A DNA stretch of 64,000 nt from a virus. The notes below the pieces were generated by a model, which saw nothing but the letters and a program-made list of their open reading frames with translations, had not been told where the DNA came from and did no database searches. This document shows, piece by piece, positions 1 to 64,000 of this stretch. Location of the stretch: IMG/VR virus record IMGVR_UViG_3300001450_010303, positions 1 to 64,000 of that record. One strand, written 5' to 3'. Within the stretch, counting starts at the first letter, position 1. Each line of letters begins with the position of its first letter. The translations under genes and the position numbers were made by a program.

Positions 1-1
1 A

Positions 2-259
2 GACTCCAGCGACCGAGAAGGCATCCACGATGCACTAAAGATGGTGCGTATCATGCACACAAAGTATTCGGGGAACGCTACCGCACACAAAGAATCGTTC
101 AGCAAGATTGAGTTTATCAAGATGCTCCGCAAGTTTATGAAGGAATCCATCGAACACCTTGACGATCCCGATTCTGGACAGGTCCGGGATATGACCGACA
201 TGCCAAATCTTCGTAATGCCAAGCGTTTCGCTGACCGCATATTTACGGGGATGCGATGA
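2..259 (+). CDS. C-terminal part of an unknown protein, cut by window edge
   Basis: The frame is open from base 2 to the stop at 257-259, giving 85 visible residues. An internal ATG lies at 41, but there is no stop upstream of it, so the gene probably begins before the window. The piece is charged and helical in character (KIEFIKMLRKFMKES, then NAKRFADRIF) and carries no motif I recognise. Its stop overlaps the ATG of the next gene, so the two are likely translationally coupled. Confidence 0.6.
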   Translation, partial: DSSDREGIHDALKMVRIMHTKYSGNATAHKESFSKIEFIKMLRKFMKESIEHLDDPDSGQVRDMTDMPNLRNAKRFADRIFTGMR

Positions 260-441
260 AGGTTGGTGATCTGGTGAGAATGAAAACCCATAATACGGGA
301 CTTGTCGGCATTGTGATGGGCAGGTATCCTAAATACACCGATACCGGTCCTATACAGATAGGTATAAAATGGTTTAAGGGGTCAGGTAAGACGGACTGGG
401 AACCCGAATCTTGGTTGGAGGTAGTAAGTGAAAGTCGGTAA
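256..441 (+). CDS. small VGDLV-family protein (SH3-like barrel suspected)
   Basis: 61 residues starting MKVGDLVRMK. The pattern is shared by many small ORFs in this window: a GDLV-type start, a central GIV strand (VGIVMGR), a (V/I)KW strand (IGIKWF) and an acidic or hydrophobic end (WLEVV). By pattern this looks like one small beta-barrel. The molecular role is unknown. The ATG overlaps the previous stop (ATGA), and the next family member starts inside its 3' end. Confidence 0.75.
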   Translation: MKVGDLVRMKTHNTGLVGIVMGRYPKYTDTGPIQIGIKWFKGSGKTDWEPESWLEVVSESR

Positions 442-607
442 CTTGGTCCGAAGAAATCACTACGGCGCACCGAGCAAAGGCCGCGGCCCAGTCGGCATCA
501 TTATCAGGCGCGCCCTATCACTACCGTCCGAATGGTGGATCGTGGAGTGGGCCGGGGATGGTCGCGAGACTATAAGATCAGAACACCTAAAAGTCGTTAG
601 CTCTTGA
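428..607 (+). CDS. second VGDLV-family protein, GTG start
   Basis: 59 residues from a GTG: VKVGNLVRRN, then GPVGIIIRR, WWIVEWAG and EHLKVV. This matches the neighbour at 256 in layout, which is why the GTG is chosen. It overlaps that gene by 14 bases in another frame. The stop codon TGA at 605-607 sits inside the first TTGAC box of the following promoter, an arrangement seen repeatedly in this region. Function unknown. Confidence 0.7.
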   Translation: MKVGNLVRRNHYGAPSKGRGPVGIIIRRALSLPSEWWIVEWAGDGRETIRSEHLKVVSS

Positions 608-658
608 CATTCTCTTGACAACTTAAACCTTGACTTCTACCCTATTCGGTGTTATATT
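604..658 (+). promoter_or_regulatory. triple-box promoter, copy 1
   Basis: TTGACA-type boxes begin at 604, 615 and 630 (spacings 11 and 15). The third (TTGACT) is a good -35, followed by a 17-base spacer and TATATT at 653-658. The leader TATTATAGGTATAGAAAGG then supplies a Shine-Dalgarno. It drives 682 and 797. Confidence 0.85.
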
Positions 659-681
659 ATAGGTATAGAAAGGGGCAAAAA

Positions 682-795
682 ATGCTTGAAAAACGAAACG
701 GAATGATGATCGCCACGATCATCGCAGACTTAACTTGCTGGACAGGGCTTATTGCCCTCGGCTTTCACTGGGCAGCATGCCCGCTTGGATGGTAG
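682..795 (+). CDS. 37-residue hydrophobic peptide
   Basis: The ATG at 682 follows an AAAGGGG ribosome site in the copy 1 leader, so this is the first gene of the transcript. After a short basic start (MLEKRNG) almost the whole peptide is hydrophobic (MMIATIIADLTCWTGLIALG), consistent with one membrane span. It ends one base before the next ATG. No family recognised. Position and ribosome site are the main support. Confidence 0.6.
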   Translation: MLEKRNGMMIATIIADLTCWTGLIALGFHWAACPLGW

Positions 796-796
796 A

Positions 797-1156
797 ATGA
801 AAATAGAACTGACAGACAGTGAGATCGAGGTAGTGATGAAGGCTCTTGAACACTTCACCAGAGCCCCACATTCGATCCGCGAGGGTGTGTGCATCGACGA
901 GATCAATGAGATCGCAGATGACATTCGCGAACAGGACTGCCGCCGCGATGATGGATGGGGGATCGATGCTGAGATCAATGCGGAAACGCAGATGTTTAGT
1001 GTTGGTGTAGAGGCCCGCGAGAAGATGAAGGCGACAAGCCAAGCGGCCAGCCGACGTGCGTTAAAGTTTATATCTCCTGGAACACCGAAGAATCGATCCA
1101 AAAATCAGGACGTTGATGTATGGGCTCCACCACCCAATGATCCTGCAAAGTGGTAG
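797..1156 (+). CDS. unknown 119-residue protein
   Basis: The ATG at 797 is chosen over an in-frame ATG at 752 because it follows the stop of the 682 peptide by one base. The protein starts MKIELTDSEIEVVMKALEHF, a mainly helical N-terminus, with an acidic middle and a Pro-rich end (WAPPPNDPAKW). No catalytic motif seen. It belongs to the early promoter block. Confidence 0.65.
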   Translation: MKIELTDSEIEVVMKALEHFTRAPHSIREGVCIDEINEIADDIREQDCRRDDGWGIDAEINAETQMFSVGVEAREKMKATSQAASRRALKFISPGTPKNRSKNQDVDVWAPPPNDPAKW

Positions 1157-1166
1157 GTGACGAATA

Positions 1167-1301
1167 ATGACGCTTCTAACTGTGCTTTCGATTCTTTGTG
1201 CCCCCGGCTCTGGTAGTGTGTTCGATCCAACCATTGAGCCACTCATAGCCCCACTCACGCTTGACATTCCCTTGACAACTTTGCCATTGACAAGGGGCTA
1301 A
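1167..1301 (+). CDS. possible small secreted peptide (weak)
   Basis: 44 codons beginning MTLLTVLSILCAPGSGS, which looks like a short signal sequence. The frame runs straight through all three boxes of promoter copy 2, which could be chance. There is a GGTGACG stretch upstream but no strong ribosome site. I would not rely on it. Confidence 0.3.
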   Translation: MTLLTVLSILCAPGSGSVFDPTIEPLIAPLTLDIPLTTLPLTRG

Positions 1302-1314
1302 AAGCGGTTATATT
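1261..1314 (+). promoter_or_regulatory. triple-box promoter, copy 2
   Basis: Boxes begin at 1261, 1272 and 1287 (spacings 11 and 15). The third (TTGACA) is a consensus -35, with a 16-base spacer to TATATT at 1309-1314. The same leader as copy 1 follows. It drives the zinc-knuckle gene at 1340. Confidence 0.85.
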
Positions 1315-1339
1315 ATAGGTATAGAAAGGAAAGAAAACT

Positions 1340-2209
1340 ATGTCATACAACGGAACCGTTCGCTGCTCTTACTGCTACACTACTGGCCATAACAAGCGCA
1401 AGTGTTCTGACTATACCGCGATGGTGCTGCGCCGCTATAATGATAATCTGGGCTTTGCCGCGCAAGTTGATGAAGCCCGTCCTGACCACTACTTGCAGCA
1501 AGCCGAGCGGTACCGTCTTGTATACATGAAGCGCACCAAGATCGATCCCGCGACAGGCGAGAAGGTGAAGAACAAGACGGCGAAAGCCGAGCGCATGAAG
1601 AAAGTGACTTGCGGTTATTGCTCTCAGCGAGGTCACACCCGCCGAGTGTGTGGGGTTGTCGAGCGTGACAAGCTGGTATTCATCGAGGAATCCCGCCGTG
1701 TTCGTGCTGGTGTGCTTGAAGATGCCCGCGAGACTGGCATCGGTGTGGGTTCAATGATCCCTATCCGCACACGCGGATATAACGCTGATAATGAGTGGGG
1801 GACACACACAACACTCCGCTATGTTAAGAGTGTAGATTGGAACACGGTTACTGCTAACCGCGCAGGGTTGTGGGTATATCATGTTGATGCTCGGAAACTT
1901 GGTGCAGCCAATCAAGGCCGCTGGACCTCTCGCGACAAGATCGTGAGCCTACGGGAAAACTTTAACGAAGCATGTAGCCATGCAGAACTTCAGAACCATT
2001 CTGAGCCAACCGCTTCGCTTATCCCATCGCTCGATCCGGCCGCTGGCTGGCTGGACTGTGAGCCTTCTACTATCGACGTTGCGGCCCACTTCCCGACCAA
2101 GGGTAACAAGTATGAAAAGCAACGCGGCCACAACTATACGTGGCCACGCGGTGTGACGGCAGAAGTGATCCGCGATCTCGGACTTGAAGAACATTATGAA
2201 GTCTCTTGA
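1340..2209 (+). CDS. double CCHC zinc-knuckle protein
   Basis: 289 residues with two zinc knuckles of the form C-x2-C-x4-H-x4-C: C9, C12, H17, C22 (CSYCYTTGHNKRKC) and C91, C94, H99, C104 (CGYCSQRGHTRRVC). Such knuckles usually bind single-stranded nucleic acid, so an RNA- or ssDNA-binding role is likely. The C-terminal 180 residues are unassigned. It has its own strong promoter, and its TGA stop lies in box 1 of copy 3. The early position suggests host takeover or transcript handling, which is inference. Confidence 0.8.
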   Translation: MSYNGTVRCSYCYTTGHNKRKCSDYTAMVLRRYNDNLGFAAQVDEARPDHYLQQAERYRLVYMKRTKIDPATGEKVKNKTAKAERMKKVTCGYCSQRGHTRRVCGVVERDKLVFIEESRRVRAGVLEDARETGIGVGSMIPIRTRGYNADNEWGTHTTLRYVKSVDWNTVTANRAGLWVYHVDARKLGAANQGRWTSRDKIVSLRENFNEACSHAELQNHSEPTASLIPSLDPAAGWLDCEPSTIDVAAHFPTKGNKYEKQRGHNYTWPRGVTAEVIRDLGLEEHYEVS

Positions 2210-2259
2210 CATTTCCCTGACACCTCTCGCCTTGACTTATGGGCGAGAGCGGTTATATT
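2206..2259 (+). promoter_or_regulatory. triple-box promoter, copy 3, with no gene behind it
   Basis: Boxes begin at 2206, 2217 (CTGACA) and 2232 (TTGACT), then a 16-base spacer and TATATT at 2254-2259. Only about 45 bases separate it from copy 4. That stretch holds a GA-rich leader and at most a TTG-started 8-codon frame ending at 2308-2310. It may be a lost cassette or a booster promoter for the MoxR gene. Confidence 0.75.
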
Positions 2260-2308
2260 ATAAGGGTAAGAAAGAGAAAGAAAAGTTGTCATCCGATAAC
2301 AAAAACCT

Positions 2309-2363
2309 CTGACATTTACTTGACAACAAAAAACTTGACGTATAGCCCATTTGGTGTTATATT
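2309..2363 (+). promoter_or_regulatory. triple-box promoter, copy 4
   Basis: Boxes begin at 2309 (CTGACA), 2320 and 2335 (TTGACG), with a 17-base spacer to TATATT at 2358-2363. The leader differs from the other copies after the -10. It drives the MoxR-type ATPase at 2413. Confidence 0.8.
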
Positions 2364-2412
2364 TATAGAGTAAGAACAAAAAGCCACCAACCCTCCCCGG
2401 AGAAAAACCACT

Positions 2413-3501
2413 ATGACCATCGATTTCGCAACCTTCCTCGCTGTCGCTCCCCACGTCCTCAACTCGCGCCTTCCGGTGCTGATCCGTGGCAAGCATGGGG
2501 TTGGTAAGTCTCAGATCGTCTATCAGATCGCGGAGAAGCGCAAGCTACCAGTGGTAGAGCGCCGCGCATCGCAGATGACCGAGGGTGATCTTCTTGGTCT
2601 GCCCGACACAGCAGACACACAGATCAATGGTCGCAAAGCTACTACGTGGAACGCCCCTGACTGGCTTGTGACGGCTTGCGAGCAGCCGGTGTGCCTATTC
2701 CTCGATGAAGTGGATCGCGCCACCTTGGAGGTGCGTCAGGGGCTCTTTGAGCTTACTGATAGCCGTAAGCTGAACGGGTGGAACCTCCACCCTGAGACCC
2801 TGATCGTCGCTGCTGTCAATGGTGGCGAGCACGGCGCTCAGTACCAAGTTGGCGAAATGGACCCCGCCGAGCTTGACCGCTGGACCGTGTTCGATGTCGA
2901 GCCTTCTACTGAAGACTGGCTCAAGTGGGCCAATGGTCGGATTCCCTCTATCGTGTGGGACTTCATTAACCATAACCGTGGCCACCTTGAGCATGAAGGT
3001 GACTATGAGCCTAACAAGGTTTATCCTTCACGCCGCTCATGGGATCGCTACTGCCAAACCGCTGAGCCGGCTGGTGTGTTCGGTGAGGAAGGGGATCGCG
3101 ATATGCTGTTCAACCTTGCGACTGCGTTCCTTGGCTTTGAGGCTGCTGTGTCCCTCCGTGACTTCGTTGAGAAGTACGAGTGGCAAGTATCGGTTGAGGA
3201 TATTCTTGACAAGGGCGACTTTTCCAAGACTTCCAAGTGGGGGATCAATGATCACTCCGCGATGATCGAGAAGTTTGATGCCGCTGGTGTGTTCAAGCCT
3301 GACTTGTCCGACGACCAGATCAGCAACCTTGCTGAATACTTCGTTGCTCTGCCTTCCGAGGTAGCTATGAAGCTGTGGAGCGTCTTGGGCGATACCGACA
3401 ACATTAACAACGTGGTATCGCTCCATAAGGCTGAAACAAAGGACGGAGCAAAGGTATCTGAACACTTGGTGGAGATCCTTGGTGGTGGTGATGACCAATG
3501 A
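2413..3501 (+). CDS. MoxR-type AAA+ ATPase
   Basis: 362 residues. Walker A is GKHGVGKS at residues 26-33, Walker B is CLFLDE at 94-99, and a sensor-1-like stretch VAAVNGG follows near 133-139. This is the MoxR/RavA branch of AAA+ ATPases, which act as chaperone-like motors together with vWA-domain partners. The fitting partner lies downstream at 4433, after three small ORFs. The 3' end overlaps the next gene by 4 bases. The client is unknown. An early role in remodelling a host complex is inference. Confidence 0.9.
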   Translation: MTIDFATFLAVAPHVLNSRLPVLIRGKHGVGKSQIVYQIAEKRKLPVVERRASQMTEGDLLGLPDTADTQINGRKATTWNAPDWLVTACEQPVCLFLDEVDRATLEVRQGLFELTDSRKLNGWNLHPETLIVAAVNGGEHGAQYQVGEMDPAELDRWTVFDVEPSTEDWLKWANGRIPSIVWDFINHNRGHLEHEGDYEPNKVYPSRRSWDRYCQTAEPAGVFGEEGDRDMLFNLATAFLGFEAAVSLRDFVEKYEWQVSVEDILDKGDFSKTSKWGINDHSAMIEKFDAAGVFKPDLSDDQISNLAEYFVALPSEVAMKLWSVLGDTDNINNVVSLHKAETKDGAKVSEHLVEILGGGDDQ

Positions 3502-3728
3502 GCACTCAAGCCTTCTCACAACGTCGTCGGCCATGCGTCGGTGACGTTGTGAGGCTTAGCGCCCCCGCCAGTATTGGCCGAGCGTATAGGCGCACACACG
3601 GAGCAGGGATCGTCACAAGCATCAGTGACCCGGATGGCCGCCGTCGAGAGTATGAAGTTAAGTGGCTTAAAAGTCGAGAGAGAATGAAGTTTAATGAAGA
3701 AGACCTTATCATCGTCTCGCCTGTCTGA
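3498..3728 (+). CDS. VGDLV-family protein
   Basis: 76 residues. The family core starts near residue 14: VGDVVRLS, GAGIVTSIS, YEVKWLKS and EDLIIV. The ATG overlaps the MoxR stop (ATGA), so it is co-translated with it. An N-terminal tail (MSTQAFSQRRRP) is added in front of the usual family start. Function unknown. Confidence 0.75.
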   Translation: MSTQAFSQRRRPCVGDVVRLSAPASIGRAYRRTHGAGIVTSISDPDGRRREYEVKWLKSRERMKFNEEDLIIVSPV

Positions 3729-3732
3729 CAAG

Positions 3733-3936
3733 GTGAGAGTAGGCGACCTGCTGACCATCGAGCGGTATAACAAAACCATACCGGCCTTAGTTCTGGAAGT
3801 TAAAGAGATCAAGTATGCTGTTGGCTATGCTGACAAGGCAAGAAAAGAGTTTAAGGTGCTCGAATCCGGCAAAGAACGATGGTACGCCGACATAGAACTA
3901 TCAGCGATATTCAAGAAACCACAAAGTAGAGAATAA
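3733..3936 (+). CDS. VGDLV-family protein, GTG start likely
   Basis: From the GTG at 3733 the protein is 67 residues and begins VRVGDLLTIE, matching the MKVGDLV starts of its relatives. An in-frame ATG at 3694 would overlap the previous gene by 35 bases and is less likely. Later strands are PALVLEVKE and YADIELSAIF. Third member of the moxR transcript. Confidence 0.65.
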   Translation: MRVGDLLTIERYNKTIPALVLEVKEIKYAVGYADKARKEFKVLESGKERWYADIELSAIFKKPQSRE

Positions 3937-3938
3937 AT

Positions 3939-4355
3939 ATGAACCTAACAGCCGCAGCCATCCTATCCTATAGTTTATTGTGTCCAGCCAACAGTGATAC
4001 AATGTTCACATATCCATCGGACAAGTATTCACATTGTGTTAAAACACCCCAGCCGTTCTATAGAATAGGATCCAGGTTTATTCCTGTGCCACTTACCACT
4101 AAGAACAACTTATACCCTGATCGCCCCCATTTTTATGGTAGTGTTACGCGCAATCCGCCTTCGACTCCTTTGTTAATAAATAGGCTTTGGCCGCGTGTCA
4201 CCAAACCTCGAAGAACCAAAAAGACTCCCCGATTTTCAGTATCCTTGGAATGCAATAGACCACCCATGGGCACACCATACTATAATGTTCCGTGTTCTAC
4301 TGGATCGCCAAATAACGCTTTTTCTATAGCACTGACTTGGCGAATAACTCCTTGA
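3939..4355 (+). CDS. unknown 138-residue protein, possibly exported
   Basis: It starts two bases after the previous stop. The first 20 residues (MNLTAAAILSYSLLCPANS) look like a weak signal peptide. The rest is rich in Pro, Asn, Tyr and Arg, with several Cys. Composition differs from its neighbours and I recognise no family. The stop falls within promoter copy 5. Confidence 0.5.
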   Translation: MNLTAAAILSYSLLCPANSDTMFTYPSDKYSHCVKTPQPFYRIGSRFIPVPLTTKNNLYPDRPHFYGSVTRNPPSTPLLINRLWPRVTKPRRTKKTPRFSVSLECNRPPMGTPYYNVPCSTGSPNNAFSIALTWRITP

Positions 4356-4406
4356 CACTCTCTTGACAACTTTCGCCTTGACGATAGCCCTTTTCGGTGC
4401 TATATT
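4352..4406 (+). promoter_or_regulatory. triple-box promoter, copy 5
   Basis: Boxes begin at 4352, 4363 and 4378 (TTGACG), with a 17-base spacer to TATATT at 4401-4406, then the common leader TATTATAGGTATAGAAAGGA. It drives the vWA gene at 4433. Confidence 0.85.
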
Positions 4407-4432
4407 ATAGGTATAGAAAGGAAAAAACGACT

Positions 4433-5746
4433 ATGACCACCAAAACTGACATTCCAGAGTTCGACCAAGAAACTGAGCCAACCGAGATCGCAGAGGACGC
4501 ACCTAAGACCTTTGACCTGAATAAGCATATGGCTCGTTTGCTTATGCGCGAACCATTTTTCGCTGGCCTCTCGCGTCGTATCGACAAACGCTCCAGCTAC
4601 GAAGTGCCGACCGCTGGTGTGCGAGTGAATCCAGTCACGGCCCAGTTTGAGCTACTGTATAATCCTGAGTTTTTTGCTTCTCTCAGCGATACTCACAAGT
4701 TGGGTGTTCTGAAGCATGAGTTTTATCACCTGATCTTAGAGCATGTGACCAACCGTAAGCCGGCTGATGGCCTGAAGCGGATCGATAACATCGCGATGGA
4801 CCTTGCGATCAACAGTCACATCGCCAACGAGTTGCCCAATGAGGCAAACCCTGGCCCGATCATTGTGGTCGATAAGAGTGGAAAGGGTGAGCCGATGAAG
4901 GCTTGCATCCCCGGCGAAGGCAAGCTGTTTGCTGACCTTCCAACCCATAAATCATATGAGTGGTATTTGAACGCTCTTAAAAAGATGGCTGAGGAACAGG
5001 AACAGGAACAGGACGGCGATGGCGAACCCGGTGAAGGCGGGGATCCTTTTGGCGACACCGACAGCTTTGACAGCCATGAAGGTTTCGGTGAGGCCGATGG
5101 TACCACCCAAGAGATCGCTAAGGAGCGTTTGAAGGAAACTCTCAAGAAGGCCGCCGAAGAAGCGGAGAAGGCGCGCAACTGGGGAACCGTATCGTCATCA
5201 ATGAGAAAAGATATTATGGATCGTATCGCCTCAAAAGTTGATTGGCGCAAGGTGCTACGGTACTTCGTTAAAACTTCACAACGCAGCGACAAGCGCAGTA
5301 CTCCGCGCCGCTTGAACAAGCGTTATCCTCGCGTCCATCCCGGCAAGCGCGTCCGTCGTCACGCCAAGATTGCGATCAGTATCGACCAATCTGGATCTGT
5401 GGATGATGCGATGCTTGCCGCCTTTTTCGGTGAGTTAAATAAGTTGGCCGAGATCGCAGAGTTTACCGTGGTACCATTTGATACTGTGGTTGCGGAGGAT
5501 AAGGTTTATGTCTGGAAAAAGGGCAAGACCCAAAAGACCGAGCGCGTGATGTGTGGTGGAACGTGCTTTGATGCTCCCACCAAATATGTCAATGATCGCA
5601 ACTTTGATGGTCATATTGTCTTGACCGATCTCTGCGCTCCCAAGCCGATCCGAAGCCAGTGCCAAAGAATGTGGATGACCACCAAAGCCCACGCAGCCCG
5701 CCCATACTTTTCAACCAACGAACGTATCATAGCTATCGACAGCTAA
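4433..5746 (+). CDS. metallopeptidase-like/vWA protein, MoxR partner
   Basis: 437 residues from the ATG at 4433, which follows the ribosome site GAAAGGAAAAAA. The N-terminal half has a zinc-peptidase-like HExxH variant (H95-E-F-Y-H99). A Glu/Gly-rich linker near 185-220 follows. The C-terminal half is a vWA-like domain with a MIDAS motif D318-x-S320-x-S322 (DQSGS), a later GGT and an LTD. This two-domain layout is the DUF2201 type that accompanies MoxR ATPases. With the ATPase at 2413 it probably forms one metal-dependent remodelling machine. Whether the HEFYH site is active is unclear. Confidence 0.85.
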   Translation: MTTKTDIPEFDQETEPTEIAEDAPKTFDLNKHMARLLMREPFFAGLSRRIDKRSSYEVPTAGVRVNPVTAQFELLYNPEFFASLSDTHKLGVLKHEFYHLILEHVTNRKPADGLKRIDNIAMDLAINSHIANELPNEANPGPIIVVDKSGKGEPMKACIPGEGKLFADLPTHKSYEWYLNALKKMAEEQEQEQDGDGEPGEGGDPFGDTDSFDSHEGFGEADGTTQEIAKERLKETLKKAAEEAEKARNWGTVSSSMRKDIMDRIASKVDWRKVLRYFVKTSQRSDKRSTPRRLNKRYPRVHPGKRVRRHAKIAISIDQSGSVDDAMLAAFFGELNKLAEIAEFTVVPFDTVVAEDKVYVWKKGKTQKTERVMCGGTCFDAPTKYVNDRNFDGHIVLTDLCAPKPIRSQCQRMWMTTKAHAARPYFSTNERIIAIDS

Positions 5747-5782
5747 GGTGCGTTAAACTTTCTCGAACACAGGAGAGAAAAC

Positions 5783-6118
5783 ATGCAAGCCCTTAAAATA
5801 TATGGATCCCCACGCACAAACGATAAAGTCATCAAAGCATGGCAGAATGGCGTAAGTGCGCGCAATCACAGGTATTCTTTGACCTCGATCTCGTACCCAA
5901 ATGGAAGTGCAGAGCTATTTAGCTATGACTTAAAGATCGGAGAGCGCACCCCAGCGGGCGTATTTGTCATCGCTGACTTTACCGCACCAGCCAAGGGTTT
6001 TCATTCTATGACTACGTCTCAGCACGTGAATCTCGCTAAATATCAGACGGGCAGCGCGGTGATCATGAATCCGCTGGTGTGGGAGTGTTCGCCAATGAGC
6101 GAGAGCAAGCCCTTTTAG
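5783..6118 (+). CDS. unknown 111-residue protein
   Basis: A good ribosome site (CAGGAGAGAAAAC) precedes the ATG. The sequence is mixed alpha/beta with TPAGVFVIADF and HVNLAKY stretches and no catalytic motif I recognise. Its TAG stop shares a base with the GTG of the next gene, so the two are coupled. It follows the vWA gene by 36 bases and is probably on the same transcript. Confidence 0.65.
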   Translation: MQALKIYGSPRTNDKVIKAWQNGVSARNHRYSLTSISYPNGSAELFSYDLKIGERTPAGVFVIADFTAPAKGFHSMTTSQHVNLAKYQTGSAVIMNPLVWECSPMSESKPF

Positions 6119-6321
6119 TGGAAAAGTTCAAGACTGGCGATCTGGTCAAGATCCGCGAGGGAACCCACGCGACTGAGATCCCTGAGCATCGAACCGGCAT
6201 GATCATCGAGCGCGGAGAGGCTTCGGGAAACTACACCGAGTCTTACACCGTTATCTTTCTCGGCACCGACATACACTTAAAGTTCCACGCTATGTTCTTG
6301 GAACACTTTACATCTACCTGA
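6118..6321 (+). CDS. VGDLV-family protein, GTG start
   Basis: 67 residues reading (M)EKFKTGDLVKIRE, TGMIIERG, YTVIFLG and AMFLEHF. The GTG at 6118 overlaps the previous stop by one base. An upstream in-frame GTG at 6079 is possible but would add residues not seen in relatives. The stop falls in promoter copy 6. Function unknown. Confidence 0.7.
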   Translation: MEKFKTGDLVKIREGTHATEIPEHRTGMIIERGEASGNYTESYTVIFLGTDIHLKFHAMFLEHFTST

Positions 6322-6360
6322 CATTTGAAACCTTGACAATAGACCTCAAGCGGTTATATT
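6307..6360 (+). promoter_or_regulatory. triple-box promoter, copy 6 (box 1 degenerate)
   Basis: Box 2 is CTGACA at 6318 and box 3 TTGACA at 6333 (spacing 15). Exactly 11 bases before box 2 lies TTTACA at 6307, a decayed box 1. A 16-base spacer leads to TATATT at 6355-6360. It drives 6386 and following genes. Confidence 0.8.
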
Positions 6361-6385
6361 ATAGGTATAGAAAGGAGAAAAATCT

Positions 6386-6580
6386 ATGCTTACCCTTCCA
6401 CTCATTCGCACCGACGACGATTCTACCCTGACCCCCATTGAGCGTACTGCCGTAGCATGCGAGCAGGTGATCACCGCTTTGCTGATGGCGGCATCAATGG
6501 GCGATCCTCGCCTGAACGACCAAGAGCGCGAGGTTCTAACAACCCTGAGCGTTGCAACCATCGTACCAGCGGAGGCATAA
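6386..6580 (+). CDS. unknown 64-residue protein
   Basis: The ATG follows the common AGAAAGGAGAAAA leader. The protein is short and probably helical (PIERTAVACEQVITALLMAASMG, split here by eye into two helices). No motif. It ends one base before the ATG of the SWIM gene. Confidence 0.6.
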   Translation: MLTLPLIRTDDDSTLTPIERTAVACEQVITALLMAASMGDPRLNDQEREVLTTLSVATIVPAEA

Positions 6581-6581
6581 A

Positions 6582-6899
6582 ATGGATTTACCTATCGTTG
6601 TCAGCATGAATCCAATGTTATACACTGATCGATCCGGTCAGAAGTGGGCGGTGTCCGGCCAACATTGGGTTGAAGTGCCTGATACCCTGACTCTCGATCA
6701 GGTTGGCAAGTATATGATCATGGAGCCATATGAAACACCCGCACAAGCGGCTGACGTTGTATCCTATGAGGTTCAAGGCAGCAAGGGGAATACCTACAAT
6801 GTGACCGACAACGGAGGTACGTGGACCTGTACGTGTCCCGGTTTTGGTTGGCGTCGGAAGTGCAAACATGTCGAGGCTCAGAAAAATGAAAGTCGGTGA
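6582..6899 (+). CDS. SWIM zinc-finger protein
   Basis: 105 residues. The C-terminus holds a SWIM-type C-x-C-xn-C-x-H motif: C83, C85, C94, H96 (CTCPGFGWRRKCKH). SWIM fingers bind DNA or protein. The upstream 80 residues form a small beta-rich region (SYEVQGSKGNTYNV). The start at 6582 is preferred because it directly follows the previous stop. It overlaps the next gene by 14 bases. Confidence 0.75.
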   Translation: MDLPIVVSMNPMLYTDRSGQKWAVSGQHWVEVPDTLTLDQVGKYMIMEPYETPAQAADVVSYEVQGSKGNTYNVTDNGGTWTCTCPGFGWRRKCKHVEAQKNESR

Positions 6900-7077
6900 T
6901 CTGGTGACGTATACCTTTCAAGGCAGACGATGGCAGGAAGGTCTATCCGTCGATGTTGGTATAGTTGTCGAAACAGGCAAATGGACAGGCAACGCCGACG
7001 TTAAAGTTTTATGGTCGGGTAACTCCGTAGCAGTTACGCAGAAAGGTGATCATCTCAGACTCTTGACACCCTCTTGA
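6886..7077 (+). CDS. VGDLV-family protein
   Basis: 63 residues: MKVGDLVTYTF, VDVGIVVETG, VKVLWSG and DHLRLLTP, a textbook member of the family. The ATG lies within the end of the SWIM gene. The stop (TGA at 7075-7077) falls in box 2 of promoter copy 7. Confidence 0.8.
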   Translation: MKVGDLVTYTFQGRRWQEGLSVDVGIVVETGKWTGNADVKVLWSGNSVAVTQKGDHLRLLTPS

Positions 7078-7117
7078 CAACTTAAACCTTGACGATCGCC
7101 GCTTTCGGTGCTATATT
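7063..7117 (+). promoter_or_regulatory. triple-box promoter, copy 7
   Basis: Boxes begin at 7063, 7074 and 7089 (TTGACG), with a 17-base spacer to TATATT at 7112-7117 and the common leader. It drives 7143. Confidence 0.85.
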
Positions 7118-7142
7118 ATAGGTATAGAAAGGAAAGAACACT

Positions 7143-7970
7143 ATGACCACTCAAACCCGCATGAACTGGAATGTCGCCTTCACCACCCTGATCGGGAGTG
7201 TTGCGCTTCAAGGCAAGGATCGCACCGTGATCGAAAGCATGCATGCACATTGGTCGCGGGGCAAGTCGATGACTGTTGGCCGTAAGCAGTATTTTCTTGC
7301 CATCCAAGAGCGTACACAACGCACCGCAGTTGCCCTGAAAGAGCGCGCAACCGGTGACGGTGAGACTACCATGGGCAAGCGGCTGTTCGCCCTTCAGGAG
7401 CGTATGGGCGAGGAAGGAACACAGTGGGATCAGGAGTTTGTCGAAAGCGTAGCGGTTCAAGAGGTTCAGGGGAGAACCCTCAGCGCGCGCCAGATTCAGA
7501 TCCTGGAAGGGATCGAAGTTAAGTTTTCCGATGAGTCTCAGAACGCAGCCAAGACCTTTGTTGAAGACTTCGAGAGCAACAAAGATAATATGAGGACCAA
7601 CTTCGAGCGTATGATAGCGTATTACATCGCAAACCCGCCTTACTATCGCAACGCTGTGCGTTCCCAGCTTTCAGATCCACAGTGGATCCCGACCACCGAA
7701 ACCTATAACAAGGTGATGGGCTCCGCGTATACCACAAAGGTGCTGGAAGGCTATACAGCAGCCCCTAAGTACGAAGTTGGCGCGCTGGTCTTTGCAAACT
7801 CCAAGCTGCCCCACAACGCCGCGATGTGGATGCTGAAGGGCGCAATGGTGATGAATACCAGCGGTGCGATCATAAGTGCATGTAAGAACAACAAACTCTA
7901 TACTTTGCTCCCGATCGGCGGCACTACAACGATCCAAGTTGAAGAACGTTATTTGAAGGCGCGCAGATGA
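7143..7970 (+). CDS. unknown 275-residue protein with C-terminal VGDLV-like domain
   Basis: The first 200 residues are mostly helical and charged, with no catalytic motif. The last 65 or so (YEVGALVFANSK, GAIISACKN, QVEERYLK) follow the layout of the small VGDLV proteins, so this looks like a fusion of that domain to a helical body. It could show how the small proteins act as modules. It overlaps the next ATG by 4 bases. Confidence 0.7.
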   Translation: MTTQTRMNWNVAFTTLIGSVALQGKDRTVIESMHAHWSRGKSMTVGRKQYFLAIQERTQRTAVALKERATGDGETTMGKRLFALQERMGEEGTQWDQEFVESVAVQEVQGRTLSARQIQILEGIEVKFSDESQNAAKTFVEDFESNKDNMRTNFERMIAYYIANPPYYRNAVRSQLSDPQWIPTTETYNKVMGSAYTTKVLEGYTAAPKYEVGALVFANSKLPHNAAMWMLKGAMVMNTSGAIISACKNNKLYTLLPIGGTTTIQVEERYLKARR

Positions 7971-8272
7971 TGAAAATATGGGTTGTAAGACAGACGTGTG
8001 CTCATTCCAATGACACTTATCTAAGCACACACATAACAGAAAAGGGCGCACTGATCACAGCTATCGAAGCGGTGCGGGCAGATATGGCTGATGGGCTGGA
8101 CGGTGACGAACTTGAAGATATGCGGCCGGGAATGCCTCACGACTTTGATGAAGATTTGATGAAGTATAGCAGCGATCACCTTCGCGGCATCGTTCAAGAT
8201 TGGTGGGAATATGCGTGGGAGATCGATGAATACCAACAGTATCAGATACACCAAACACAGGTGACAGCATGA
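7967..8272 (+). CDS. unknown acidic 101-residue protein
   Basis: The ATG overlaps the previous stop (ATGATGA). A short beta start (MKIWVVRQTCA) is followed by an acidic, helix-rich stretch with a Trp pair (DWWEYAWEIDEY). No family recognised. Strong negative charge could suit a nucleic-acid mimic, but that is only a guess. Confidence 0.6.
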   Translation: MMKIWVVRQTCAHSNDTYLSTHITEKGALITAIEAVRADMADGLDGDELEDMRPGMPHDFDEDLMKYSSDHLRGIVQDWWEYAWEIDEYQQYQIHQTQVTA

Positions 8273-8282
8273 AAGCAATCGC

Positions 8283-8337
8283 TTGACATTCACTTGACAA
8301 GAAAGGGCTTGCGTTTTGGCGCACCCTGTGGTATAAT
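8283..8337 (+). promoter_or_regulatory. triple-box promoter, copy 8
   Basis: Boxes begin at 8283, 8294 and 8309 (degenerate TTGCGT), with a 17-base spacer to a consensus TATAAT at 8332-8337, then AGAAAGGAGAG. It drives 8363. Confidence 0.8.
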
Positions 8338-8362
8338 CTATATATAGAAAGGAGAGAAATCT

Positions 8363-8536
8363 ATGATCGAAGTCGGAAGCATGGTGACAAATGTGGGATT
8401 TATCCAAGGTCGCAATAACTCAAATCACGGGGTGGTTATCAGCTTGATGGCAGGCGGCAAGATTGCCCGTGTGTTCTGGGCTTCAACCCAAAAGAGCGGA
8501 TTTTGCTCCGTCGTAGACCTGCAAGTAATCGCTTGA
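8363..8536 (+). CDS. VGDLV-family protein
   Basis: 57 residues: MIEVGSMVTNVG, HGVVISLM, ARVFWAS and VDLQVIA. The ATG follows AAAGGAGAGAAAT. The stop TGA at 8534-8536 is part of box 1 of promoter copy 9. It is a single-gene cassette between two promoters. Confidence 0.75.
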   Translation: MIEVGSMVTNVGFIQGRNNSNHGVVISLMAGGKIARVFWASTQKSGFCSVVDLQVIA

Positions 8537-8597
8537 CATTCACTTGACAACTTAGTTATTGACTTACCCCCGTTTTAGTGGTATAATGGTTATACCA
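8533..8597 (+). promoter_or_regulatory. triple-box promoter, copy 9, with palindrome over the -10
   Basis: Boxes begin at 8533, 8544 and 8559 (TTGACT), with a 17-base spacer to TATAAT at 8582-8587. The -10 lies in a perfect inverted repeat TGGTATAATGGTTATACCA (8579-8597), a likely operator. It drives 8615. Confidence 0.85.
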
Positions 8598-8614
8598 AGT
8601 AAGGAGAAACCACC

Positions 8615-8890
8615 ATGGCTTCACAAATCGACACCGTTATACTTTTCGCAGACGCATGCGAAACCTTCACCACCGAGATCCTTCCGATGATCCAAGAGCA
8701 GTTTGAGCAGGACGGTATTCCTGACATGCCCGCCCGCCGCGAGGCATGGAATAACTGGGTTGATGGACTGAGCCAAGACGGGCAGATCAGCGAGTGGCAA
8801 GCAGACAACTGGGGACACCCAGACTGCAACGATGACAACCAACCGCGCACTTCAAGCTGGACCGGTAACGCTTGGCCGATCAACTACTAA
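8615..8890 (+). CDS. unknown acidic 91-residue protein
   Basis: Good ribosome site (AAGGAGAAACCACC). Acidic and Trp-rich in the second half (WNNWVDGL, EWQADNWG, SSWTGNAW). No motif recognised. It is a single-gene cassette under promoter copy 9. Confidence 0.65.
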   Translation: MASQIDTVILFADACETFTTEILPMIQEQFEQDGIPDMPARREAWNNWVDGLSQDGQISEWQADNWGHPDCNDDNQPRTSSWTGNAWPINY

Positions 8891-8894
8891 TCTG

Positions 8895-8959
8895 CTGACA
8901 TTCACTTGACAACAAAAGCATTGACTTACCCCCGTTTTTCTGGTATAATGGTTATACCA
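8895..8959 (+). promoter_or_regulatory. triple-box promoter, copy 10, with palindrome
   Basis: Boxes begin at 8895 (CTGACA), 8906 and 8921 (TTGACT), with a 17-base spacer to TATAAT at 8944-8949, inside the same 19-base palindrome (8941-8959) as copies 9 and 11. Confidence 0.85.
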
Positions 8960-8976
8960 AACAAGGAAAGAAGACC

Positions 8977-9306
8977 ATGACCAGCATCCAAACCAACTAC
9001 ATCGTGACCCTCACTTATATCCACTCAAGCGGCGGGTGGCACGGTGGTTATGATGCTGCCACTGATCGGCGCGAGGTGGCGCTTAACATCGCGGCAGACT
9101 GCGCGCACAATGCTAACCACATCGCGATCCGCAAGTACATCAACGGCGGCCAGCCGGAGATCATCAGCACTGCGCTCCACGCGCAGCAAGGTGAAGGCAC
9201 CGCGCAGGTCATCGCCTGGATCGACAGGATGAAGAACCTGGGCTGGTTCGACGATGCGAGGAAGGCGAAAGCCGCCCAAAAGTTTGCCGCCTGTGCTGCC
9301 GCGTAA
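8977..9306 (+). CDS. unknown 109-residue protein
   Basis: The ATG follows CAAGGAAAGAAGACC. It starts with a beta strand (NYIVTLTYIH) and ends in an Ala/Lys-rich helix (ARKAKAAQKFAACAAA). No family recognised. GC content is visibly high here (about 60% in the line from 9061). Single-gene cassette. Confidence 0.65.
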   Translation: MTSIQTNYIVTLTYIHSSGGWHGGYDAATDRREVALNIAADCAHNANHIAIRKYINGGQPEIISTALHAQQGEGTAQVIAWIDRMKNLGWFDDARKAKAAQKFAACAAA

Positions 9307-9310
9307 GCCT

Positions 9311-9375
9311 CTGACATTCACTTGACAACTTAGTTGTTGACTTACCCCCACATTTCTGGTATAATGGTTATACCA
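9311..9375 (+). promoter_or_regulatory. triple-box promoter, copy 11, with palindrome
   Basis: Boxes begin at 9311 (CTGACA), 9322 and 9337 (TTGACT), with a 17-base spacer to TATAAT at 9360-9365, inside the palindrome 9357-9375. It drives 9393 onward and is the last copy of the series. Confidence 0.85.
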
Positions 9376-9392
9376 AACAAGGAAAAAACACT

Positions 9393-9797
9393 ATGAACTT
9401 CACTGACTTCACTCTTGAGCAACTTACTGACTCTGACGGCAATTTTCGCTATCGCCCTGATCCGATGATCAACAATATCGAGATCACCTCAAACCGTAAG
9501 AAGGTCTATCGCCCACAGCCGGCACCGCCAACGCGCAAGCAACTCACCGGCTGGACCGTCGAGCAGGTTGGTCCTAAGATGTGGCGCGTGTTTCGCAACT
9601 CGACCACGCAGGGCAAGCAGATCGTGATGGACTTCAGCGCGCCAGAAAGCGCACAGTCATTTGCCGATGGTTGCAACCGGGAGCACAAAACCCCTACCAA
9701 GATGAGCGCGTCCAGCCTTCGCAACAAAGCCAAGGAACACTTGAGCGACGAAGAAAAGGCCGATCTTGCTGCGCTTGCTGCTGGCGAGGGCATCTAA
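9393..9797 (+). CDS. unknown 134-residue protein
   Basis: Good ribosome site (CAAGGAAAAAACACT). It has a Pro-rich stretch (RPQPAPPTRKQ), then WTVEQVGPKMWRVF, and a charged helical C-terminus (HLSDEEKADLAALAAGEG). No catalytic motif. It begins the transcript that continues into 9808, 10088, 10192 and 10380. Confidence 0.65.
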   Translation: MNFTDFTLEQLTDSDGNFRYRPDPMINNIEITSNRKKVYRPQPAPPTRKQLTGWTVEQVGPKMWRVFRNSTTQGKQIVMDFSAPESAQSFADGCNREHKTPTKMSASSLRNKAKEHLSDEEKADLAALAAGEGI

Positions 9798-9807
9798 AAC
9801 AGATCCT

Positions 9808-10095
9808 ATGTCAAAGTATTTTGTAAGCAAAACAGAAGTGTTAATAATCGACGGTAGGATCGACGGTTATGAAACACCCTTGACTAAACCTTGCACCCAC
9901 GACCAAGCGGTTGAGGGGTTAAGAAGGTATAAGAATCTTGGTATTAAGAACATACATCTGTGCAAGCATACAACCAAGCGATACAACAAGTTGATCCGCG
10001 AGTATAACAAAAGAAGAAAAGAAGTTAAACTCACAGTAGCGGATATTGCACAGATGACCGAACAAGCAGCAGAGGCAGAAGAAAAGAATGAATAG
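9808..10095 (+). CDS. unknown basic 95-residue protein
   Basis: The ATG at 9808 (MSKYFVSKTEVLIIDG) lies 10 bases after the previous stop. A Lys/Arg-rich middle (TTKRYNKLIREYNKRRK) is followed by an acidic helix. It could bind nucleic acid by charge alone. It overlaps the next small ORF by 8 bases. Confidence 0.6.
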   Translation: MSKYFVSKTEVLIIDGRIDGYETPLTKPCTHDQAVEGLRRYKNLGIKNIHLCKHTTKRYNKLIREYNKRRKEVKLTVADIAQMTEQAAEAEEKNE

Positions 10096-10186
10096 TACAG
10101 AAGTTATCGCAGTATATACAGTTCTAACGGCACTATGGTGTGTCATTGATTACAACCTAAAGTGTGTTCGTCACACAGGAGAATAA
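10088..10186 (+). CDS. 32-residue hydrophobic peptide
   Basis: The ATG overlaps the end of the 9808 gene. The peptide is MNSTEVIAVYTVLTALWCVI plus a short basic tail: one predicted membrane span. It ends six bases before the next ATG, whose ribosome site lies within its own coding end. Support comes from overlap and hydrophobicity. Confidence 0.5.
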   Translation: MNSTEVIAVYTVLTALWCVIDYNLKCVRHTGE

Positions 10187-10191
10187 ACCAT

Positions 10192-10386
10192 ATGGAAATG
10201 ATGATCTTTTTTGGAGCGGCTGCTATGGCCATTATCTTTGTGATAGTTACCGAACGTATCTCAATCGAGCTACGCGGTATCCGATCGGTGCTGATGGAGC
10301 ACGCTCAGCTTGAGCCTGTACCCGTCCGAGAGCATGATCCGAGCCGGTACCAACGCAAGAAGAGCGGTAGCCCACCTGTATGCTAA
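10192..10386 (+). CDS. 64-residue single-span membrane protein
   Basis: The ATG follows CACAGGAGAATAAACCAT. Residues 3-20 (MMIFFGAAAMAIIFVIVT) form a membrane span. The rest (about 44 residues) is polar and would face the cytoplasm or periplasm. An upstream GTG at 10162 is in frame but lacks a better ribosome site. Function unknown. Confidence 0.65.
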   Translation: MEMMIFFGAAAMAIIFVIVTERISIELRGIRSVLMEHAQLEPVPVREHDPSRYQRKKSGSPPVC

Positions 10387-10622
10387 ATGATGGCGATGGT
10401 TCCCGCTTTAATGTTGGTGGTTCAGTGGTAGGGCGGGAACCATTTGCCCGAGGCGACTTAATAAAAAGAAAGAAGATAGGCCCAATGGCCCGGGCGTTGT
10501 GTATGGTTATAAGCGAGGACTCTGATAACTATACATTTTATAACTTTAGTACAAAGAAGTTGCACACGACTATTAAATGTGTGATGATAGAGTTATATGA
10601 TAGGTATCCACAGGATGTATAA
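10380..10622 (+). CDS. VGDLV-family protein
   Basis: 80 residues. The family core begins at about residue 22: FARGDLIKRKK, ALCMVISED, NYTFYNF and IKCVMIELYD. The start overlaps the previous stop. Its 5' end contains a GGTTCCCGC...GCGGGAACC inverted repeat (about 10399-10441), which may fold in the mRNA. Last gene before the 450-base gap. Confidence 0.65.
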   Translation: MLNDGDGSRFNVGGSVVGREPFARGDLIKRKKIGPMARALCMVISEDSDNYTFYNFSTKKLHTTIKCVMIELYDRYPQDV

Positions 10623-10668
10623 CAGTATTTATAGGTGGTGTATGATGTATAGGCTTTAATGTGTTATA

Positions 10669-10699
10669 TTGACAGTGAGTGATGGATGATGTTTATAAT
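10669..10699 (+). promoter_or_regulatory. possible sigma70-type promoter in the gap
   Basis: A perfect TTGACA at 10669-10674 and a perfect TATAAT at 10694-10699, but with a long 19-base spacer. No large gene follows, so it might drive an RNA or the peptide at 10909. Confidence 0.35.
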
Positions 10700-10908
10700 G
10701 TGGTAGATATGCGGTGGAGTTTAGTACGTAGTCGCATCCCACCACAAACGACCATTATGTATCACAATGCAACAACATTCCTCAACAATATCAACGACAT
10801 GCGGTGACACATGCTAGCAATATGCGACAGCATATGCCGCCTGTAACGCCGGTTATCGTGACGCATTGAAACACACTAAGTGCGACAGCACAAGGAGAAA
10901 CATATACT

Positions 10909-10992
10909 TTGATACATGATACAGAACGTCGACGCGATGTGACAACTGTGCTATTTATCGTCGGTTTGATAGCGTTATTGCTTATAACCTGA
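10909..10992 (+). CDS. possible 27-residue membrane peptide, TTG start
   Basis: An AAGGAG at 10892-10897 is followed 11 bases later by a TTG-started frame: a polar, Arg-rich start (HDTERRRD) and one hydrophobic span (VTTVLFIVGLIALLLIT). The start codon and long spacing make it uncertain, though the charge/hydrophobic layout is typical of small phage membrane peptides. Confidence 0.35.
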   Translation: MIHDTERRRDVTTVLFIVGLIALLLIT

Positions 10993-11073
10993 CGAAATCC
11001 TCGAAACACCCGATTTTAAAACCCCAACAATATCAACCACTTAGTTAAGGTCCGCCTTAAAGGAACTAGAACA

Positions 11074-11391
11074 ATGCAAGAAACCATCTACACCATCGGC
11101 AGCGCACGACTCAATAAGAATGAGATTGACATTCTATGCGGCATGCCCGATACCACCGAGACTATAACAAACATTATACATATATCAGAACTAGCAGACC
11201 CACTAGATGCGGAGGATGCTGTTCATCATCTTATACTTGAGGGCTTGCTTGAGTGGACATACGTTGGTGAGACTGTACGTGTATCAGATGAAACATATGA
11301 ATGGTTTGATACACACGGTGATACACTGGCCGGCCTATCATTGATGCTTAATACAGATCTGTTTGAGTTAGATGAGATGGCTGTCGCATGA
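11074..11391 (+). CDS. unknown 105-residue acidic protein
   Basis: Ribosome site AAAGGAACTAGAACA. The pattern of helices (LNKNEIDILCGM, DAEDAVHHLILEGLLEW) followed by a beta hairpin (TYVGETVRVSDETYEWF) resembles a small winged-helix fold, so a DNA-binding or anti-host role is possible. This is a fold guess only. Acidic overall. Confidence 0.6.
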   Translation: MQETIYTIGSARLNKNEIDILCGMPDTTETITNIIHISELADPLDAEDAVHHLILEGLLEWTYVGETVRVSDETYEWFDTHGDTLAGLSLMLNTDLFELDEMAVA

Positions 11392-11401
11392 GTAATACAT
11401 A

Positions 11402-11557
11402 ATGAATGGCAAGAAGGCGAGAACACTTAATAAAATATTAGATACAGTATGTGTCTTCGCCTTCTTCATGCCAGTTACATTAGTAGTGTATGGTTATATA
11501 GGTAGAGAGTGCGTACGCTATACAGTTAAAGGTGTGAAGGAGAGACTGTACAGGTGA
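11402..11557 (+). CDS. 51-residue single-span membrane peptide
   Basis: ATG at 11402. Basic start (MNGKKARTLNK), a hydrophobic span at residues 14-32 (TVCVFAFFMPVTLVVYGYI) and a basic tail. Positive charge on both sides of the span. No family recognised. Confidence 0.5.
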   Translation: MNGKKARTLNKILDTVCVFAFFMPVTLVVYGYIGRECVRYTVKGVKERLYR

Positions 11558-11611
11558 ATGATTTAAATATGTATTGTTTGTCGCAACTGTTTTGATACAT
11601 TGTGACAGACA

Positions 11612-11633
11612 CCCCCCTCCTCCCCCCTACCCC
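11612..11633 (-). other. G-run tract on the minus strand (possible quadruplex)
   Basis: The + strand carries C runs of 6, 2, 6 and 4 separated by single T or TA. The minus strand therefore has GGGG-TA-GGGGGG-A-GG-A-GGGGGG, which can in principle fold into a quadruplex. It sits about 24 bases before the gene at 11657. It stands out in an otherwise AT-rich stretch. Confidence 0.4.
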
Positions 11634-11656
11634 GGAATGTATGTCGCATATATGTG

Positions 11657-12034
11657 ATGTGGCTGGTTTGGTGGGCTAAGTACGCTTTAGATCCCGCGCC
11701 AAAATTTCCAGATCTAAAAAACACCGCCAAAAAAAATCAAGATATAGTGCCTACATATTACATGGCCGACGGTACCGAACAGCTCAAATCGCTCAAAGAA
11801 TTCTTCGCACTACCGCCGGCCGGACATACAATAGCGTTGGGCGCCCTTGTAGCATGCACGTGCCACCCGGAGAGTATCGCAGTAGTCATCGAGCTATACG
11901 ACGGCAGTAACGGCGAGGGGCCACCGATGAACATGGCGAAGATATATTGGATACGGAGACCAAAAGGATATAATAGTCGGATATGGATGCACACGATCGC
12001 GAGGCTAAAAGAATATAACCCACCAGCCATATAG
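11657..12034 (+). CDS. 125-residue protein with C-terminal VGDLV-like domain
   Basis: ATG at 11657 (a GTG at 11654 is also in frame). Residues 55-125 follow the family layout: IALGALVACTC, IAVVIELYDG, AKIYWIRR and IARLKEYN. The N-terminal part is basic and Trp-rich at the very start. The ribosome site is poor. It is followed after 7 bases by another family member. Confidence 0.55.
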   Translation: MWLVWWAKYALDPAPKFPDLKNTAKKNQDIVPTYYMADGTEQLKSLKEFFALPPAGHTIALGALVACTCHPESIAVVIELYDGSNGEGPPMNMAKIYWIRRPKGYNSRIWMHTIARLKEYNPPAI

Positions 12035-12041
12035 TTATAGC

Positions 12042-12338
12042 ATGGTATATGAAAATGTATATGGCACATCGCCATATGAAACCGGTGTGGAGGTAGAAGA
12101 ATATATGGTGGGGGATTTGGTTACGTTTGCCGGAAAGCTTTATACACCGGATTTTATTTACGTCGATTCACATGAGACCGAGAAGCCATTAATAGGGATA
12201 GTGATAGGTATTAAAATGTATGGAAGCGTGCTGCCTAAATCTATAGTGTATAAAGTAAAGTGGTTGAACAAAAATCGTATCTCTGAAGTTGCTGCAGGGC
12301 ATTTACGTTTAATGTATGCGCGCGCGCCTGAAGAATGA
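12042..12338 (+). CDS. VGDLV-family protein
   Basis: 98 residues. The core starts near residue 22: YMVGDLVTFAG, LIGIVIGIK, YKVKWLNK and AAGHLRLMY. This is one of the clearest members, with a 20-residue N-terminal extension. The role of the family is unknown. Confidence 0.75.
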   Translation: MVYENVYGTSPYETGVEVEEYMVGDLVTFAGKLYTPDFIYVDSHETEKPLIGIVIGIKMYGSVLPKSIVYKVKWLNKNRISEVAAGHLRLMYARAPEE

Positions 12339-12396
12339 ATAAAACCACAGACATTTGCTTCTCAGCGTGCTATTTATACATGGAGACACTTTCATT

Positions 12397-12678
12397 ATGA
12401 GCATGCTATTGACAATTCCACCGGGCTATGTGGTGGAGCCTCTGAACGAAGAGCTAACAAGAGCAGATAAATCTGATATTAAAAAGATAGTTGCTGATGA
12501 GCTTGATAAAAATCTTAAGAAAGAACTTAAAAAGATTCTTGATGATGAGCTGCCCAAAGCGTTAGGTTCTAAGGCGACAAAGGAAGAGATCGGCGATATT
12601 ACCAAAAAAGTACTTAAGCGTCTTTATAAAGATTTATCGCTTCATCATCCATATATTATCGATCGTATCAAAATTTAA
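12397..12678 (+). CDS. unknown 93-residue helical protein
   Basis: ATG at 12397 (MSMLLTIPPGYVVEPLNEE) with a GGAGA upstream. A hydrophobic Pro/Gly start is followed by a strongly charged Lys/Glu/Asp helix (KKELKKILDDELPKAL) that could form a coiled coil. No family recognised. A scaffold-like role would fit but is unproven. Confidence 0.6.
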   Translation: MSMLLTIPPGYVVEPLNEELTRADKSDIKKIVADELDKNLKKELKKILDDELPKALGSKATKEEIGDITKKVLKRLYKDLSLHHPYIIDRIKI

Positions 12679-12717
12679 ACTTTGTTTTCATAGTTACTGT
12701 ATGGGGGGTACTATGTG

Positions 12718-13017
12718 GTGGCTCAATGGAAGCATGCGCGCGATATTGTCTTTCATGTCGGTGATATCCTTCACGATGAGAATCTATGTGACGTAATAGT
12801 TCTTTTGTCTCGTGATCATACTGCGCACAAAGTTGAAACTCTCGGCGGGACTACTACCGGTGTGGCTGTGTGGAAGTTGTGGTCGTCACGTGATGGATCA
12901 CAGTATTATAGTGAGTTTGGCCTTCAAAACTTGGTTTTTCTCGATGTTTTTGCGATGTATCGTGCGGTTATGTGTGATACATGTGGTTGGTGTGTTGGAA
13001 AAGTTGGAAAATTTTAG
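12718..13017 (+). CDS. VGDLV-family protein, GTG start
   Basis: About 99 residues. HVGDILHDEN, DVIVLLSRD, VAVWKLWSS and LQNLVFLD follow the family layout. GTG at 12718 (or 12715) lies 8 bases after a GGGGGG ribosome site. An ATG at 12701 is in another frame and opens only a 31-codon reading frame. The C-terminus adds a Cys pair (CDTCGWCVG). Confidence 0.6.
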   Translation: MAQWKHARDIVFHVGDILHDENLCDVIVLLSRDHTAHKVETLGGTTTGVAVWKLWSSRDGSQYYSEFGLQNLVFLDVFAMYRAVMCDTCGWCVGKVGKF

Positions 13018-13059
13018 GGAAAATATCGCGATTTACGTAAGTTCATCGGTAGTTACTTT

Positions 13060-13248
13060 ATGAAGAAAATTTTTGCGAACGCGGCGAGAATCTTTAACAT
13101 AATCTGTGGGATATCTTTTTTCATTAACATCTGGCTTTTTGGTTTTGCAAACCTTAATGATATGTTTGAGCTTTCCATTCTATCTTTGTTAAATATGATG
13201 TTGCTAAGTTTCGTTTTATTAAGAAATCCAAGTGGAACAAATAAATGA
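13060..13248 (+). CDS. 62-residue two-span membrane protein
   Basis: MKKIFANAARIFNII begins the first span (residues 11-30) and a second lies near 35-54 (LSILSLLNMMLLSFVLL). Basic N-terminus, short polar tail. It overlaps the vWA lipoprotein gene by 4 bases, so the pair may act together at the membrane, for example as anchor and surface protein. Function unknown. Confidence 0.65.
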   Translation: MKKIFANAARIFNIICGISFFINIWLFGFANLNDMFELSILSLLNMMLLSFVLLRNPSGTNK

Positions 13249-14336
13249 TCAACATATTTACTAATAGAATGTTCCGTCGTTTTACTATATTTCTGATATC
13301 CTTGGGTGCTATTGTATCGTGTTTTACAGACTATGGGATAATGAAACCGGGTGACGATAATTATATTTATGTTTATGACACCGCGGTAACAACTGTCGAG
13401 GTAGAGGTTGAAGTACCGGTAGAAGTTGAAGTTGAAGTTGAGGTTCCTGTTGAAGTTATCGTTGAAGTTCCAATTTATATAGAAGTAGAAGTGGAGGGCG
13501 ACGTCGGGGAAATCTGGATAGATTCGTTTCGACAACCAAATGAAGTTGATGGTATTGATATTTTATGGGTTATTGATACATCTGGCTCGATGCATCGATA
13601 TGACGATCGGTTATTAGCAGGGATTGAAACTATGCTGGCGGCGTTGCCACCTACGAACTGGCGTTTGGTTATGATATCTAACGATCCATCATATGCAGTC
13701 ACCGAGTCTGAATTTCCCCTAGTGCCTGGTGATGACATAGATGACGCCACCTCAATGTATACTATAATGGGTCGTGGCGGCATAGAAAGGGGCTTTGAGG
13801 CAGTTTATGAGTATATCACGGCGAATCCATACGCTGCCACGTGGATGAGGGCTGATGCTGCTCTCTTGGTCGTATTCGTGTCGGATGAAGAAGAACAAAG
13901 TTACACGGTCATGCCAGCTGTTTCAGATTTTACTTCCTGGTATAGTAGCCTGCGTGGTGGTTCTTCATTCATCTCAAGTATTGTTAATCAAGAACCAACT
14001 ATTTCAATGTGTCCATGGACGGTTAATCCGATTGACGTCGGAGACAGATATATGGATGCTACAACTTACTTTGCCGGTATTGTTGTAGATATTTGTGAGG
14101 AGGACTGGAGTGCTGGTGTAGCAGATGCTACACGATCGGTGGCGCCACATGAGGATTGGGAGCTAACTAAGATCCCAATTGAAGATTCAATAGTTGTGTT
14201 TATTAATGGCTCTCCAGACTACAATTGGACTTATTCTGCGATTGATAATACAATATATTTTACAGTTACTCCTTCTGGGAGTGCATTAGTTGAGATAGGC
14301 TACAGATACTTATTGCCAGATACCGGAACACCATAA
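13245..14336 (+). CDS. exported vWA-domain lipoprotein with Val-Glu stalk
   Basis: 363 residues. A lipoprotein signal (FTIFLISLGAIVSC, lipid Cys at 26) is followed by a Val-Glu(-Pro) repeat at 51-84 that would form an extended stalk. A vWA domain follows with MIDAS D111-x-S113-x-S115 (DTSGS). vWA domains bind metal and ligands or other proteins. An alternative start at Met9 would also leave a good signal. A phage-encoded surface lipoprotein could alter adsorption of other phages or host contacts, which is inference. Confidence 0.85.
   Translation: MINIFTNRMFRRFTIFLISLGAIVSCFTDYGIMKPGDDNYIYVYDTAVTTVEVEVEVPVEVEVEVEVPVEVIVEVPIYIEVEVEGDVGEIWIDSFRQPNEVDGIDILWVIDTSGSMHRYDDRLLAGIETMLAALPPTNWRLVMISNDPSYAVTESEFPLVPGDDIDDATSMYTIMGRGGIERGFEAVYEYITANPYAATWMRADAALLVVFVSDEEEQSYTVMPAVSDFTSWYSSLRGGSSFISSIVNQEPTISMCPWTVNPIDVGDRYMDATTYFAGIVVDICEEDWSAGVADATRSVAPHEDWELTKIPIEDSIVVFINGSPDYNWTYSAIDNTIYFTVTPSGSALVEIGYRYLLPDTGTP
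13395..13496 (+). repeat. GTTGAA/GTAGAG microsatellite coding the Val-Glu stalk
   Basis: Hexamer-based GTTGAAGTTGAAGTTGAGG-type repeats within the vWA lipoprotein gene. Being in frame in 6-base units, slippage would change stalk length without breaking the gene. Confidence 0.7.
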
Positions 14337-14351
14337 ACATAAGAGGTTAAA

Positions 14352-15083
14352 ATGAAGTATTTAATACTATTAATGAGTTTGTTATTTTCAACAGCGTCAG
14401 TAGCACAGGATTATAAGCCTATGTTGCCAGTCGATTCAATTGATAGTAGCATGAGAACAATTGAGAAGAGAGTTCGGGGAGCAGCAGTTAAAGTTACCTT
14501 CCCTTTTGAGGGTGGCCATGGCTCTGGATCCTATCTAAAATATAAGGACATTCATATTGTCATCACTGCGCAGCATGTTGCGCGCGGAAAGATAGGAGAA
14601 AATTACATGGTTTCGCACGGGGGAGAATCTCACATATCTATGTTGATATATTCTGACCCTGCAGATGATATTGCAGTACTTTTTGTTAAAACTCCCTTTA
14701 GAAGTATCGAACCAATGCCATTTAAACCCCAGGAAAAGACTGCAGATGTGGGTACAAGCATAGTTTATTCCGGTTTCCCTTCAGATCACAAACTAATGTC
14801 GTTTAGAGGTCAAGTTGCTGGTCATGAAAGCGGGAAGGGTATCGGAAAACACATCATTTTGCAGACATATGGGTGGTTTGGGTGTTCAGGATCCGTTATA
14901 TATGATACAAAAGGTTATATTGTTGGTGTATTATATGGCGTAGATGTTGAATATTACCCCGATATTCAGGTTCAAGAGAATTTAATATGGGTTGCTCCCA
15001 TTAATAAAATGCCAATTCGTAAAGCTTTAAAGAAGATGTGTGATGGTTGGCACGGAGAGAAGCGCCCAAAAGCGTGTAATTAA
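14352..15083 (+). CDS. secreted trypsin-like serine protease
   Basis: 243 residues. Signal peptide MKYLILLMSLLFSTASVA, cleavage likely after A18. The chymotrypsin-fold triad is visible: H75 in TAQHVA, D106 in DPADDIAVL, S179 in FGCSGS. It resembles the DegP/HtrA protease domain without PDZ domains. It would act in the periplasm or outside. It lies 15 bases after the vWA lipoprotein, so the two may form an exported pair. The target is unknown; activation or trimming of a surface protein is one possibility. Confidence 0.85.
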   Translation: MKYLILLMSLLFSTASVAQDYKPMLPVDSIDSSMRTIEKRVRGAAVKVTFPFEGGHGSGSYLKYKDIHIVITAQHVARGKIGENYMVSHGGESHISMLIYSDPADDIAVLFVKTPFRSIEPMPFKPQEKTADVGTSIVYSGFPSDHKLMSFRGQVAGHESGKGIGKHIILQTYGWFGCSGSVIYDTKGYIVGVLYGVDVEYYPDIQVQENLIWVAPINKMPIRKALKKMCDGWHGEKRPKACN

Positions 15084-15086
15084 CAC

Positions 15087-15545
15087 ATGAACCGTAGTTG
15101 GAGCGCATTTCTCACCGAAGGTGAGCTAAAAACCGTCGGAGTTGTTGTCTGTTTAGACGAAAAACAGCGTTTTTTGGTCATTCGGCGCTCAGATATCGAC
15201 GAAAGAGAGGGTCAATGGACAATTCCTGGTGGTCATATCGATGATGAGGACAGTACTATTGAAGAAGGAGCGGTTAGAGAGCTGTTTGAAGAGACAAATT
15301 TGACTTGTGAAGCCTCGGACTTGGTTTATCTTGGAGAACCAAAGGATAAAAAGCACTATTTTTTGACCTATAAGTGGTCTGGTACTATAAAAATCGACAA
15401 ACCCAACCCAATAACGGACGAAATAGAGCACGATGAGTGGAAATGGGCCACAATTGATGAGATAAAAGAGTTGTCGAACAGTGAAATACCGATCTATTTA
15501 TTGGAGAAAGCTCTGGAGATGTCTAAAAATGAAACTAATACTTGA
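15087..15545 (+). CDS. Nudix hydrolase with N-terminal tag
   Basis: 152 residues. The Nudix box runs from GGHIDDEDS to REL-F-EET-N-L near residues 47-71, with one extra residue before the REL helix. The family cleaves nucleoside diphosphates linked to X, such as ADP-ribose, NADH, caps or damaged dNTPs. The substrate cannot be read here. The first 11 residues (MNRSWSAFLTE) match the W..F-L-x-E tag seen on several neighbours, a possible capsid-targeting sequence. It overlaps the next gene by 17 bases. Confidence 0.85.
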   Translation: MNRSWSAFLTEGELKTVGVVVCLDEKQRFLVIRRSDIDEREGQWTIPGGHIDDEDSTIEEGAVRELFEETNLTCEASDLVYLGEPKDKKHYFLTYKWSGTIKIDKPNPITDEIEHDEWKWATIDEIKELSNSEIPIYLLEKALEMSKNETNT

Positions 15546-15984
15546 AAATTGGCAAGAATTTCTCAACGAAAAGAAGAATAAAGCCGGAAAAGAGCAAGGA
15601 GCCGATGGAAAAGCTTGTTGGGATGGCTATAAGTACGCCGGAACAGAAGACGGAAAGGACAAATGTGTCCCAATGGAAGAAGAACAGGACATCGATGCTA
15701 TCATCGATGAAGAAATCCAAGCAGTTTTAGATGAAAAAGCCAAAAAACCGTGTAAACCATCGAAAGGAAAACGATTTACTAAGCGCGTCGACGGCAAATG
15801 TCGCTCATTTGGGCAAAAAGGACAAGCAAAAGGCGGCGGAGATCGCATTAGACCCGGCACAAAGAAGGGTGATGCATACTGCGCACGGTCAGCAAAGATT
15901 AAAAAGTGTAAAAACCCCCCATGTGCCAACGCATTATCTCGTAAAAAGTGGAAATGTCGTGGTTCCAAGTCAGTTGCGGAGTAA
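15529..15984 (+). CDS. basic Cys-rich protein with N-terminal tag
   Basis: 151 residues from ATG 15529. It begins MKLILENWQEFLNE, nearly the same as the ORFs at 19638 and 20060. A CWDGYKYAGT...DKCVP motif follows, then an acidic stretch, then a Lys/Arg-rich C-terminus with many Cys (PGTKKGDAYCARS, CKNPPCANALSRKKWKC). This could be zinc-binding and DNA-binding, as expected of an internal capsid protein. From memory such Cys-rich tails recur in uncultured marine phages. Function unproven. Confidence 0.7.
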   Translation: MKLILENWQEFLNEKKNKAGKEQGADGKACWDGYKYAGTEDGKDKCVPMEEEQDIDAIIDEEIQAVLDEKAKKPCKPSKGKRFTKRVDGKCRSFGQKGQAKGGGDRIRPGTKKGDAYCARSAKIKKCKNPPCANALSRKKWKCRGSKSVAE

Positions 15985-15987
15985 ATA

Positions 15988-18381
15988 ATGTTAAATGACG
16001 AACAAATCCTGCTAAAAACAGCACAATTATTGGAAAATTTCGATATTTCCGACAAAAAACCCGATAAATTGCTTCGGGAACTCGATGATATTGAGTTAGA
16101 AGCCTTAGATGATGTGCTAGACGACATGAAAGGCGAAGATCTCGCGTTTAATGGGTTATTTAACGGCGAAATGCGCAAAGTTATCGACTTTCCGACGATG
16201 GATAACTCTACGGACCTTGGACAGTTCGGAGAATTCTTCAAAAAGCAAGATTTTGAAGTAGATTGGGAAAAAGGAATGCTCTCAGCCGAACGGGAGGTTG
16301 GCAATCGCAGTACTGAAGATATAGTAAATCAGTTGATGGGCGGTCCAGATGCGCGCATTCAGTCGAAAAAGAAGAAAATTCAGATGAAAGTCGGCAAATT
16401 CTTCGCAAAAGTGGCAGGTCTGAGTTCAAAAAGGGATATTTTGTATCAAAAAGTGTATGATCACCTGGATAAGATGAATTATACCGGTCCGCATGGCAAA
16501 GTCGACGTTCCATGGAAAATAAGCGGGGAAATGGTCAAAGCAGCGCTTGATGAAAAAGAACAAGAAGATTATAGCCGAATAGATACTCAAATCAGCTTAT
16601 ATATCCCAAATCCGGGTGTTGCTGGACCTGCGGGCTACGCTTTGACCGATTTAGCGACTAAAATGGCGAAATATTGGCAAACAAACGCTGGATACATCAA
16701 AAAAGAGATAAATAAGATCGATAATGACAAATATTCCATTATTATCACTCGACATCCCATTGATGTGTTAAGAATGAGCGATTTTGACAAAATTACCTCT
16801 TGTCACTCTCCACCAAGTCGTTCTGGAGGCACAAATGAGTATTATAAGTGCGCTGTTGCCGAAGCACAGGGCCATGGAGCACTTGCGTACGTCGTAGAAA
16901 CGGAAGATCTGCTTTATAAAACAAATACAAGTAATATTGAGAGCGCAGAACAAGAAATTCAAGAAGGTGAGATATTTGCCGATGATAATAGAGCCGGCGG
17001 AGCAGGATTCGATATAGAGCCCATAAGTCGCGCCAGACTGCGCCAAATGCGATACTACGATACTGACACGCCTAAACGCTGGGACGACGGTACAGAGCTA
17101 GCAGTACCTGAAGAACGCATATATGGTGTTGGTATTCCCGGGATATCTGATAGGATTAGAGAATGGGCAAGAAAAAACCAAGAAGAGGCACTCAAAAACA
17201 TGCCTAGTACTGGTGATGATGGAGAAGATGTCAATTTAGACAGGTTTTTCATTTTTGGTGGTTCGTATGAGGACACAGCCGGCGCTGAAGGGCGCGAATC
17301 TTTGCTTTCAAAGCTCGCAATGATTGAAACAGAGGCAATGACTGGTAACATCCGCCAAAACAGAGAAACCGAAGATGCTTTAGACGCAAATGCCATTTCT
17401 GGGTTACTTGGAAGGTATAGGGCTGATGTAGAACGGATTGAAGCTGAATGGAATCAACGATATGCCGCTGCGGGAGTATCTGCTAGCGTAGAAGACGATG
17501 GAGAAGGTGGTGTTTACATTGAAGCAGAAGCTCGGATTACTTTTGATTATAGTTTTGATGAGCTTGTGAGGTTACCCAACTCTTATCCAACGGGAATGCA
17601 GGCTTTTGATAACATAAATGACATATGGGGTGATATCTTTGATACAGACTCTGGGTTCGTTAATAAATTCTCGAATACAACCGTTCATATTGGTTGTAGA
17701 TTTAACTTAGAACACCCCGAGATCGGAGAATCAGCGCTGATGTATGATCCTGATGGTTTTGATGCATTTTGCGCGGAGATTGATAAGCTAGATGATAGGC
17801 GAGATGCTTTCAAAGCCGCTATTGATGAGTTTTTAAAGCGCGAAGGCTATTTGGAAGGCGGAGAATACATCAAATTAGCATATGAAATAGAAGATACGCC
17901 TTTTGAGTCTTATGAATGGGATGTAAGGTCTGATGGAGAAGATCCAAGCGAGTCATATGAATCAACAGCTGCAGTGTCTCACGACTTTAACCCTGAAGCG
18001 CTTGGGGTAAGCCCACAGGTATTGATTCAGATTCTTGATTCTCGCGATTGGCGTCTTTTCATCAGAAAAGAGCTGCTTAAACATCCGCGGACCGAACTTG
18101 GGGTTGAGTACTACCTTGATATTGGTAATAGCAGTGCTGTGGCCTCCGGTGAAGATATCGAATATACCATCGAGTTTAGAATCACAGCCGATGACCCAGA
18201 TGCGCGCGTAGAATTGTTCCGAGAGCTTACAACGGGCGAAACAGATGATGAAGATCGGCTGAATAGCTTGTTTGATTGGGCAATAAAGCAAATGCTTAAT
18301 CAACGTTTGCCGGCTAGCCAACAACAAAACTTAGATGAACGCCTCGTGAAAACGTGGAAAGGATTTTTAGGAAGAATATGA
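15988..18381 (+). CDS. large unknown protein, 797 residues
   Basis: Acidic protein with a striking central segment near residues 250-275 (SIIITRHPIDVLRMSDFDK, then SCHSPP). From memory, related 'RHP.D...MS......SC' segments occur in uncharacterised proteins of T4-like marine phages. No known catalytic motif. The C-terminus (LVKTWKGFLGRI) resembles the W..FL tag found at the N-termini of its neighbours. It may be virion-associated. It overlaps the next gene by 4 bases. Confidence 0.7.
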   Translation: MLNDEQILLKTAQLLENFDISDKKPDKLLRELDDIELEALDDVLDDMKGEDLAFNGLFNGEMRKVIDFPTMDNSTDLGQFGEFFKKQDFEVDWEKGMLSAEREVGNRSTEDIVNQLMGGPDARIQSKKKKIQMKVGKFFAKVAGLSSKRDILYQKVYDHLDKMNYTGPHGKVDVPWKISGEMVKAALDEKEQEDYSRIDTQISLYIPNPGVAGPAGYALTDLATKMAKYWQTNAGYIKKEINKIDNDKYSIIITRHPIDVLRMSDFDKITSCHSPPSRSGGTNEYYKCAVAEAQGHGALAYVVETEDLLYKTNTSNIESAEQEIQEGEIFADDNRAGGAGFDIEPISRARLRQMRYYDTDTPKRWDDGTELAVPEERIYGVGIPGISDRIREWARKNQEEALKNMPSTGDDGEDVNLDRFFIFGGSYEDTAGAEGRESLLSKLAMIETEAMTGNIRQNRETEDALDANAISGLLGRYRADVERIEAEWNQRYAAAGVSASVEDDGEGGVYIEAEARITFDYSFDELVRLPNSYPTGMQAFDNINDIWGDIFDTDSGFVNKFSNTTVHIGCRFNLEHPEIGESALMYDPDGFDAFCAEIDKLDDRRDAFKAAIDEFLKREGYLEGGEYIKLAYEIEDTPFESYEWDVRSDGEDPSESYESTAAVSHDFNPEALGVSPQVLIQILDSRDWRLFIRKELLKHPRTELGVEYYLDIGNSSAVASGEDIEYTIEFRITADDPDARVELFRELTTGETDDEDRLNSLFDWAIKQMLNQRLPASQQQNLDERLVKTWKGFLGRI

Positions 18382-18626
18382 GCAAATATCTACAAGATCC
18401 AGAGTATCTCTTTAGTATTTTAACTGCTATCGTAAAGAAAAATGGGGGAAGAATAGAAATCACCGATGAAGAAATGAAAAATGTATCTAAGGGAGATCTA
18501 ATTGGTATGTATTATGAACCCAAAACTGAAACCCTAATACTTAAAGAAGTAGAGCCGCAAGATATGTTGCAAGCTACGACGATTATTAGAGATAAAAAGG
18601 GAACCGATAAGGTTTATGATAACTGA
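18378..18626 (+). CDS. unknown 82-residue protein
   Basis: ATG at 18378 overlaps the previous stop (ATGA). Predicted helix then beta (YLFSILTAIVKKNGGRIEIT, LIGMYYEPKTETLILKEV). No motif. Its stop shares a base with the next ATG. Confidence 0.65.
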   Translation: MSKYLQDPEYLFSILTAIVKKNGGRIEITDEEMKNVSKGDLIGMYYEPKTETLILKEVEPQDMLQATTIIRDKKGTDKVYDN

Positions 18627-18868
18627 TGCTTAAAAAATTTACCGAACATCTTGAAAAACAAGATGAAACATATTTCCAACACTTCTGTAGTGCCTGGAAG
18701 ATTGTATTTTGTTTAAAAAAGATAGAAGTGCGCTGTGCGGTGCATGCTGTGTTTCCTTTCTTATATACAGATGCTCTATCAAGTCAATTAGACTGTCTTT
18801 ATAAACTAACGAATCGAGCCAAGCCGAATATAGACGAAGAATTATATGAAACATACGGTGGTGATTAA
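18626..18868 (+). CDS. DUF6356-like small protein
   Basis: 80 residues reading FTEHLEKQDETYFQHFCSAW, then CAVHAVFPFLYTDALSS. The H-x2-F-C..AW and HA-x2-PF pattern matches what I recall of DUF6356, a family of unknown function with a hydrophobic helical pair found in marine bacteria and phages. It is the last gene before an internal promoter. Confidence 0.6.
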   Translation: MLKKFTEHLEKQDETYFQHFCSAWKIVFCLKKIEVRCAVHAVFPFLYTDALSSQLDCLYKLTNRAKPNIDEELYETYGGD

Positions 18869-18876
18869 ACTTTATA

Positions 18877-18906
18877 TTGACAACCATGACATTAATATGT
18901 TATTAT
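18877..18906 (+). promoter_or_regulatory. promoter for the iscU-iscA pair
   Basis: TTGACA at 18877-18882, then a 17-18 base spacer and TTATTA/TATTAT at 18900-18906. It lies 14 bases before the iscU-like ATG, in the only gap of this stretch. There is no triple-box array here. Confidence 0.55.
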
Positions 18907-18919
18907 TAAGTAAAACAAT

Positions 18920-19315
18920 ATGACATATTCAGATAAAGTAATAGATCATTTTCAAAACCCACAGAATGTAGGCAGTATGGAACGAACCGATCCAAACGTA
19001 GGTACCGGCATGGTGGGTGCGCCGGCGTGTGGGGATGTGATGAAACTTCAATTGCGTATTAATGACGATGGTATCATCGAGGATGCTAAATTCAAAACCT
19101 TTGGCTGCGGTTCAGCAATTGCCTCTAGCTCGCTAATTACAACAATAGTTAAGGGGAAGCACATGAGCGAAGCCGCCAAAATTAGTAACTCTGATATTGC
19201 ACAGGAACTTTCTCTTCCACCGGTGAAGATTCATTGTTCTGTTTTGGCGGAGGATGCGATCAAAGCCGCAATTAAAGATTGGGAGGAAAAGCGAAATGGC
19301 TATAACGATGACTGA
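18920..19315 (+). CDS. iscU: IscU-like Fe-S scaffold protein
   Basis: 131 residues, full length for the family. Ligands are all present: C37 (ACGD, with D39), C63 (FGCGSA), H105 and C106 (IHCS). The LPPVK motif at 99-103, bound by the HscA chaperone in bacteria, is intact. It would build 2Fe-2S clusters using host IscS sulfur and pass them on with host HscAB. The A-type carrier follows directly, overlapping by 20 bases. It has its own promoter. Probably supports Fe-S enzymes such as the radical SAM protein at 41786 or host enzymes. Confidence 0.92.
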   Translation: MTYSDKVIDHFQNPQNVGSMERTDPNVGTGMVGAPACGDVMKLQLRINDDGIIEDAKFKTFGCGSAIASSSLITTIVKGKHMSEAAKISNSDIAQELSLPPVKIHCSVLAEDAIKAAIKDWEEKRNGYNDD

Positions 19316-19622
19316 TTTCGCAATTCAAAAAGTATCTGGGATAATGATGAAGAGGCAGATGCCCGGTTATTATTTAAGAGTAGGGCTGAAAGGCGGCGGA
19401 TGTTCTGGGTATATGTATTCGTATGATTTTATTGAGACACCCGAAGAGAAGGACAAGATTTTTGAATTCGGAGAAGTAAAAATCTGTATTGATATCAAAT
19501 CTTACTTGTTTCTCAATGGAATGGAAATTGACTATGAAGAAGACCTTTTAAAGTCTGGATTAGTATTTAATACACCAAAGGCACAAAGATCTTGTGGTTG
19601 TGGTGAAAGCATTTCGTTTTAA
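19296..19622 (+). CDS. iscA: IscA/ErpA-type Fe-S carrier
   Basis: 108 residues from ATG 19296, which follows GGGAGGAAAAGCGAA. The three conserved Cys are present: C36 (GGGCSGY), C100 and C102 (RSCGCGES). A-type carriers deliver clusters from the IscU scaffold to target proteins. An in-frame upstream start at 19254 lacks support. Coupling with iscU makes a minimal two-gene assembly set. Confidence 0.92.
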   Translation: MAITMTDFAIQKVSGIMMKRQMPGYYLRVGLKGGGCSGYMYSYDFIETPEEKDKIFEFGEVKICIDIKSYLFLNGMEIDYEEDLLKSGLVFNTPKAQRSCGCGESISF

Positions 19623-19637
19623 GGAATATATAGTTAT

Positions 19638-20063
19638 ATGAAACTCCTACTTGAAAATTGGAGAGAATATCTGAAAGAGGAGGAAGTCGAAGAGGGATTA
19701 TCTTCAAAATTAGCCCTAGGTGCGGCACTTGCTGGGGGTATTAGTCCAGCCATGGCACAAGACACGAGTGGTGTCGACACCGCCGAAAAAACCCAACAGG
19801 TGGATAAAGCAGAAGATACTTCAAATTTGGTGAAGAACAAAGACGGGACGTACAGCTTAACATTAGATATCCCGGGACATTTTCAAAAGTTAAGCCCGGG
19901 CATGAAGCGGACATTCCTGCAGAACTGGGCAAGAACTGAATTTGCAAAGAAAATGGCTGGAGCATTAGACGGTGAAGCCTATCAGTTAGAGATGTCCGGA
20001 AGATTGTCATCTATGACAGAAGATACTGTAACTTTTACCGGTACTGTAAATATCATAAAATGA
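19638..20063 (+). CDS. tagged protein with internal hydrophobic segment
   Basis: 141 residues beginning MKLLLENWREYLKE, followed by an acidic stretch and a hydrophobic segment at about 22-40 (SSKLALGAALAGGISPAMAQ) that ends like a signal-peptidase site (AMAQ-D). The remainder is a small beta-rich domain (GTYSLTLDIPGHF, TVTFTGTVNI). If the tag is cleaved after LKE, the remaining N-terminus would expose a secretion-like segment. The gene's first 24 bases are identical to those of the next gene. Confidence 0.7.
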   Translation: MKLLLENWREYLKEEEVEEGLSSKLALGAALAGGISPAMAQDTSGVDTAEKTQQVDKAEDTSNLVKNKDGTYSLTLDIPGHFQKLSPGMKRTFLQNWARTEFAKKMAGALDGEAYQLEMSGRLSSMTEDTVTFTGTVNIIK

Positions 20064-20761
20064 AACTCCTACTTGAAAATTGGCGAAAGTTTGTCAATGA
20101 AGAGATGGAAGAACCCATCACGACCCTTCGCATCTTCGACTTCGATGAGACAATAGCCCATACGAGGTCAGAAACCCGTGTTAAAGCCCCCGACGGCTCC
20201 GAAGCGACCCTGAGTGACCAGCAGGAGTTTGAAGCCTATATGAACGCAGCTGCAGTGAAAGAAGGAATAGAAGCTTTTGACGCCGTGGATGCTTTGATGG
20301 AGTTGGGTTATCAAATTGATTTAAGCGACTTTTCGATTGTTAAAGATCCAGATGAAATCGTGATCATCACTGATATTATGCGTGAGTTCCCACCAGATTC
20401 TAAAACTTATATTATGACCGCAAGGCGGGGAAATTCAATCGGGCCAATTATCGATTATCTTGATGAGATTAATATTGATTCTTCACAAGTTAGAATAATG
20501 GCCACACAGGGAGAATCTAAAGGGGATGTGATGGCGCAGATGCTTAGACAAAAATTGATGTCTGACGGAAAATCAAATATTAATCGCATCGAATATTATG
20601 AGGATTCTGAGAAGAATATCGATGATGTGTTAGCGAAGGTTTGCGAGAACCCAAAGTTAATTGATATTAAACCAATAGATTTTGAGCTAATCATTAACAA
20701 AGTTATTAATAATGATGGCCAGTATAATATTCATCGGATTGAATGTAAGACTCCGGACTAA
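20060..20761 (+). CDS. HAD-type phosphatase with N-terminal tag
   Basis: 233 residues. After the tag MKLLLENWRKFVNE comes HAD motif I (FDFDET, nucleophile D27, D29), later a motif II-like IMTARRG and an acidic motif (YYEDSEKNIDDV). These enzymes act on phosphate esters. Some phage relatives dephosphorylate nucleic-acid ends, but the substrate here is unknown. It overlaps the previous gene by 4 bases. Confidence 0.8.
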   Translation: MKLLLENWRKFVNEEMEEPITTLRIFDFDETIAHTRSETRVKAPDGSEATLSDQQEFEAYMNAAAVKEGIEAFDAVDALMELGYQIDLSDFSIVKDPDEIVIITDIMREFPPDSKTYIMTARRGNSIGPIIDYLDEINIDSSQVRIMATQGESKGDVMAQMLRQKLMSDGKSNINRIEYYEDSEKNIDDVLAKVCENPKLIDIKPIDFELIINKVINNDGQYNIHRIECKTPD

Positions 20762-20785
20762 TTAAGAGCAGTTGAGGACTAAAAT

Positions 20786-21109
20786 ATGGCAGAAACAAAC
20801 GGGTGGGATACCTACTCAAAATTAGTGTTACAACAACTTGAATCTCTTTCTGGTGGTATTGATGGGTTGCAGTCTGAGTTACAAGATGTTAAAGAACAGC
20901 TAACTGAACTTAAGGCAAAAGAGGATAGGGTTCAAGATTTAAAGTCCTGGAAAGAGAAGTTTGATGAAGTAGCTTCACCTACTCAACTGCAAATAAGATT
21001 TGAAGAAATCGAAGAGTTAAAAGAGTTTAAGACAAAAGCGGTTACCATGTTTATGGTTGTACAAGCGGCCATGGCCTTTGGTATGGCCATCGCTCTCGAA
21101 ATATTCTAG
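20786..21109 (+). CDS. coiled-coil protein with C-terminal membrane anchor
   Basis: 107 residues. Residues 15-85 are a long heptad-like helix (LSGGIDGLQSELQDVKEQL, then LKAKEDRV). The C-terminal 20 residues are a membrane span (TMFMVVQAAMAFGMAIALEI). The layout resembles XhlA-type hemolysin or holin accessory proteins, and from memory similar proteins are common in marine phages. A role at the inner membrane during lysis is plausible but unproven. Confidence 0.7.
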   Translation: MAETNGWDTYSKLVLQQLESLSGGIDGLQSELQDVKEQLTELKAKEDRVQDLKSWKEKFDEVASPTQLQIRFEEIEELKEFKTKAVTMFMVVQAAMAFGMAIALEIF

Positions 21110-21110
21110 C

Positions 21111-21138
21111 TTGCTTAAGTTTAAAAACGTGTTATATT
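21111..21138 (+). promoter_or_regulatory. promoter with leaderless geometry
   Basis: TTGCTT at 21111-21116, 16-base spacer, TATATT at 21133-21138. The ATG of the next gene is only 6 bases downstream of the -10, so the transcript would start at or very near the start codon. Confidence 0.5.
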
Positions 21139-21144
21139 AATAAT

Positions 21145-21468
21145 ATGTTAAATTTTAAAACTGGTGATTTGATCGCATATCACTTCCATAATATTGTTAA
21201 ACCATTGAAAGTCGGCATAGTGATAACAGATGATATAAAAACATTTACTGTAAAATGGATCCATTATAATCAAAGTTTTTTTATGGAAAAAGACGCGGAT
21301 ATTTACGGAGAGTTAAGTAATACATACCTTTTAACGACTGTGCAGATTTATAGAGATTGCAAGGACACCGGTTTATCATTATTAAACTCTATGTACTTTG
21401 ATGGGGAAAAAAACCAACAGAGAAGAACGTCTCAAACAAATAGTGAGACAATTATCCGGCAAAGTTAA
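21145..21468 (+). CDS. VGDLV-family protein
   Basis: 107 residues: FKTGDLIAYHF, KVGIVITDD, FTVKWIHY, and a longer C-terminal tail beyond the core. It has no ribosome site and sits against a -10 element, suggesting a leaderless mRNA. The 3' end overlaps the next ORF by 68 bases. Confidence 0.7.
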   Translation: MLNFKTGDLIAYHFHNIVKPLKVGIVITDDIKTFTVKWIHYNQSFFMEKDADIYGELSNTYLLTTVQIYRDCKDTGLSLLNSMYFDGEKNQQRRTSQTNSETIIRQS

Positions 21469-21688
21469 TATTGACGATGAGCCGGTACCAGAAGTTGCAA
21501 TTAAGGGTAAAGGACATATAATGTGTTTTAATTCTTCAAAAAGAATGTTTATACGAATAGCGCGGGGAACAAAGGCTTATGTTATTGACCCAGAAATGAA
21601 TAGTGAGGGAAGAGTGATGATATATACCTTCAGTGGTAGTATAGTAGAGATTAAGCCAGAAGAGCTAGTCAATACAGGATTTGACTAA
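21401..21688 (+). CDS. unknown 95-residue protein, possibly VGDLV-related
   Basis: ATG at 21401 (MGKKTNREERLKQIVRQL), a TTG at 21398 also being in frame. A basic helix is followed by beta strands (HIMCFNSSKRMFIRIARG, VMIYTFSGSIVEIKPEEL). The end resembles the WLxxI ending of the VGDLV group, but GDLV itself is missing. The overlap with the previous gene is unusually long. Confidence 0.55.
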   Translation: MGKKTNREERLKQIVRQLSGKVNIDDEPVPEVAIKGKGHIMCFNSSKRMFIRIARGTKAYVIDPEMNSEGRVMIYTFSGSIVEIKPEELVNTGFD

Positions 21689-21826
21689 ATGTTGTTTGAG
21701 TTTGGATATTTTTGGAAAACTATTTTTTCTCTTTTGGCAGCTTGGACGTTGTATGGTTTTGTTGGATTTGAATTCACAGTAGTAACTTTATTGGTGCTTT
21801 TGCTGTCGCATGAATTTCACAAATAA
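21689..21826 (+). CDS. 45-residue hydrophobic membrane peptide
   Basis: The ATG directly follows the previous stop. Almost entirely hydrophobic and aromatic: FEFGYFWKTIFSLLAAWTLY, then FTVVTLLVLLLSHEF. One long or two short spans. No family recognised. It could be a holin-like or anti-host membrane peptide. Confidence 0.5.
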   Translation: MLFEFGYFWKTIFSLLAAWTLYGFVGFEFTVVTLLVLLLSHEFHK

Positions 21827-21852
21827 ACTATTTTGGCGCCCTATTTACGGCG

Positions 21853-22056
21853 ATGGCCAAGAATAGAAAATTTTATAGTATCGGAACAACTGAACAGCCT
21901 GCTAGCCAAACAAACGGATATATACTTAGATGGATCGGTAAAGAAAATGAAGTTTTACAGGAAGGGCCATTTATATCTATAGAAAAAGCGCTAACTGAAC
22001 AAAATACCAAACTAATTAATGGTGTTTGTTCATGGTTGGTGTTTTATGGCGATTGA
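21853..22056 (+). CDS. unknown 67-residue protein
   Basis: Preceded by CTATTTACGGCG rather than a ribosome site. Beta-rich (YSIGTTEQ, GYILRWIGKEN, CSWLVFYGD). No motif. It overlaps the next gene by 11 bases. Confidence 0.55.
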   Translation: MAKNRKFYSIGTTEQPASQTNGYILRWIGKENEVLQEGPFISIEKALTEQNTKLINGVCSWLVFYGD

Positions 22057-22312
22057 AAAAAGCGTATTTGGTGATTTAACCTCTAAAGATTTTGCGATTG
22101 GTGATATAGTAGAGTGGTCTTCATGGGATTCTTCCATTGAAGAGTGGAAATTTCATTATGGGATACTTTTGACGATCGAAAATGAATTTCGTTCCAATAG
22201 GCTTGTTTCTATTTCTCGTGTAATTCCTTTAGAAGATTCAAATAGCGAATTAGAATTCTTTACTATGAGCCTTCGTGTTGTTTCACACAAAGAAGAAATA
22301 GAAACTATTTAA
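22046..22312 (+). CDS. VGDLV-family protein
   Basis: 88 residues from ATG 22046: FAIGDIVEWSS, HYGILLTIE, LVSISRVIP and MSLRVVSH. The core starts near residue 16. An in-frame upstream start at 22019 is less likely given the overlap geometry. Function unknown. Confidence 0.65.
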   Translation: MAIEKSVFGDLTSKDFAIGDIVEWSSWDSSIEEWKFHYGILLTIENEFRSNRLVSISRVIPLEDSNSELEFFTMSLRVVSHKEEIETI

Positions 22313-22316
22313 TATT

Positions 22317-23123
22317 ATGACTGACGCTTTGCAACAATTAATAAAGCAATTTATGCCATTTGCGCAAGAAAGATTTGGCTTTGAGGAACCCCCAAAGCTC
22401 TTTTTTAAAGATGACGAAGCAAATGCTAAAGATCCATTAGGAAAAACTGCTTATTATGACCCTAATGAGAGAACGATAACATTATATATAACTGGCCGTC
22501 ATCCGAAAGATATTCTTAGATCTTTGGGTCATGAGTTAGTTCATCATAAACAGAATTGTTGTGGTATGTTTGACGATGCTGGGCCCACAGAAGATGGATA
22601 TGCACAGTCAAATCCTCACTTACGACAAATGGAAATTGAAGCAAATAGAGATGGTAGTATGTGTTTGCGTGATTTTGAAGATATGTTAAAGAAAGAAAAC
22701 ACTACTTATTATGAACATTTACAAAAAGGAGAAATGAGTAAGATGTCTACAAAAGATTGGAAAAACAAGGAAATTTCTACTCTTCTATCAGAAGCGTGGG
22801 GATTCAAATTTAGTTCTCTTCAAGAATTTGATGAGTTTAATGGAACTGGTGAATTGCAAGAAGAGGGTGATGAAGTAACCACCGAGGGCGACGACAAAGG
22901 AGAGCGGCCATCAGATGCAGCAGAGCGCGAAAAATGCGCTCGGCAGCGGAACAAAAGGTGGGATGATGGTGCTAGAGGAGATAAGTGTGTCCCTGATACA
23001 GCGAAAAAAGAAGAACTTGAAGAAGTGTGTGGAGATAAAGACAAAGTTACTGAAGAAACTGTTGATGCAGCCGAGCTAAAAGAAGCTATTAAAGCGCTTT
23101 TAGGATTATATTTAAAAGGATAA
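22317..23123 (+). CDS. zinc metallopeptidase-like protein
   Basis: 268 residues. HExxH is present as H72-E-L-V-H76 (GHELVHHKQ), with a downstream EIEANRDG near 105 that would give the third ligand, so the site looks intact. The C-terminal third is acidic and holds a Cys-pair motif (KCARQRN...DKCVPD) like that in the 15529 protein. It may process a virion or payload protein, or degrade a host one. The target is unknown. Confidence 0.75.
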   Translation: MTDALQQLIKQFMPFAQERFGFEEPPKLFFKDDEANAKDPLGKTAYYDPNERTITLYITGRHPKDILRSLGHELVHHKQNCCGMFDDAGPTEDGYAQSNPHLRQMEIEANRDGSMCLRDFEDMLKKENTTYYEHLQKGEMSKMSTKDWKNKEISTLLSEAWGFKFSSLQEFDEFNGTGELQEEGDEVTTEGDDKGERPSDAAEREKCARQRNKRWDDGARGDKCVPDTAKKEELEEVCGDKDKVTEETVDAAELKEAIKALLGLYLKG

Positions 23124-23234
23124 ATGTTACCATGACAGGTAAATCTAAAAATTGAGTTTCGAATCGAACTTAAAAAACTTAAGCATAAGTTTATATTCGA
23201 TTTATTGTTACTCCAACACCTGGAGGGTGCAGAC

Positions 23235-23486
23235 GTGTCTTTAAATACAAATTGGCAAGACTTTTTATGTGAGAGTCTTGATGAAAAAACAATATTCACT
23301 TATATACAGGGTTTAGAAGAAGTTATATCTAATCTCAAACCTCGTTCTATGACTGAAAAGCGTAGAATGGCGCTAGCCAAGCAGCACTTACGTGAGGTTA
23401 AGCGACATGCTAGACGCATGATGAATGAAAACAATGTGTTACAAGAAAAACTTAATATATTGGAAGAAAGTGTAGGAGATAAGTAA
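23235..23486 (+). CDS. small basic helical protein with tag-like start, GTG
   Basis: 83 residues. GTG at 23235 follows a strong GGAGG site. It starts (M)SLNTNWQDFLCESLDE, matching the W..FL-x-E tag. The rest is a basic helix (KRRMALAKQHLREVKRHARR) and a coiled-coil end. A small basic protein with a capsid-targeting-like start fits an internal head protein. It shares one base with the next ATG. Confidence 0.6.
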   Translation: MSLNTNWQDFLCESLDEKTIFTYIQGLEEVISNLKPRSMTEKRRMALAKQHLREVKRHARRMMNENNVLQEKLNILEESVGDK

Positions 23487-25843
23487 TGGGTAGTGCTAAC
23501 ACACACTTAACCCACCTCGAAGAGTTAGTTCTTACTCAGGGGGCGCCAGGGTACGAGATGGCCAGGGCATTTCTTTTAGAACTTCTCGAAACCCTTAAGG
23601 GAAATTCCAACTCTCATATTCAAACATCAGTTAAGTGGGATGGCGCCCCGGCGATATTCACAGGTATAAATCCAGAAAATGGCCGGTTTTTTGTAGGCAC
23701 TAAATCGATCTTTAATAAAGTACCTAAGATTAATTATACTGAAGAAGACATTTTAAACAACCATGGCCATGCGCCTGGGCTCGTTGATAAATTAACGAAA
23801 GCATTAAAATATCTGCCAGCACTGGGAATCAAAAAGATTCTACAGGGTGATTTTATGTTTGATGATGGAATGCTTGAAATAGTTGATATTGATGGTGAGC
23901 CTCATTATCGTTTCAAACCAAATACAATTGTTTATGCTGTTCCAGTGAATTCAGACCTTGGCAGAGAGGTTGGACAATCAAAATTTGGTATTGTATTCCA
24001 CACGACATATGATAGTTTAGATAGTGGTGCTAGCTTTGGTGCTGATGTCAGCGAACTCAGACGGGCGCCCGGAATCTGGTTTGACGATGCTTTTTTTACA
24101 GATGACACTGGTACTGTGACTCTTACCGAAGATGAAGAACACAAAGTTGTTAATTTAGTTGAAGAAGCGGACTCAGTTAATGGAAAAATCGATTATAATA
24201 ATTTACCATCTGATTTTTTAAATATTTATATTAACAGCGAAATTAAAACTGGACAGTTTTTAGAAAATCCTGAAGCATCATTCATTGGATTTAAGGAATG
24301 GTATTCTGCGCGTGGTGAAAAGAGAGTTAGTAAGTTAAAAAGTGAGAAGGGGCGAACACGGGCAATTGAAAAAGGACAGCAAGACTTACAATTATTTGAT
24401 AGTAAAAGAGAAGATATCCTTAATCTTTTCCGAGTATCGCGCCTTTTGTTTGAAGCCAAGAATATTTTCATTGAGAAATATAATAATGCTGTATATACTA
24501 CTAAACATTTTGTTGATGATGGCTCAGGAGACCTGGCCGCCACCAATCCAGAAGGATACGTTGCAGTAGATCACGAGGGGAATGGTATTAAGTTTGTAGA
24601 TCGCTTGGAGTTTAGTCGGGCCAATTTTATGATAGATAAATCTGCAAAATTTACACAAGAGTCCATTGAGCATTTGCCACTTGATGAATCACAGATGTTT
24701 GTTATTCAGGTTTCTAAGGATAAGCAAATATCAAAAACTTTGAAAGAGTGGATGAGCGAAATTAAAGCCACAAACCACAAATATCAGAAACTCCCTCAGT
24801 TGGTTTATGAGGACGTCTTAGCCGGTACCCCCATCGTAGATATAGTTCTACAGGAAAACGCGGAGAAGACCGTGTATAACACAGTTATTCGGTATATTAA
24901 TGAATCACTCGCAGGCACAGGTCAAGAATACGATGACGAGTGGGATGAATACCGACATTATGCAGATCAAGATTTAGGATTGCCATTAGAAGACGAAGAT
25001 GAAGATCCAGTCGTAGATAATGATTTTGGTGATGAGCCTACAACCTGGGCTATTATTCCGGGCGCGTTCAAACCACCACATAAGGGGCATGCCGATATGG
25101 TACGTAGATATGCTACCGGCGACGGGGTTCCAAAGGCTGATAAAGTAATAGTTGTTATATCTGCGCCTATGAATGCACAACGACAACTAAGAGATGGTAC
25201 TACTATCAATGAAGATCATGCGATCGAGTTTTGGAAAGAATTGTTTCCAGAGGTTGCCAGTCTTCCTAATGTAGAATTTGAGGTGGCGTCTAAAGATATG
25301 AAATCGCCCATCACTGTGGCATACAATTATATCAGTGAGAAATCACCATTGCCTTTTAAAGATGGTGACAGAGTTATTTTAGGTGCTAGTGACAAACCAG
25401 ATTCAAACGAAAAACCAGATTGGATGCGGTGGAACAATGTCAATGATGAAAAACATGTAAAACACGGTATCGAGTTATTGCGCGGTGAAGAATATGCTGT
25501 GCCAGCTTTACCTCGCGCGGGCGGCGGAAGTTTTAGTGCTTCAGCTGCACGTGATTTAATTTCTGACTTAGTAGATAATCCTTCTGATAAAGAGGCGTAT
25601 GTTGAACTGAGTGATTTTGTACCGGCTAATAGAATTGGATATCTTTTTGATACTCTCAAAAAACCTAGACCTATCTTTGTTGATAAAGATTTAGATGAGA
25701 TGAACGCGATGGGGGCTGGAAGTGTGGTTGGAGGAGTGAATATGAGAGATGATGAAGATATAAATACTTGGAACGAAAATATAGATTTAAATACCATTGA
25801 TGAGGTGATAAGACTAATTATGGAAAAGGGAATTATGAGATGA
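23486..25843 (+). CDS. ligase-like domain fused to HxGH nucleotidyltransferase
   Basis: 785 residues. The N-terminal part carries SVKWDGAPAIF with K50-W-D-G53, the K-x-D-G signature of ATP/NAD-dependent ligases and capping enzymes. From memory it resembles phage DUF6267 proteins. The C-terminal part, from about residue 525, has GAFKPPHKGH and a late SFSASAARD, the HxGH and ISSTxxR-type motifs of NMN/pantetheine-type adenylyltransferases. So two nucleotide-transfer domains sit in one chain. Substrates are unknown. It overlaps the next gene by 4 bases. Confidence 0.8.
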   Translation: MGSANTHLTHLEELVLTQGAPGYEMARAFLLELLETLKGNSNSHIQTSVKWDGAPAIFTGINPENGRFFVGTKSIFNKVPKINYTEEDILNNHGHAPGLVDKLTKALKYLPALGIKKILQGDFMFDDGMLEIVDIDGEPHYRFKPNTIVYAVPVNSDLGREVGQSKFGIVFHTTYDSLDSGASFGADVSELRRAPGIWFDDAFFTDDTGTVTLTEDEEHKVVNLVEEADSVNGKIDYNNLPSDFLNIYINSEIKTGQFLENPEASFIGFKEWYSARGEKRVSKLKSEKGRTRAIEKGQQDLQLFDSKREDILNLFRVSRLLFEAKNIFIEKYNNAVYTTKHFVDDGSGDLAATNPEGYVAVDHEGNGIKFVDRLEFSRANFMIDKSAKFTQESIEHLPLDESQMFVIQVSKDKQISKTLKEWMSEIKATNHKYQKLPQLVYEDVLAGTPIVDIVLQENAEKTVYNTVIRYINESLAGTGQEYDDEWDEYRHYADQDLGLPLEDEDEDPVVDNDFGDEPTTWAIIPGAFKPPHKGHADMVRRYATGDGVPKADKVIVVISAPMNAQRQLRDGTTINEDHAIEFWKELFPEVASLPNVEFEVASKDMKSPITVAYNYISEKSPLPFKDGDRVILGASDKPDSNEKPDWMRWNNVNDEKHVKHGIELLRGEEYAVPALPRAGGGSFSASAARDLISDLVDNPSDKEAYVELSDFVPANRIGYLFDTLKKPRPIFVDKDLDEMNAMGAGSVVGGVNMRDDEDINTWNENIDLNTIDEVIRLIMEKGIMR

Positions 25844-26604
25844 ACGAACAAGAAAAGCTCCTTAGAGAGAATATAAGACATATGATCCGGATTGTCAAGC
25901 AGAAAAAGAACGACAATGAAGCTTCTCTGCGAGAGGTAATTCGAGGATTTATGGATTTTGAACTGAAAAATTTATTAGAAGGTGGAATTCCTGATGTTGA
26001 TCCATCGCCGAACAAATCTACCGGAATCAATGTTTTAGAAGAACTCCTTAAAAAGATAATACCAGTTTTGGAAACAGATTATAAGTCACTTACAACAGAT
26101 GTATCTCAAAGAGAGTCATTTAGAGCGCATATTATTAACGCCGCTATTAATACTCTTACGCCGGCTAAAATCAATACAGATGCTATAGTTGATATGGCTG
26201 AGCCATTACAAGAAACTGATATTGATGAAGAAATTGATATCAGTGTTGGTGATGAAAACGACGATAAATTTATTGATATACGGACGGACGCTGAAAAATC
26301 TGCTGAAGATGAGAGTAACGAAGAAGATCCTAGAGATACTTTTGGTTCGGGTGTTGAAGGAGATGAAACCGGTAGAAACATGGCATTTCAGTCGTTTAAG
26401 AAAATTGAAACAAGTATTGTTGATGCATATGAATTGCTTAGTAATGATGAGGATCAAGAATTGTTTTATGATTATTTGGTAGCTAACCTTAAATTATATT
26501 TTGATAAATTTGAAAAGGAATTGGCTCCTTCTGTAGAAGAGCCCACAAACCAAGCTTATGATACAGCTAAGTCAGAACAAGAACCAGAAATGGCTGGAAT
26601 ATAA
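25840..26604 (+). CDS. unknown acidic 254-residue protein
   Basis: A charged N-terminal helix (MNEQEKLLRENIRHMIRIVK) and the stretch NKSTGINVLEELLKKIIPVL are followed by a very acidic middle (DIDEEIDISVGDENDD) and another helical region. It resembles capsid scaffold or core proteins in composition only. From memory, similar proteins occur in uncultured marine phages. Coupled to the fusion gene upstream. Confidence 0.6.
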   Translation: MNEQEKLLRENIRHMIRIVKQKKNDNEASLREVIRGFMDFELKNLLEGGIPDVDPSPNKSTGINVLEELLKKIIPVLETDYKSLTTDVSQRESFRAHIINAAINTLTPAKINTDAIVDMAEPLQETDIDEEIDISVGDENDDKFIDIRTDAEKSAEDESNEEDPRDTFGSGVEGDETGRNMAFQSFKKIETSIVDAYELLSNDEDQELFYDYLVANLKLYFDKFEKELAPSVEEPTNQAYDTAKSEQEPEMAGI

Positions 26605-26838
26605 ATGAGTTTTAATGATTTTAAAGATGAATTGGCAGAGGCTTTGGGCGCTACAGCAGCCAGGGATGCGAAGGCCGGGATGACGAATTACGACCCGGGT
26701 GTGGAACCAGCAGGTTCTACAGACGTAGATCCTGAAGAACAAGTCATAGAACAGGCCACTAAAATTGCAGAAGCTATAAAAACTTACTTAATTGGCCTTG
26801 ATGACGGCGGACGACTTAGAACCCCCGGCGGCAGTTGA
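26605..26838 (+). CDS. unknown 77-residue protein
   Basis: Starts at the base after the previous stop. Helical start (MSFNDFKDELAEALGATAARD), flexible Gly/Pro middle, helical end (QATKIAEAIKTYLIGL). No motif. Last gene of the block before a 109-base AT-rich gap. Confidence 0.6.
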   Translation: MSFNDFKDELAEALGATAARDAKAGMTNYDPGVEPAGSTDVDPEEQVIEQATKIAEAIKTYLIGLDDGGRLRTPGGS

Positions 26839-26947
26839 TACTTAAAATAAAATTTCATCTTTTTACTTGACAACTTTACGAATTCATATTACACTATAAT
26901 TGTGTTCTGCTTGTGAAAGTCATGACAGTCATTACAATCATATATTT

Positions 26948-27292
26948 ATGAAGATCAATAAAACTAACTTGACAACCACAAATAAAAGTATTATACTAAA
27001 GTTGTGCTTGCAAGATGATCTACTGACACAGATTAATAAACTATCATTAGAAGACCTTATAGCAGTCAAATTAGAACTATCATCTAGAAATATAAATAAC
27101 AGGTTATATGGATTTGATATCTGGAGAAAGTCCAATTACATTATTAAAGAAGCAATTCTTAAATTTGCTCTTTCAACGACTAATTCTAAGAAGAGTGCAG
27201 CAAGGTTTCTAAATTTAACCTACATTGAGTTTAGAAGAGTAGTAAAAGACTATAAAGTAAAGGAGTGGTTCTCTCAACCATCAGATCTTTAA
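26948..27292 (+). CDS. possible Fis-like HTH protein
   Basis: 114 residues from ATG 26948 (MKINKTNLTT). The C-terminal 40 residues (KSAARFLNLTYIEFRRVVKDY, split here) match the spacing of a Fis/NtrC-type helix-turn-helix, so DNA binding is likely. The gap before it contains TTGACA (26867) and TATAAT (26895), but their 22-base spacing is too long for a standard promoter. It may regulate phage genes. Confidence 0.6.
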   Translation: MKINKTNLTTTNKSIILKLCLQDDLLTQINKLSLEDLIAVKLELSSRNINNRLYGFDIWRKSNYIIKEAILKFALSTTNSKKSAARFLNLTYIEFRRVVKDYKVKEWFSQPSDL

Positions 27293-27471
27293 CATTTAAA
27301 AATCATTCGGTATGAACATATTAAGGTAACGGGGGCTCCATATCTACTAAGAGCCTCCATAGCAAGGAAGTTTAAAACAAAAAAACTATAGATCAGGTGT
27401 GGTGACCAAAAGATCCACAACCGGATGAATATTTTGTAAAAAAGCCTATTTATTAACAAAGGAGCCAAAAA
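27293..27471 (+). other. structured leader region before the thioredoxin gene
   Basis: Two hairpins can be drawn. GGGGGCTC pairs with GAGCCTCC around a 12-base loop (about 27331-27358), and GGTGTGG pairs with CCACAACC (about 27396-27422). Neither is followed by a T run, so these are not simple terminators. A ribosome site AAGGAGCC precedes the next ATG. It may be a regulatory leader or small RNA. Confidence 0.4.
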
Positions 27472-28083
27472 ATGCTATATTTTTTACTATCGATGTTAGT
27501 ATGTTGCAAGCCGGCAAAAGTGATAATTGAGGATGGAATAGATTCTTCAAGTCAAATAGAACCACAATTGGGAGAACCAGAAATACCCAGAGAACCAGTA
27601 GGGGTTATGGCAGCAGAAGATTGCCGGCAAATTAATATGGGCGATAAGGCATGTGACTTTAGACTTAGACACCAAAATGGTGAAGTGTGGAGTTTATATG
27701 ATTATGAGGGTGATGTCGTATTATTAGACTTTTCCACAGTATGGTGCCCACCGTGCCAAGCCGCAGGACACTCTACACAGCCTCTACAAGACGCTTACGG
27801 CGCTGAAGGTGTCAGGATAGTAACTATACTCATTGACGGCGCCCAGAACGGTGTTGAACCATCGGAAGAAGAAATAAATACGTGGGTGACCGATCATAAC
27901 ATTACCACGGCGCCGGTCTTACGAGGTTCTAGAGATAAGATGATGGATCCGTCAGGTATTACAGGATATCCGCTCGGCAGCTGGCCAACATATCTTTATC
28001 TGGATAGAGAACTCAAATTTTATGCTGGACATTCAGGATTCAGCGAAGAATACGCAAGACAAACAATAGAGGAAAAACTGTAA
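27472..28083 (+). CDS. exported TlpA/ResA-like thioredoxin lipoprotein
   Basis: 203 residues. A short lipoprotein signal (MLYFLLSMLVCC, lipid Cys at 11 or 12) is followed by a thioredoxin fold with the redox pair WCPPC near residues 96-100 and a later cis-Pro region (GSWPTYLYLD). TlpA-like proteins reduce disulfides outside the cytoplasm. It fits a set of phage exports here (13245, 14352, 28889). It may service their Cys residues or host envelope proteins. Confidence 0.85.
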   Translation: MLYFLLSMLVCCKPAKVIIEDGIDSSSQIEPQLGEPEIPREPVGVMAAEDCRQINMGDKACDFRLRHQNGEVWSLYDYEGDVVLLDFSTVWCPPCQAAGHSTQPLQDAYGAEGVRIVTILIDGAQNGVEPSEEEINTWVTDHNITTAPVLRGSRDKMMDPSGITGYPLGSWPTYLYLDRELKFYAGHSGFSEEYARQTIEEKL

Positions 28084-28292
28084 TGTGGAAAATATATAAA
28101 TGGAATGGAAAGTATATCAAGGGAGACTTGGTAAGTAAGCATTCTAGCGAAGACGCTGCTATTAAGAAGGCTAAGAAAGAAATTGGCTTTACATATGCAG
28201 AAAAATCAAAAATAGGAAAAGAAACACTTATTTGGTTAGATGATGAGCATCATACACCAATGGGTGTAATTATCAAAAAAACTCGGGGGTGA
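28083..28292 (+). CDS. unknown 69-residue protein overlapping tmRNA
   Basis: MWKIYKWNGKYIKGDLV is followed by an Ala/Lys helix (EDAAIKKAKKEIG) and beta strands (ETLIWLDDEHHTPMGVII). It starts on the last base of the previous stop. Its final 8 bases, including the TGA stop, are also the first bases of the tmRNA acceptor stem, so mRNA and tmRNA share DNA. Confidence 0.6.
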   Translation: MWKIYKWNGKYIKGDLVSKHSSEDAAIKKAKKEIGFTYAEKSKIGKETLIWLDDEHHTPMGVIIKKTRG

Positions 28293-28630
28293 TCTGGATT
28301 CGACAGAGTAAGAAAGAGGAAAAGTGCAAGTAGTCAAACGTAGCAGCAGACTTTAAATGCAGATACAAAAAATAATTGCTAATAACAATAACAACTTCGA
28401 ATCTGTCCGCTTAGCGGCTTAATCGGGTGGCCGCTCAAAGCCATCTATCCAATTTGAGCAAAACAACAGACAAGTTGTAAAAATCAAACCACCCATCGTA
28501 ATACGGTAGTGAGCGATGTGGAACAAACTACCTCCACTTGGCTGTATGTGTAGTATAAATGGTCCAAACTTGTGAATGACTTTAATTAGACTTATTTTGG
28601 ACGCGGGTTCGATCCCCGCCGCCTCCACCA
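28285..28630 (+). ncRNA. ssrA: tmRNA (ssrA), one-piece
   Basis: 346 bases. The 5' GGGGGTGATCTGGATTCGAC is the standard tmRNA opening. GGGGGTG pairs over 7 bp with CGCCTCC before ACCA, and the T arm is GCGGG-TTCGATC-CCCGC. The tag frame is 28378-28422, with GCT as resume codon after AAAAAATAATT, coding ANNNNNFESVRLAA and stop, ending in the expected LAA. It would rescue stalled ribosomes and mark the stalled protein for proteolysis, using host SmpB, since no smpB is seen in this window. Confidence 0.93.
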
Positions 28631-28636
28631 TTTATT

Positions 28637-28849
28637 ATGTTTAATTTTAACTTCAATTGGTTTAAGAAAAAAGAGCCCATAGAAGAGCAATTAGCTCATG
28701 AGTATGTTGATGCAATTGAGCATGCTCTATGGGAAATTAAAGAAGAGTATGATTTTCCAACAGAAGAAATAGATGTTGTTGTAAAGTCAAAAAGAAAAAA
28801 CTTTGACTTTTTACATAAAGAAAACCGAAAAAGAAACAAACCAAAATAG
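28637..28849 (+). CDS. unknown 70-residue protein
   Basis: Starts 6 bases after the tmRNA CCA end. It starts with FNFNFNWFKKKE, then an acidic helix (LAHEYVDAIEHALWEIKEEY), then a basic tail (RKNFDFLHKENRKRNKPK). No ribosome site, so it may be read from a transcript including tmRNA or from a local promoter. Function unknown. Confidence 0.55.
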   Translation: MFNFNFNWFKKKEPIEEQLAHEYVDAIEHALWEIKEEYDFPTEEIDVVVKSKRKNFDFLHKENRKRNKPK

Positions 28850-28888
28850 ATACTAATAGAGATAAAAACGAATGGAATGGAGGTTTTT

Positions 28889-29263
28889 ATGCTAAAAAGA
28901 GTATTTTTTATATTATCACTGATCATAACTGGGTGTGTAAAACATCCAAGCGCTCTAACTGGAGAAGGCCTTTCAGGGTTTTCTGGCTTTAATTTCGAGC
29001 CCTCTCGTAGTACCTGTATTAATGGGGTTATGGTAGCAATCGACTATGCATGTGCAGTCCCAATGACAACAGAAGTTAATAGACAATACGCAGTTATTGG
29101 ATGTACTGATGTTACAGATCGCCCGGAAGCATATGACTGGAGCAAGGTTAATGTAATTGCACTCTTTGACCCCAGGTTACCAGATCCTATACATTCTACA
29201 ATAATATGTATCGATCCTATAACAAGACTTTATCTACAACAAACTCCAACTGAAAAACGGTGA
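28889..29263 (+). CDS. small lipoprotein of unknown function
   Basis: 124 residues from ATG 28889 with a GGAGG site (an upstream in-frame start at 28877 is less likely). Lipobox LIITGC puts the lipid Cys at 17. Four more Cys follow in the mature part (STCIN, DYACAV, IGCTD, IICID) and could form disulfides. It is a third phage lipoprotein in the window and overlaps the next gene by 4 bases. Confidence 0.7.
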   Translation: MLKRVFFILSLIITGCVKHPSALTGEGLSGFSGFNFEPSRSTCINGVMVAIDYACAVPMTTEVNRQYAVIGCTDVTDRPEAYDWSKVNVIALFDPRLPDPIHSTIICIDPITRLYLQQTPTEKR

Positions 29264-29733
29264 AAATACAAGTAGCATTTTATAAAGGCGAAGGCAACTT
29301 TTTCAATAAAGTTGTAAGATGGTGGACGGATAGTATTTATAGTCACGCCGAAATAATATTACCTGATGGATACACATGGGTAGGAATAAGCCCATTTATA
29401 AAATCAAAGGTCGCGGAAAGAAAAAAGATAATGCTCGCCCATAAAGAGTGGGATTTTATAGATTTAGACATAACAGAAAATCAATACAACATTATAATGG
29501 AGTTTTTCGAAGATACTAAGGGACAAGGATATGATTGGCTTGGAATGTTATTATCACAGTTTCTTCCATGTAAAATAAAACACAAGAAGCGATGGTATTG
29601 TAGTGAGTGGATTTCTTATGCATTGCGTATCGCCTGTATCATAGACTGGAGAAAAATAAGAATATATGAAAGAAAAGATTTATCGCCAGAAGTTTTATAT
29701 CAACTTCTAATTAAACCAAATAATGAAATATGA
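29260..29733 (+). CDS. YiiX/YebB-like papain-fold enzyme
   Basis: 157 residues, GTG start overlapping the previous stop. Permuted NlpC/P60 layout: H29 in IYSHAEI near the start and the nucleophile-like C114 in RWYCSEW. Such enzymes act as amidases, peptidases or lipid hydrolases. In phage they often act on the envelope. No signal peptide is seen, so cytoplasmic use or release at lysis is likely. Substrate unknown. Confidence 0.75.
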   Translation: MKIQVAFYKGEGNFFNKVVRWWTDSIYSHAEIILPDGYTWVGISPFIKSKVAERKKIMLAHKEWDFIDLDITENQYNIIMEFFEDTKGQGYDWLGMLLSQFLPCKIKHKKRWYCSEWISYALRIACIIDWRKIRIYERKDLSPEVLYQLLIKPNNEI

Positions 29734-29923
29734 AGTTGATGAATGGGTTCTTTATTGCCAATTTCCAGAAAGCGAAGTTTTAAAATACAATAAAATAGAA
29801 TCCGTTATTCTAGAGGTTTTATCAAACGATTTATTTTACGATTATAGAATCTATTTAAATGATGGTTCTGGTAAATATAAAAAAGTGAAAGAAGAAAATC
29901 TTCTTAAACATATCAAAAAATAA
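29723..29923 (+). CDS. VGDLV-family protein (divergent)
   Basis: 66 residues: YEVDEWVLYCQ, IESVILEVL, YRIYLND and EENLLKHI. The GDLV start is replaced by VDEWVLY but strand order fits the family. Overlaps the previous gene by 11 bases. Confidence 0.6.
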   Translation: MKYEVDEWVLYCQFPESEVLKYNKIESVILEVLSNDLFYDYRIYLNDGSGKYKKVKEENLLKHIKK

Positions 29924-29949
29924 TAGTAGAATATTATAAAGGAGAAATT

Positions 29950-30441
29950 ATGAGTGAAGAAGAACGACCAACTGTAATGGTGTCCGGCGGGTTTGATCCT
30001 GTTCATGTTGGGCATATAAGAATGATTAGAGAGGCTGCAGAATATGGTGATGTTATCATTATCGCCAATTCTGATAATTGGCTATATAAAAAAAAGGGAT
30101 TTCATTTTATGGATTTTAAAGCTCGATATGAGATTTTAGATGCGATAAAGGGAGTGATTCTGGTAGATTCAGTTAATGATGATGATGGAACTGTGTGCGA
30201 GGCCATCCGCCGACTTAAACCAACATATTTTGCCAATGGCGGAGATCGAGGAAAATCAAATACTCCGGAGCAAGATATCTGTGAAGAGTTAGGAATTAAA
30301 CTTTTGTGGGAAATCGGCGGCGATGAAAAATTAGCTAGCTCTTCAGATTTGGTTAAAAGATCCCGTGATTTTGAATCTGGGAGATCCCGTGATTTTAAAA
30401 TACCCCCAAAGAGAACAATATCAAAACATTCTGACAGATAG
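29950..30441 (+). CDS. HxGH cytidylyltransferase-like protein
   Basis: 163 residues. SGGFDPVHVGHIRMI is the T/HxGH motif of glycerol-3-P cytidylyltransferase/RfaE2-type enzymes, followed by GDVIIIANSDNW and NGGDRG. It would attach CMP or AMP to a small phosphorylated substrate. The C-terminus contains an in-frame 24-base duplication coding RSRDF twice (30359-30396). Good ribosome site (AAAGGAGAAATT). It stands apart from the sugar locus, so its substrate is open. Confidence 0.8.
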   Translation: MSEEERPTVMVSGGFDPVHVGHIRMIREAAEYGDVIIIANSDNWLYKKKGFHFMDFKARYEILDAIKGVILVDSVNDDDGTVCEAIRRLKPTYFANGGDRGKSNTPEQDICEELGIKLLWEIGGDEKLASSSDLVKRSRDFESGRSRDFKIPPKRTISKHSDR

Positions 30442-30473
30442 TGCTGGATGTAATTTAAGATTATAGTTACTGT

Positions 30474-30989
30474 ATGACGGAAATAATGCTAACATTAAAA
30501 TTAGACTCTTCGTTTCGACCCATTGGAGTGATTGACGCGACAGAAGCGCTAATCTTATGTATTGTTGGGAAGGCCGCAGCAATCGAAAATTATAAGAAAG
30601 AAATAAACTCAGTTACTAAAACATTTATTCTTCCGGCAGTTATTGTACTTAAGCGATATGTTAAATTTCGTCTAAGTACAGTTACTTGTAATAGAACAAA
30701 TATTATCTGGAGAGACAATAATCAATGCCAATATTGCGCTAATCATTTTGCTGATGAAAAACTAACTATGGATCATATACTACCTAGATCTCGCGGCGGT
30801 CGAAACACATGGTTAAATTTGGTTGCTGCTTGCAAAAAATGTAATCAGAGGAAAGGTAATAAAACCACAAAAGAATCTGGAATGACGCCAATTAGGGAGC
30901 CTAAAAGACCAAAAGCAAATATTTTAAGAACCATCTCCAAAACTCAAATAAGCCCAAAGTGGAAGAACTACTTATGGGATTTTTCTTAA
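30474..30989 (+). CDS. HNH endonuclease
   Basis: 171 residues. A central HNH domain has a zinc pair CQYC, MDHILPRSRGG and NLVAACKKCNQRKGN, so both Cys pairs and the HNH core are complete. It is not inside an intron or a broken gene, so it is more likely a resident phage nuclease (packaging, recombination or host DNA cutting) than a homing enzyme. The start has no ribosome site and a TATAGT lies 6 bases before the ATG, suggesting leaderless expression. ATG at 30486 is an alternative. Confidence 0.85.
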   Translation: MTEIMLTLKLDSSFRPIGVIDATEALILCIVGKAAAIENYKKEINSVTKTFILPAVIVLKRYVKFRLSTVTCNRTNIIWRDNNQCQYCANHFADEKLTMDHILPRSRGGRNTWLNLVAACKKCNQRKGNKTTKESGMTPIREPKRPKANILRTISKTQISPKWKNYLWDFS

Positions 30990-30995
30990 TATCAA

Positions 30996-31271
30996 ATGGT
31001 TATTAAAGAAGCACTAATATGCTATTTATCTGAATTTGGTTATAATGGTTTCTATTATCCTTCTGGGGAGAGGGGAATAATAAAACAGAATTCTGAATAT
31101 GAAGTATTACCGTGGATCTCGGGCAATCAGGACAGTTTATCCGCTATTAAAGTAGAAAAAAAGAACATTTTACCCTTGACATTAGGCGCCGAAGGGGTTA
31201 AAATAACACTATCCAAACAAGAAGAAATCGTTGTGTGGATATTTAAAAAAGACATACAAAAGGATATATAA
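30996..31271 (+). CDS. unknown 91-residue protein
   Basis: Helical start (MVIKEALICYLSEFGYNG), then beta-rich (GIIKQNSEYEVLPWISG, VKITLSKQEEIVVWIFKKD). The end loosely recalls the VGDLV group. It shares one base with the next ATG. No known motif. Confidence 0.55.
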   Translation: MVIKEALICYLSEFGYNGFYYPSGERGIIKQNSEYEVLPWISGNQDSLSAIKVEKKNILPLTLGAEGVKITLSKQEEIVVWIFKKDIQKDI

Positions 31272-31753
31272 TGTCAAAGAATCTGAGAGAAAAATTAACC
31301 AATCTTAACATGCAAGAAAATGAGATGGTTACCCTATCGTATAGTGAAGGAACAGAGGTGTTCGTTCATAACGAAACTGAAATTGAAACAGCACTATCAG
31401 AAACAGATGTACTACAACAATTTAGTGATCTGTTAGCTACTCCTGGCCTTAAAGCTCATACCGTATGGGGAAACGAAAACATCCTTGATGTCCTAAGAGA
31501 AAATGAGCTTCTTGAATCATACCAGAGAGATGACACTTTTAGTGAATTCTTAGCGGCCACCCTAAGTGAAAACTTTTATGATATTGAATTTATTGAAAGC
31601 ACAGTTGAAAGATATGATCATAAGCGCGGCTTTTGTACCCTGAGTACTCAAGTGCAAGTCACCGCCGGCGACATAATGAGGTTGCACCCATATCTTAATG
31701 GTTGGACCGCTTCTGTTAAGACTGAAAACGGCACTTTAACATTTGACGCGTAG
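31271..31753 (+). CDS. unknown acidic 160-residue protein
   Basis: Ribosome-like AAAAGGATATATA precedes the ATG. Acidic, with helices (TDVLQQFSDLLATPGL, SEFLAATLSENFYDIEFIES) and a beta end (CTLSTQVQVTAGDIM, TASVKTENGTLTF). No motif recognised. Last gene before the structured gap and tRNA. Confidence 0.6.
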   Translation: MSKNLREKLTNLNMQENEMVTLSYSEGTEVFVHNETEIETALSETDVLQQFSDLLATPGLKAHTVWGNENILDVLRENELLESYQRDDTFSEFLAATLSENFYDIEFIESTVERYDHKRGFCTLSTQVQVTAGDIMRLHPYLNGWTASVKTENGTLTFDA

Positions 31754-31914
31754 CCGGCGCTGTTCTGCTCGCCTGTAAGCAGAAGGGGAGCACCCGACCC
31801 AAACGTAGGTGCGGTTGTAGGTAGGCCTCAAACCTTCAGTTCATTCTCTGAGAACTATATAGTTAGAGAGAGCATGCTGGCGATGCTCGAAGGCAATCAA
31901 AAACCAGCATCTAT
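31754..31914 (+). other. structured intergenic region, possible ncRNA
   Basis: Four hairpins in series: TTCTGCT/AGCAGAA with an 8-base loop (about 31763-31784), GCACC/GGTGC (about 31791-31813), a TCTCT...AACTATATAGTT...AGAGA stem (about 31840-31873), and GAGCAT/ATGCTC (about 31872-31890). No ORF. It directly precedes tRNA-Asn. It may be a small RNA, decayed tRNA genes or a processing leader. Confidence 0.45.
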
Positions 31915-31991
31915 TGGGGTGAGGCGACACAGGCAGTCGCACCGGGTTGTTACCCCGGCCGTTGTTGGTTCGAGTCCAACTGCCCCAGCCA
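31915..31991 (+). tRNA. tRNA-Asn(GTT)
   Basis: 77 bases with encoded CCA. Acceptor TGGGGTG/TGCCCCA (with wobble pairs), D stem GCGAC/GTCGC, anticodon arm CCGGG-TTGTTAC-CCCGG (anticodon GTT), T arm GTTGG-TTCGAGT-CCAAC, discriminator G. All arms close well, so it should be functional. It reads AAC and AAT. Confidence 0.95.
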
Positions 31992-32000
31992 TTTTTTAAT

Positions 32001-32255
32001 ATGAAAGCCAGCAAAAAGTACCGCAAGAATGATAAAGTCTTAGTTAAAAGTTATGCTGGACCTAATGTTGTAGTAATATTAAAAGAACGTTATATAGCAT
32101 CCGAATCCGAATTGAGGTATGGTGTTGATGGTTGGAACGCCCAAATAATAAACGATAAAGAAGTAAATAAGTTAAGAAAAATGGGTGTTCCATATAAAAA
32201 AGGTGAAAAGCCAATGGTGTGGGTATTTGATCACCATATAATAAGAAAATGCTAA
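32001..32255 (+). CDS. VGDLV-like small protein
   Basis: 84 residues from ATG 32001, nine bases after the tRNA end: KYRKNDKVLVKS, PNVVVILKE and KPMVWVFDHHIIRK. The order of strands fits the family, with N-D in place of G-D. Transcribed with the tRNA, most likely. Function unknown. Confidence 0.6.
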   Translation: MKASKKYRKNDKVLVKSYAGPNVVVILKERYIASESELRYGVDGWNAQIINDKEVNKLRKMGVPYKKGEKPMVWVFDHHIIRKC

Positions 32256-32267
32256 GCTATATATTAC

Positions 32268-32537
32268 ATGGATTCCGATGAACACAACCAGCGGTTTGAT
32301 TATGAAATTGGTGATATCGTTACGGAAAGTGAATATATCATCCCCCCTGGCAGAAAACCATGGGTTGGAATGGTTGTAGGAATAGATGTCGACCATTATG
32401 AACTTCATTCTTTTATTGGCATATTCGAAGATCTAGTGATGATCCATTGGCTCAAACCAGATCTTGTAGAAGCGCTCCCGGCCAGCGTTTTAAAAATGGT
32501 TCAGAAAATCGCCGAAAAAGAAGAAGATAAGATTTGA
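32268..32537 (+). CDS. VGDLV-family protein
   Basis: 89 residues: YEIGDIVTESE, WVGMVVGID, VMIHWLKP and ALPASVLKMV. A clear member with a short acidic N-terminal extension. A TATATT sequence lies 6 bases upstream of the ATG (about 32256-32261), again suggesting a leaderless start. Confidence 0.7.
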   Translation: MDSDEHNQRFDYEIGDIVTESEYIIPPGRKPWVGMVVGIDVDHYELHSFIGIFEDLVMIHWLKPDLVEALPASVLKMVQKIAEKEEDKI

Positions 32538-32568
32538 CTTTTAAACAAGAAATGTTATGGTATTATAA

Positions 32569-32781
32569 ATGAAAGTTGGTGATTTAGTATGCCGAAAATA
32601 TGTAAGCAGCAAACAAAAACAAAGAGTTTTAAAATTTAATCCCAACATAAAAAACATCGGTGTTATAACAAAAATAGACGAAGAATGCAATCTGTGCGCA
32701 GTATGGTTCAGGGACAATATAGAAGAAGCTGTATTTCCAATATCCGGCGATTATTTAAAAATTATAAGCGAAAGTAACTAA
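32569..32781 (+). CDS. VGDLV-family protein
   Basis: 70 residues: MKVGDLVCRKY, NIGVITKID, CAVWFRDN and GDYLKIIS. Near-ideal member. Upstream TTGACT (32534) and TATGGT (32556) with a 16-base spacer leave only about 7 bases before the ATG and no ribosome site. Confidence 0.75.
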   Translation: MKVGDLVCRKYVSSKQKQRVLKFNPNIKNIGVITKIDEECNLCAVWFRDNIEEAVFPISGDYLKIISESN

Positions 32782-32830
32782 TTATATTAGTTTAAAAAGC
32801 ACGAACTATTTATAGTTATATAGAGGGTCT

Positions 32831-34171
32831 ATGTCAGAAAAAAAGAATTATGTGTTAGACACAAGCGTATATTTAACAGATGCAAATTCAATATTTAAGT
32901 TCGGTGAAAATGATGTTTATATTCCACTTAAAGTGTTAGAAGAAATAGATAAACACAAAACGCGCCAAGACTCAGTTGGTTCAAACGCCCGCCACCTTAT
33001 CCGAACACTTGATAATCTTAGAGAAAGGGGAAATTTAGAAGAGGGCGTTCCGCTTAATGAAGAAAAGAATAGTGGAACACTGAGAGTTATATCATATGCA
33101 TGCTTACAAAAAGTCGTTTTTCCGGCCGACTTAGATATGCGCATTCCAGATCATATTATTATAGCAACCGCCATGGCAGTACGAGGGAAAAGCAAAAATA
33201 AAACGATCATTGTTAGTCGCGATATCAACATGCGCGTTATTTGTGATTCGATCGGTTTAAAAGCTCAAGACTATATTTCTGAAGAAGTGGTAAATTCATC
33301 TGATGAATTATATACTGGGTTCATCATACACGCTGTGGATGAACAAATTATTGATCAGTTTTATGATGGTGAAGACATTTTTATCGATAAAGAAGAAATA
33401 GATGAAATATGGTTTCCTAACCAATATATAATGCTGGTCTCTAACTCAAATGAAAAGAAATCTGCGTTAGCCAAGTTCGAGAACCATCTCAAGCCACTTG
33501 GAAAAGTATTACACAAACAAATACCGGATTGGAATATTAGTGCGCGCAACAAAGAACAAGCATTCGCTATCGATATGTTGATGGACCCCAATATAAAGAT
33601 TGTATCTTTAATCGGCCGGGCTGGTAGCGGGAAGACGCTTATGGCTATAGCCAGTGGTTTGCAACAGACGATAGGTTTAAGAGCGGAGAACAACCACTAT
33701 GACCGTCTTATCGTATCACGCCCCATCCAGCCGCTTGGAAAAGACATCGGGTTCCTACCAGGAACAATGGAAGAGAAGATGCTTCCTTGGCTGATGCCTA
33801 TTCAAGATAATCTTAAGTTCTTAATGGGTGATAAAACATCCTTAGAAATGTATATGGACAAAGGTAAAATTGAGATAGAAGCTTTAACATACATCCGCGG
33901 CCGTTCAATTGCTAATGCGTTTATTATCATCGATGAGGCCCAAAATCTTACCAAACATGAAATAAAAACAATCATCACTCGAATTGGTGAGGGAACTAAG
34001 ATTATTTTGACGGGCGATGTAGAACAAATTGATAATGTATATGTTAATGAAACATCTAATGGGTTAGTACATGCTGTAGAAAAATTCAAAGAATACGCGA
34101 TAGCTGGTCATATGACGTTCCGAAAGGGAGAACGTAGCGAATTAGCTACATTAGCATCAAAAATATTATAG
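32831..34171 (+). CDS. PIN-PhoH protein (PhoH2 type)
   Basis: 446 residues. N-terminal PIN ribonuclease domain, residues 1 to about 140 (VLDTSVYLTD, then TIIVSRDINM), followed by a PhoH ATPase with Walker A GRAGSGKT near 262-269 and Walker B FIIIDEAQN near 364-371. PhoH2 proteins of bacteria couple RNA unwinding to RNA cutting. Phage PhoH is widespread in marine viruses. It probably takes part in RNA turnover. The upstream leader holds CTATTTATAG and GAGGG. Confidence 0.92.
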   Translation: MSEKKNYVLDTSVYLTDANSIFKFGENDVYIPLKVLEEIDKHKTRQDSVGSNARHLIRTLDNLRERGNLEEGVPLNEEKNSGTLRVISYACLQKVVFPADLDMRIPDHIIIATAMAVRGKSKNKTIIVSRDINMRVICDSIGLKAQDYISEEVVNSSDELYTGFIIHAVDEQIIDQFYDGEDIFIDKEEIDEIWFPNQYIMLVSNSNEKKSALAKFENHLKPLGKVLHKQIPDWNISARNKEQAFAIDMLMDPNIKIVSLIGRAGSGKTLMAIASGLQQTIGLRAENNHYDRLIVSRPIQPLGKDIGFLPGTMEEKMLPWLMPIQDNLKFLMGDKTSLEMYMDKGKIEIEALTYIRGRSIANAFIIIDEAQNLTKHEIKTIITRIGEGTKIILTGDVEQIDNVYVNETSNGLVHAVEKFKEYAIAGHMTFRKGERSELATLASKIL

Positions 34172-34173
34172 AC

Positions 34174-34195
34174 ATTAACATAAATATATGTTAAT
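34174..34195. repeat. perfect AT palindrome between phoH and next gene
   Basis: ATTAACATA-AATA-TATGTTAAT, 9-base arms with a 4-base centre, 22 bases before the next ATG. It could be an operator or a weak hairpin at the phoH 3' end. There is no T run for termination. Confidence 0.5.
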
Positions 34196-34216
34196 ATAAA
34201 CAAACAAGGAGAAAAC

Positions 34217-34498
34217 ATGTCTGAAAATATAGAAAAAATAATGACCGAAGAAGAAATCCACACAAACCCGCTTATTGGGATGACTGTAGAAAAGGACTCC
34301 GAGCTAAAAAGTTTTTTGGTTGAATATGTAGGAACAAAACTCGATAAGGATGAGGTTACAGTGCATATGATCTCGGAAGTATTAGCACACGACTTCCCAG
34401 AGTTTGCTTACGCCTTCGCCGAAGAAAACTTCATTAGAGGATATCAATTAGGACTTGATGATGCGTTTAAAAGACCTGAAACAGAAAAACCAAAATAA
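34217..34498 (+). CDS. unknown acidic 93-residue protein
   Basis: Strong ribosome site (CAAGGAGAAAAC). Acidic and helical (MSENIEKIMTEEEI, FAYAFAEENFIRGYQLGLDD). No motif. The next gene starts inside its last 41 bases. Confidence 0.6.
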   Translation: MSENIEKIMTEEEIHTNPLIGMTVEKDSELKSFLVEYVGTKLDKDEVTVHMISEVLAHDFPEFAYAFAEENFIRGYQLGLDDAFKRPETEKPK

Positions 34499-35150
34499 TA
34501 GAAATTTTTATACTAATGCCGGCCTCCGAGTATATGTAGAAAAATCACCAATAGAAGAAGATATTGATTTAGAAAGAGTCGTATCTAAGTATGAAAGCAT
34601 CCTGGCGCCACATTTAAGGGCCGAGATAGAAATGGTTATAATTGGCTGGTTTAAAGAATTTGAAGAACGCTCTATTAGTGCTTTTTATGATTCTGGTACA
34701 TTATTTATATCACACGCCCAAAGCAGTGAAGAAGATATTATAACTGATATGATTCACGAAACCTCTCATTCTATAGAAGTCGCTCATGGATATCAAATTT
34801 ATGGAGACAAAAAAATAGAAGAAGAGTTTCTTACAAAAAGAAAACATCTCCATGATTTATTGTGGTCTATGGGATATAAGGTACCGCTATCTGTTTTTAT
34901 GGAAACTGAGTATAATGAAGAACTCGATATGTTCCTTCTTGAAGAAGTAGGATACGAAAAATTAACGGGTATCGTGCAGGGTATGTTTATATCAGCCTAC
35001 TCGCCAACATCATTAAGGGAATATTTTGCTACAGGATTTACTGATTTCTATTCAAACAGAAATCATAAATATCTTCAAAAAGTAAGTCCTGCCTTATATG
35101 AGAAGCTTATTTTGTTACATGACGAAGAAAAGCTTGACAATCATTACTAA
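34458..35150 (+). CDS. HExxH metallopeptidase-like protein
   Basis: About 230 residues. H100-E-T-S-H104 in DMIHETSHSIE is a zinc site, and EYFATGFTDFY downstream could give the third ligand. This pattern recalls the anthrax-lethal-factor/M34-like branch. No signal peptide. Starts at 34458 or 34461 are both possible. It is the third HExxH-type protein of the window. Target unknown. Confidence 0.7.
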   Translation: MMRLKDLKQKNQNNRNFYTNAGLRVYVEKSPIEEDIDLERVVSKYESILAPHLRAEIEMVIIGWFKEFEERSISAFYDSGTLFISHAQSSEEDIITDMIHETSHSIEVAHGYQIYGDKKIEEEFLTKRKHLHDLLWSMGYKVPLSVFMETEYNEELDMFLLEEVGYEKLTGIVQGMFISAYSPTSLREYFATGFTDFYSNRNHKYLQKVSPALYEKLILLHDEEKLDNHY

Positions 35151-35162
35151 AATGGTTATATT
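35134..35162 (+). promoter_or_regulatory. consensus-like promoter before the nuclease and glycan genes
   Basis: TTGACA at 35134-35139, exactly 17 bases, TATATT at 35157-35162. Then TATAGTAATATAATTGGAGGG supplies the ribosome site. No extra upstream TTGAC boxes. It may start the long transcript of the glycan locus. Confidence 0.75.
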
Positions 35163-35182
35163 ATAGTAATATAATTGGAGGG

Positions 35183-35953
35183 ATGATGTCACACATATCC
35201 TACTCGGAACTCAAGGACTGGGCATTCTGCCCTTTTTACCACAAGCTCACACGCCTCGATAAGATCGATGGATTCAAAGGTAATGCATACACAGCCTTTG
35301 GAAGTGCTATCCATTCTGTATGTGAAAAAAAGCTTCTCCACGAAGCGGTCGACGATGACTTCTTTATACAAGAATTCGAAAAGAACATAAAGTCTCTCGA
35401 CGACGATATCGAGGTTAATGAGAAGTTAGTAAATGATATGGTGGGTCAAGGAAAAGAGATTATCCCCGAAATTGAGGACGCCCTCGCTGACTATTTTGAA
35501 GAGTTTGAAGTAATGGCAGTTGAAATGCCACTTATGGAAACTATCGAGAACGATGATAAACTTTTTAAGGGTTATATTGACGCCGTCGTTGCCACTCCTG
35601 ACGGAAAAATTCATATATTTGATTGGAAGACATGTTCTTGGGGTTGGGACGCGAAGAAAAAGAGTGACAAGCTTGTGACGTACCAGCTTACGTTGTACAA
35701 ACACTTTTTTTGCCAAAAGATGGGGGTTGATCCAAAGGACGTCGAGACACATTTTGCACTACTTAAACGTACAGCCAAGAAAAACAGAGTTGAGTTCTTC
35801 AGAGTAACAAGCGGAACGAAAAAAACTGAAAATGCTCTTAAACTTTTGAGAACCGCACTGTACAATATTAAAAATAAGCGAAGCATTAAAAATCGCTTAT
35901 CCTGTACCGGTGGGTATGGCTGTAAATTTTATAAGACAGAACACTGTCCATGA
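35183..35953 (+). CDS. PD-(D/E)XK nuclease, Cas4/RecB-like
   Basis: 256 residues. The nuclease core reads FKGYIDAVV (motif II Asp), IFDWKTCSWG (motif III D-x-K) and YQLTLY. A Cys near residue 16 (AFCPFYH) and a C-terminal trio (CTGGYGCKFYKTEHC) match the four-Cys arrangement that holds a 4Fe-4S cluster in Cas4/AddB-type nucleases. It probably acts on DNA ends in replication or recombination. The cluster may be supplied by the phage IscU/IscA. It is preceded by its own promoter. Confidence 0.85.
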   Translation: MMSHISYSELKDWAFCPFYHKLTRLDKIDGFKGNAYTAFGSAIHSVCEKKLLHEAVDDDFFIQEFEKNIKSLDDDIEVNEKLVNDMVGQGKEIIPEIEDALADYFEEFEVMAVEMPLMETIENDDKLFKGYIDAVVATPDGKIHIFDWKTCSWGWDAKKKSDKLVTYQLTLYKHFFCQKMGVDPKDVETHFALLKRTAKKNRVEFFRVTSGTKKTENALKLLRTALYNIKNKRSIKNRLSCTGGYGCKFYKTEHCP

Positions 35954-35960
35954 GGAAAAA

Positions 35961-37244
35961 ATGAAAAAAAAGAAAATTCTGGTTCTAAGTGATCACCCGC
36001 TCTCTCCGTCCGGAGTTGGGACACAAACAAAATATATGATTGAAGCTCTGCTTAAAACAGGTAGATATAAAGTAGTGTGTCTCGGCGGCGCTATCAAACA
36101 TCATGATTATTCTCCACAAAAGGTGAGTCCTTACGAAGATGATTGGGTTATATATCCTATCGATGGTTATGGCAATCATGAGACAATTAGATCTGTCTTA
36201 CAAAAAGAAAAACCAGATGTATTATGGTTCATGACCGATCCTAGATTCTATGGTTGGTTATGGGAGATAGAGAATGAAGTAAGGGCAAATATACCCATGG
36301 TATATTATCATGTTTGGGATAACTTCCCAGCGCCATTTTTTAATGCGCCGTTCTATCAATCAACTGATGAGGTGGTATGTATATCAAAAGTAACCCATGA
36401 AATCTTAAAGGTTACAGCACCCGATGTTTCAAGCCAATACTTGCCCCATGCAGTTAATTATAGCATGTTCCATCCGTATAAAACAACAGAAGAAAAAGCG
36501 ATAACACAAACTATAAAAGAAAGAATTTTCAATGCATCAGAAAATTTTAAAAACCCTAACAAAAAAATCTTCTTCTGGAACAACAGAAACGCTAGAAGAA
36601 AGCAACCAGGTACTCTAATTTGGTGGTTTAAAGAATTTTTAGACGAAGTCGGACACGACAAGGCAACTCTTTTAATGCATACAGACGCAAGAGACCCACA
36701 CGGCCAAGATTTACCGCATTTAATAGAACATTTAGGCATCAGTGATGGGCAAGTGCTGTTATCAACTGAGAAAGTAAGTTCTGAAGAATTAGCAAACTTA
36801 TACAATGTGTGTGATTATACAATTAATATTTCTGATGCGGAAGGATTTGGTTTGGCGACGTTAGAATCATTGTCTTGTGGAACTCCAATTATAGTTAATA
36901 TGACTGGTGGATTACAAGAACAAGTAACAAATGGAAAGGATTGGTTTGGATGGGGCATCCAACCTTCTTCTAAATCTGTGATCGGCTCTTTACAAGTTCC
37001 TTACATTTTTGAAGATAGAATCAGTAAAGAAGACTTTATTAATATTTTAAAGAAAGCAATAAATGTTAGCCCCAAGGCTTATAAAAGAATGTCAACCCAA
37101 GGCAATGCCCATGTTATGGAAAATTATAACTTTGAGGATTATGAAAAAAATTGGGTCAAAACTATAGACGATGTTATTAAAAGACACGGCTCATGGGAAA
37201 CAAGAAAAAATTATAAACGTTGGCATCTAATGGAGGTTGCATGA
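35961..37244 (+). CDS. GT4-type glycosyltransferase
   Basis: 427 residues from ATG 35961, which follows a GAGG site. GT-B fold: N-terminal LVLSDHPLSPSGVGTQTKYM and the C-terminal donor site with NISDAEGFGLATLESLSCGTP (split here by eye), typical of retaining GT4 enzymes. It would transfer a nucleotide-activated sugar. First gene of the glycan locus. Overlaps the next gene by 4 bases. Confidence 0.85.
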   Translation: MKKKKILVLSDHPLSPSGVGTQTKYMIEALLKTGRYKVVCLGGAIKHHDYSPQKVSPYEDDWVIYPIDGYGNHETIRSVLQKEKPDVLWFMTDPRFYGWLWEIENEVRANIPMVYYHVWDNFPAPFFNAPFYQSTDEVVCISKVTHEILKVTAPDVSSQYLPHAVNYSMFHPYKTTEEKAITQTIKERIFNASENFKNPNKKIFFWNNRNARRKQPGTLIWWFKEFLDEVGHDKATLLMHTDARDPHGQDLPHLIEHLGISDGQVLLSTEKVSSEELANLYNVCDYTINISDAEGFGLATLESLSCGTPIIVNMTGGLQEQVTNGKDWFGWGIQPSSKSVIGSLQVPYIFEDRISKEDFINILKKAINVSPKAYKRMSTQGNAHVMENYNFEDYEKNWVKTIDDVIKRHGSWETRKNYKRWHLMEVA

Positions 37245-38503
37245 AAAAGAAGATTTTATTTAAGGCGCCAGTTTTAACTCGCTCCGGATACGGAGAACAA
37301 TCACGGTTTGCACTAAGATCTCTTAGAAGCAGGGAAGATATATTCGATATTTATATACAACCTTTACAATGGGGAGCCACATCGTGGATTAATACGATGG
37401 ACGAGGAGCGATTATGGATTGATCAAGTAATCGAGAAAACAATCGCGTTTATACAGCAGGGAGGAAAATTTGATATGTCCTTTCAAGTTACGATCCCTAA
37501 TGAATGGGAGAAAATCGCCCCGATCAATATTGGATACACTGCCGGCATAGAAACAACTAAAGTAGCACATCAGTGGATTGATCGTGGAAATATAATGGAT
37601 AAAATTATAGTTGTTTCAAACCACTCGAAAAATACATTTAAGGATACAGTATATCAGGCTGTCAATGAAGAAACAAAAGAACAAATAGAGTTTCAACTTA
37701 AAACTGAAATAGATGTTGTAAATTATCCGGCTAAACAATATAATAATCTGCCAGAAATTGAATTAGAATTAAAACATGACATAAATTTTGTTTCAATAGC
37801 TCAATTAGGCCCAAGAAAAAATCTTCCAAATACAGTAAAATGGTTTGTAGAAGAATTTAAAGATGATGAAATTGGTTTAATTTTAAAAACTAATTTAGCA
37901 AAAAATTGTCACATGGATCGATTAAATGTTTTCAATCAATTAACGGGGATGCTGTCAAATTACAAAGATAGAAAGTGTAGTGTTTATCTGCTCCATGGTG
38001 ACATGGAAGATGATGAAGTTCATTCCATTTACAACCACGATAAAGTCAAGGCACTTGTTAGTCTAGCTCATGGAGAAGGATTTGGATTGCCAATATTTGA
38101 AGCAACTTATTCTGGAATGCCAGTAATCTGTAACGGTTGGTCCGGACAGTGCGATTTCATATATGATGAAGAGGGAACAGCAGGATTTTACAGCGTGTCA
38201 TATGACATGAACCAAGTACAGCCAGAAGTTGTGTGGGATGGAGTTCTAATTAAAGAATCTATGTGGGCATACTCTAGAGAACACTCAGCAAAGAAACAAA
38301 TGAGAGAATGTTACAACGATATAAAAGATCAAAAAGAAGGAAGTATCGCCTTAAACTCAAAATCATTTGGAGTTTATACACAAGAGAGATTCTCGAAAGA
38401 TAAGCAATATGAAAAGATGGTTAATGCACTACTACCATTTCTAGACTCTGAGGAAGACAAAAAGTGGCGTGATGTATTAGATCAAGTAGTGGAGTATGAG
38501 TAA
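37241..38503 (+). CDS. glycosyltransferase, GT-B fold
   Basis: 420 residues. It starts LFKAPVLTRSGYGEQSRFAL and has the donor-site region LVSLAHGEGFGLPIFEATYS with HGEGFGLP, a GT4-like E-x7-E motif. The middle (VSIAQLGPRKNLPNTVKWF) is also typical. It overlaps both neighbours, so the three first transferases are co-translated. Acceptor unknown. Confidence 0.85.
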   Translation: MKKKILFKAPVLTRSGYGEQSRFALRSLRSREDIFDIYIQPLQWGATSWINTMDEERLWIDQVIEKTIAFIQQGGKFDMSFQVTIPNEWEKIAPINIGYTAGIETTKVAHQWIDRGNIMDKIIVVSNHSKNTFKDTVYQAVNEETKEQIEFQLKTEIDVVNYPAKQYNNLPEIELELKHDINFVSIAQLGPRKNLPNTVKWFVEEFKDDEIGLILKTNLAKNCHMDRLNVFNQLTGMLSNYKDRKCSVYLLHGDMEDDEVHSIYNHDKVKALVSLAHGEGFGLPIFEATYSGMPVICNGWSGQCDFIYDEEGTAGFYSVSYDMNQVQPEVVWDGVLIKESMWAYSREHSAKKQMRECYNDIKDQKEGSIALNSKSFGVYTQERFSKDKQYEKMVNALLPFLDSEEDKKWRDVLDQVVEYE

Positions 38504-40154
38504 GAAAGTAATATTTATCTCTGATTTCTTTATCAATGAAATCTGTGGTGGTGCCGAATTCTGTAATGATGCTTTAATTAATTCTTTAAAGCATCGTTTT
38601 ACAATTAAACAACATAAATCGAAATCGATAACACCGGAGTTTATTCGTACCAATAACGATTGCTTTTTTATAATTGCTAATTTCTTTATGCTAACTGAAC
38701 AGTGTAAAGAAGAATTAGCTAATGTAACATATGTTATATTTGAACATGATCACAAATATATTAGGTCAAATAACCCAGCGCTGTATAAGAATTTTTTAGC
38801 ACCAGAAAGTCAATTACAAAACAAACAGTTTTTTAAAAATGCATTAGCGGTGATATGTCAAAGCAAGAAGCACGCAGAAGTAGTACAGAAAAACTTATTA
38901 TTAACTAATGTAGTTAATTCAGCTGGGAATATCTGGACCGACGAACAAATTAGTATATTAGAAGCTAATATCGATAATGAAAAAGATATAGAATACGCGG
39001 TTTTAAACTCACAAAACAGAAACAAAGGCATGCCAGCCGCAATTGAATACTGTAAAAGAAAATCAATTGAGTTTCAGTTCCTTAACCCAGCACCATTCGA
39101 CGAATATATAAGAAGTATATCTAAGATAAAACATTTAGTATTTCTTCCACAATGGTTAGAATCATATAGTAGGCTAGCCATAGAGGCACGAATATTAGGG
39201 TGCAAGCTAATAACCAACGGCCTCCTCGGCGCTGCTAGCGAAGATTATTTTCAATTATCCGGCCGGGAACTATTGGAATATATCGTAGGAAATAATAATA
39301 GAATTATTAAAAACTGGACAAAACTAATTGAATCTGAGACAGCGATTTTTATAGAGCAAATAGAGCTTCCAAAAATAACGGTGTTTTGCCCCATTTATAA
39401 TGCAGAAAAATATATTGTTAATTTCTTAGATGATATGAAAAGACAAACAATATTTGATAACTGCGAACTAATAATAATAAATGCGAATTCACCACAAAAC
39501 GAAGATGAGCCTATCAATGCGTTTAAAAAGCAAAACAAAAATGTAGTATATAAGAAATTAAATTATAGAGCTACTGTTATGGAAACAGAAAATATGGCCA
39601 TCAAAATGGCCAAGGGAGAGTTCTTTGCACAGTGCTGTGTCGACGACGCACACTCTATAGATTATCTAGAGACATTGGCCAAACATCTACACTTCGCGGA
39701 AGATATTGATTTGGTGTATGCTGACTGCTTACAAACTACACGCCCTCTTGAATCGTTTGAGAACAACTCTTCAAACGGAAAACTATATGAGCATTCTATC
39801 AATACGTTCTCCCGAGAAAACATGATTAAGTGTCTGCCCGGCCCCATGCCTATGTGGAAAAAAGAAGTTCATGCCAAGAGTGGATATTTTAATGAGGCCA
39901 TGGCCCACGCCGGAGATTGGGATATGTTCTTAAGGATGGTCCTCGCGGGATCAAAATTTAAAAAGATTGATAGGCCTCTAGGACTTTATTATTATAACTC
40001 AGAAGGTTTATCAACTAGCCCAGAGTATTCTATGAAAAGAGGCCGCGAAGAGGCAAAGGTTTTTTTTGATAATAAAGAAATCTTTGGAGAACAAAATTAT
40101 AAAAGATACGAAGAGTATTTTAAACAATTCTTAAAGGAAGAGACAAATGAGTGA
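38496..40154 (+). CDS. two-domain glycosyltransferase (GT-B-like plus GT2)
   Basis: 552 residues. The first half is a divergent GT4-like domain (ISDFFINEICGGAEFCNDAL, LVFLPQWLESYSRLAIEARI). The second, from about residue 290, is a GT2 domain (ITVFCPIYNAEKYIVNFLDD, then FFAQCCVDDAH where D-D stands for the metal site). Two domains in one chain may add two sugars in turn. Overlaps the next gene by 8 bases. Confidence 0.8.
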   Translation: MSKKVIFISDFFINEICGGAEFCNDALINSLKHRFTIKQHKSKSITPEFIRTNNDCFFIIANFFMLTEQCKEELANVTYVIFEHDHKYIRSNNPALYKNFLAPESQLQNKQFFKNALAVICQSKKHAEVVQKNLLLTNVVNSAGNIWTDEQISILEANIDNEKDIEYAVLNSQNRNKGMPAAIEYCKRKSIEFQFLNPAPFDEYIRSISKIKHLVFLPQWLESYSRLAIEARILGCKLITNGLLGAASEDYFQLSGRELLEYIVGNNNRIIKNWTKLIESETAIFIEQIELPKITVFCPIYNAEKYIVNFLDDMKRQTIFDNCELIIINANSPQNEDEPINAFKKQNKNVVYKKLNYRATVMETENMAIKMAKGEFFAQCCVDDAHSIDYLETLAKHLHFAEDIDLVYADCLQTTRPLESFENNSSNGKLYEHSINTFSRENMIKCLPGPMPMWKKEVHAKSGYFNEAMAHAGDWDMFLRMVLAGSKFKKIDRPLGLYYYNSEGLSTSPEYSMKRGREEAKVFFDNKEIFGEQNYKRYEEYFKQFLKEETNE

Positions 40155-40557
40155 GAGAAAATACCTACCCACACTATCAGAATTGATAGACCGATTATCG
40201 ATCGCGCAACTTAAGGAGGTCTTTATACCAGACCATAAAGAAGAGTATGCGAGTGAAATATCAGACATTTTACATGATATAGACTTGACGCTTAAGGAAA
40301 AGGATGTTATAATAGATGGTAGAGCAATTAGAGCCCTCGTAGTATTATCACAAATGAACTTACACATTTGGCATAATGAGACAAACTATCGCAAGGGAAT
40401 AAGTGAAGGAAACGACCTGGAGCTAACCCATGGTCTAAATGGCATTAGAAACACAGCAAAGAATAGGATTCAAGAGTTATCCGGCGGCAGAAAAGACTAT
40501 AAAATTGATTGTTTAGCAGCCGATTTTAAGGATTGGGAGATTAGTTGGGATGAATAA
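40147..40557 (+). CDS. unknown 136-residue helical protein
   Basis: Reads YLPTLSELIDRLSIAQLKEV, DHKEEYASEISDILHDIDL and LVVLSQMNLHIWHNET. Helical, with His/Trp residues. From memory, relatives are common in marine phages near sugar genes, without known function. It overlaps both neighbours, so it is part of the operon. Confidence 0.65.
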   Translation: MSERKYLPTLSELIDRLSIAQLKEVFIPDHKEEYASEISDILHDIDLTLKEKDVIIDGRAIRALVVLSQMNLHIWHNETNYRKGISEGNDLELTHGLNGIRNTAKNRIQELSGGRKDYKIDCLAADFKDWEISWDE

Positions 40558-40852
40558 AGATTTAACATTCAAAGAATATTATGAATATTATCTGACACTT
40601 CATAAAGATCCACGAACCCGACGCTTACATATACTTGGCCAGGCCGCTACAATCGTATATGTCGCTGGTATTATTTATACAAGTCTCTGGCCCCTACTAT
40701 TAGCTGCCCCTTTCGTTGTTTATCCATTTGCGTGGTCAGGTCACTTCTTTTTCGAAAAGAATACACCGGCCGCCTTTACGCGCCCAATTTGGGCAAAAGC
40801 ATGCGATTGGGTTATGCTTAAAGACACAATTACAGGAAAAATAGAACTATGA
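40550..40852 (+). CDS. Mpo1-like (DUF962) membrane protein
   Basis: 100 residues. It has the DUF962 signature: YYLTLHKDPRTRRLHILGQ (H-x-x-P-x-x-R-x-x-H) and PFAWSGHFFFEKNTPAAF (GHFFFE-x-N-x-PA), with two hydrophobic segments between. Yeast Mpo1 of this family is an Fe(II) dioxygenase that oxidises 2-hydroxy fatty acids. In a glycan/LPS-like locus a lipid-modifying role would fit. The conserved His residues appear complete. Confidence 0.8.
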   Translation: MNKDLTFKEYYEYYLTLHKDPRTRRLHILGQAATIVYVAGIIYTSLWPLLLAAPFVVYPFAWSGHFFFEKNTPAAFTRPIWAKACDWVMLKDTITGKIEL

Positions 40853-41778
40853 ACATTTTAATTACCGGTGGCGCCGGATACATCGGCAGTGAATTAACAC
40901 AATATCTCTTAGACGATGGGCACAAGGTCATTGCATATGATAATTTAATGTACGATCCCACATCGTTACTGAGATATACAAACAACCCTAATTTCTCTTT
41001 TGTAAAAGGAGATGTTAGGAACCTTGAGTTACTAAAGAAATATACCGAGAAAGCTGATATTATAATCCCCTTAGCTGCTTTAGTTGGGTTTCCTTTATGT
41101 GACAAAGACGTCCGCGGTGCGCACGAAATTAACCATGAGGTAAATGCTTGGATTGCAAAAAACAAATCCGTGGATCAATTAGTTATCTATCCGTGCACCA
41201 ACTCTGGATATGGAACGAGTGCTGGTGGCTCCGTGGTCACTGAAGAGTCACCCTTAAATCCTGTGTCTTTATACGGTAGAACAAAAGTAGCAGGTGAGCG
41301 TGAATATAGAAACGTTGAAAATCATGTCACCTTTAGGTTAGCTACGGTATTCGGTCCCGGTTCTAGAATGAGAACCGACCTATTAGTTAATAACTTTGTT
41401 CTCAAGGCGCTTAGAGAACGCGTCCTGGTTCTCTACGAATGTGAATTTATGAGAAACTACGGACACCTCCAAGATGTATGCCGTGCTTTTAAGTGGGCTA
41501 TTAACAATTGGGAAGTTGTCAAGAATGACACATATAATATGGGTAACGACTCGCTCAATATGAACAAACTTCAATTAGCACAAAAGATTCAAGAGCATCT
41601 TCCGCTAGAAATTATTAAAGCAGAATTCAACACTGATCCAGACACCCGCGATTATACAGTTAGCAGTCAAAAGTTTTATGACACAGGTTTTGAGTGTAAA
41701 TATGATTTAGACGATGGAATTAAACAGCTTATCACGGCATATAGTATTATTGAATCTCCGTGGTACGCAAATTACTAG
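40849..41778 (+). CDS. NAD-dependent sugar epimerase/dehydratase
   Basis: 309 residues, extended SDR. GGAGYIGSE is the NAD-binding G-x-x-G-x-x-G site, and SLYGRTKVAGE carries the catalytic Y-x3-K. The substrate is likely a nucleotide sugar. It is not clearly GalE, Gmd or RmlB. Overlaps the Mpo1-like gene by 4 bases. Confidence 0.85.
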   Translation: MNILITGGAGYIGSELTQYLLDDGHKVIAYDNLMYDPTSLLRYTNNPNFSFVKGDVRNLELLKKYTEKADIIIPLAALVGFPLCDKDVRGAHEINHEVNAWIAKNKSVDQLVIYPCTNSGYGTSAGGSVVTEESPLNPVSLYGRTKVAGEREYRNVENHVTFRLATVFGPGSRMRTDLLVNNFVLKALRERVLVLYECEFMRNYGHLQDVCRAFKWAINNWEVVKNDTYNMGNDSLNMNKLQLAQKIQEHLPLEIIKAEFNTDPDTRDYTVSSQKFYDTGFECKYDLDDGIKQLITAYSIIESPWYANY

Positions 41779-41785
41779 GAAAATT

Positions 41786-43297
41786 ATGAGTAAAAAATTA
41801 GACGTTTTGTTCGTGCATCCAAATGGTGCTCCTATCATTTATCAAGAATTGTCAAAGACATACTCCGCGATAGAACCCCCCATTTGGGCAGCTTTATTAG
41901 CTAACAATGCCCGGGCAAACGGGTGGAATACCCAGCTAATTGATTGTGAAGCAGAACAACTGAATGCTTCAGAATCAGCAGAAGTAATAGGATCCTACAA
42001 CCCAAAATTAGTTGCAATTGTAATCTATGGCCAACAACCATCAGCCTCCACACAAAATATGGCCGGCACCCGAGCGCTCTTGGCAGAGATTCGGGCGTCA
42101 CATGGCCATCTTAAAACTGTATTAATAGGTTTGCACCCATCAGCTGTATCTCGTCAAACATTATCAGAGGAACAGACTGACTTTGTGTGCCAGGGGGAAG
42201 GTGTGCACACGGTTAATGCTTTGTTGAGTATCAATATGAATGATACCTCTCAATTGGCAACTGTGCCGGGTCTATGGTATCGAGAAGACGGCAAAATTAG
42301 ATGTACTAAACCAGCCCCAATTATTGCTCAAGAAGCTTTAGAAAAAGAACTTCCAGGTATGGCGTGGGACTTATTGCCTATGGACAAATATCGAACTTCT
42401 AACTGGCATGCAATGACGAATGGGAATGATAGAGCGCCGTTTGCTTCTTTATATACTAGTTTGGGTTGCCCATTTCGTTGTAGCTTCTGCTGTATCAACG
42501 CCCCATTCGGAAACAATAATTTAGAGAATTGGGACACCGCCCGCAATAAGTTCAGATATTGGGATCCGGAATACATTATAAAGGAATTCGATCAGTTTCA
42601 CAAGATGGGGATCCGCAATATAAAAATAGCAGATGAAATGTTCGTCTTATATAAAGATCACTTTATGAGGCTATGTGAATTAATACATGAGAGGGGATAC
42701 GACTTCAACATCTGGGCCTACTCTAGAATAGATACAGTTAAAGAAGAATATTTAGAGACACTCAAAAAAGCAGGGGTTAATTGGTTAGCTCTAGGAATAG
42801 AATCAGGAAACACGGCAGTTAGAAAAGATGTAACAAAGGGAAAATTTACGGATTTAAATATACGTGATTTAGTTGATAGAGTACAAGACGCTGGTATTAG
42901 TGTAATAGGAAATTATATATTTGGGCTACCCGAAGATACGATCGAAACAATGGAAGACACCTTATCTCTATCAATGGAATTAAATTGTGAATTTTCAAAT
43001 TATTATTCGGCCATGGCATACCCTGGATCAAAATTATATTTAGAAGCTTTAAAAGAAGGGTGGGAATTACCTGACACCTATGTGGGTTATTCACAACATT
43101 CGTATGAAACTCAGCCACTCCCAACTAATCATATCTCAGCAGCCGAAGTATTAAAATTTAGAGATGAATCTTTCTTAAAATACTATAAAAATCCAAAGTA
43201 TCTTGATATGATAGAAGAAAGATTTGGAAACAATACTCGTAGTGGTATCGAAGAGATGACTAAAATTAAACTAAAAAGAAAAATCTTAGGAGATTAA
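41786..43297 (+). CDS. radical SAM protein, B12-binding-type N-terminus
   Basis: 503 residues from ATG 41786. Residues 1-170 resemble a cobalamin-binding (BchE-type) domain, although the usual D-x-H-x-x-G is not evident (FVHPNGAP instead). The radical SAM site is C228-x3-C232-x2-C235 (GCPFRCSFC). Class B-type enzymes methylate or rearrange unreactive carbons. In this locus it may methylate or deoxygenate a sugar. It needs a 4Fe-4S cluster, a possible client for the phage IscU/IscA pair. Confidence 0.85.
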   Translation: MSKKLDVLFVHPNGAPIIYQELSKTYSAIEPPIWAALLANNARANGWNTQLIDCEAEQLNASESAEVIGSYNPKLVAIVIYGQQPSASTQNMAGTRALLAEIRASHGHLKTVLIGLHPSAVSRQTLSEEQTDFVCQGEGVHTVNALLSINMNDTSQLATVPGLWYREDGKIRCTKPAPIIAQEALEKELPGMAWDLLPMDKYRTSNWHAMTNGNDRAPFASLYTSLGCPFRCSFCCINAPFGNNNLENWDTARNKFRYWDPEYIIKEFDQFHKMGIRNIKIADEMFVLYKDHFMRLCELIHERGYDFNIWAYSRIDTVKEEYLETLKKAGVNWLALGIESGNTAVRKDVTKGKFTDLNIRDLVDRVQDAGISVIGNYIFGLPEDTIETMEDTLSLSMELNCEFSNYYSAMAYPGSKLYLEALKEGWELPDTYVGYSQHSYETQPLPTNHISAAEVLKFRDESFLKYYKNPKYLDMIEERFGNNTRSGIEEMTKIKLKRKILGD

Positions 43298-43909
43298 GTG
43301 CTAACAAAAAAGGAATTAATACAATTTGAGACCAAAATGGCGACATGCTTTGACGACGCCATGATTCGCGCCCCCGTCCATCTTTACAACGGGAACGAAG
43401 ATCAAATAATAAAAGTATTCAAGGATAACAATATTGGGCCAGAGGATTGGGTTTTATGTTCTTGGAGAAGCCACTATCAATGCTTGCTTAAGGGAGTACC
43501 GCAAGATGAGCTTAAGGCGGCAATTTTGCAAGGGCGCTCTATTTCACTTTGTTTTGCAAAATATCGCGTCTTTTCATCTGGCATTGTAACTGGGGTTCTC
43601 CCAATTGCAACGGGGATTGCTCTAGACATCAAACGAAAGGCTGGTAAGAATAAGGTTTATTGTTTTATGGGGGAAATGACTTCCGAGACGGGTGTTGCTC
43701 ACGAATGTATTAAATATGCCCGCAATCATGAACTTCCAATTCATTTTATTATTGAAGATAATGGCAAGTCAGTATGTACTGACACCCGGGCCACATGGAA
43801 CCAACAGAAACTTACTTATGAAGATGTTAATGATGAATATATTACATACTACAAATACAAACTAGACAAATATCCACATGCTGGAGCAGGGAAGAGGGTC
43901 CAATTCTAA
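43298..43909 (+). CDS. TPP-dependent E1 alpha-type subunit
   Basis: 203 residues, GTG start after AGGAG. VYCFMGEMTSETGVAHECIK, then PIHFIIEDNGKSV, corresponds to the TPP-binding GDG...N segment of pyruvate-dehydrogenase E1 alpha or the transketolase N-terminal domain (GE in place of GD). It is much shorter than the usual E1 alpha (over 300). The beta-type partner follows with a one-base overlap. Together they could transfer a two-carbon unit onto a keto sugar. AviB1/AviB2 in avilamycin synthesis are the precedent I recall. Confidence 0.8.
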   Translation: MLTKKELIQFETKMATCFDDAMIRAPVHLYNGNEDQIIKVFKDNNIGPEDWVLCSWRSHYQCLLKGVPQDELKAAILQGRSISLCFAKYRVFSSGIVTGVLPIATGIALDIKRKAGKNKVYCFMGEMTSETGVAHECIKYARNHELPIHFIIEDNGKSVCTDTRATWNQQKLTYEDVNDEYITYYKYKLDKYPHAGAGKRVQF

Positions 43910-44448
43910 TGGGAAAATATTTTGATGAACTAAAGAGAGCGATGGATTATCTTGGAGAACAAGAAGATACAATGTTTTTAGGACAAGCAGTTGCCTACAA
44001 GGGCACAGCGATGACTAACACCCTATCGGGAGTGCCAAAAGATAAATTATTAGAAATGCCGGTTGATGAAGAGATGCAGATGGGTATGACCAATGGTTTA
44101 GCTATCAACGGAACAATCCCAATTAGTATATATCCACGATGGAATTTCCTTCTGCTAGCGGTTAATCAGTTGGTTAATCATCTTGATAGGATGAAAGAGT
44201 TTTCTCACGGAGAATACATCCCGAAAGCAATCATCCGCGTCGGCATCGGTTCTGTGCGACCTCTGAATCCCCAAGTTCAACATACGGGGGATTTCACTCA
44301 GATCTTCCGCGGAATGCTGAGGAACACAGAAGTTATCAAATGCGAAGAGCCAGAAGATGTCTTTCCAGCTTACCACAAAGCATATAATCGAAGAGATGGG
44401 AAAAGTACTATAGTCGTAGAATATGGAGACTATTATGGAGAAAAGTAA
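43909..44448 (+). CDS. TPP-dependent E1 beta-type subunit
   Basis: 179 residues. Reads FDELKRAMDYLGEQEDTMFL, LEMPVDEEMQMGMTNGLAIN (with the E that activates TPP in this fold) and SIYPRWNFLLLAVNQLVNHL. This is the transketolase middle domain only; the usual C-terminal domain is absent. It overlaps the alpha-type gene by one base and the next transferase by 14 bases. The alpha/beta pair makes one split enzyme. Confidence 0.8.
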   Translation: MGKYFDELKRAMDYLGEQEDTMFLGQAVAYKGTAMTNTLSGVPKDKLLEMPVDEEMQMGMTNGLAINGTIPISIYPRWNFLLLAVNQLVNHLDRMKEFSHGEYIPKAIIRVGIGSVRPLNPQVQHTGDFTQIFRGMLRNTEVIKCEEPEDVFPAYHKAYNRRDGKSTIVVEYGDYYGEK

Positions 44449-45394
44449 TCTTAAGGTCTTGTTCATAACAGAGAAATATTGTGATGCGGATCCACAAAAA
44501 GGTTTGACTAATAATTATCATAACTTGTTTAGAACTTTTAAGAATGTACTCCCAGAAGCAAATTTTAGTATCATTCATATAGATGAATATTCTATAGTCA
44601 AGAAAAAACACATCGATAGTTTTATACCAACTGCTGTAGATAAGGTTTCACCGGATGTAGTTATTTTTTCGCTACTTGGAAAATCACACCTGAATCCGAC
44701 TGATGACAGCTATGAATATATTAAGAGTAAGGGCTGCAAAACAGTATTCATGTGGCCGGATGTGTTTGCAGGGTGGGGAATCCCAGAGATTGAGGAAATG
44801 AATGAGAAGGGTTTCGCTGATTTACATGTGTGTTGGGGATCTGAAAGAAATACTAATAAACAATACGATAATTTAATTTGGCTCTGGGCTCCTCAAGACG
44901 AAACTCTTTACCACCCAATCGATTCATCCGAAAAAAGTATAAATACTAGTTTCTTGGGCAGCCCAAGATATGAAGAGAGACAAAGATATCTAACTCATTT
45001 GATAACTAATAAAATTCAAGTACATATAGGCGGAGGCCAAAGAGAGGAGGGCTTATCGGCAGCCAGATATGCTGAATTAATGAGACATAGCAAAATTAGT
45101 TTGAACTTTCCAGGAGGTCCAGAGGGCAATGACCAATGCAAAGGAAGGGTCTGGGAAGTTTTGGCAACAAAGTCTCTTTTGTTGGAAAGAACAAACGATG
45201 CAATAAAAAACTATCTAATACCAAATGTACATTACGTCGAATTTGACAACGAGCAAGATCTAATAGAGAAAATTAAGTATTACTTGGAAAACGAAAAAGA
45301 AAGGGAATACATCGCTCAAAAAGGCTATGAGATATATAAGGACAAATATAATGCAGAAGTATTCTGGAACACAATTATGGAGAAGTTAGGATGA
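44435..45394 (+). CDS. CgeB-like glycosyltransferase
   Basis: 319 residues from ATG 44435, placed 6 bases after a GGAG site (ATG 44423 is an alternative). The C-terminal part reads TSFLGSPRYEERQRYL, SLNFPGGPEGNDQCKGRVWE and YLENEKEREYIAQKGYEIYK, which is the CgeB/GT1_2 pattern. Donor and acceptor unknown. Confidence 0.8.
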   Translation: MEKSNLKVLFITEKYCDADPQKGLTNNYHNLFRTFKNVLPEANFSIIHIDEYSIVKKKHIDSFIPTAVDKVSPDVVIFSLLGKSHLNPTDDSYEYIKSKGCKTVFMWPDVFAGWGIPEIEEMNEKGFADLHVCWGSERNTNKQYDNLIWLWAPQDETLYHPIDSSEKSINTSFLGSPRYEERQRYLTHLITNKIQVHIGGGQREEGLSAARYAELMRHSKISLNFPGGPEGNDQCKGRVWEVLATKSLLLERTNDAIKNYLIPNVHYVEFDNEQDLIEKIKYYLENEKEREYIAQKGYEIYKDKYNAEVFWNTIMEKLG

Positions 45395-46230
45395 GTTATA
45401 AATATGATGTATCCATTCTCATGCCAGCAATCAGAACACACCAATGGTTGATGTTATATGGAAGCTTATACAACGCATGTAGAGAGCATTCATGGGAGTT
45501 GGTTTTGGTGAGTCCGTTTGACTTACCACCGGAGATGACACATTTTGATAATGTTAAGTTAATTAAAGACTATGGCGCCCCCACCCGAGCGGCACAAATT
45601 GGTGCTATACAGTGTGAAGGCGAATTTATGTATCACTGTGTTGATGACGCAATCTTTTTACCGGATGTGATCGATGGCGCTATAAAATTCCTAAGAGAAC
45701 AAAACAATAAAAAACTTGTTGTCAATATGAGATATAGAGAAGGCGCCCAATACGGCGGTGGCACTTTACCAGGACAATTTTGGCTAGCCCACTATCACGA
45801 AGAATTAAGGTTAGCCGGCATTCCAAAAGATTACAAGATTTCGTGCCACCACTTTATGAGAATGGATTATTTTAAAGAGTTAGGCGGTTGGGACTGCAAA
45901 TATGAATATATTAATCACCCATTGCATGACCTTATGTTTAGGGTACAAGCCGACGGTGGCCGCCTGGTTGATTCGCCCATGGATGCAACAACCTGCAACC
46001 ACTATATTAACAAGACCGGCGATCACGCCCCAATTTATGATGCACAAACCTTTAGTGACAAACCAGTGTTTGATGCAATTTACTCTCAACCCGGCAATGC
46101 CGCCGCCAGTAGAATACATATTGATTTAAATAATTGGCAACAGTCCTCTCCTATATGGAAACGTAGATTCAAATATGATGAAGAAGGTAACTTGCCTGAA
46201 AGTTATGATGACTTAGGATATAACAAATGA
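45391..46230 (+). CDS. GT2-like glycosyltransferase, paralogue 1 of 3
   Basis: 279 residues. Reads VSILMPAIRTHQWLMLYGSL, VKLIKDYGAPTRAAQIGAIQ, YHCVDDA, FKELGGWDCKYEY and PIWKRRFK. The same landmarks occur at 48920 and 49708, so these are duplicates of one GT-A enzyme. VDD is the probable metal-binding motif. Overlaps neighbours by 4 bases on each side. Confidence 0.8.
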   Translation: MSYKYDVSILMPAIRTHQWLMLYGSLYNACREHSWELVLVSPFDLPPEMTHFDNVKLIKDYGAPTRAAQIGAIQCEGEFMYHCVDDAIFLPDVIDGAIKFLREQNNKKLVVNMRYREGAQYGGGTLPGQFWLAHYHEELRLAGIPKDYKISCHHFMRMDYFKELGGWDCKYEYINHPLHDLMFRVQADGGRLVDSPMDATTCNHYINKTGDHAPIYDAQTFSDKPVFDAIYSQPGNAAASRIHIDLNNWQQSSPIWKRRFKYDEEGNLPESYDDLGYNK

Positions 46231-47012
46231 AAGTAGGAATTGTTGGAGTAGGCGTAGTCGGCGCCGCTTGCAAATTTGGATTTGAATTGGTTGGACATAA
46301 CGTTTCAATCCACGATATAATTTATGATACGACACTAACAGATGTACTAGACACAGAAATCGTCTATATATGCGTTCCTACCCCTCAAGCAGAGGATGGA
46401 GCATGTGACGTCAGTATAGTCCGCGAAGTCGTTCTAGAGCTAAAAGAACGCGGCTATAATGGTATTGTAGCCCTCAAGTCGACGGTTGTGCCTGGAACCA
46501 CTCAATCGCTGCGAGAAGAAACGGGCCTGAATGTCTGTTTCGTACCAGAGTTTTTGCGAGAGCGCTGCGCCATCACTGACTTCACAGAGAACCATGATGT
46601 TTGTATAATAGGCTGCAGCGACGATAAAACATATGAGCTTATTAAAAGCTGTCATGAGCCGCTACCAGAAAAGTTTGTTAAACTGACACATGCGGAAGCA
46701 GAATTTTGTAAGTATTTCAACAATGTATACAATGCGATGTTGATTATTTTTGCTAATAGTTTTTATGAGGCCTGTAAGAATAATGGTGTTAATTATACGA
46801 ATGTTAAAAACGCTGTGTCAAATAGAAAGCATATCCACGGCCATTACCTTGAGTGTAATGACAACTTCCGCGGTTTTGGCGGCATGTGTTTGCCAAAAGA
46901 TGTGTCAGCAATGGCAAAACTAATGGAAAGTACCACTGTTGATTTCTTCGAAGATCTTTTAGACGAAAATAGCAAATATAACATTACAGTGTTTGAAGGA
47001 ATGAGAAAATGA
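46227..47012 (+). CDS. short UDP-glucose/GDP-mannose dehydrogenase-type enzyme
   Basis: 261 residues. NAD site GIVGVGVVGAA, middle PTPQAEDGACDVSIV and STVVPGTTQS, and the catalytic Cys C221 in FGGMCLPKD are all present. The family normally has about 430 residues, and the C-terminal UDP-sugar-binding domain is missing. It may need a partner or act on an unusual substrate. Not an obvious frameshift: the next gene begins immediately with an unrelated domain. Confidence 0.8.
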   Translation: MKVGIVGVGVVGAACKFGFELVGHNVSIHDIIYDTTLTDVLDTEIVYICVPTPQAEDGACDVSIVREVVLELKERGYNGIVALKSTVVPGTTQSLREETGLNVCFVPEFLRERCAITDFTENHDVCIIGCSDDKTYELIKSCHEPLPEKFVKLTHAEAEFCKYFNNVYNAMLIIFANSFYEACKNNGVNYTNVKNAVSNRKHIHGHYLECNDNFRGFGGMCLPKDVSAMAKLMESTTVDFFEDLLDENSKYNITVFEGMRK

Positions 47013-47908
47013 TCTCTAATCGTTATGGGTTTATTTTTATTCACACCCCCAAGACCGGTGGTACATCTGTGCTAACAGCCCTTCACGAAGATACAGACAG
47101 AGAATGCCACATTCATATGGAACAGGAAGTTTCCGGCGGCATTGCGGCCGTGCTCCCAGGAAAAAAAGATTTTCCTTGGTGGGGAGCTTGGATTCAACAA
47201 CAAAGACAGATAGAAGAATACTTTAAACGTAATGGTATAGCTCAACTTTTTCTTGATCCTGCTACGGCAGTTTTTAGTCACTCTACCACGACGTCCAACG
47301 TAGGTGGAGGAAACATCAAACACTTGCCTATTAAATATTGGGCTATGTTATTAGCAGATCAAAGATTACAATCCTATGGTAGTTTTTTAGAAAATTACGG
47401 AATTGTAACCACATGTCGTAACCCTTACAATCGTGAATTTTCAAAGTTTATTTACACGCAGCGACCGGATATCTTAACTATGATTTCTTATTGTAAACAA
47501 AGAGGCTTCTCCAATGAACAAGTTTCGAAAAAACTACAAAGTAATTGGCGCCAGTGGGCTTCTATAAATTTAAGATCCACCCCTGATAGCAATAAAACGA
47601 ATCTGTTCAACACCCAATGTGATTTTTATAGTAGTATAGATAATTCTCCCAATTTGCAATACTTCGGTACTGACAAACCTTTTTTTATTCGGCTTGAACA
47701 CATGGAAGAAGATTATAATAAATTTTGTAAGATGGTAGGAATAAAAAGAAAAACTACTAAAATGCCACATAATCTGAATACCTCTGGTGAATTTAAAGAA
47801 TATTTGCCTGACAATATATTAGAGTGGTATGTGGGAGAACCATTCAACTTAATTCACGAGTCTCGAAAAGAAGATTTTGAGTTGTTACCATATGAAAAGG
47901 AGGTTTAA
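47009..47908 (+). CDS. PAPS-dependent sulfotransferase
   Basis: 299 residues. FIFIHTPKTGGTSVLTAL is the 5'-phosphosulfate loop (P-K-T-G-G-T), and VTTCRNPYNREFSKF gives the 3'-phosphate-binding Arg and Ser. It would transfer sulfate from PAPS to a carbohydrate, adding negative charge to the product of this locus. Overlaps the dehydrogenase by 4 bases. Confidence 0.85.
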   Translation: MISNRYGFIFIHTPKTGGTSVLTALHEDTDRECHIHMEQEVSGGIAAVLPGKKDFPWWGAWIQQQRQIEEYFKRNGIAQLFLDPATAVFSHSTTTSNVGGGNIKHLPIKYWAMLLADQRLQSYGSFLENYGIVTTCRNPYNREFSKFIYTQRPDILTMISYCKQRGFSNEQVSKKLQSNWRQWASINLRSTPDSNKTNLFNTQCDFYSSIDNSPNLQYFGTDKPFFIRLEHMEEDYNKFCKMVGIKRKTTKMPHNLNTSGEFKEYLPDNILEWYVGEPFNLIHESRKEDFELLPYEKEV

Positions 47909-47909
47909 A

Positions 47910-48923
47910 ATGAAAAAGGTTTTAATTACAGGTAGCCAAGGTTTTATTGGCTCATATCTATGTACCGAATATTTGGACAAGGGGTATCAAGTTGTCGGCA
48001 TTGATAACTTTTCAAAATACGGCCCAATCTCCCGCCCCCATGATAACCATGTAAATTTCGAACTAATTGAGATGGACATAATCGATGTAAAAACATCAGA
48101 GATTCCACCGACTCTAAAAGATGTAGATTACATTATTGCGGGTGCTGCTATGATCGGTGGTATTACATACTTTCACAAATATGCTTATGATCTGTTGGCA
48201 ACAAATGAAAGAATTTTAGCCTCTACATTTGATCTAGCGATAAAGCTCAACAAATTTCATAGTTTGAGACGAATCGTAGTATTGTCTAGTAGCATGGTTT
48301 TTGAGAATACAACTGTATATCCAACTCCAGAGAGTGAAATTAAGACATGTGCCCCACCGCTAAGTACATACGGGTTTCAAAAATTAGCCGTTGAATATTT
48401 TTGTAAAGGAGCCTACGAACAATACAAGCTACCTTATACAATAATACGTCCTTTTAATTGTGTTGGTGTTGGAGAGGAAGACGCCATTGGAGAACATGAA
48501 GTTAAATCTGGAAACATTAAACTCATGATGAGTCATGTCCTGCCGGATATCGTTAATAAAATTATGAAGGGACAAGACCCTTTACATATCCTTGGTTCAG
48601 GCGAACAGATACGCTGTTACACAAATGGAAAAGACATCGCCCGAGGAATACGGATGTGCATGGAAAGTTCAGCCGCGATAAACGAGGATTTCAATATCTC
48701 AATATCTCAGCCAACATCAGTAATAGAGTTAGCTAAGGTAGTATGGGGTATTTTAAACCCAGGAAAAGAATTCACGTTTGTTTCTGATAAAGCATATGAA
48801 TATGATGTGCAAAGGCGTATTCCAAATACTAATAAGGCAAAAGAAATGTTAGGGTTCGAGGCACAGATTGGTCTGATAGAATCTGTGCGAGAGGTTATAG
48901 AATATATGAGAGGTAAAACGTGA
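47910..48923 (+). CDS. NAD-dependent sugar epimerase/dehydratase
   Basis: 337 residues from ATG 47910, which has a strong AAGGAGG site. GSQGFIGSY binds NAD, and STYGFQKLAVE gives the Y-x3-K pair. SSSMVFENTTVYPTPE resembles the active-site stretch of GDP-mannose 3,5-epimerase-like or UDP-glucose-type SDRs. Substrate not assigned. Confidence 0.85.
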   Translation: MKKVLITGSQGFIGSYLCTEYLDKGYQVVGIDNFSKYGPISRPHDNHVNFELIEMDIIDVKTSEIPPTLKDVDYIIAGAAMIGGITYFHKYAYDLLATNERILASTFDLAIKLNKFHSLRRIVVLSSSMVFENTTVYPTPESEIKTCAPPLSTYGFQKLAVEYFCKGAYEQYKLPYTIIRPFNCVGVGEEDAIGEHEVKSGNIKLMMSHVLPDIVNKIMKGQDPLHILGSGEQIRCYTNGKDIARGIRMCMESSAAINEDFNISISQPTSVIELAKVVWGILNPGKEFTFVSDKAYEYDVQRRIPNTNKAKEMLGFEAQIGLIESVREVIEYMRGKT

Positions 48924-49708
48924 AAAAACCAGAGATATCACTTATATTACCGAGCATCAGAACAGAACGATTACCAAAATTATATGAATCAATCCTTAGT
49001 TCAACCAGTCGCGACTTCGAGTTAATAGTATGCGGCCCTAATCCATTACCAGAGGAGTTAAAAGAAGAAAAAAATGTCAAATACGTAAAGGATTATGGCT
49101 CACCAGTCCGTGCATCTAATATAGCTGCTTCTCTATGCGAAGGAGAAATATATACTTGGTTGGCAGATGACTGTCTATTTTTTGAAAATTCACTTGACAC
49201 ATGTATAGAAGCATATTATAATATGGGTGCGGCTAAAAACAACGTCCTCGTTGCAAAGTATTTCGAAGGACAAAACGGCTCCCTCGAACGGAGTACGTTA
49301 CAGCCAGATAGCTATTTTAGAATTAATGGAACCCCCGCAGCTTCAGAACACATTCCAAATGACTGGTGGTTATTTAATATAGCTTTTATGAGATCTAATT
49401 TTTTTAATGAACTGGGTGGATGGGATTGTTCGTACGAGGGAACATGGGCCTCCCATGCTGACATGGCCATTAGAGCCCAATATCTTGGCGCCAACGTCAA
49501 GATGGCAGATATCCCATTATTTGAGTGTGACCACATGCCTGGCGGCACCGGAGACCACATGCCAATCTTTATTTGCCAACATGAACATGACGAGCCATTA
49601 CTACAACAAAGATACAGAGATCCAAACTGGACTGTTAATATAAATCCAAAACTTAAACTAGAAAACTGGAAAAACGCACCTGCAGTGTGGAAGAGGAGAT
49701 TCAAATAA
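48920..49708 (+). CDS. GT2-like glycosyltransferase, paralogue 2 of 3
   Basis: 262 residues: ISLILPSIRTERLPKLYESI, VKYVKDYGSPVRASNIAASL, WLADDCLFF, LGGWDCSYEG and AVWKRRFK. Landmarks align with 45391 and 49708. ADD is the probable metal site. It overlaps both neighbours, with TAATG joining it to paralogue 3. Confidence 0.8.
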   Translation: MKKPEISLILPSIRTERLPKLYESILSSTSRDFELIVCGPNPLPEELKEEKNVKYVKDYGSPVRASNIAASLCEGEIYTWLADDCLFFENSLDTCIEAYYNMGAAKNNVLVAKYFEGQNGSLERSTLQPDSYFRINGTPAASEHIPNDWWLFNIAFMRSNFFNELGGWDCSYEGTWASHADMAIRAQYLGANVKMADIPLFECDHMPGGTGDHMPIFICQHEHDEPLLQQRYRDPNWTVNINPKLKLENWKNAPAVWKRRFK

Positions 49709-50484
49709 TGCATTACGACCTATCAATTTGCTTACCTGCCCACAGAACACATCTATGGAAAAGGTTATATGATACTGCAGCTGAAGCTGTTGGCCCAAAT
49801 CATACTTGGGAAATGATCTTAGTTGGCCCCAATGAACCACCAGAAGAGCTAGCTAAGAAGAATAACTTTAAATTTTTTAAAGATTACGGTACTCCATCTC
49901 GTTGCGCTCAAATAGCAACAACTTTAGCTGAAGGAGAACTAATGATGTGGGGCTCGGATGATGGATATTTTCTTAAGGATTCAATTGGTGAATGTATTGA
50001 AATACATAAAAATCTACCATTTAAGGATGCGATAATTATAAAATATGCAGAAGGTCGTGATATTAGCGGAAAATGTCCCGAAGATAGCTATTGGACTGCT
50101 TGGACTCACCCGGACTTACGTTTGCCAGGAGTTCCAAAAGACTATAAAATAACTCTTTTAGCAATGTATAAATTAGAATATTTTAGAGAATTAGGTGGCT
50201 GGGATTGTAGGTTTGAACATTTAAATATGAATACACATGATTTATCCTTCAGGGCTCAGCGAAATGGAAGTAAAATACACTTCTCTCCAAACCTCGTCCT
50301 AACATGTGATTGGAACCCAAATGAGGGCGACCATATACCAGTACAACAAGCTTATCATGCCAATGACGCACCCCTGTTTAGGAATATGTATATGCAAGAT
50401 CAATCGGAAAGAATCAAAATTGATTACTTTAATTGGGCTAAAAGCCCACCGGTTTGGAAAAGAAGATTCGGAGAAGAAAAATGA
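49708..50484 (+). CDS. GT2-like glycosyltransferase, paralogue 3 of 3
   Basis: 258 residues from ATG 49708: LSICLPAHRTHLWKRLYDTA, FKFFKDYGTPSRCAQIATTL, MWGSDDGYF, LGGWDCRFEH and PVWKRRFG. SDD stands at the metal site. With two close relatives in the locus it may add successive similar sugars. Confidence 0.8.
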   Translation: MHYDLSICLPAHRTHLWKRLYDTAAEAVGPNHTWEMILVGPNEPPEELAKKNNFKFFKDYGTPSRCAQIATTLAEGELMMWGSDDGYFLKDSIGECIEIHKNLPFKDAIIIKYAEGRDISGKCPEDSYWTAWTHPDLRLPGVPKDYKITLLAMYKLEYFRELGGWDCRFEHLNMNTHDLSFRAQRNGSKIHFSPNLVLTCDWNPNEGDHIPVQQAYHANDAPLFRNMYMQDQSERIKIDYFNWAKSPPVWKRRFGEEK

Positions 50485-51410
50485 AAACCATCTTAGTAAC
50501 AGGTGGCCGCGGCCTAGTAGGATCTGCTATCCGCAGCATCAGCACCTTATATCCACAATATAACTTTGTCTTTTCAGGACACAAAGAACACGATCTGACT
50601 GTTGAAGAAGACGTAAAGAGATTATTTGAAGAGGTTAAACCAGCTTTCGTAATCCATGCGGCGGCGCGCGTTGGAGGAATAGGGAGAAACTTAAACTCCC
50701 CAGCGCAACAATATTACAGCAACATTTTAATGAATGCGTTTGTAATACACCACGCTCAGTTAAATGGAGTAGAGAAATTATTAGCATTCTCATCAGTGTG
50801 TGCTTTCCCAGCCGGCTCCAAAAACATTCACGAAGACATCCTACACGATGGAGAGCCATATCCTGCTCATTACTCTTACGCGTATTCCAAGAGAATGGTA
50901 GATGTCCAGATCCAGGCATATAAACAACAACACAAAGTTAATTATTGTTCTGTGATCCCGGGAAACATCTTTGGTGAGAATGATAACTTTAATTTAGAAG
51001 ATGGCCACGTAGTTCCATCATTGGTGCGAAAGTGTTTTCACGCAAAACAGACAAATACTCCACTGCAAGTATGGGGTGATGGAACACCATATCGCGAGTT
51101 CTTATATGCTAAAGATGTTGCAAAAGCTTGTATAGAATTAATAGAAAAACCAGGCGAACTTCCGCTGAGAGTCATTGTCTCCGGACAAGAAGAAACACAG
51201 ATTAAAGACCTAGTGAAATTAGTTTGCGATGCCACAGGTTATCATGATGTTGAGTGGCTAACAGATAAGCCTAACGGACAGATGCGCCGACCAACAAACA
51301 AAGATGTTTTTAATAAAGCACTTCCAGATTTCGAATATACAGATTTAGAGACCGCTATGAAAAACACCGTAAATTGGTTCGAGGAGAACTACCCAAACGT
51401 GAGACTATGA
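50481..51410 (+). CDS. GDP-fucose synthase-type epimerase/reductase (Fcl or ColC-like)
   Basis: 309 residues. GGRGLVGSAI binds NADP, VIHAAARVGGIGRN and SSVCAFP match GDP-L-fucose synthase, and YSYAYSKRMVD has Y-x3-K. The enzyme epimerises and reduces the 4-keto sugar made by Gmd. Because a ColD-like gene is present, its real product could be GDP-colitose (ColC activity) rather than GDP-fucose. Sequence alone does not settle this. Next to gmd. Confidence 0.88.
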   Translation: MKTILVTGGRGLVGSAIRSISTLYPQYNFVFSGHKEHDLTVEEDVKRLFEEVKPAFVIHAAARVGGIGRNLNSPAQQYYSNILMNAFVIHHAQLNGVEKLLAFSSVCAFPAGSKNIHEDILHDGEPYPAHYSYAYSKRMVDVQIQAYKQQHKVNYCSVIPGNIFGENDNFNLEDGHVVPSLVRKCFHAKQTNTPLQVWGDGTPYREFLYAKDVAKACIELIEKPGELPLRVIVSGQEETQIKDLVKLVCDATGYHDVEWLTDKPNGQMRRPTNKDVFNKALPDFEYTDLETAMKNTVNWFEENYPNVRL

Positions 51411-52378
51411 AAAAAGCTTTAATTACAGGAATAAATGGCCAAGATGGCTCATACCTAGCAGAGCTTCTTTTAGAGAAGGGATATGATGTGCATGGGATCG
51501 TTAGAAGGAACTCAATACCAGAGAATCAAACAGCCAGGATCCAACACATATATGAAGATATCAAAAATAATTTATATCATGCTGATGTGTGCGATATGTC
51601 TTCATTATTATCTATAATTAATAAAACAAAGCCTGATGAAATTTATAACTTAGCAGCCCAAAGCCATGTTAGAATTAGTTTTGATCAGCCAAGCTATACC
51701 CTCGATACAATTGGTACCGGAACACTTAATTTATTAGAGGTTATACGCTTGGTCAGTCCGGATACTAAACTATATCAGGCCTCAAGCTCAGAGATGTTCG
51801 GAAATTCCATAGATCCGGACGGATTTCAACGTGAATCAACACCAATGAATCCGGTAAGTCCATATGCTTGCGCCAAACAGTTAGCCTATAACCTCGTAAG
51901 GTGTTATAGAGATTCATATAATTTATATGCATCAAACGGCATTTTATTTAATCATGAATCACCCCGCCGCGGCGGCAACTTTGTAACCAACAAAATAGTG
52001 ATTGGGGCTGTAAAGATAAAAAAGGGATTGCAAGATAAATTGGCGTTAGGAAATTTAGACTCCACAAGAGATTGGGGACATGCGAAAGATTACGTTAAAA
52101 TAATGTGGCAGATTATGCAGCTGGAGCATCCCAGTGATTATGTGTGTGCAACAGGAAAATCTCATTCAGTCAGAGAATTTGTAGATCTTACTTTTAGTAA
52201 GTTAGATCTGGATTATAAGGACTATGTTATCCAAGATCCTCGATTTTTCCGCCCTAACGAATTGCATGACCTGAAAGGAGACACCGCTAAACTAAAAGAA
52301 GCAATAGACTTAAAATTTACATATACATTTGATATAATGATAGATGAGATGATTGATTATTGGATGGAGAAACTATAA
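51407..52378 (+). CDS. gmd: GDP-mannose 4,6-dehydratase
   Basis: 323 residues from ATG 51407. GINGQDGSYLAELLLEKGY, then RRNS, is diagnostic for Gmd. SSSEMFGN and YACAKQLAYN give the active-site Ser/Glu and Y-x3-K. It converts GDP-D-mannose to GDP-4-keto-6-deoxymannose, the branch point for fucose, rhamnose, perosamine and colitose. GDP-mannose must come from the host. Overlaps the fcl-like gene by 4 bases. Confidence 0.92.
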   Translation: MKKALITGINGQDGSYLAELLLEKGYDVHGIVRRNSIPENQTARIQHIYEDIKNNLYHADVCDMSSLLSIINKTKPDEIYNLAAQSHVRISFDQPSYTLDTIGTGTLNLLEVIRLVSPDTKLYQASSSEMFGNSIDPDGFQRESTPMNPVSPYACAKQLAYNLVRCYRDSYNLYASNGILFNHESPRRGGNFVTNKIVIGAVKIKKGLQDKLALGNLDSTRDWGHAKDYVKIMWQIMQLEHPSDYVCATGKSHSVREFVDLTFSKLDLDYKDYVIQDPRFFRPNELHDLKGDTAKLKEAIDLKFTYTFDIMIDEMIDYWMEKL

Positions 52379-52930
52379 ATGGTTAAATTAAACCTTGGTT
52401 GTGGAGATAGAAAAATCCATGGGTTTATAAATGTTGATGCACGCGAAGATGTTTCACCTGATGTAATATGCGATGTGACTAAAATACATGAAAAATTCAG
52501 AGATGCAGACATTATATATGCATGCCACGTATTAGAACACTTCCCAACAAAACCATTTACATTCCAAAAAATCACATGGGAAGAAGTGCTGCTTAGTTGG
52601 TTTCTGGCTTTGAAGCCTGGTGGAAAACTCAGGGTTTCAGTCCCTGATATTCGGGCTGCTTGTGAATATTATTTACGAACTAATGATTTTGAGAGCGTAA
52701 GAGCGTTTTTTTATGGAGGACAAAAATATGATTTTGATTTTCATTATCATGGGTGGTCTGAAGAAACACTTACAAAGGCACTCAAGAAAATTGGTTTTAC
52801 GAAAGTAGAAATATATGATTGGAAGACAACTGAGCACTTTTATATTGATGATTATAGCCAAGCATATTTGCCACATATGGATAAAACAAATGGCAAGCTG
52901 ATGAGCTTAAACATAGAAGCAACAAAATAA
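52379..52930 (+). CDS. SAM-dependent methyltransferase
   Basis: 183 residues starting directly after the gmd stop. LNLGCGDRKIHGFINVD is SAM motif I, YACHVLEHFP is the next core motif, and LKPGGKLRVSVPD follows. It is a small class I methyltransferase of the kind that methylates sugars. The acceptor is likely a sugar in this pathway. Confidence 0.85.
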   Translation: MVKLNLGCGDRKIHGFINVDAREDVSPDVICDVTKIHEKFRDADIIYACHVLEHFPTKPFTFQKITWEEVLLSWFLALKPGGKLRVSVPDIRAACEYYLRTNDFESVRAFFYGGQKYDFDFHYHGWSEETLTKALKKIGFTKVEIYDWKTTEHFYIDDYSQAYLPHMDKTNGKLMSLNIEATK

Positions 52931-52940
52931 GGAAATTAAA

Positions 52941-54104
52941 ATGGACATTACTTACCCGCTAGCAAAAGAGACTATCAATGATGAAGATATCAATGCACTT
53001 TGTGATTGGTTGAAGGGTTACCCTCGCCTGACCAAAGGTGATCTTACATGGAAAGTAGAAGAGGACTGGGCGAAATACATAGGAACCTCCTATTCTGTTT
53101 TTAATAATTCAGGATCGTCCGCCAATCTACTCATGGTCGCCGCGGCAATACAGTGCGGCCGTATCGCGAACAAAAAGATTGTAATTCCCTCAGTCGGCTG
53201 GGTTACTACGGTCGCACCAGCAATGCAACTTGGTTTAGAACCAATAATGTGTGGTGCCGATCCAGAGACATATGGTATGGATTTAGACCAACTTGAGACA
53301 ATATGCGAAGAGCATAACCCTGACGCCGTGATGTTCGTCCAAGTATTGGGAATACCACACCATAAAGAGCGCCTGCTGGCTCTCAAAGAAAGATATGGAT
53401 TCACCCTCTTAGAAGACGCATGCGCCGCTCTGGGAGCATCCTACAACGATGGAGCGATGGTAGGAACTATAGGAGACATGTCGACATTCTCATTCTATTT
53501 TGGCCACCAGTTATCAACCATCGAAGGTGGAATGGTTAATACTAATGACAAAGAACTATATGATATGTTATTGATGCTCCGGAGCCATGGCTGGGCAAAA
53601 GATTTAGACGAAGAAACGCGCAATAAAATGATGACTGACCATGGTGTTGATGACTTCCACTCCCCATTTACCTTTTTTATCCCAGGATATAATCTGAGAT
53701 CCACCGATCTTCAAGCATTTTTAGGAATAAGACAAATTGAAAAGGCTGAATGGGCGGCAACAAACCGAAATACGAACCATAAACTATATGCAGAAAAACT
53801 AGAAGGGGTGGTAGAATTTCAAAGATGGGGTGAAAATAATCCTGTTTCTATCTCTTTCGGAGCCCTCGCAAGAAGCACGGTACAAAGGAAAGAAATAGTA
53901 GATAGATTGGTAGAGAATGGTATAGAAACAAGGATCTTCAGCGCTGGAAACCTTGGCCGCCACCCATTTTGGACTGATAAATACCCAGTTTTTAAAGATA
54001 GGGTGAGTGATAAAATACACGCGTGTGGATTCTTTTTGCCTAACTATCCTGAACTAACTGAAAAAGAAATTGACTTTATTTGTAATGTTGTTAAAGGAGT
54101 TTAG
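52941..54104 (+). CDS. ColD-like GDP-4-keto-6-deoxymannose 3-dehydratase
   Basis: 387 residues, DegT/DnrJ/StrS (aminotransferase) fold. The PLP Lys of aminotransferases is replaced by His188 in FSFYFGHQLSTIEGGM, the hallmark of ColD, in which the equivalent residue is also His188. ColD removes the 3-hydroxyl from GDP-4-keto-6-deoxymannose using PLP and glutamate. With Gmd upstream the pathway should give a 3,6-dideoxy-4-keto sugar. A ribosome site AAGGAAATTAAA precedes the ATG. Confidence 0.88.
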   Translation: MDITYPLAKETINDEDINALCDWLKGYPRLTKGDLTWKVEEDWAKYIGTSYSVFNNSGSSANLLMVAAAIQCGRIANKKIVIPSVGWVTTVAPAMQLGLEPIMCGADPETYGMDLDQLETICEEHNPDAVMFVQVLGIPHHKERLLALKERYGFTLLEDACAALGASYNDGAMVGTIGDMSTFSFYFGHQLSTIEGGMVNTNDKELYDMLLMLRSHGWAKDLDEETRNKMMTDHGVDDFHSPFTFFIPGYNLRSTDLQAFLGIRQIEKAEWAATNRNTNHKLYAEKLEGVVEFQRWGENNPVSISFGALARSTVQRKEIVDRLVENGIETRIFSAGNLGRHPFWTDKYPVFKDRVSDKIHACGFFLPNYPELTEKEIDFICNVVKGV

Positions 54105-54841
54105 TGCGTATCTTGGTCATAGGAGAGAGTTGTAAAGACATTTACCAATATGGTGATTGTGTAAGACTGTGCCCCGAGGCGCCAGTCCCTGTTTTTAGAA
54201 GCGGAAATCTAAAGACTGAGAACCCAGGAATGGCGAAAAATGTTTGGCGGAACATAAAATCTTTAGTAGATTTTGATGTCGATATAGAGACTAATAAAAA
54301 CTGGCTTAGTATCACTAAGACTAGATGCGTCGATAATAGAACAAATTATATCATAGTCCGCATCGATGAAGGAGATGATGGTTACTCTCGGTGTGATGTA
54401 AAAAGTATCGAGTACCATAAATACGATGTCATAGTTATATCGGATTACAATAAAGGATTTTTAACAGAGTCAGATATCGAATATGTTTCCAATCAACACT
54501 CGACTACTTTTTTAGATACGAAAAAGATACTCGGAGAATGGTGTAAAAAAATCAAGTTTATTAAAATAAATGAATTTGAATACGAGAGAACAAAGCACAA
54601 ATTGACACCAGAACTAATCGAAAAGATGATAATAACTCTCGGACCCAATGGAGCAAGACACAAAGGTATTGGATTTCCAGTACCAAAGGTAGAAATAAAA
54701 GACACTTCAGGCGCCGGCGATACGTTTGTTGCAGCATTAGCCTCGTCTTATGCGACAACAAAAGACATTTTTAAAGCAATTGAATTTGCAAATGAAAATG
54801 CTACTAAAGTTGTCCAGCGAAAGGGCGTAAGTACTATATGA
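54104..54841 (+). CDS. HldE1-like heptose-phosphate kinase (PfkB family)
   Basis: 245 residues, GTG start after AAAGGAG. LVIGESCKDIYQYGDCVRLC, PEAPVPVF and PGMAKNV follow the RfaE/HldE kinase start. DTSGAGDTFVAAL near residue 200 holds the catalytic Asp. Shorter than the usual domain (about 315). It would phosphorylate heptose-7-phosphate at C1. The partner nucleotidyltransferase is the next gene, a split version of HldE. Confidence 0.8.
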   Translation: MRILVIGESCKDIYQYGDCVRLCPEAPVPVFRSGNLKTENPGMAKNVWRNIKSLVDFDVDIETNKNWLSITKTRCVDNRTNYIIVRIDEGDDGYSRCDVKSIEYHKYDVIVISDYNKGFLTESDIEYVSNQHSTTFLDTKKILGEWCKKIKFIKINEFEYERTKHKLTPELIEKMIITLGPNGARHKGIGFPVPKVEIKDTSGAGDTFVAALASSYATTKDIFKAIEFANENATKVVQRKGVSTI

Positions 54842-55233
54842 CTAAAGCTGTCTGGACCAATGGATGTTTTGACATATTACACCGCGGCCACATTGAAATG
54901 CTTCAATATGCTAAATCTTTGGGCGACTGTTTAATAGTTGGAATTGATTCAGATGCAAAAGTAAAGTCAGACAAGGGCGTAGAAAGGCCATATAACAATG
55001 AAATAGATAGAAAATTTATGTTGAAAGCAATAAAATTCGTTGATGAGGTGGTTATATTTGATTCGGCTATTAAGTTAGAAAACTTGATAGAAAACATAGC
55101 ACCATATTACATGGTTATAGGATCTGATTGGAAAGGAAAAAAAGTTGTAGGACAACAACATTGCAAAGAGCTTAAATTTTTTGATAGAATCAGTAGCTAT
55201 TCAACAACAAATATACTGGAGAATAATAGATGA
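54838..55233 (+). CDS. HldE2-like heptose-1-phosphate adenylyltransferase
   Basis: 131 residues. TNGCFDILHRGHIEML (HxGH) and ISSYSTTNILE (late motif) match the RfaE C-terminal domain. It joins AMP to a sugar-1-phosphate. It overlaps the kinase by 4 bases. The pair corresponds to HldA/HldC-style split genes. Confidence 0.85.
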   Translation: MTKAVWTNGCFDILHRGHIEMLQYAKSLGDCLIVGIDSDAKVKSDKGVERPYNNEIDRKFMLKAIKFVDEVVIFDSAIKLENLIENIAPYYMVIGSDWKGKKVVGQQHCKELKFFDRISSYSTTNILENNR

Positions 55234-55565
55234 CATATGTATTTGATATTGATGGCACCTTATGTATAAAAGATGCGTCAGCGCCTTATAACGACGCTTC
55301 GCCCCTACCTCAGAGAATTAACATGGTGAATAATTTATATGATGCCGGCCATACTATAATAATGCAAACCGCCCGCGGAATGGGAAGACATAATAATAAC
55401 CAACAACTTGCAGTACAACAATTTTACGCGCTAACGGCGGAACAACTTAAGGATTGGGGAGTTAAATATCACCTTTTATTTTTAGGAAAGCCGGCAGGAG
55501 ATATTTATATAGATGATAAGGGGATTAAAGATGAAGACTTCTTTACCGATGATACACGTCAATAA
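55230..55565 (+). CDS. small HAD-type phosphatase
   Basis: 111 residues. FDIDGTLC holds motif I (D6, D8), QTARGMGR is the motif II region and YIDDKG motif III. It resembles the small phosphatases found in capsule and heptose gene clusters, so it may act as a GmhB-like heptose bisphosphatase. Overlaps HldE2 by 4 bases. Confidence 0.8.
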   Translation: MTYVFDIDGTLCIKDASAPYNDASPLPQRINMVNNLYDAGHTIIMQTARGMGRHNNNQQLAVQQFYALTAEQLKDWGVKYHLLFLGKPAGDIYIDDKGIKDEDFFTDDTRQ

Positions 55566-55890
55566 AGGCTGGGGCTGGGAACGATGGATTGTTAACAATG
55601 AGGAATATTGCGGAAAATTGTTATTCTTTAATAGTGGGAAAAAATGCTCATGGCATTACCACAAATTAAAAGACGAAGTATTCTATCTACAATCTGGGAA
55701 AATGATGATATACTATTCAGATGAAGATGATTTATCTGAAGCGATACAACTGGAATTAAACCCAGGAGATAACTTTCATGTATATCGAGGGCTTAGGCAT
55801 CAAATGCTAGCCATAGAAGATTCAGAATTATTTGAATTTTCAACACAACACTTTGATTCAGACAGCTATAGAATTTTAAAAGGAGATTAA
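55531..55890 (+). CDS. cupin protein (sugar isomerase type)
   Basis: 119 residues from ATG 55531. KGWGWERWIVNNEEYCGKLL, then CSWHYHKLKDEVFYLQSG and NPGDNFHVYRGLRHQM, gives both cupin metal motifs (H-x-H...E...H). It resembles the mannose-6-phosphate isomerase C-terminal domain. It may isomerise or epimerise a sugar phosphate. Last gene of the glycan locus. Confidence 0.8.
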   Translation: MKTSLPMIHVNKGWGWERWIVNNEEYCGKLLFFNSGKKCSWHYHKLKDEVFYLQSGKMMIYYSDEDDLSEAIQLELNPGDNFHVYRGLRHQMLAIEDSELFEFSTQHFDSDSYRILKGD

Positions 55891-55891
55891 A

Positions 55892-56095
55892 ATGCAATTA
55901 TCAAATCAAGCACTGGGAGCAGTAATGATGGCCTTACAGGAGTCATTATTAAACCAATTAGACATAGTACCAATTCTTAGAGGATTCGAACTTGAAGAAA
56001 CAACGGAAGGCCTAATTGTTAAAAATCCACCAACCGTCAGAGTTACAGATCAGAGCGAGATCACAAAAGAAGACTTATTGAATAGAGTAAAGTAA
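55892..56095 (+). CDS. unknown 67-residue phage protein
   Basis: MQLSNQALGAVMMALQESLL and LDIVPILRGFEL. From memory, near-identical small proteins recur in marine T4-like phages next to FmdB-type genes. Function unknown. Ribosome site AAAGGAGATTAAA. Confidence 0.7.
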   Translation: MQLSNQALGAVMMALQESLLNQLDIVPILRGFELEETTEGLIVKNPPTVRVTDQSEITKEDLLNRVK

Positions 56096-56097
56096 GC

Positions 56098-56352
56098 ATG
56101 CCTAGATATCACTATAAGTGTAATCTGTGTGAAAGTGAAGTAAGTGTGATCCATTGTTTTGATGATGTATATACTGAATGTGAAAAATGTGAAAGTACAG
56201 GTTCAATGCACAAGATGATAACTCGTCCTAATATAAAAGTTAATAATAATGATTATTATTCTAACAAGGTTGGCAATTTAACAAAAGAATATATTGAAAT
56301 TAATAGAGAAATATTAAAGCAACAAAAGAGCGAGACAAATGAGTCGACTTGA
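56098..56352 (+). CDS. FmdB-type zinc-ribbon protein
   Basis: 84 residues. MPRYHYKCNLCESEVSV and TECEKCESTGSMHKMITRP give the C-x2-C...C-x2-C ribbon of the FmdB/CxxC family. The C-terminus is a charged helix. Possibly a regulator or structural adaptor. Overlaps the next gene by 14 bases. Confidence 0.75.
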   Translation: MPRYHYKCNLCESEVSVIHCFDDVYTECEKCESTGSMHKMITRPNIKVNNNDYYSNKVGNLTKEYIEINREILKQQKSETNEST

Positions 56353-56680
56353 AATAATAACATCTATACTTTTAGTTATATCAACAATATTTAGTGTCGG
56401 TATGCTTGTTTATACAAGGACAGTAATAGTAAAACTGTTGTCTGTATCAGAAGAATTAGGAGACTTGCAGGAGATGATTAATATTTTCACCAACCACACT
56501 AGAGATGTTTATGAAATGGATATGTTTTACGGTGACGAAACACTTAAAGGGTTGCTTGAACATGCAATATCCCTGAACGAACATATGGCTACATTTGAAT
56601 ATATCTATAATTTAACAGAAGAAGCAGAAGAAAAGGAGACAGATGAAGCAGACAACAGAGCCGCTCAAGAAGAAGCGTAA
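56339..56680 (+). CDS. membrane-anchored unknown protein
   Basis: 113 residues. A hydrophobic span at 6-26 (IITSILLVISTIFSVGMLVY) is followed by a helical acidic domain. A conserved-looking DMFYGDETLKGLLEHA stretch. It overlaps the sigma-factor gene by 38 bases. Function unknown. Confidence 0.65.
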   Translation: MSRLEIITSILLVISTIFSVGMLVYTRTVIVKLLSVSEELGDLQEMINIFTNHTRDVYEMDMFYGDETLKGLLEHAISLNEHMATFEYIYNLTEEAEEKETDEADNRAAQEEA

Positions 56681-57347
56681 GAAAAATTATTATTTCACCA
56701 AAGATCATGAAGACGCAATAGTACGATACTCAATTACTAATTGCAAAAAAGAAAGGACAGATTTATATGTAAATTGGATCCAGCCGGCATTCAACGAAAT
56801 GGTTGATAAAATTGTTTTTACGTATAAATTTACTAATTTGCCAAATATAGATTATCTTAGAGATGAATGCAAAATTTGGTTAATGACAATTCTTGATAAA
56901 TATGACCAATCAAAAGGCTCCAAGGCCTTTTCATATTTTAGTGTTATCACGAAGAATTGGTTTATTCATAAGGTTAAAAAACAACAAAAGCGCAACAGAA
57001 GAGAAATTGATTTTGGAACAATATCAAAGTCATATGAAGAACAATACTTATCTACCAACGAATCATATGTAACCGAGAGAGAAGAACAAGAATTTTGGGA
57101 TCTCTTCTATAATGAGTTAAAATCATGGGACGCAGCCCAGATGAAAGATAATGATTTGAGGGTGTATAAAGCTATAACCATACTTTTTGAGTCAAAAGAA
57201 GATATTGAAATTTTTAATAAGAAAGCTATTTATCTGTACCTGCGAGAAATTACTGGATTAAACACCAAGCAAGTGGTAAATTCACTAAAGAAATTTAGAA
57301 AGAAGTACTCTAATTTCAAGCAAGACTGGGAGAGCGGCGACTTATGA
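56643..57347 (+). CDS. gp55-like late sigma factor
   Basis: 234 residues. A sigma region 2-like core (PNIDYLRDECKIWLMTILDK, FSYFSVITKNWFIHKVKKQQ) with the aromatic and basic residues that melt and bind the -10, as in T4 gp55. A helical C-terminus follows. It would redirect host RNA polymerase to late promoters. Directly upstream of virion genes, as expected. Confidence 0.82.
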   Translation: MKQTTEPLKKKRKKNYYFTKDHEDAIVRYSITNCKKERTDLYVNWIQPAFNEMVDKIVFTYKFTNLPNIDYLRDECKIWLMTILDKYDQSKGSKAFSYFSVITKNWFIHKVKKQQKRNRREIDFGTISKSYEEQYLSTNESYVTEREEQEFWDLFYNELKSWDAAQMKDNDLRVYKAITILFESKEDIEIFNKKAIYLYLREITGLNTKQVVNSLKKFRKKYSNFKQDWESGDL

Positions 57348-57652
57348 AAAATAAAAGTATTGAGGACTTAGTGGATGAAGCACTTACAAACATCCGTAGT
57401 GATAGAAAAATTACTAGGGAATTCCTTAATGATATTGCAAACACTTTGGCTAATGACACGGAACAATTAAAATACCTAAGTCCGGTAGCAGCTAAACATA
57501 TAGAAACGCTTCAAAGATCCAATGAGCAATTAGTTAAGATTATTAATATAAGACAGAAAAAGTCCGACGAAAGCATAAGGTTTTCAGACGAAGACACAGC
57601 TAACTTGTTCGATATAATACAGGGTGGAGTAGATGAGCGAAACCCAGAATGA
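57344..57652 (+). CDS. unknown 102-residue protein
   Basis: Helical and charged (IEDLVDEALTNIRSDRKITR, VAAKHIETLQRSNEQLVKII). It overlaps the sigma gene and the next virion gene by 4 bases each. It may help late transcription (as T4 gp33 does) or assembly; no motif decides. Confidence 0.6.
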   Translation: MKNKSIEDLVDEALTNIRSDRKITREFLNDIANTLANDTEQLKYLSPVAAKHIETLQRSNEQLVKIINIRQKKSDESIRFSDEDTANLFDIIQGGVDERNPE

Positions 57653-58731
57653 GTAAGACCTTTATTGATCCAGAGAGTGTATTAGCAGATCCTAAAGGTG
57701 CGTTCGATATGTTCTGTCAAGCAGCCAAATCGGTGGCCCCCTTTGATCTGCTAAAGAACCCCGGTTATCGCAGCGCCGTCGTGATTCGGGGCGCCCAAAC
57801 TCTCAATCATGCCGAGGCCTCTGGACTGGGGTTGGTTCCCGTGTCTGGTTCATCTAGAATCGCTGCTTTTTCATATATAGCAAGGTTAGAATCAGAGTGG
57901 TGCGAACATTGGCTCCTGCCAAACCCTTGCAGCCCGGGATCATCAAATTCGATTTTTACAGATCTCGAAGCCTCCCACATAGTGGTTGTAGGCCACACAG
58001 ATACACAATACGGAGCTTCAATTAACATAAACACCGGCGATTTTGTTGATATAAATTTAGAAAAGGGAGTTCATTTAAATAATCTTCAAAAAGCACGCCA
58101 CGCTGGCATGTCAAAACGAGGTAAAAATATATCAAGAAGTTATAGTTGCCCGGATGCATCAGGCGGAATCGCGGGGGCATTCAATGGCCTCCCCCCAGCA
58201 ACAGTCCCTCCCTCCCCATCTCAACTCGCCTTCCTAGCAAAATTGACTGCTATACTACTCGCGGATTATAACTGGCCTCCCGCAATAGTTACAGGATGGA
58301 CCAGATCAATAGAAAAACAAATATCTCTTATGGTGGGTAAACCCCAGTCGGAGGTTATAAGTACATATGGCCGGCTCACCGCTGGTCTAGTACAAAAAGC
58401 CCGTGATGGCGACTCGGGACCACTTGCGACATATATAAAAGACAACCCCAAGCGCTTTAACCACACTACCGGCCTCGCTTTAGATCTCCGGACTAACGAT
58501 CACATAACAGACGACGAGTTAAATAAGTTAATAGATGCGGTGATCAAAGCCGGCGGAAGACCGGTCTTAGAGCCCACGTCCACCGGATGTTTTAGCAAAT
58601 CCGGCCGCATGAGCAAGGGGAATACAACTCGACTTGGCATCCCCGGCAAAGGCAAATGCGGCAAAGCCGGCGGCGCGCCGGAGCACCTACATGTGACAGT
58701 ACCTGAAGTTCTCGCTCCACTAATTACGTAA
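57649..58731 (+). CDS. virion protein with M15-like peptidase domain
   Basis: 360 residues. The C-terminal half shows the VanY/M15 zinc site: H272 and D279 in FNHTTGLALDLRTND (H-x6-D) and H348 in PEHLHVTVP, with E345 as likely catalytic base. It would cleave cell-wall peptides, so it may be the baseplate or tail enzyme that opens peptidoglycan during infection. The N-terminal half is unassigned. No signal peptide. Confidence 0.75.
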   Translation: MSKTFIDPESVLADPKGAFDMFCQAAKSVAPFDLLKNPGYRSAVVIRGAQTLNHAEASGLGLVPVSGSSRIAAFSYIARLESEWCEHWLLPNPCSPGSSNSIFTDLEASHIVVVGHTDTQYGASININTGDFVDINLEKGVHLNNLQKARHAGMSKRGKNISRSYSCPDASGGIAGAFNGLPPATVPPSPSQLAFLAKLTAILLADYNWPPAIVTGWTRSIEKQISLMVGKPQSEVISTYGRLTAGLVQKARDGDSGPLATYIKDNPKRFNHTTGLALDLRTNDHITDDELNKLIDAVIKAGGRPVLEPTSTGCFSKSGRMSKGNTTRLGIPGKGKCGKAGGAPEHLHVTVPEVLAPLIT

Positions 58732-58748
58732 AACACCCTAAGTAAATT

Positions 58749-59912
58749 ATGCCAAAAAAGAAAAAAGCGTTCGTTAAACCAAAATACACTGAATCTGAGC
58801 AACTACTGTACGACAGGCTGAAAGCAGTTCGTGATAAGTCCGCAGCCACATATGCTTCGGAAAATTCGGTCTTCGAACCACTCGGTGAGAGTGACCCAGG
58901 AGGAAACCCAGAATTTTCGGATTGGTTAGGCGATGACTCATCACAATCAGATGAAGAAAGGGCAGATGCAAACTCAGCATATTTAAACGAAACCTCACCG
59001 ACCGGCGAAAATATACAAGCGATACCAAGCAATTCCGGAATCTATCACACTGTGGTTCCGATGAAGGATTTGAGCTTCAAAATCGCACAAAATGAATCTG
59101 TTATGCAACATGGGGGATGCTATATTACGATGGGCACTGATCGCCCAACCACAGTAATGAGTGGGTATGGTGCAAAGGGATTTCAAAACGCTAGCACAAT
59201 TGACTTGGTTGTAGGTAGGGCCGCCGGCTCTAGGGGAACAGACGGCCCCAAAGAAGGAGCGGTGGTAGATAACAACCCAGTAGCGGATGCTGCAAGAATT
59301 TATATAAGCCAATTAACTGACATCGATGTCAATTTTGGCCTCGCTGAATCGGTGTCTGGAGTAGCAACCGGCGGTTCCGGAATAGCAGTAAAGGCAGACG
59401 ATGTTCGAATAATAGGAAGAAGAAGTATTAAAATTGTGACTGGAAAGACGCAGGGCGCCCGCGGGTCCGGCCCCCACGGCGAATGGACATCATTAGGCTT
59501 TTCGATGCACCAGCCAGCGCCCTCAATTGAGCTTCTAGCAGGAAATACATCACAAGAAAGAGTAGTATGGGGCGGCCTTTATAATCCGATAGAGAAGATC
59601 TCTACTGTCCAGAGAGCTTGTTTGGGTTCTAACACCCGTGACGCCCTATCAGAATTAAATGGGATTGTGGGAGAACTGTGGAGTGCTGTATTCAACTTAT
59701 CACTTATTCAGTCTGGGTATAATTCTCTAGTTGGAATTGATCCTTTAAGGCCATGGGTGGCCGCGGCCGCCCCAACAGTTGGAATCGCAGCGCTACAATT
59801 TGTTTTAGATAGTTTATGGCATACCAAAGTTAATGCAATATTATGGGATCTGAACTATCTAACACCCTATGGATATAAATTCATTTGTAGTACAAACGTT
59901 AAACTGTCGTGA
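58749..59912 (+). CDS. probable baseplate/tail structural protein
   Basis: 387 residues. Basic start (MPKKKKAFVKP), an acidic flexible region, then Gly/Ser/Thr-rich beta segments (VMQHGGCYITMGTDRPTTVM, GVATGGSGIAVKADDVRIIG) typical of virion proteins. No enzyme motif. Placed between the M15-like gene and a giant ORF, which suggests a tail or baseplate module. Confidence 0.65.
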   Translation: MPKKKKAFVKPKYTESEQLLYDRLKAVRDKSAATYASENSVFEPLGESDPGGNPEFSDWLGDDSSQSDEERADANSAYLNETSPTGENIQAIPSNSGIYHTVVPMKDLSFKIAQNESVMQHGGCYITMGTDRPTTVMSGYGAKGFQNASTIDLVVGRAAGSRGTDGPKEGAVVDNNPVADAARIYISQLTDIDVNFGLAESVSGVATGGSGIAVKADDVRIIGRRSIKIVTGKTQGARGSGPHGEWTSLGFSMHQPAPSIELLAGNTSQERVVWGGLYNPIEKISTVQRACLGSNTRDALSELNGIVGELWSAVFNLSLIQSGYNSLVGIDPLRPWVAAAAPTVGIAALQFVLDSLWHTKVNAILWDLNYLTPYGYKFICSTNVKLS

Positions 59913-59933
59913 GCATATTAGTGAGAAAAAGTA

Positions 59934-62900
59934 ATGGCGAATGAATCAAAATTTTTAAAATGGCAAGACGAAGATCACGATGGCCTTATAGATGTATGTG
60001 ATGATGTAGTTGATGTTGAAGCAAATAAATGCTTAAATTGCTCCCCTAATCCGACAGCCATCAAAGTAGATTGGAAAAAGAAAACAGTAGAAGAGCCGTT
60101 CTTAAATGAGAGAACATGTGAATATCAAGTAACAGTTGTCACACCCTATACAACCGTAGTTGATGAATCATTGATAGGTTCTGAAGATGAAAGCTCTCAA
60201 GAGGTGATAGACTCTTTGAGAGACAGATATGAAGAATTTGTAGATGATGTTATTGAGTCTTTAATCGTTTTTTACGATAAAGAAGATAGTGGAGCATCAA
60301 GAACAAAGATAAAAGAAGCAATAAAGTATAGTAAGTATTGGCTGGATCCCCGTCCCAACTCACGACTTAAACTACTCTTTTCGGTTCCGTTCGACACACT
60401 GTTTGATATAGGCCCATATAACTCAGAAGATGAATATGAAGAGCCAAAGCCAGGAGATATCACAGTCTCCTACAACGCCGGAGATTTATCCACAAAAATG
60501 ATTAGAATCCGGAAGGGATTGAATCTTTACGGACGATACCTAAAAGTATATCGAGCTATTGATGGGGGTAATTTATTCTTCAAGGAAGACAACAGGATCT
60601 TCAACCTCGAAGACTATGGAGACTCCACACTTTTTACAAGCTCTATCATGTCAAGCTTGATAGATTACTTAAACTCGTACTTAGAATCAAAAGGTCTTAA
60701 TCTACCGGGCGTCGGCGGCATACTATTTTTTGCTGACAAGATTACAAAATTAGAATTTAAATTTAATAATTATCAGCCACAGTCGCTAAAAGTGTGGACT
60801 GAATCTTGTGGAGAAAAGCCGCTATTTTATAATAAGAAAAGATTAAGAGGGTTTATAAAATCCCCACCTTGGAAAGATAAAACAGCAGTCGCATATTTCG
60901 TACAATTATACCAGATGGAAGCCTCGCTGTCCGCGAGATCCCAAATACCATGGGAAGAATTTGTAATACAATACACATATCCAACAATTTATTCTTCACT
61001 TAAAACAGAAGAGGAAGAAGAATCCAGACAGGTGATGGGTTGTATAGGCGAAGCGCTAGAACAAGAAGCAAAAGAACTTGGTCAAGATATCTTAGATGAA
61101 GTGTTCGACCTCGGAGACGCCGTCGCCTATAAATTCAGAAAGAGTATATGCCAATCAGAAAATTCAGAATCGAGACAAGATGAAATAAATGTTGGTTTAA
61201 TATATGATCCAGACACCAATACCAGACAAAACATCTTTGCCATGGCCCAAATGCAGGCACTTAAGGAGCTAGACGAAAGCGATCAAATATTCACACAAAT
61301 GTGCGCTAGAATTCTATCGTCCATGACTCCCTTTGGTTCAGCGCAGAAGAAGATGGATCAAATGTGGGAGTTTGGGTTCGAAAGAATAAAGGCATGCGGA
61401 CTTCTTGATTTGTTACTGGATGCTATCAAATGTTTGATGGGAGGTCTTACGTTTGAAGAAGCTATGGCTAGCATGATCAAGAGCGCCCTTAAAGCAATGT
61501 CGATCGAAAACTTCGGAGATTTATTTGTAGGAATCCCTCCCGAAAAACAAAATGAACTCGACGCGTTAGTTAAAAAGAAATTAGAGTCCGGTGATATTTT
61601 CCCAGAAGGTAGTACAAATCAGCAAATTTCAAATATAATGGCCTCTGGCACCTCATACTCTAAGCCATGGGAAATCCAATCTGTAATAGACCAAGAAAGA
61701 AACAGTAAAAAAGAGGGCGCGTATGAGGGCTCAGTAGCCCCGCCAGCCTCTTATTCAAAAGAAGCAGCGGAGGCATCAACCGCGACCAGAAGAACACTGG
61801 CTCAACAGTTTGATGTAGCCGGCAACGCCGAAGACGAATTATCACCTGATATCGTTATGGAAGCATATGTAATGGCACTGATAGAGGTATATTCTGACAA
61901 TCTGTTAGCATTGGTGGATGAGCTTAACAAATTCCCGGGCGCGCAAATAATAGCCGGAATAATAGCAATGTTGGATTGCCCTATGCCGCCTCTGTTTAAT
62001 CCCGATCTGCTTAGCTTTATTAAAGATATCGAGCTACCGTTTTGTCGTGATCTGTCAGAGATTAGAACGATTAGAATGGAAAACCCATTTACTTGGATCC
62101 CAAAAATAAAAGATATAATGAACGCGCTGTGGGAAGCAATAAAATTTGCTGTACAGCAGCTTATTATGGCAATTGTTTTAAAATTGATGGTTAAAATATG
62201 TCAGATAATTGGAGACGCAATCTGTAAGGCGTTAGAAACAACAGGCAAATTAGCCGCCGCCGTACCGGCGGTGTTACAAGGAAGCACCACTTTTAAGGAA
62301 GTTGTAGGAGACGCTATCTGCGGACCATTAGCCGATGACGCACAAGTAGAAGATACTATGGTTGAAATGATGGCCTCTATGGGAGCCGGATCAGCCGCCT
62401 TAGCCAATCGAGATCAAGTATTAAGATTCACAGAAGATTTATCTTCCTCTACCACAAGGGCAGAGCTGATAGAAGGTTTTCTCGGAAATCCATCACAGGA
62501 TTTGATAGATATCGGGACGCAACTTCTGGAGTTTGAATATCCAGAATTGGGCGAAGCTATGCCCACCCCACAATCATTTGGAAGATTTATCACCAACGTT
62601 GGTAATGTAATGCCGGGCGATTTTAAAAAACAACTAAGAGAAATGTTAGATGAATCCCCGGAACTTGAAGGCCTTCCAGCAAACCCCACATTATGTGCAA
62701 CTCAAGAGCAGATAGACAACTTTAATGAGTTGCGCTGTACCCTATTAGACGGCCGCGCTACAAAAGAACAATGCGAACAGATGTTAGCTGATAATAAGAG
62801 TGATCTGTTAGATGATTTATCATCTCTTGGGGATGTGCTCCAGGGCGGCATACCAAACTATATCAACAGTAACATGCCACCAATAATCTCGCAACCTGGA

Positions 62901-64000
62901 TGTGATGATGGAATATTCCCACACATGCCAGAGGCATTAAAGTCTGCCGGTAGCCAAGTTCTTAAGAATGATTTGGAGATGCTTAAAATAGACTTTGCCA
63001 AGGACATGTTAGGAAATGGCGGCCTTTTTGCCGGCGATGACGATTGGGGATTTATGAATATGGTATTATCGGATACTGAAGGAAACCCCTTGACCGCTCA
63101 TTGGAGGAAAGCACATAATAATAATGATTATGTAAACTTTGCAACAAATGCGTCCAACGGCGGTTCTGCCTCTCAAGGATTTTGGGCATCATTTCAAAAA
63201 AATAAATCATTCCCACAACAACACGGACAGTTCCCAACGTACGTGGGTTCATGGTTAATGCGCCAATTCTTGGTCGCCGGCGAAAGTGATAACATGCCTC
63301 CAGCCGACTGCGGGGAAGGGCCAGACTCTGCAATGACAATGGCCTATGCGACCGATCTGTCAAGCGGTTTAGAATTTAATTCCAAAAATGATATTTCAAC
63401 TGCGCGAATATTTAAAAAGAGCTTTTCAGACTTAGGGTTTGATATGTTTTTTGGTGGTGGTATAGATCTCTTCATGCTTCCTGATTTTGGTTATAACACA
63501 ACATACGATACAAATTTAGTAACTGAACAGGTGATCATAACACGCGAACCACGCAAAGCAAACCCTGACATTTCTTTAAAATATAGAGACAATGCGGCAG
63601 GGTACCGCTCTTCGCCCAGATCTGATGATCGTACCTCCAACCCTAACTATAGTTATGGGTTTAACGTTAATCTATACATATCTGATATAGCTGAGGTTCA
63701 AGAAGAATACGAATACCGCGTACGAGAATTAACACCAGAGGAAATGGAAGAATTTAGTGTGGGGGATCCATCGGATCTAGGAATAACTGCAATTGCAACC
63801 CGCGGCACCGGGGTCTATGCAAACCGACCAGATGATAGCGCGCGAATAAAAATAACCGAGTATATCAACCAAAGGGCCGCGGTACAATCGCCAGAATCAG
63901 AATTAATTACACAGGAACCATGGATCCAGGAAGTCATCCCAGTACCAGACTGGTTAGGTAATATACCGGTTGTAGGCTGGGCCATGGCTGGCCTACTATC
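59934..64000 (+). CDS. giant virion protein, N-terminal 1355 residues, cut by window end
   Basis: Reading from ATG 59934 I find no stop up to base 64000. It starts MANESKFLKWQDEDHDGLID: residues 12-20 form an EF-hand/dockerin-like calcium loop (D12-x-D14-x-D16-G-x-I-D20), followed by a Cys pair (CLNCSPNP). The rest mixes acidic helical parts, hydrophobic stretches (about 730-750) and later beta regions. From memory, proteins with this start are large virion proteins of uncultured marine phages. Likely baseplate or tail-associated. The end lies outside the window. Confidence 0.75.
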   Translation, partial: MANESKFLKWQDEDHDGLIDVCDDVVDVEANKCLNCSPNPTAIKVDWKKKTVEEPFLNERTCEYQVTVVTPYTTVVDESLIGSEDESSQEVIDSLRDRYEEFVDDVIESLIVFYDKEDSGASRTKIKEAIKYSKYWLDPRPNSRLKLLFSVPFDTLFDIGPYNSEDEYEEPKPGDITVSYNAGDLSTKMIRIRKGLNLYGRYLKVYRAIDGGNLFFKEDNRIFNLEDYGDSTLFTSSIMSSLIDYLNSYLESKGLNLPGVGGILFFADKITKLEFKFNNYQPQSLKVWTESCGEKPLFYNKKRLRGFIKSPPWKDKTAVAYFVQLYQMEASLSARSQIPWEEFVIQYTYPTIYSSLKTEEEEESRQVMGCIGEALEQEAKELGQDILDEVFDLGDAVAYKFRKSICQSENSESRQDEINVGLIYDPDTNTRQNIFAMAQMQALKELDESDQIFTQMCARILSSMTPFGSAQKKMDQMWEFGFERIKACGLLDLLLDAIKCLMGGLTFEEAMASMIKSALKAMSIENFGDLFVGIPPEKQNELDALVKKKLESGDIFPEGSTNQQISNIMASGTSYSKPWEIQSVIDQERNSKKEGAYEGSVAPPASYSKEAAEASTATRRTLAQQFDVAGNAEDELSPDIVMEAYVMALIEVYSDNLLALVDELNKFPGAQIIAGIIAMLDCPMPPLFNPDLLSFIKDIELPFCRDLSEIRTIRMENPFTWIPKIKDIMNALWEAIKFAVQQLIMAIVLKLMVKICQIIGDAICKALETTGKLAAAVPAVLQGSTTFKEVVGDAICGPLADDAQVEDTMVEMMASMGAGSAALANRDQVLRFTEDLSSSTTRAELIEGFLGNPSQDLIDIGTQLLEFEYPELGEAMPTPQSFGRFITNVGNVMPGDFKKQLREMLDESPELEGLPANPTLCATQEQIDNFNELRCTLLDGRATKEQCEQMLADNKSDLLDDLSSLGDVLQGGIPNYINSNMPPIISQPGCDDGIFPHMPEALKSAGSQVLKNDLEMLKIDFAKDMLGNGGLFAGDDDWGFMNMVLSDTEGNPLTAHWRKAHNNNDYVNFATNASNGGSASQGFWASFQKNKSFPQQHGQFPTYVGSWLMRQFLVAGESDNMPPADCGEGPDSAMTMAYATDLSSGLEFNSKNDISTARIFKKSFSDLGFDMFFGGGIDLFMLPDFGYNTTYDTNLVTEQVIITREPRKANPDISLKYRDNAAGYRSSPRSDDRTSNPNYSYGFNVNLYISDIAEVQEEYEYRVRELTPEEMEEFSVGDPSDLGITAIATRGTGVYANRPDDSARIKITEYINQRAAVQSPESELITQEPWIQEVIPVPDWLGNIPVVGWAMAGLL

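What the first reader, a model, noticed from the sequence alone, without database searches (positions are those of the whole stretch)
604..9375. Eleven triple-box promoters with invariant 11/15-base spacing
Seen: each copy has TTGAC-type boxes with starts 11 and 15 bases apart, then a 16-17 base spacer to TATATT/TATAAT. The third box is the -35. Box 1 is kept even where decayed (TTTACA at 6307). The two upstream boxes are not needed for sigma70 itself. Repeats 11 bases apart lie on one face of the helix, like tandem half-sites of a response regulator. Read in reverse, TGTCA-x6-TGTCA recalls a Pho box, though in the opposite orientation to typical sites. Inference: a dedicated activator, host or phage, controls this regulon.
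Basis: partly seen in the sequence, partly recalled or inferred. Interest (0 to 1): 0.8.

Follow-up and report, generated by a model that had tools for sequence, protein, structure and literature searches.

The report
Marine phage early promoters with tandem boxes
Eleven early-gene promoters of an uncultured marine phage, and hundreds more in its relatives, carry two extra copies of TTGACA at rigid distances upstream of the normal promoter, which looks like the landing site of a still unidentified activator that switches on a whole block of phage genes.

Summary
Eleven co-oriented copies at 604-9365 have TTGAC-type boxes exactly 11 and 15 bp apart, then a 16-17 bp spacer and TATATT/TATAAT. The window is part of a 105-kb IMG/VR contig of a T4-like marine myophage. 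Relatives have co-oriented clusters of up to about 15 such promoters. Among sigma70-like promoters picked without regard to boxes, 47 of 58 inside the clusters carry both boxes and 0 of 97 elsewhere. Between orthologous promoters the boxes are 96% identical, other positions 41%. Boxes 1 and 2 (YTGACA) differ from the -35 (TTGAC), and the pair recurs without a promoter in a conserved non-coding element. Best reading: a tandem site for a class-I-like activator of the presumed early regulon. Its identity is unsolved. The phages encode no OmpR/PhoB-type regulator; four candidate phage proteins do not track the boxes. The Pho-box comparison fails on orientation, position and flanks. No published description was found in the searches made.

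The parts
604..658 (+). promoter copy 1: box1 604, box2 615, -35 630, -10 653-658; upstream of a small ORF at 682
1261..1314 (+). promoter copy 2: box1 1261, box2 1272, -35 1287, spacer 16; upstream of zinc-finger-like ORF 1340-2209
   Evidence: orthologous promoter at G013 198456
2206..2259 (+). promoter copy 3: box2 is CTGACA; spacer 16; tandem with copy 4
   Evidence: orthologue G013 199422
2309..2363 (+). promoter copy 4: box1 CTGACA; spacer 17; upstream of AAA_5 (MoxR-like) ATPase 2413-3501
   Evidence: orthologue G013 199525
4352..4406 (+). promoter copy 5; upstream of DUF2201 metallopeptidase/VWA gene, ATG at 4433, end 5746
   Evidence: orthologue G013 200714
6307..6360 (+). promoter copy 6: box1 TTTACA, box2 CTGACA; spacer 16; upstream of ORF 6386-6580
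7063..7117 (+). promoter copy 7; upstream of ORF 7143-7970
8283..8337 (+). promoter copy 8: boxes 1 and 2 intact, -35 decayed to TTGCG; upstream of a small ORF at 8363
8533..8587 (+). promoter copy 9; upstream of ORF 8615-8890; -10 lies in palindrome 8579-8597
8895..8949 (+). promoter copy 10: box1 CTGACA; upstream of ORF 8977-9306; -10 lies in palindrome 8941-8959
9311..9365 (+). promoter copy 11: box1 CTGACA; upstream of ORF 9393-9797; -10 lies in palindrome 9357-9375
11560..11740 (+). conserved C-rich non-coding element after the promoter cluster; in 18 of 32 distinct elements found it carries promoter-less TTGACA-N5-TTGACA pairs, while in this window the boxes are degenerate

Best explanation
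Boxes 1 and 2, (Y)TGACA-N5-(Y)TGACA on the coding strand, form one operator: a tandem, head-to-tail site for a dimeric sequence-specific activator. The site ends 9 bp upstream of a near-consensus sigma70 -35 and 31-32 bp upstream of the -10. The bound activator would cover roughly -61 to -45, leaving the AT-rich 5-mer after box 2 free for the RNA polymerase alpha C-terminal domain beside sigma region 4, a class-I-like arrangement. It would switch on a cluster of up to about 15 co-oriented transcription units of presumed early genes, while the other sigma70-like promoters of the phage are left alone. Shown: the architecture, its rigid spacing, its conservation, its restriction to the cluster, and that boxes 1/2 differ from the -35. 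Inferred: activation rather than repression, the alpha-CTD contact, and early timing. Source of the activator: unresolved; my odds are about 50% phage-encoded or virion-delivered, 40% host-encoded OmpR/PhoB-type, 10% other.
For: Confirmed anatomy. Spacing specificity in 2.9 M viral contigs: 11/15 at least 119 stretches, 10/15 2, 12/15 0, 11/16 0, 11/14 28. In 30 box-positive records every record has the pattern with up to 2 mismatches, against 2 hits in all for the reversed control. Promoters chosen without boxes: 47/58 in clusters versus 0/97 outside have both boxes, with sharp peaks at offsets 15 and 26. Orthologous promoters: boxes 65/68 identical, other positions 91/224, Fisher P about 1e-17. 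Box 1/2 specificity is independent of the -35: G048 has -35 TAGAC in 8/8 copies and G012 TTTAC in several, while boxes 1/2 mostly stay TTGACA. The pair recurs in a non-promoter element, 29 pairs at 11 bp versus 7 at 12 bp, and 69 forward versus 16 reverse single boxes. Conserved AT-rich 5-mer after box 2. Family geometry: ArcA direct repeats at 11 bp centre to centre, often in arrays (PMC3798270). Class I definition and PhoP examples (PMC3335776).
Against: No activator has been identified. Copies keep a good -35 and -10 and might fire without help. No OmpR/PhoB DNA-binding domain in 20 phage records. Candidate phage DNA-binding proteins do not track the boxes. No host is known. No expression data, so 'early' rests on analogy with T4-like phages. 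The cluster limits used in the 47/58 count were drawn around box-bearing promoters, so that fraction is somewhat circular; the 0/97 outside is less so.
Confidence: 0.6

Rival explanations
1. The activator is a host OmpR/PhoB-family response regulator, possibly PhoB, and the phage has borrowed a stress regulon.
For: Hexamer-N5-hexamer direct repeats at 11 bp are typical of the family (ArcA, PMC3798270; PhoP, PMC3335776). On the lower strand the half-site TGTCAA is close to the PhoB TGTCA core (recalled). Host PhoB is reported to bind cyanophage promoters (PMC10976474). The phages carry no such regulator themselves, and the window IscU is 74% identical to gammaproteobacterial IscU, so a gammaproteobacterial host rich in such regulators is plausible.
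Against: In the Pho-box sense the site is reversed, upstream of an intact -35, and lacks the AT-rich inter-repeat. A reversed PhoP box at 28-32 nt from the -10 gave little expression (PMC3335776) and here the distance is 31-32. The same triple box in 84,980 bacterial and archaeal genomes gave 3 hits: one is this phage clade itself in a MAG, and the two others are single hits without clade genes.
Confidence: 0.25
2. A phage-encoded protein already in the genome reads the boxes: the 111-aa ribbon-helix-helix-like protein, the 90-aa stand-alone sigma region 4 protein, the Fis-like protein or the 87-93-aa basic protein (window 23205-23486).
For: The RHH-like protein is in all near-complete box-positive genomes tested. 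The sigma4-like protein matches PF04545 at 2.8e-7 and the boxes resemble -35 elements. The 87-aa basic protein is in 6 of 7 box-positive genomes plus this window and in 0 of 3 box-negative ones.
Against: The RHH-like and Fis-like proteins are also in box-negative relatives G036, G037 and G045, and the RHH strand KR/KK-[IV]-[IVS]-F is the same there. The sigma4-like protein was not found in box-positive G002, G012, G016 and G020 and is present in box-negative G036 and G045. The 87-aa protein is missing at the syntenic place in box-positive G024. The RHH fold was not confirmed by structure search.
Confidence: 0.2
3. Boxes 1 and 2 are a repressor operator used to shut the early genes off later in infection.
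For: A tandem operator close to the promoter fits a regulator of either sign; arrays occur outside promoters too.
Against: The site lies wholly upstream of the -35 at a fixed distance, a poor place for steric blocking and a usual place for activators; the fixed 31-33 bp distance to the -10 suggests contact with polymerase.
Confidence: 0.15
4. No extra protein: the boxes are redundant -35-like elements or an upstream element that help polymerase or sigma4 to load.
For: The box sequence equals the sigma70 -35 consensus; other promoters of these phages have upstream A-rich sequence instead.
Against: Spacing is rigid to the base; no -10 lies at the right distance from boxes 1 or 2; box 1/2 and -35 diverge independently (G048); the pair occurs in a non-promoter element.
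Confidence: 0.1

Closest known systems
OmpR/PhoB-family tandem sites (PhoB box, ArcA box, PhoP box)
   Same: Two hexamer-like direct repeats with 11-bp period; 17-bp N6-N5-N6 layout as in the PhoP box; arrays of repeats at one or two turns are known for ArcA (PMC3798270)
   Different: Half-site reads TTGACA (TGTCAA on the other strand); orientation reversed relative to a Pho box; lies upstream of an intact -35 at a fixed distance; such regulators are not encoded by the phages
Host PhoB-controlled cyanophage genes (S-PM2d, P-SSM2; PMC10976474)
   Same: Phage promoters with a tandem site for a host response regulator
   Different: Few genes, different box (PyTTAAPyPyT/A), scattered positions, no uniform architecture across an early cluster
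T4 early promoters and early/middle control (sigma70 with upstream A-rich element; MotA boxes)
   Same: Strong sigma70-type promoters in front of small presumed early genes in a T4-like phage
   Different: T4 early promoters lack a tandem TTGACA pair; MotA boxes replace the -35, whereas here the -35 is kept (recalled knowledge)
Lambda CII sites (TTGC-N6-TTGC)
   Same: Tetramer direct repeats near the -35 read by a phage activator
   Different: CII repeats are 10 bp apart and straddle a poor -35 (recalled knowledge); here 11 bp apart and wholly upstream of a good -35

Membership tests
Pho box (PhoB site) | TGTCA-type direct repeats 11 bp apart | tested here: met
   lower strand reads TGTCA-N6-TGTCA in most copies
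Pho box (PhoB site) | half-sites point toward the -10 and the box replaces the -35 | tested here: not met
   half-sites point away; an intact -35 lies 15 bp downstream of box 2
Pho box (PhoB site) | AT-rich segment between the repeats | tested here: not met
   between-box bases are TTYNC with C at 94% at the last position
Pho box (PhoB site) | bound by PhoB and induced by phosphate starvation | not testable with these tools
   no host, no protein data
OmpR/PhoB-family operator in general | direct repeats with rigid 11-bp period | tested here: met
   526 YTGACA pairs at 11 bp versus 0-22 at most other distances (72 at 15) in 119 loci; spacing scans
OmpR/PhoB-family operator in general | a cognate wHTH regulator (Trans_reg_C) encoded by the phage | tested here: not met
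   0 of 20 records; a host protein is not excluded
PhoP-like reversed-box activation (architecture V) | reversed box at 27, 37 or 48 nt from the -10 | tested here: not met
   31-32 nt in nearly all copies; PMC3335776 reports little expression at 28-32
sigma70-type promoter | -35 TTGACa, 16-18 bp, -10 TATAAT-like | tested here: met
T4-like myophage (carrier of the feature) | Gp23 capsid, Gp20 portal, gp21-type protease, UvsX, gp32 | tested here: met
   relative G013 by Pfam and PHROGs; window phage is syntenic with it

The most novel reading that the evidence does not exclude
A previously unknown phage-encoded, probably virion-delivered, activator defines the immediate-early regulon of a large clade of uncultured marine T4-like phages; the same protein also binds tandem boxes in a conserved C-rich non-coding element, possibly a replication origin or autoregulatory region.
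Probability: 0.3. Interest if true: 0.8.

Novelty: new variant of a known kind. Interest (0 to 1): 0.6.

Why it matters
T4-like phages are generally thought to start infection on plain host sigma70 promoters. Here a whole clade of uncultured marine phages appears to place its first genes under an extra, rigidly positioned control site, which sister phages with plain or A-tract promoters lack. If confirmed it would give a regulon with a sequence tag that can be found in any metagenome, a route to the activator (a pull-down bait 17-30 bp long), and possibly a way to see whether the phage checks the state of its host before committing.

Tried and rejected
Searches for the promoter or the window in cultured phages: nothing useful. 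OmpR wHTH family in the phages: none. Ribbon-helix-helix, sigma4-like, Fis-like and basic-protein candidates: none follows presence/absence of the boxes; the RHH structure model was mediocre (pLDDT 70) and its Foldseek search gave nothing significant. A first multi-record pattern was typed with one N too many; it gave 14 hits with up to 2 mismatches versus 5 reversed controls and served as a negative control for 16-bp spacing. Gene-content comparison of 7 box-positive and 3 box-negative genomes left only a membrane protein as a strict marker once profiles were used. Host identification by tmRNA type and IscU suggests Gammaproteobacteria but is weak. Late-promoter motif TATAAATA was not enriched convincingly. 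Literature searches found no description of this architecture in the open-access library; subscription papers were not searchable.
Full report
Observation. The eleven copies are in the sequence as stated. Box starts are 11 and 15 bp apart in every copy, and the spacer to TATATT or TATAAT is 16 or 17 bp. The window gives 11 hits at 12 of 15 box letters on the + strand and none on the - strand; shuffles give about one. The window belongs to a 105,274-bp IMG/VR virus contig with no further convincing copy. Boxes 1 and 2 always end in A, box 3 usually does not, and the first T of boxes 1 and 2 may be C. So boxes 1/2 (YTGACA) and the -35 (TTGAC) are different elements that look alike.

What carries it. 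By synteny with a 203-kb relative (G013) that has Gp23, Gp20, a gp21-type protease, UvsX, gp32, PolA, GroEL and a B12-dependent ribonucleotide reductase, the window phage is an uncultured marine T4-like myophage. The nearest cultured relatives by the baseplate protein are only about 31% identical. IscU is 74% identical to gammaproteobacterial IscU, a weak hint at the host class.

Spread and spacing. The same scan gave 2 for 10/15, 0 for 12/15, 0 for 11/16 and 28 for 11/14, the last largely on contigs that also carry the main form. In 30 box-positive records every one has the pattern with up to 2 mismatches, up to about 15 per record in a co-oriented cluster, against 2 hits for the reversed control. 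The logo is C-TTGACA-TTY-N-C-TTGACA-ACTTA-N4-TTGAC-N17-TATATT (the box letters were fixed by the search, the flanking letters were not).

Selection and specificity. Where four orthologous promoters of the window phage and G013 can be paired, the boxes are 96% identical and the other positions 41%. When promoters are chosen only by -35, -10 and a ribosome-binding site, 47 of 58 inside the clusters have both boxes and 0 of 97 elsewhere in the same genomes, with sharp peaks at offsets 15 and 26 (cluster limits were drawn around box-bearing promoters). The -35 can change while boxes 1/2 mostly stay: TAGAC in all eight copies of G048 and TTTAC in several copies of G012. Related box-less phages have A-rich upstream sequence instead; G045 has its own early motif.

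Second context. The pair also occurs without a promoter in a C-rich intergenic element after the cluster: 18 of 32 distinct elements carry at least one pair, with 29 pairs at 11 bp and successive pairs about 23-24 bp apart. The window has this element at about 11560-11740 with degenerate boxes. This argues for a DNA-binding protein that recognises the pair on its own.

Mechanism. I take boxes 1+2 as a tandem site for an activator lying just upstream of an AT-rich 5-mer and the -35, that is, class-I-like with the alpha C-terminal domain between activator and sigma4. This is inference from position. Direct repeats at 11 bp are the hallmark of OmpR/PhoB-family sites (PMC3798270). The distance from box 2 to the -10 (31-32 bp) does not match the distances at which reversed PhoP boxes work (27, 37, 48; PMC3335776), so a simple reversed Pho or PhoP box is unlikely.

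Who binds. No OmpR-type domain in 20 phage records. A ribbon-helix-helix-like protein occurs in all near-complete box-positive genomes tested but also in box-less relatives with the same strand residues; its fold is my reading of the sequence and was not confirmed. A stand-alone sigma region 4 protein (PF04545) is missing from several box-positive genomes and present in two box-less ones. A small basic protein at window 23205-23486 is in six of seven box-positive genomes and no box-less one, but is missing from G024. The exact triple box in 84,980 bacterial and archaeal genomes gave three hits, one of which is this phage clade in a MAG and two of which look like chance. So the factor remains open.

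Verdict. Confirmed observation, partly supported interpretation, new variant of a known kind (phage regulon under a tandem-repeat activator site). Nothing like it was found in the open literature searched, but the library is incomplete.

Noticed in passing
window 11560-11740; also L105, L042, L037, L050, L008, L102, L013, L123: Conserved C-rich non-coding element (GGGGGTACCCCCCTACCCCCC...GAATGTATGTC...) with arrays of TTGACA pairs in relatives; looks like an origin or control region.
   Followed up: partly
window 8579-8597, 8941-8959, 9357-9375: Perfect palindrome TGGTATAA-TGG-TTATACCA overlapping the -10 in three copies; the same 19-mer is in 12 fetched loci. Possible second operator or leader hairpin.
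   Followed up: partly
window 28285-28630: Phage-encoded tmRNA with tag ANNNNNFESVRLAA; tmRNA also present in relatives G010 and G013.
   Followed up: partly
window 18920-19622: IscU and IscA-like Fe-S assembly genes; IscU 74% identical to gammaproteobacterial IscU.
   Followed up: partly
window 15481-15984, 19638-20063, 20060-20761: Several unrelated proteins share an N-terminal tag like M-KLLLENWR-x-FL-x-E, recalling T4 capsid-targeting sequences; they may be packaged and injected.
   Followed up: no
L134:12356-12628 (G013) and relatives: Stand-alone 85-95 aa protein with conserved cysteines and a sigma region 4.2 helix-turn-helix, next to a ribbon-helix-helix-like gene; possibly a gp33 counterpart (alignment A4).
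   Followed up: partly
window 2413-3501 and 4433-5746: MoxR-like ATPase and metallopeptidase/VWA pair, 75% identical to G013, both under triple-box promoters.
   Followed up: no
early clusters, e.g. G013 192000-198500 and window 256-441, 6844-7077: Many small paralogous proteins beginning MKVGDLV (SH3-like?) among the presumed early genes.
   Followed up: no
L277 (G045 3946-20677, minus strand): Box-less relative has its own repeated early promoter motif, roughly AAAAATAA-N2-CTTGACAnnCATTTAAAT-N5-TGnTATACT.
   Followed up: partly
L123 (NZIV01000080.1): Contig of a Neomarinimicrobiota MAG is this phage clade, with six tandem-box pairs: mis-binned phage or a host hint.
   Followed up: partly
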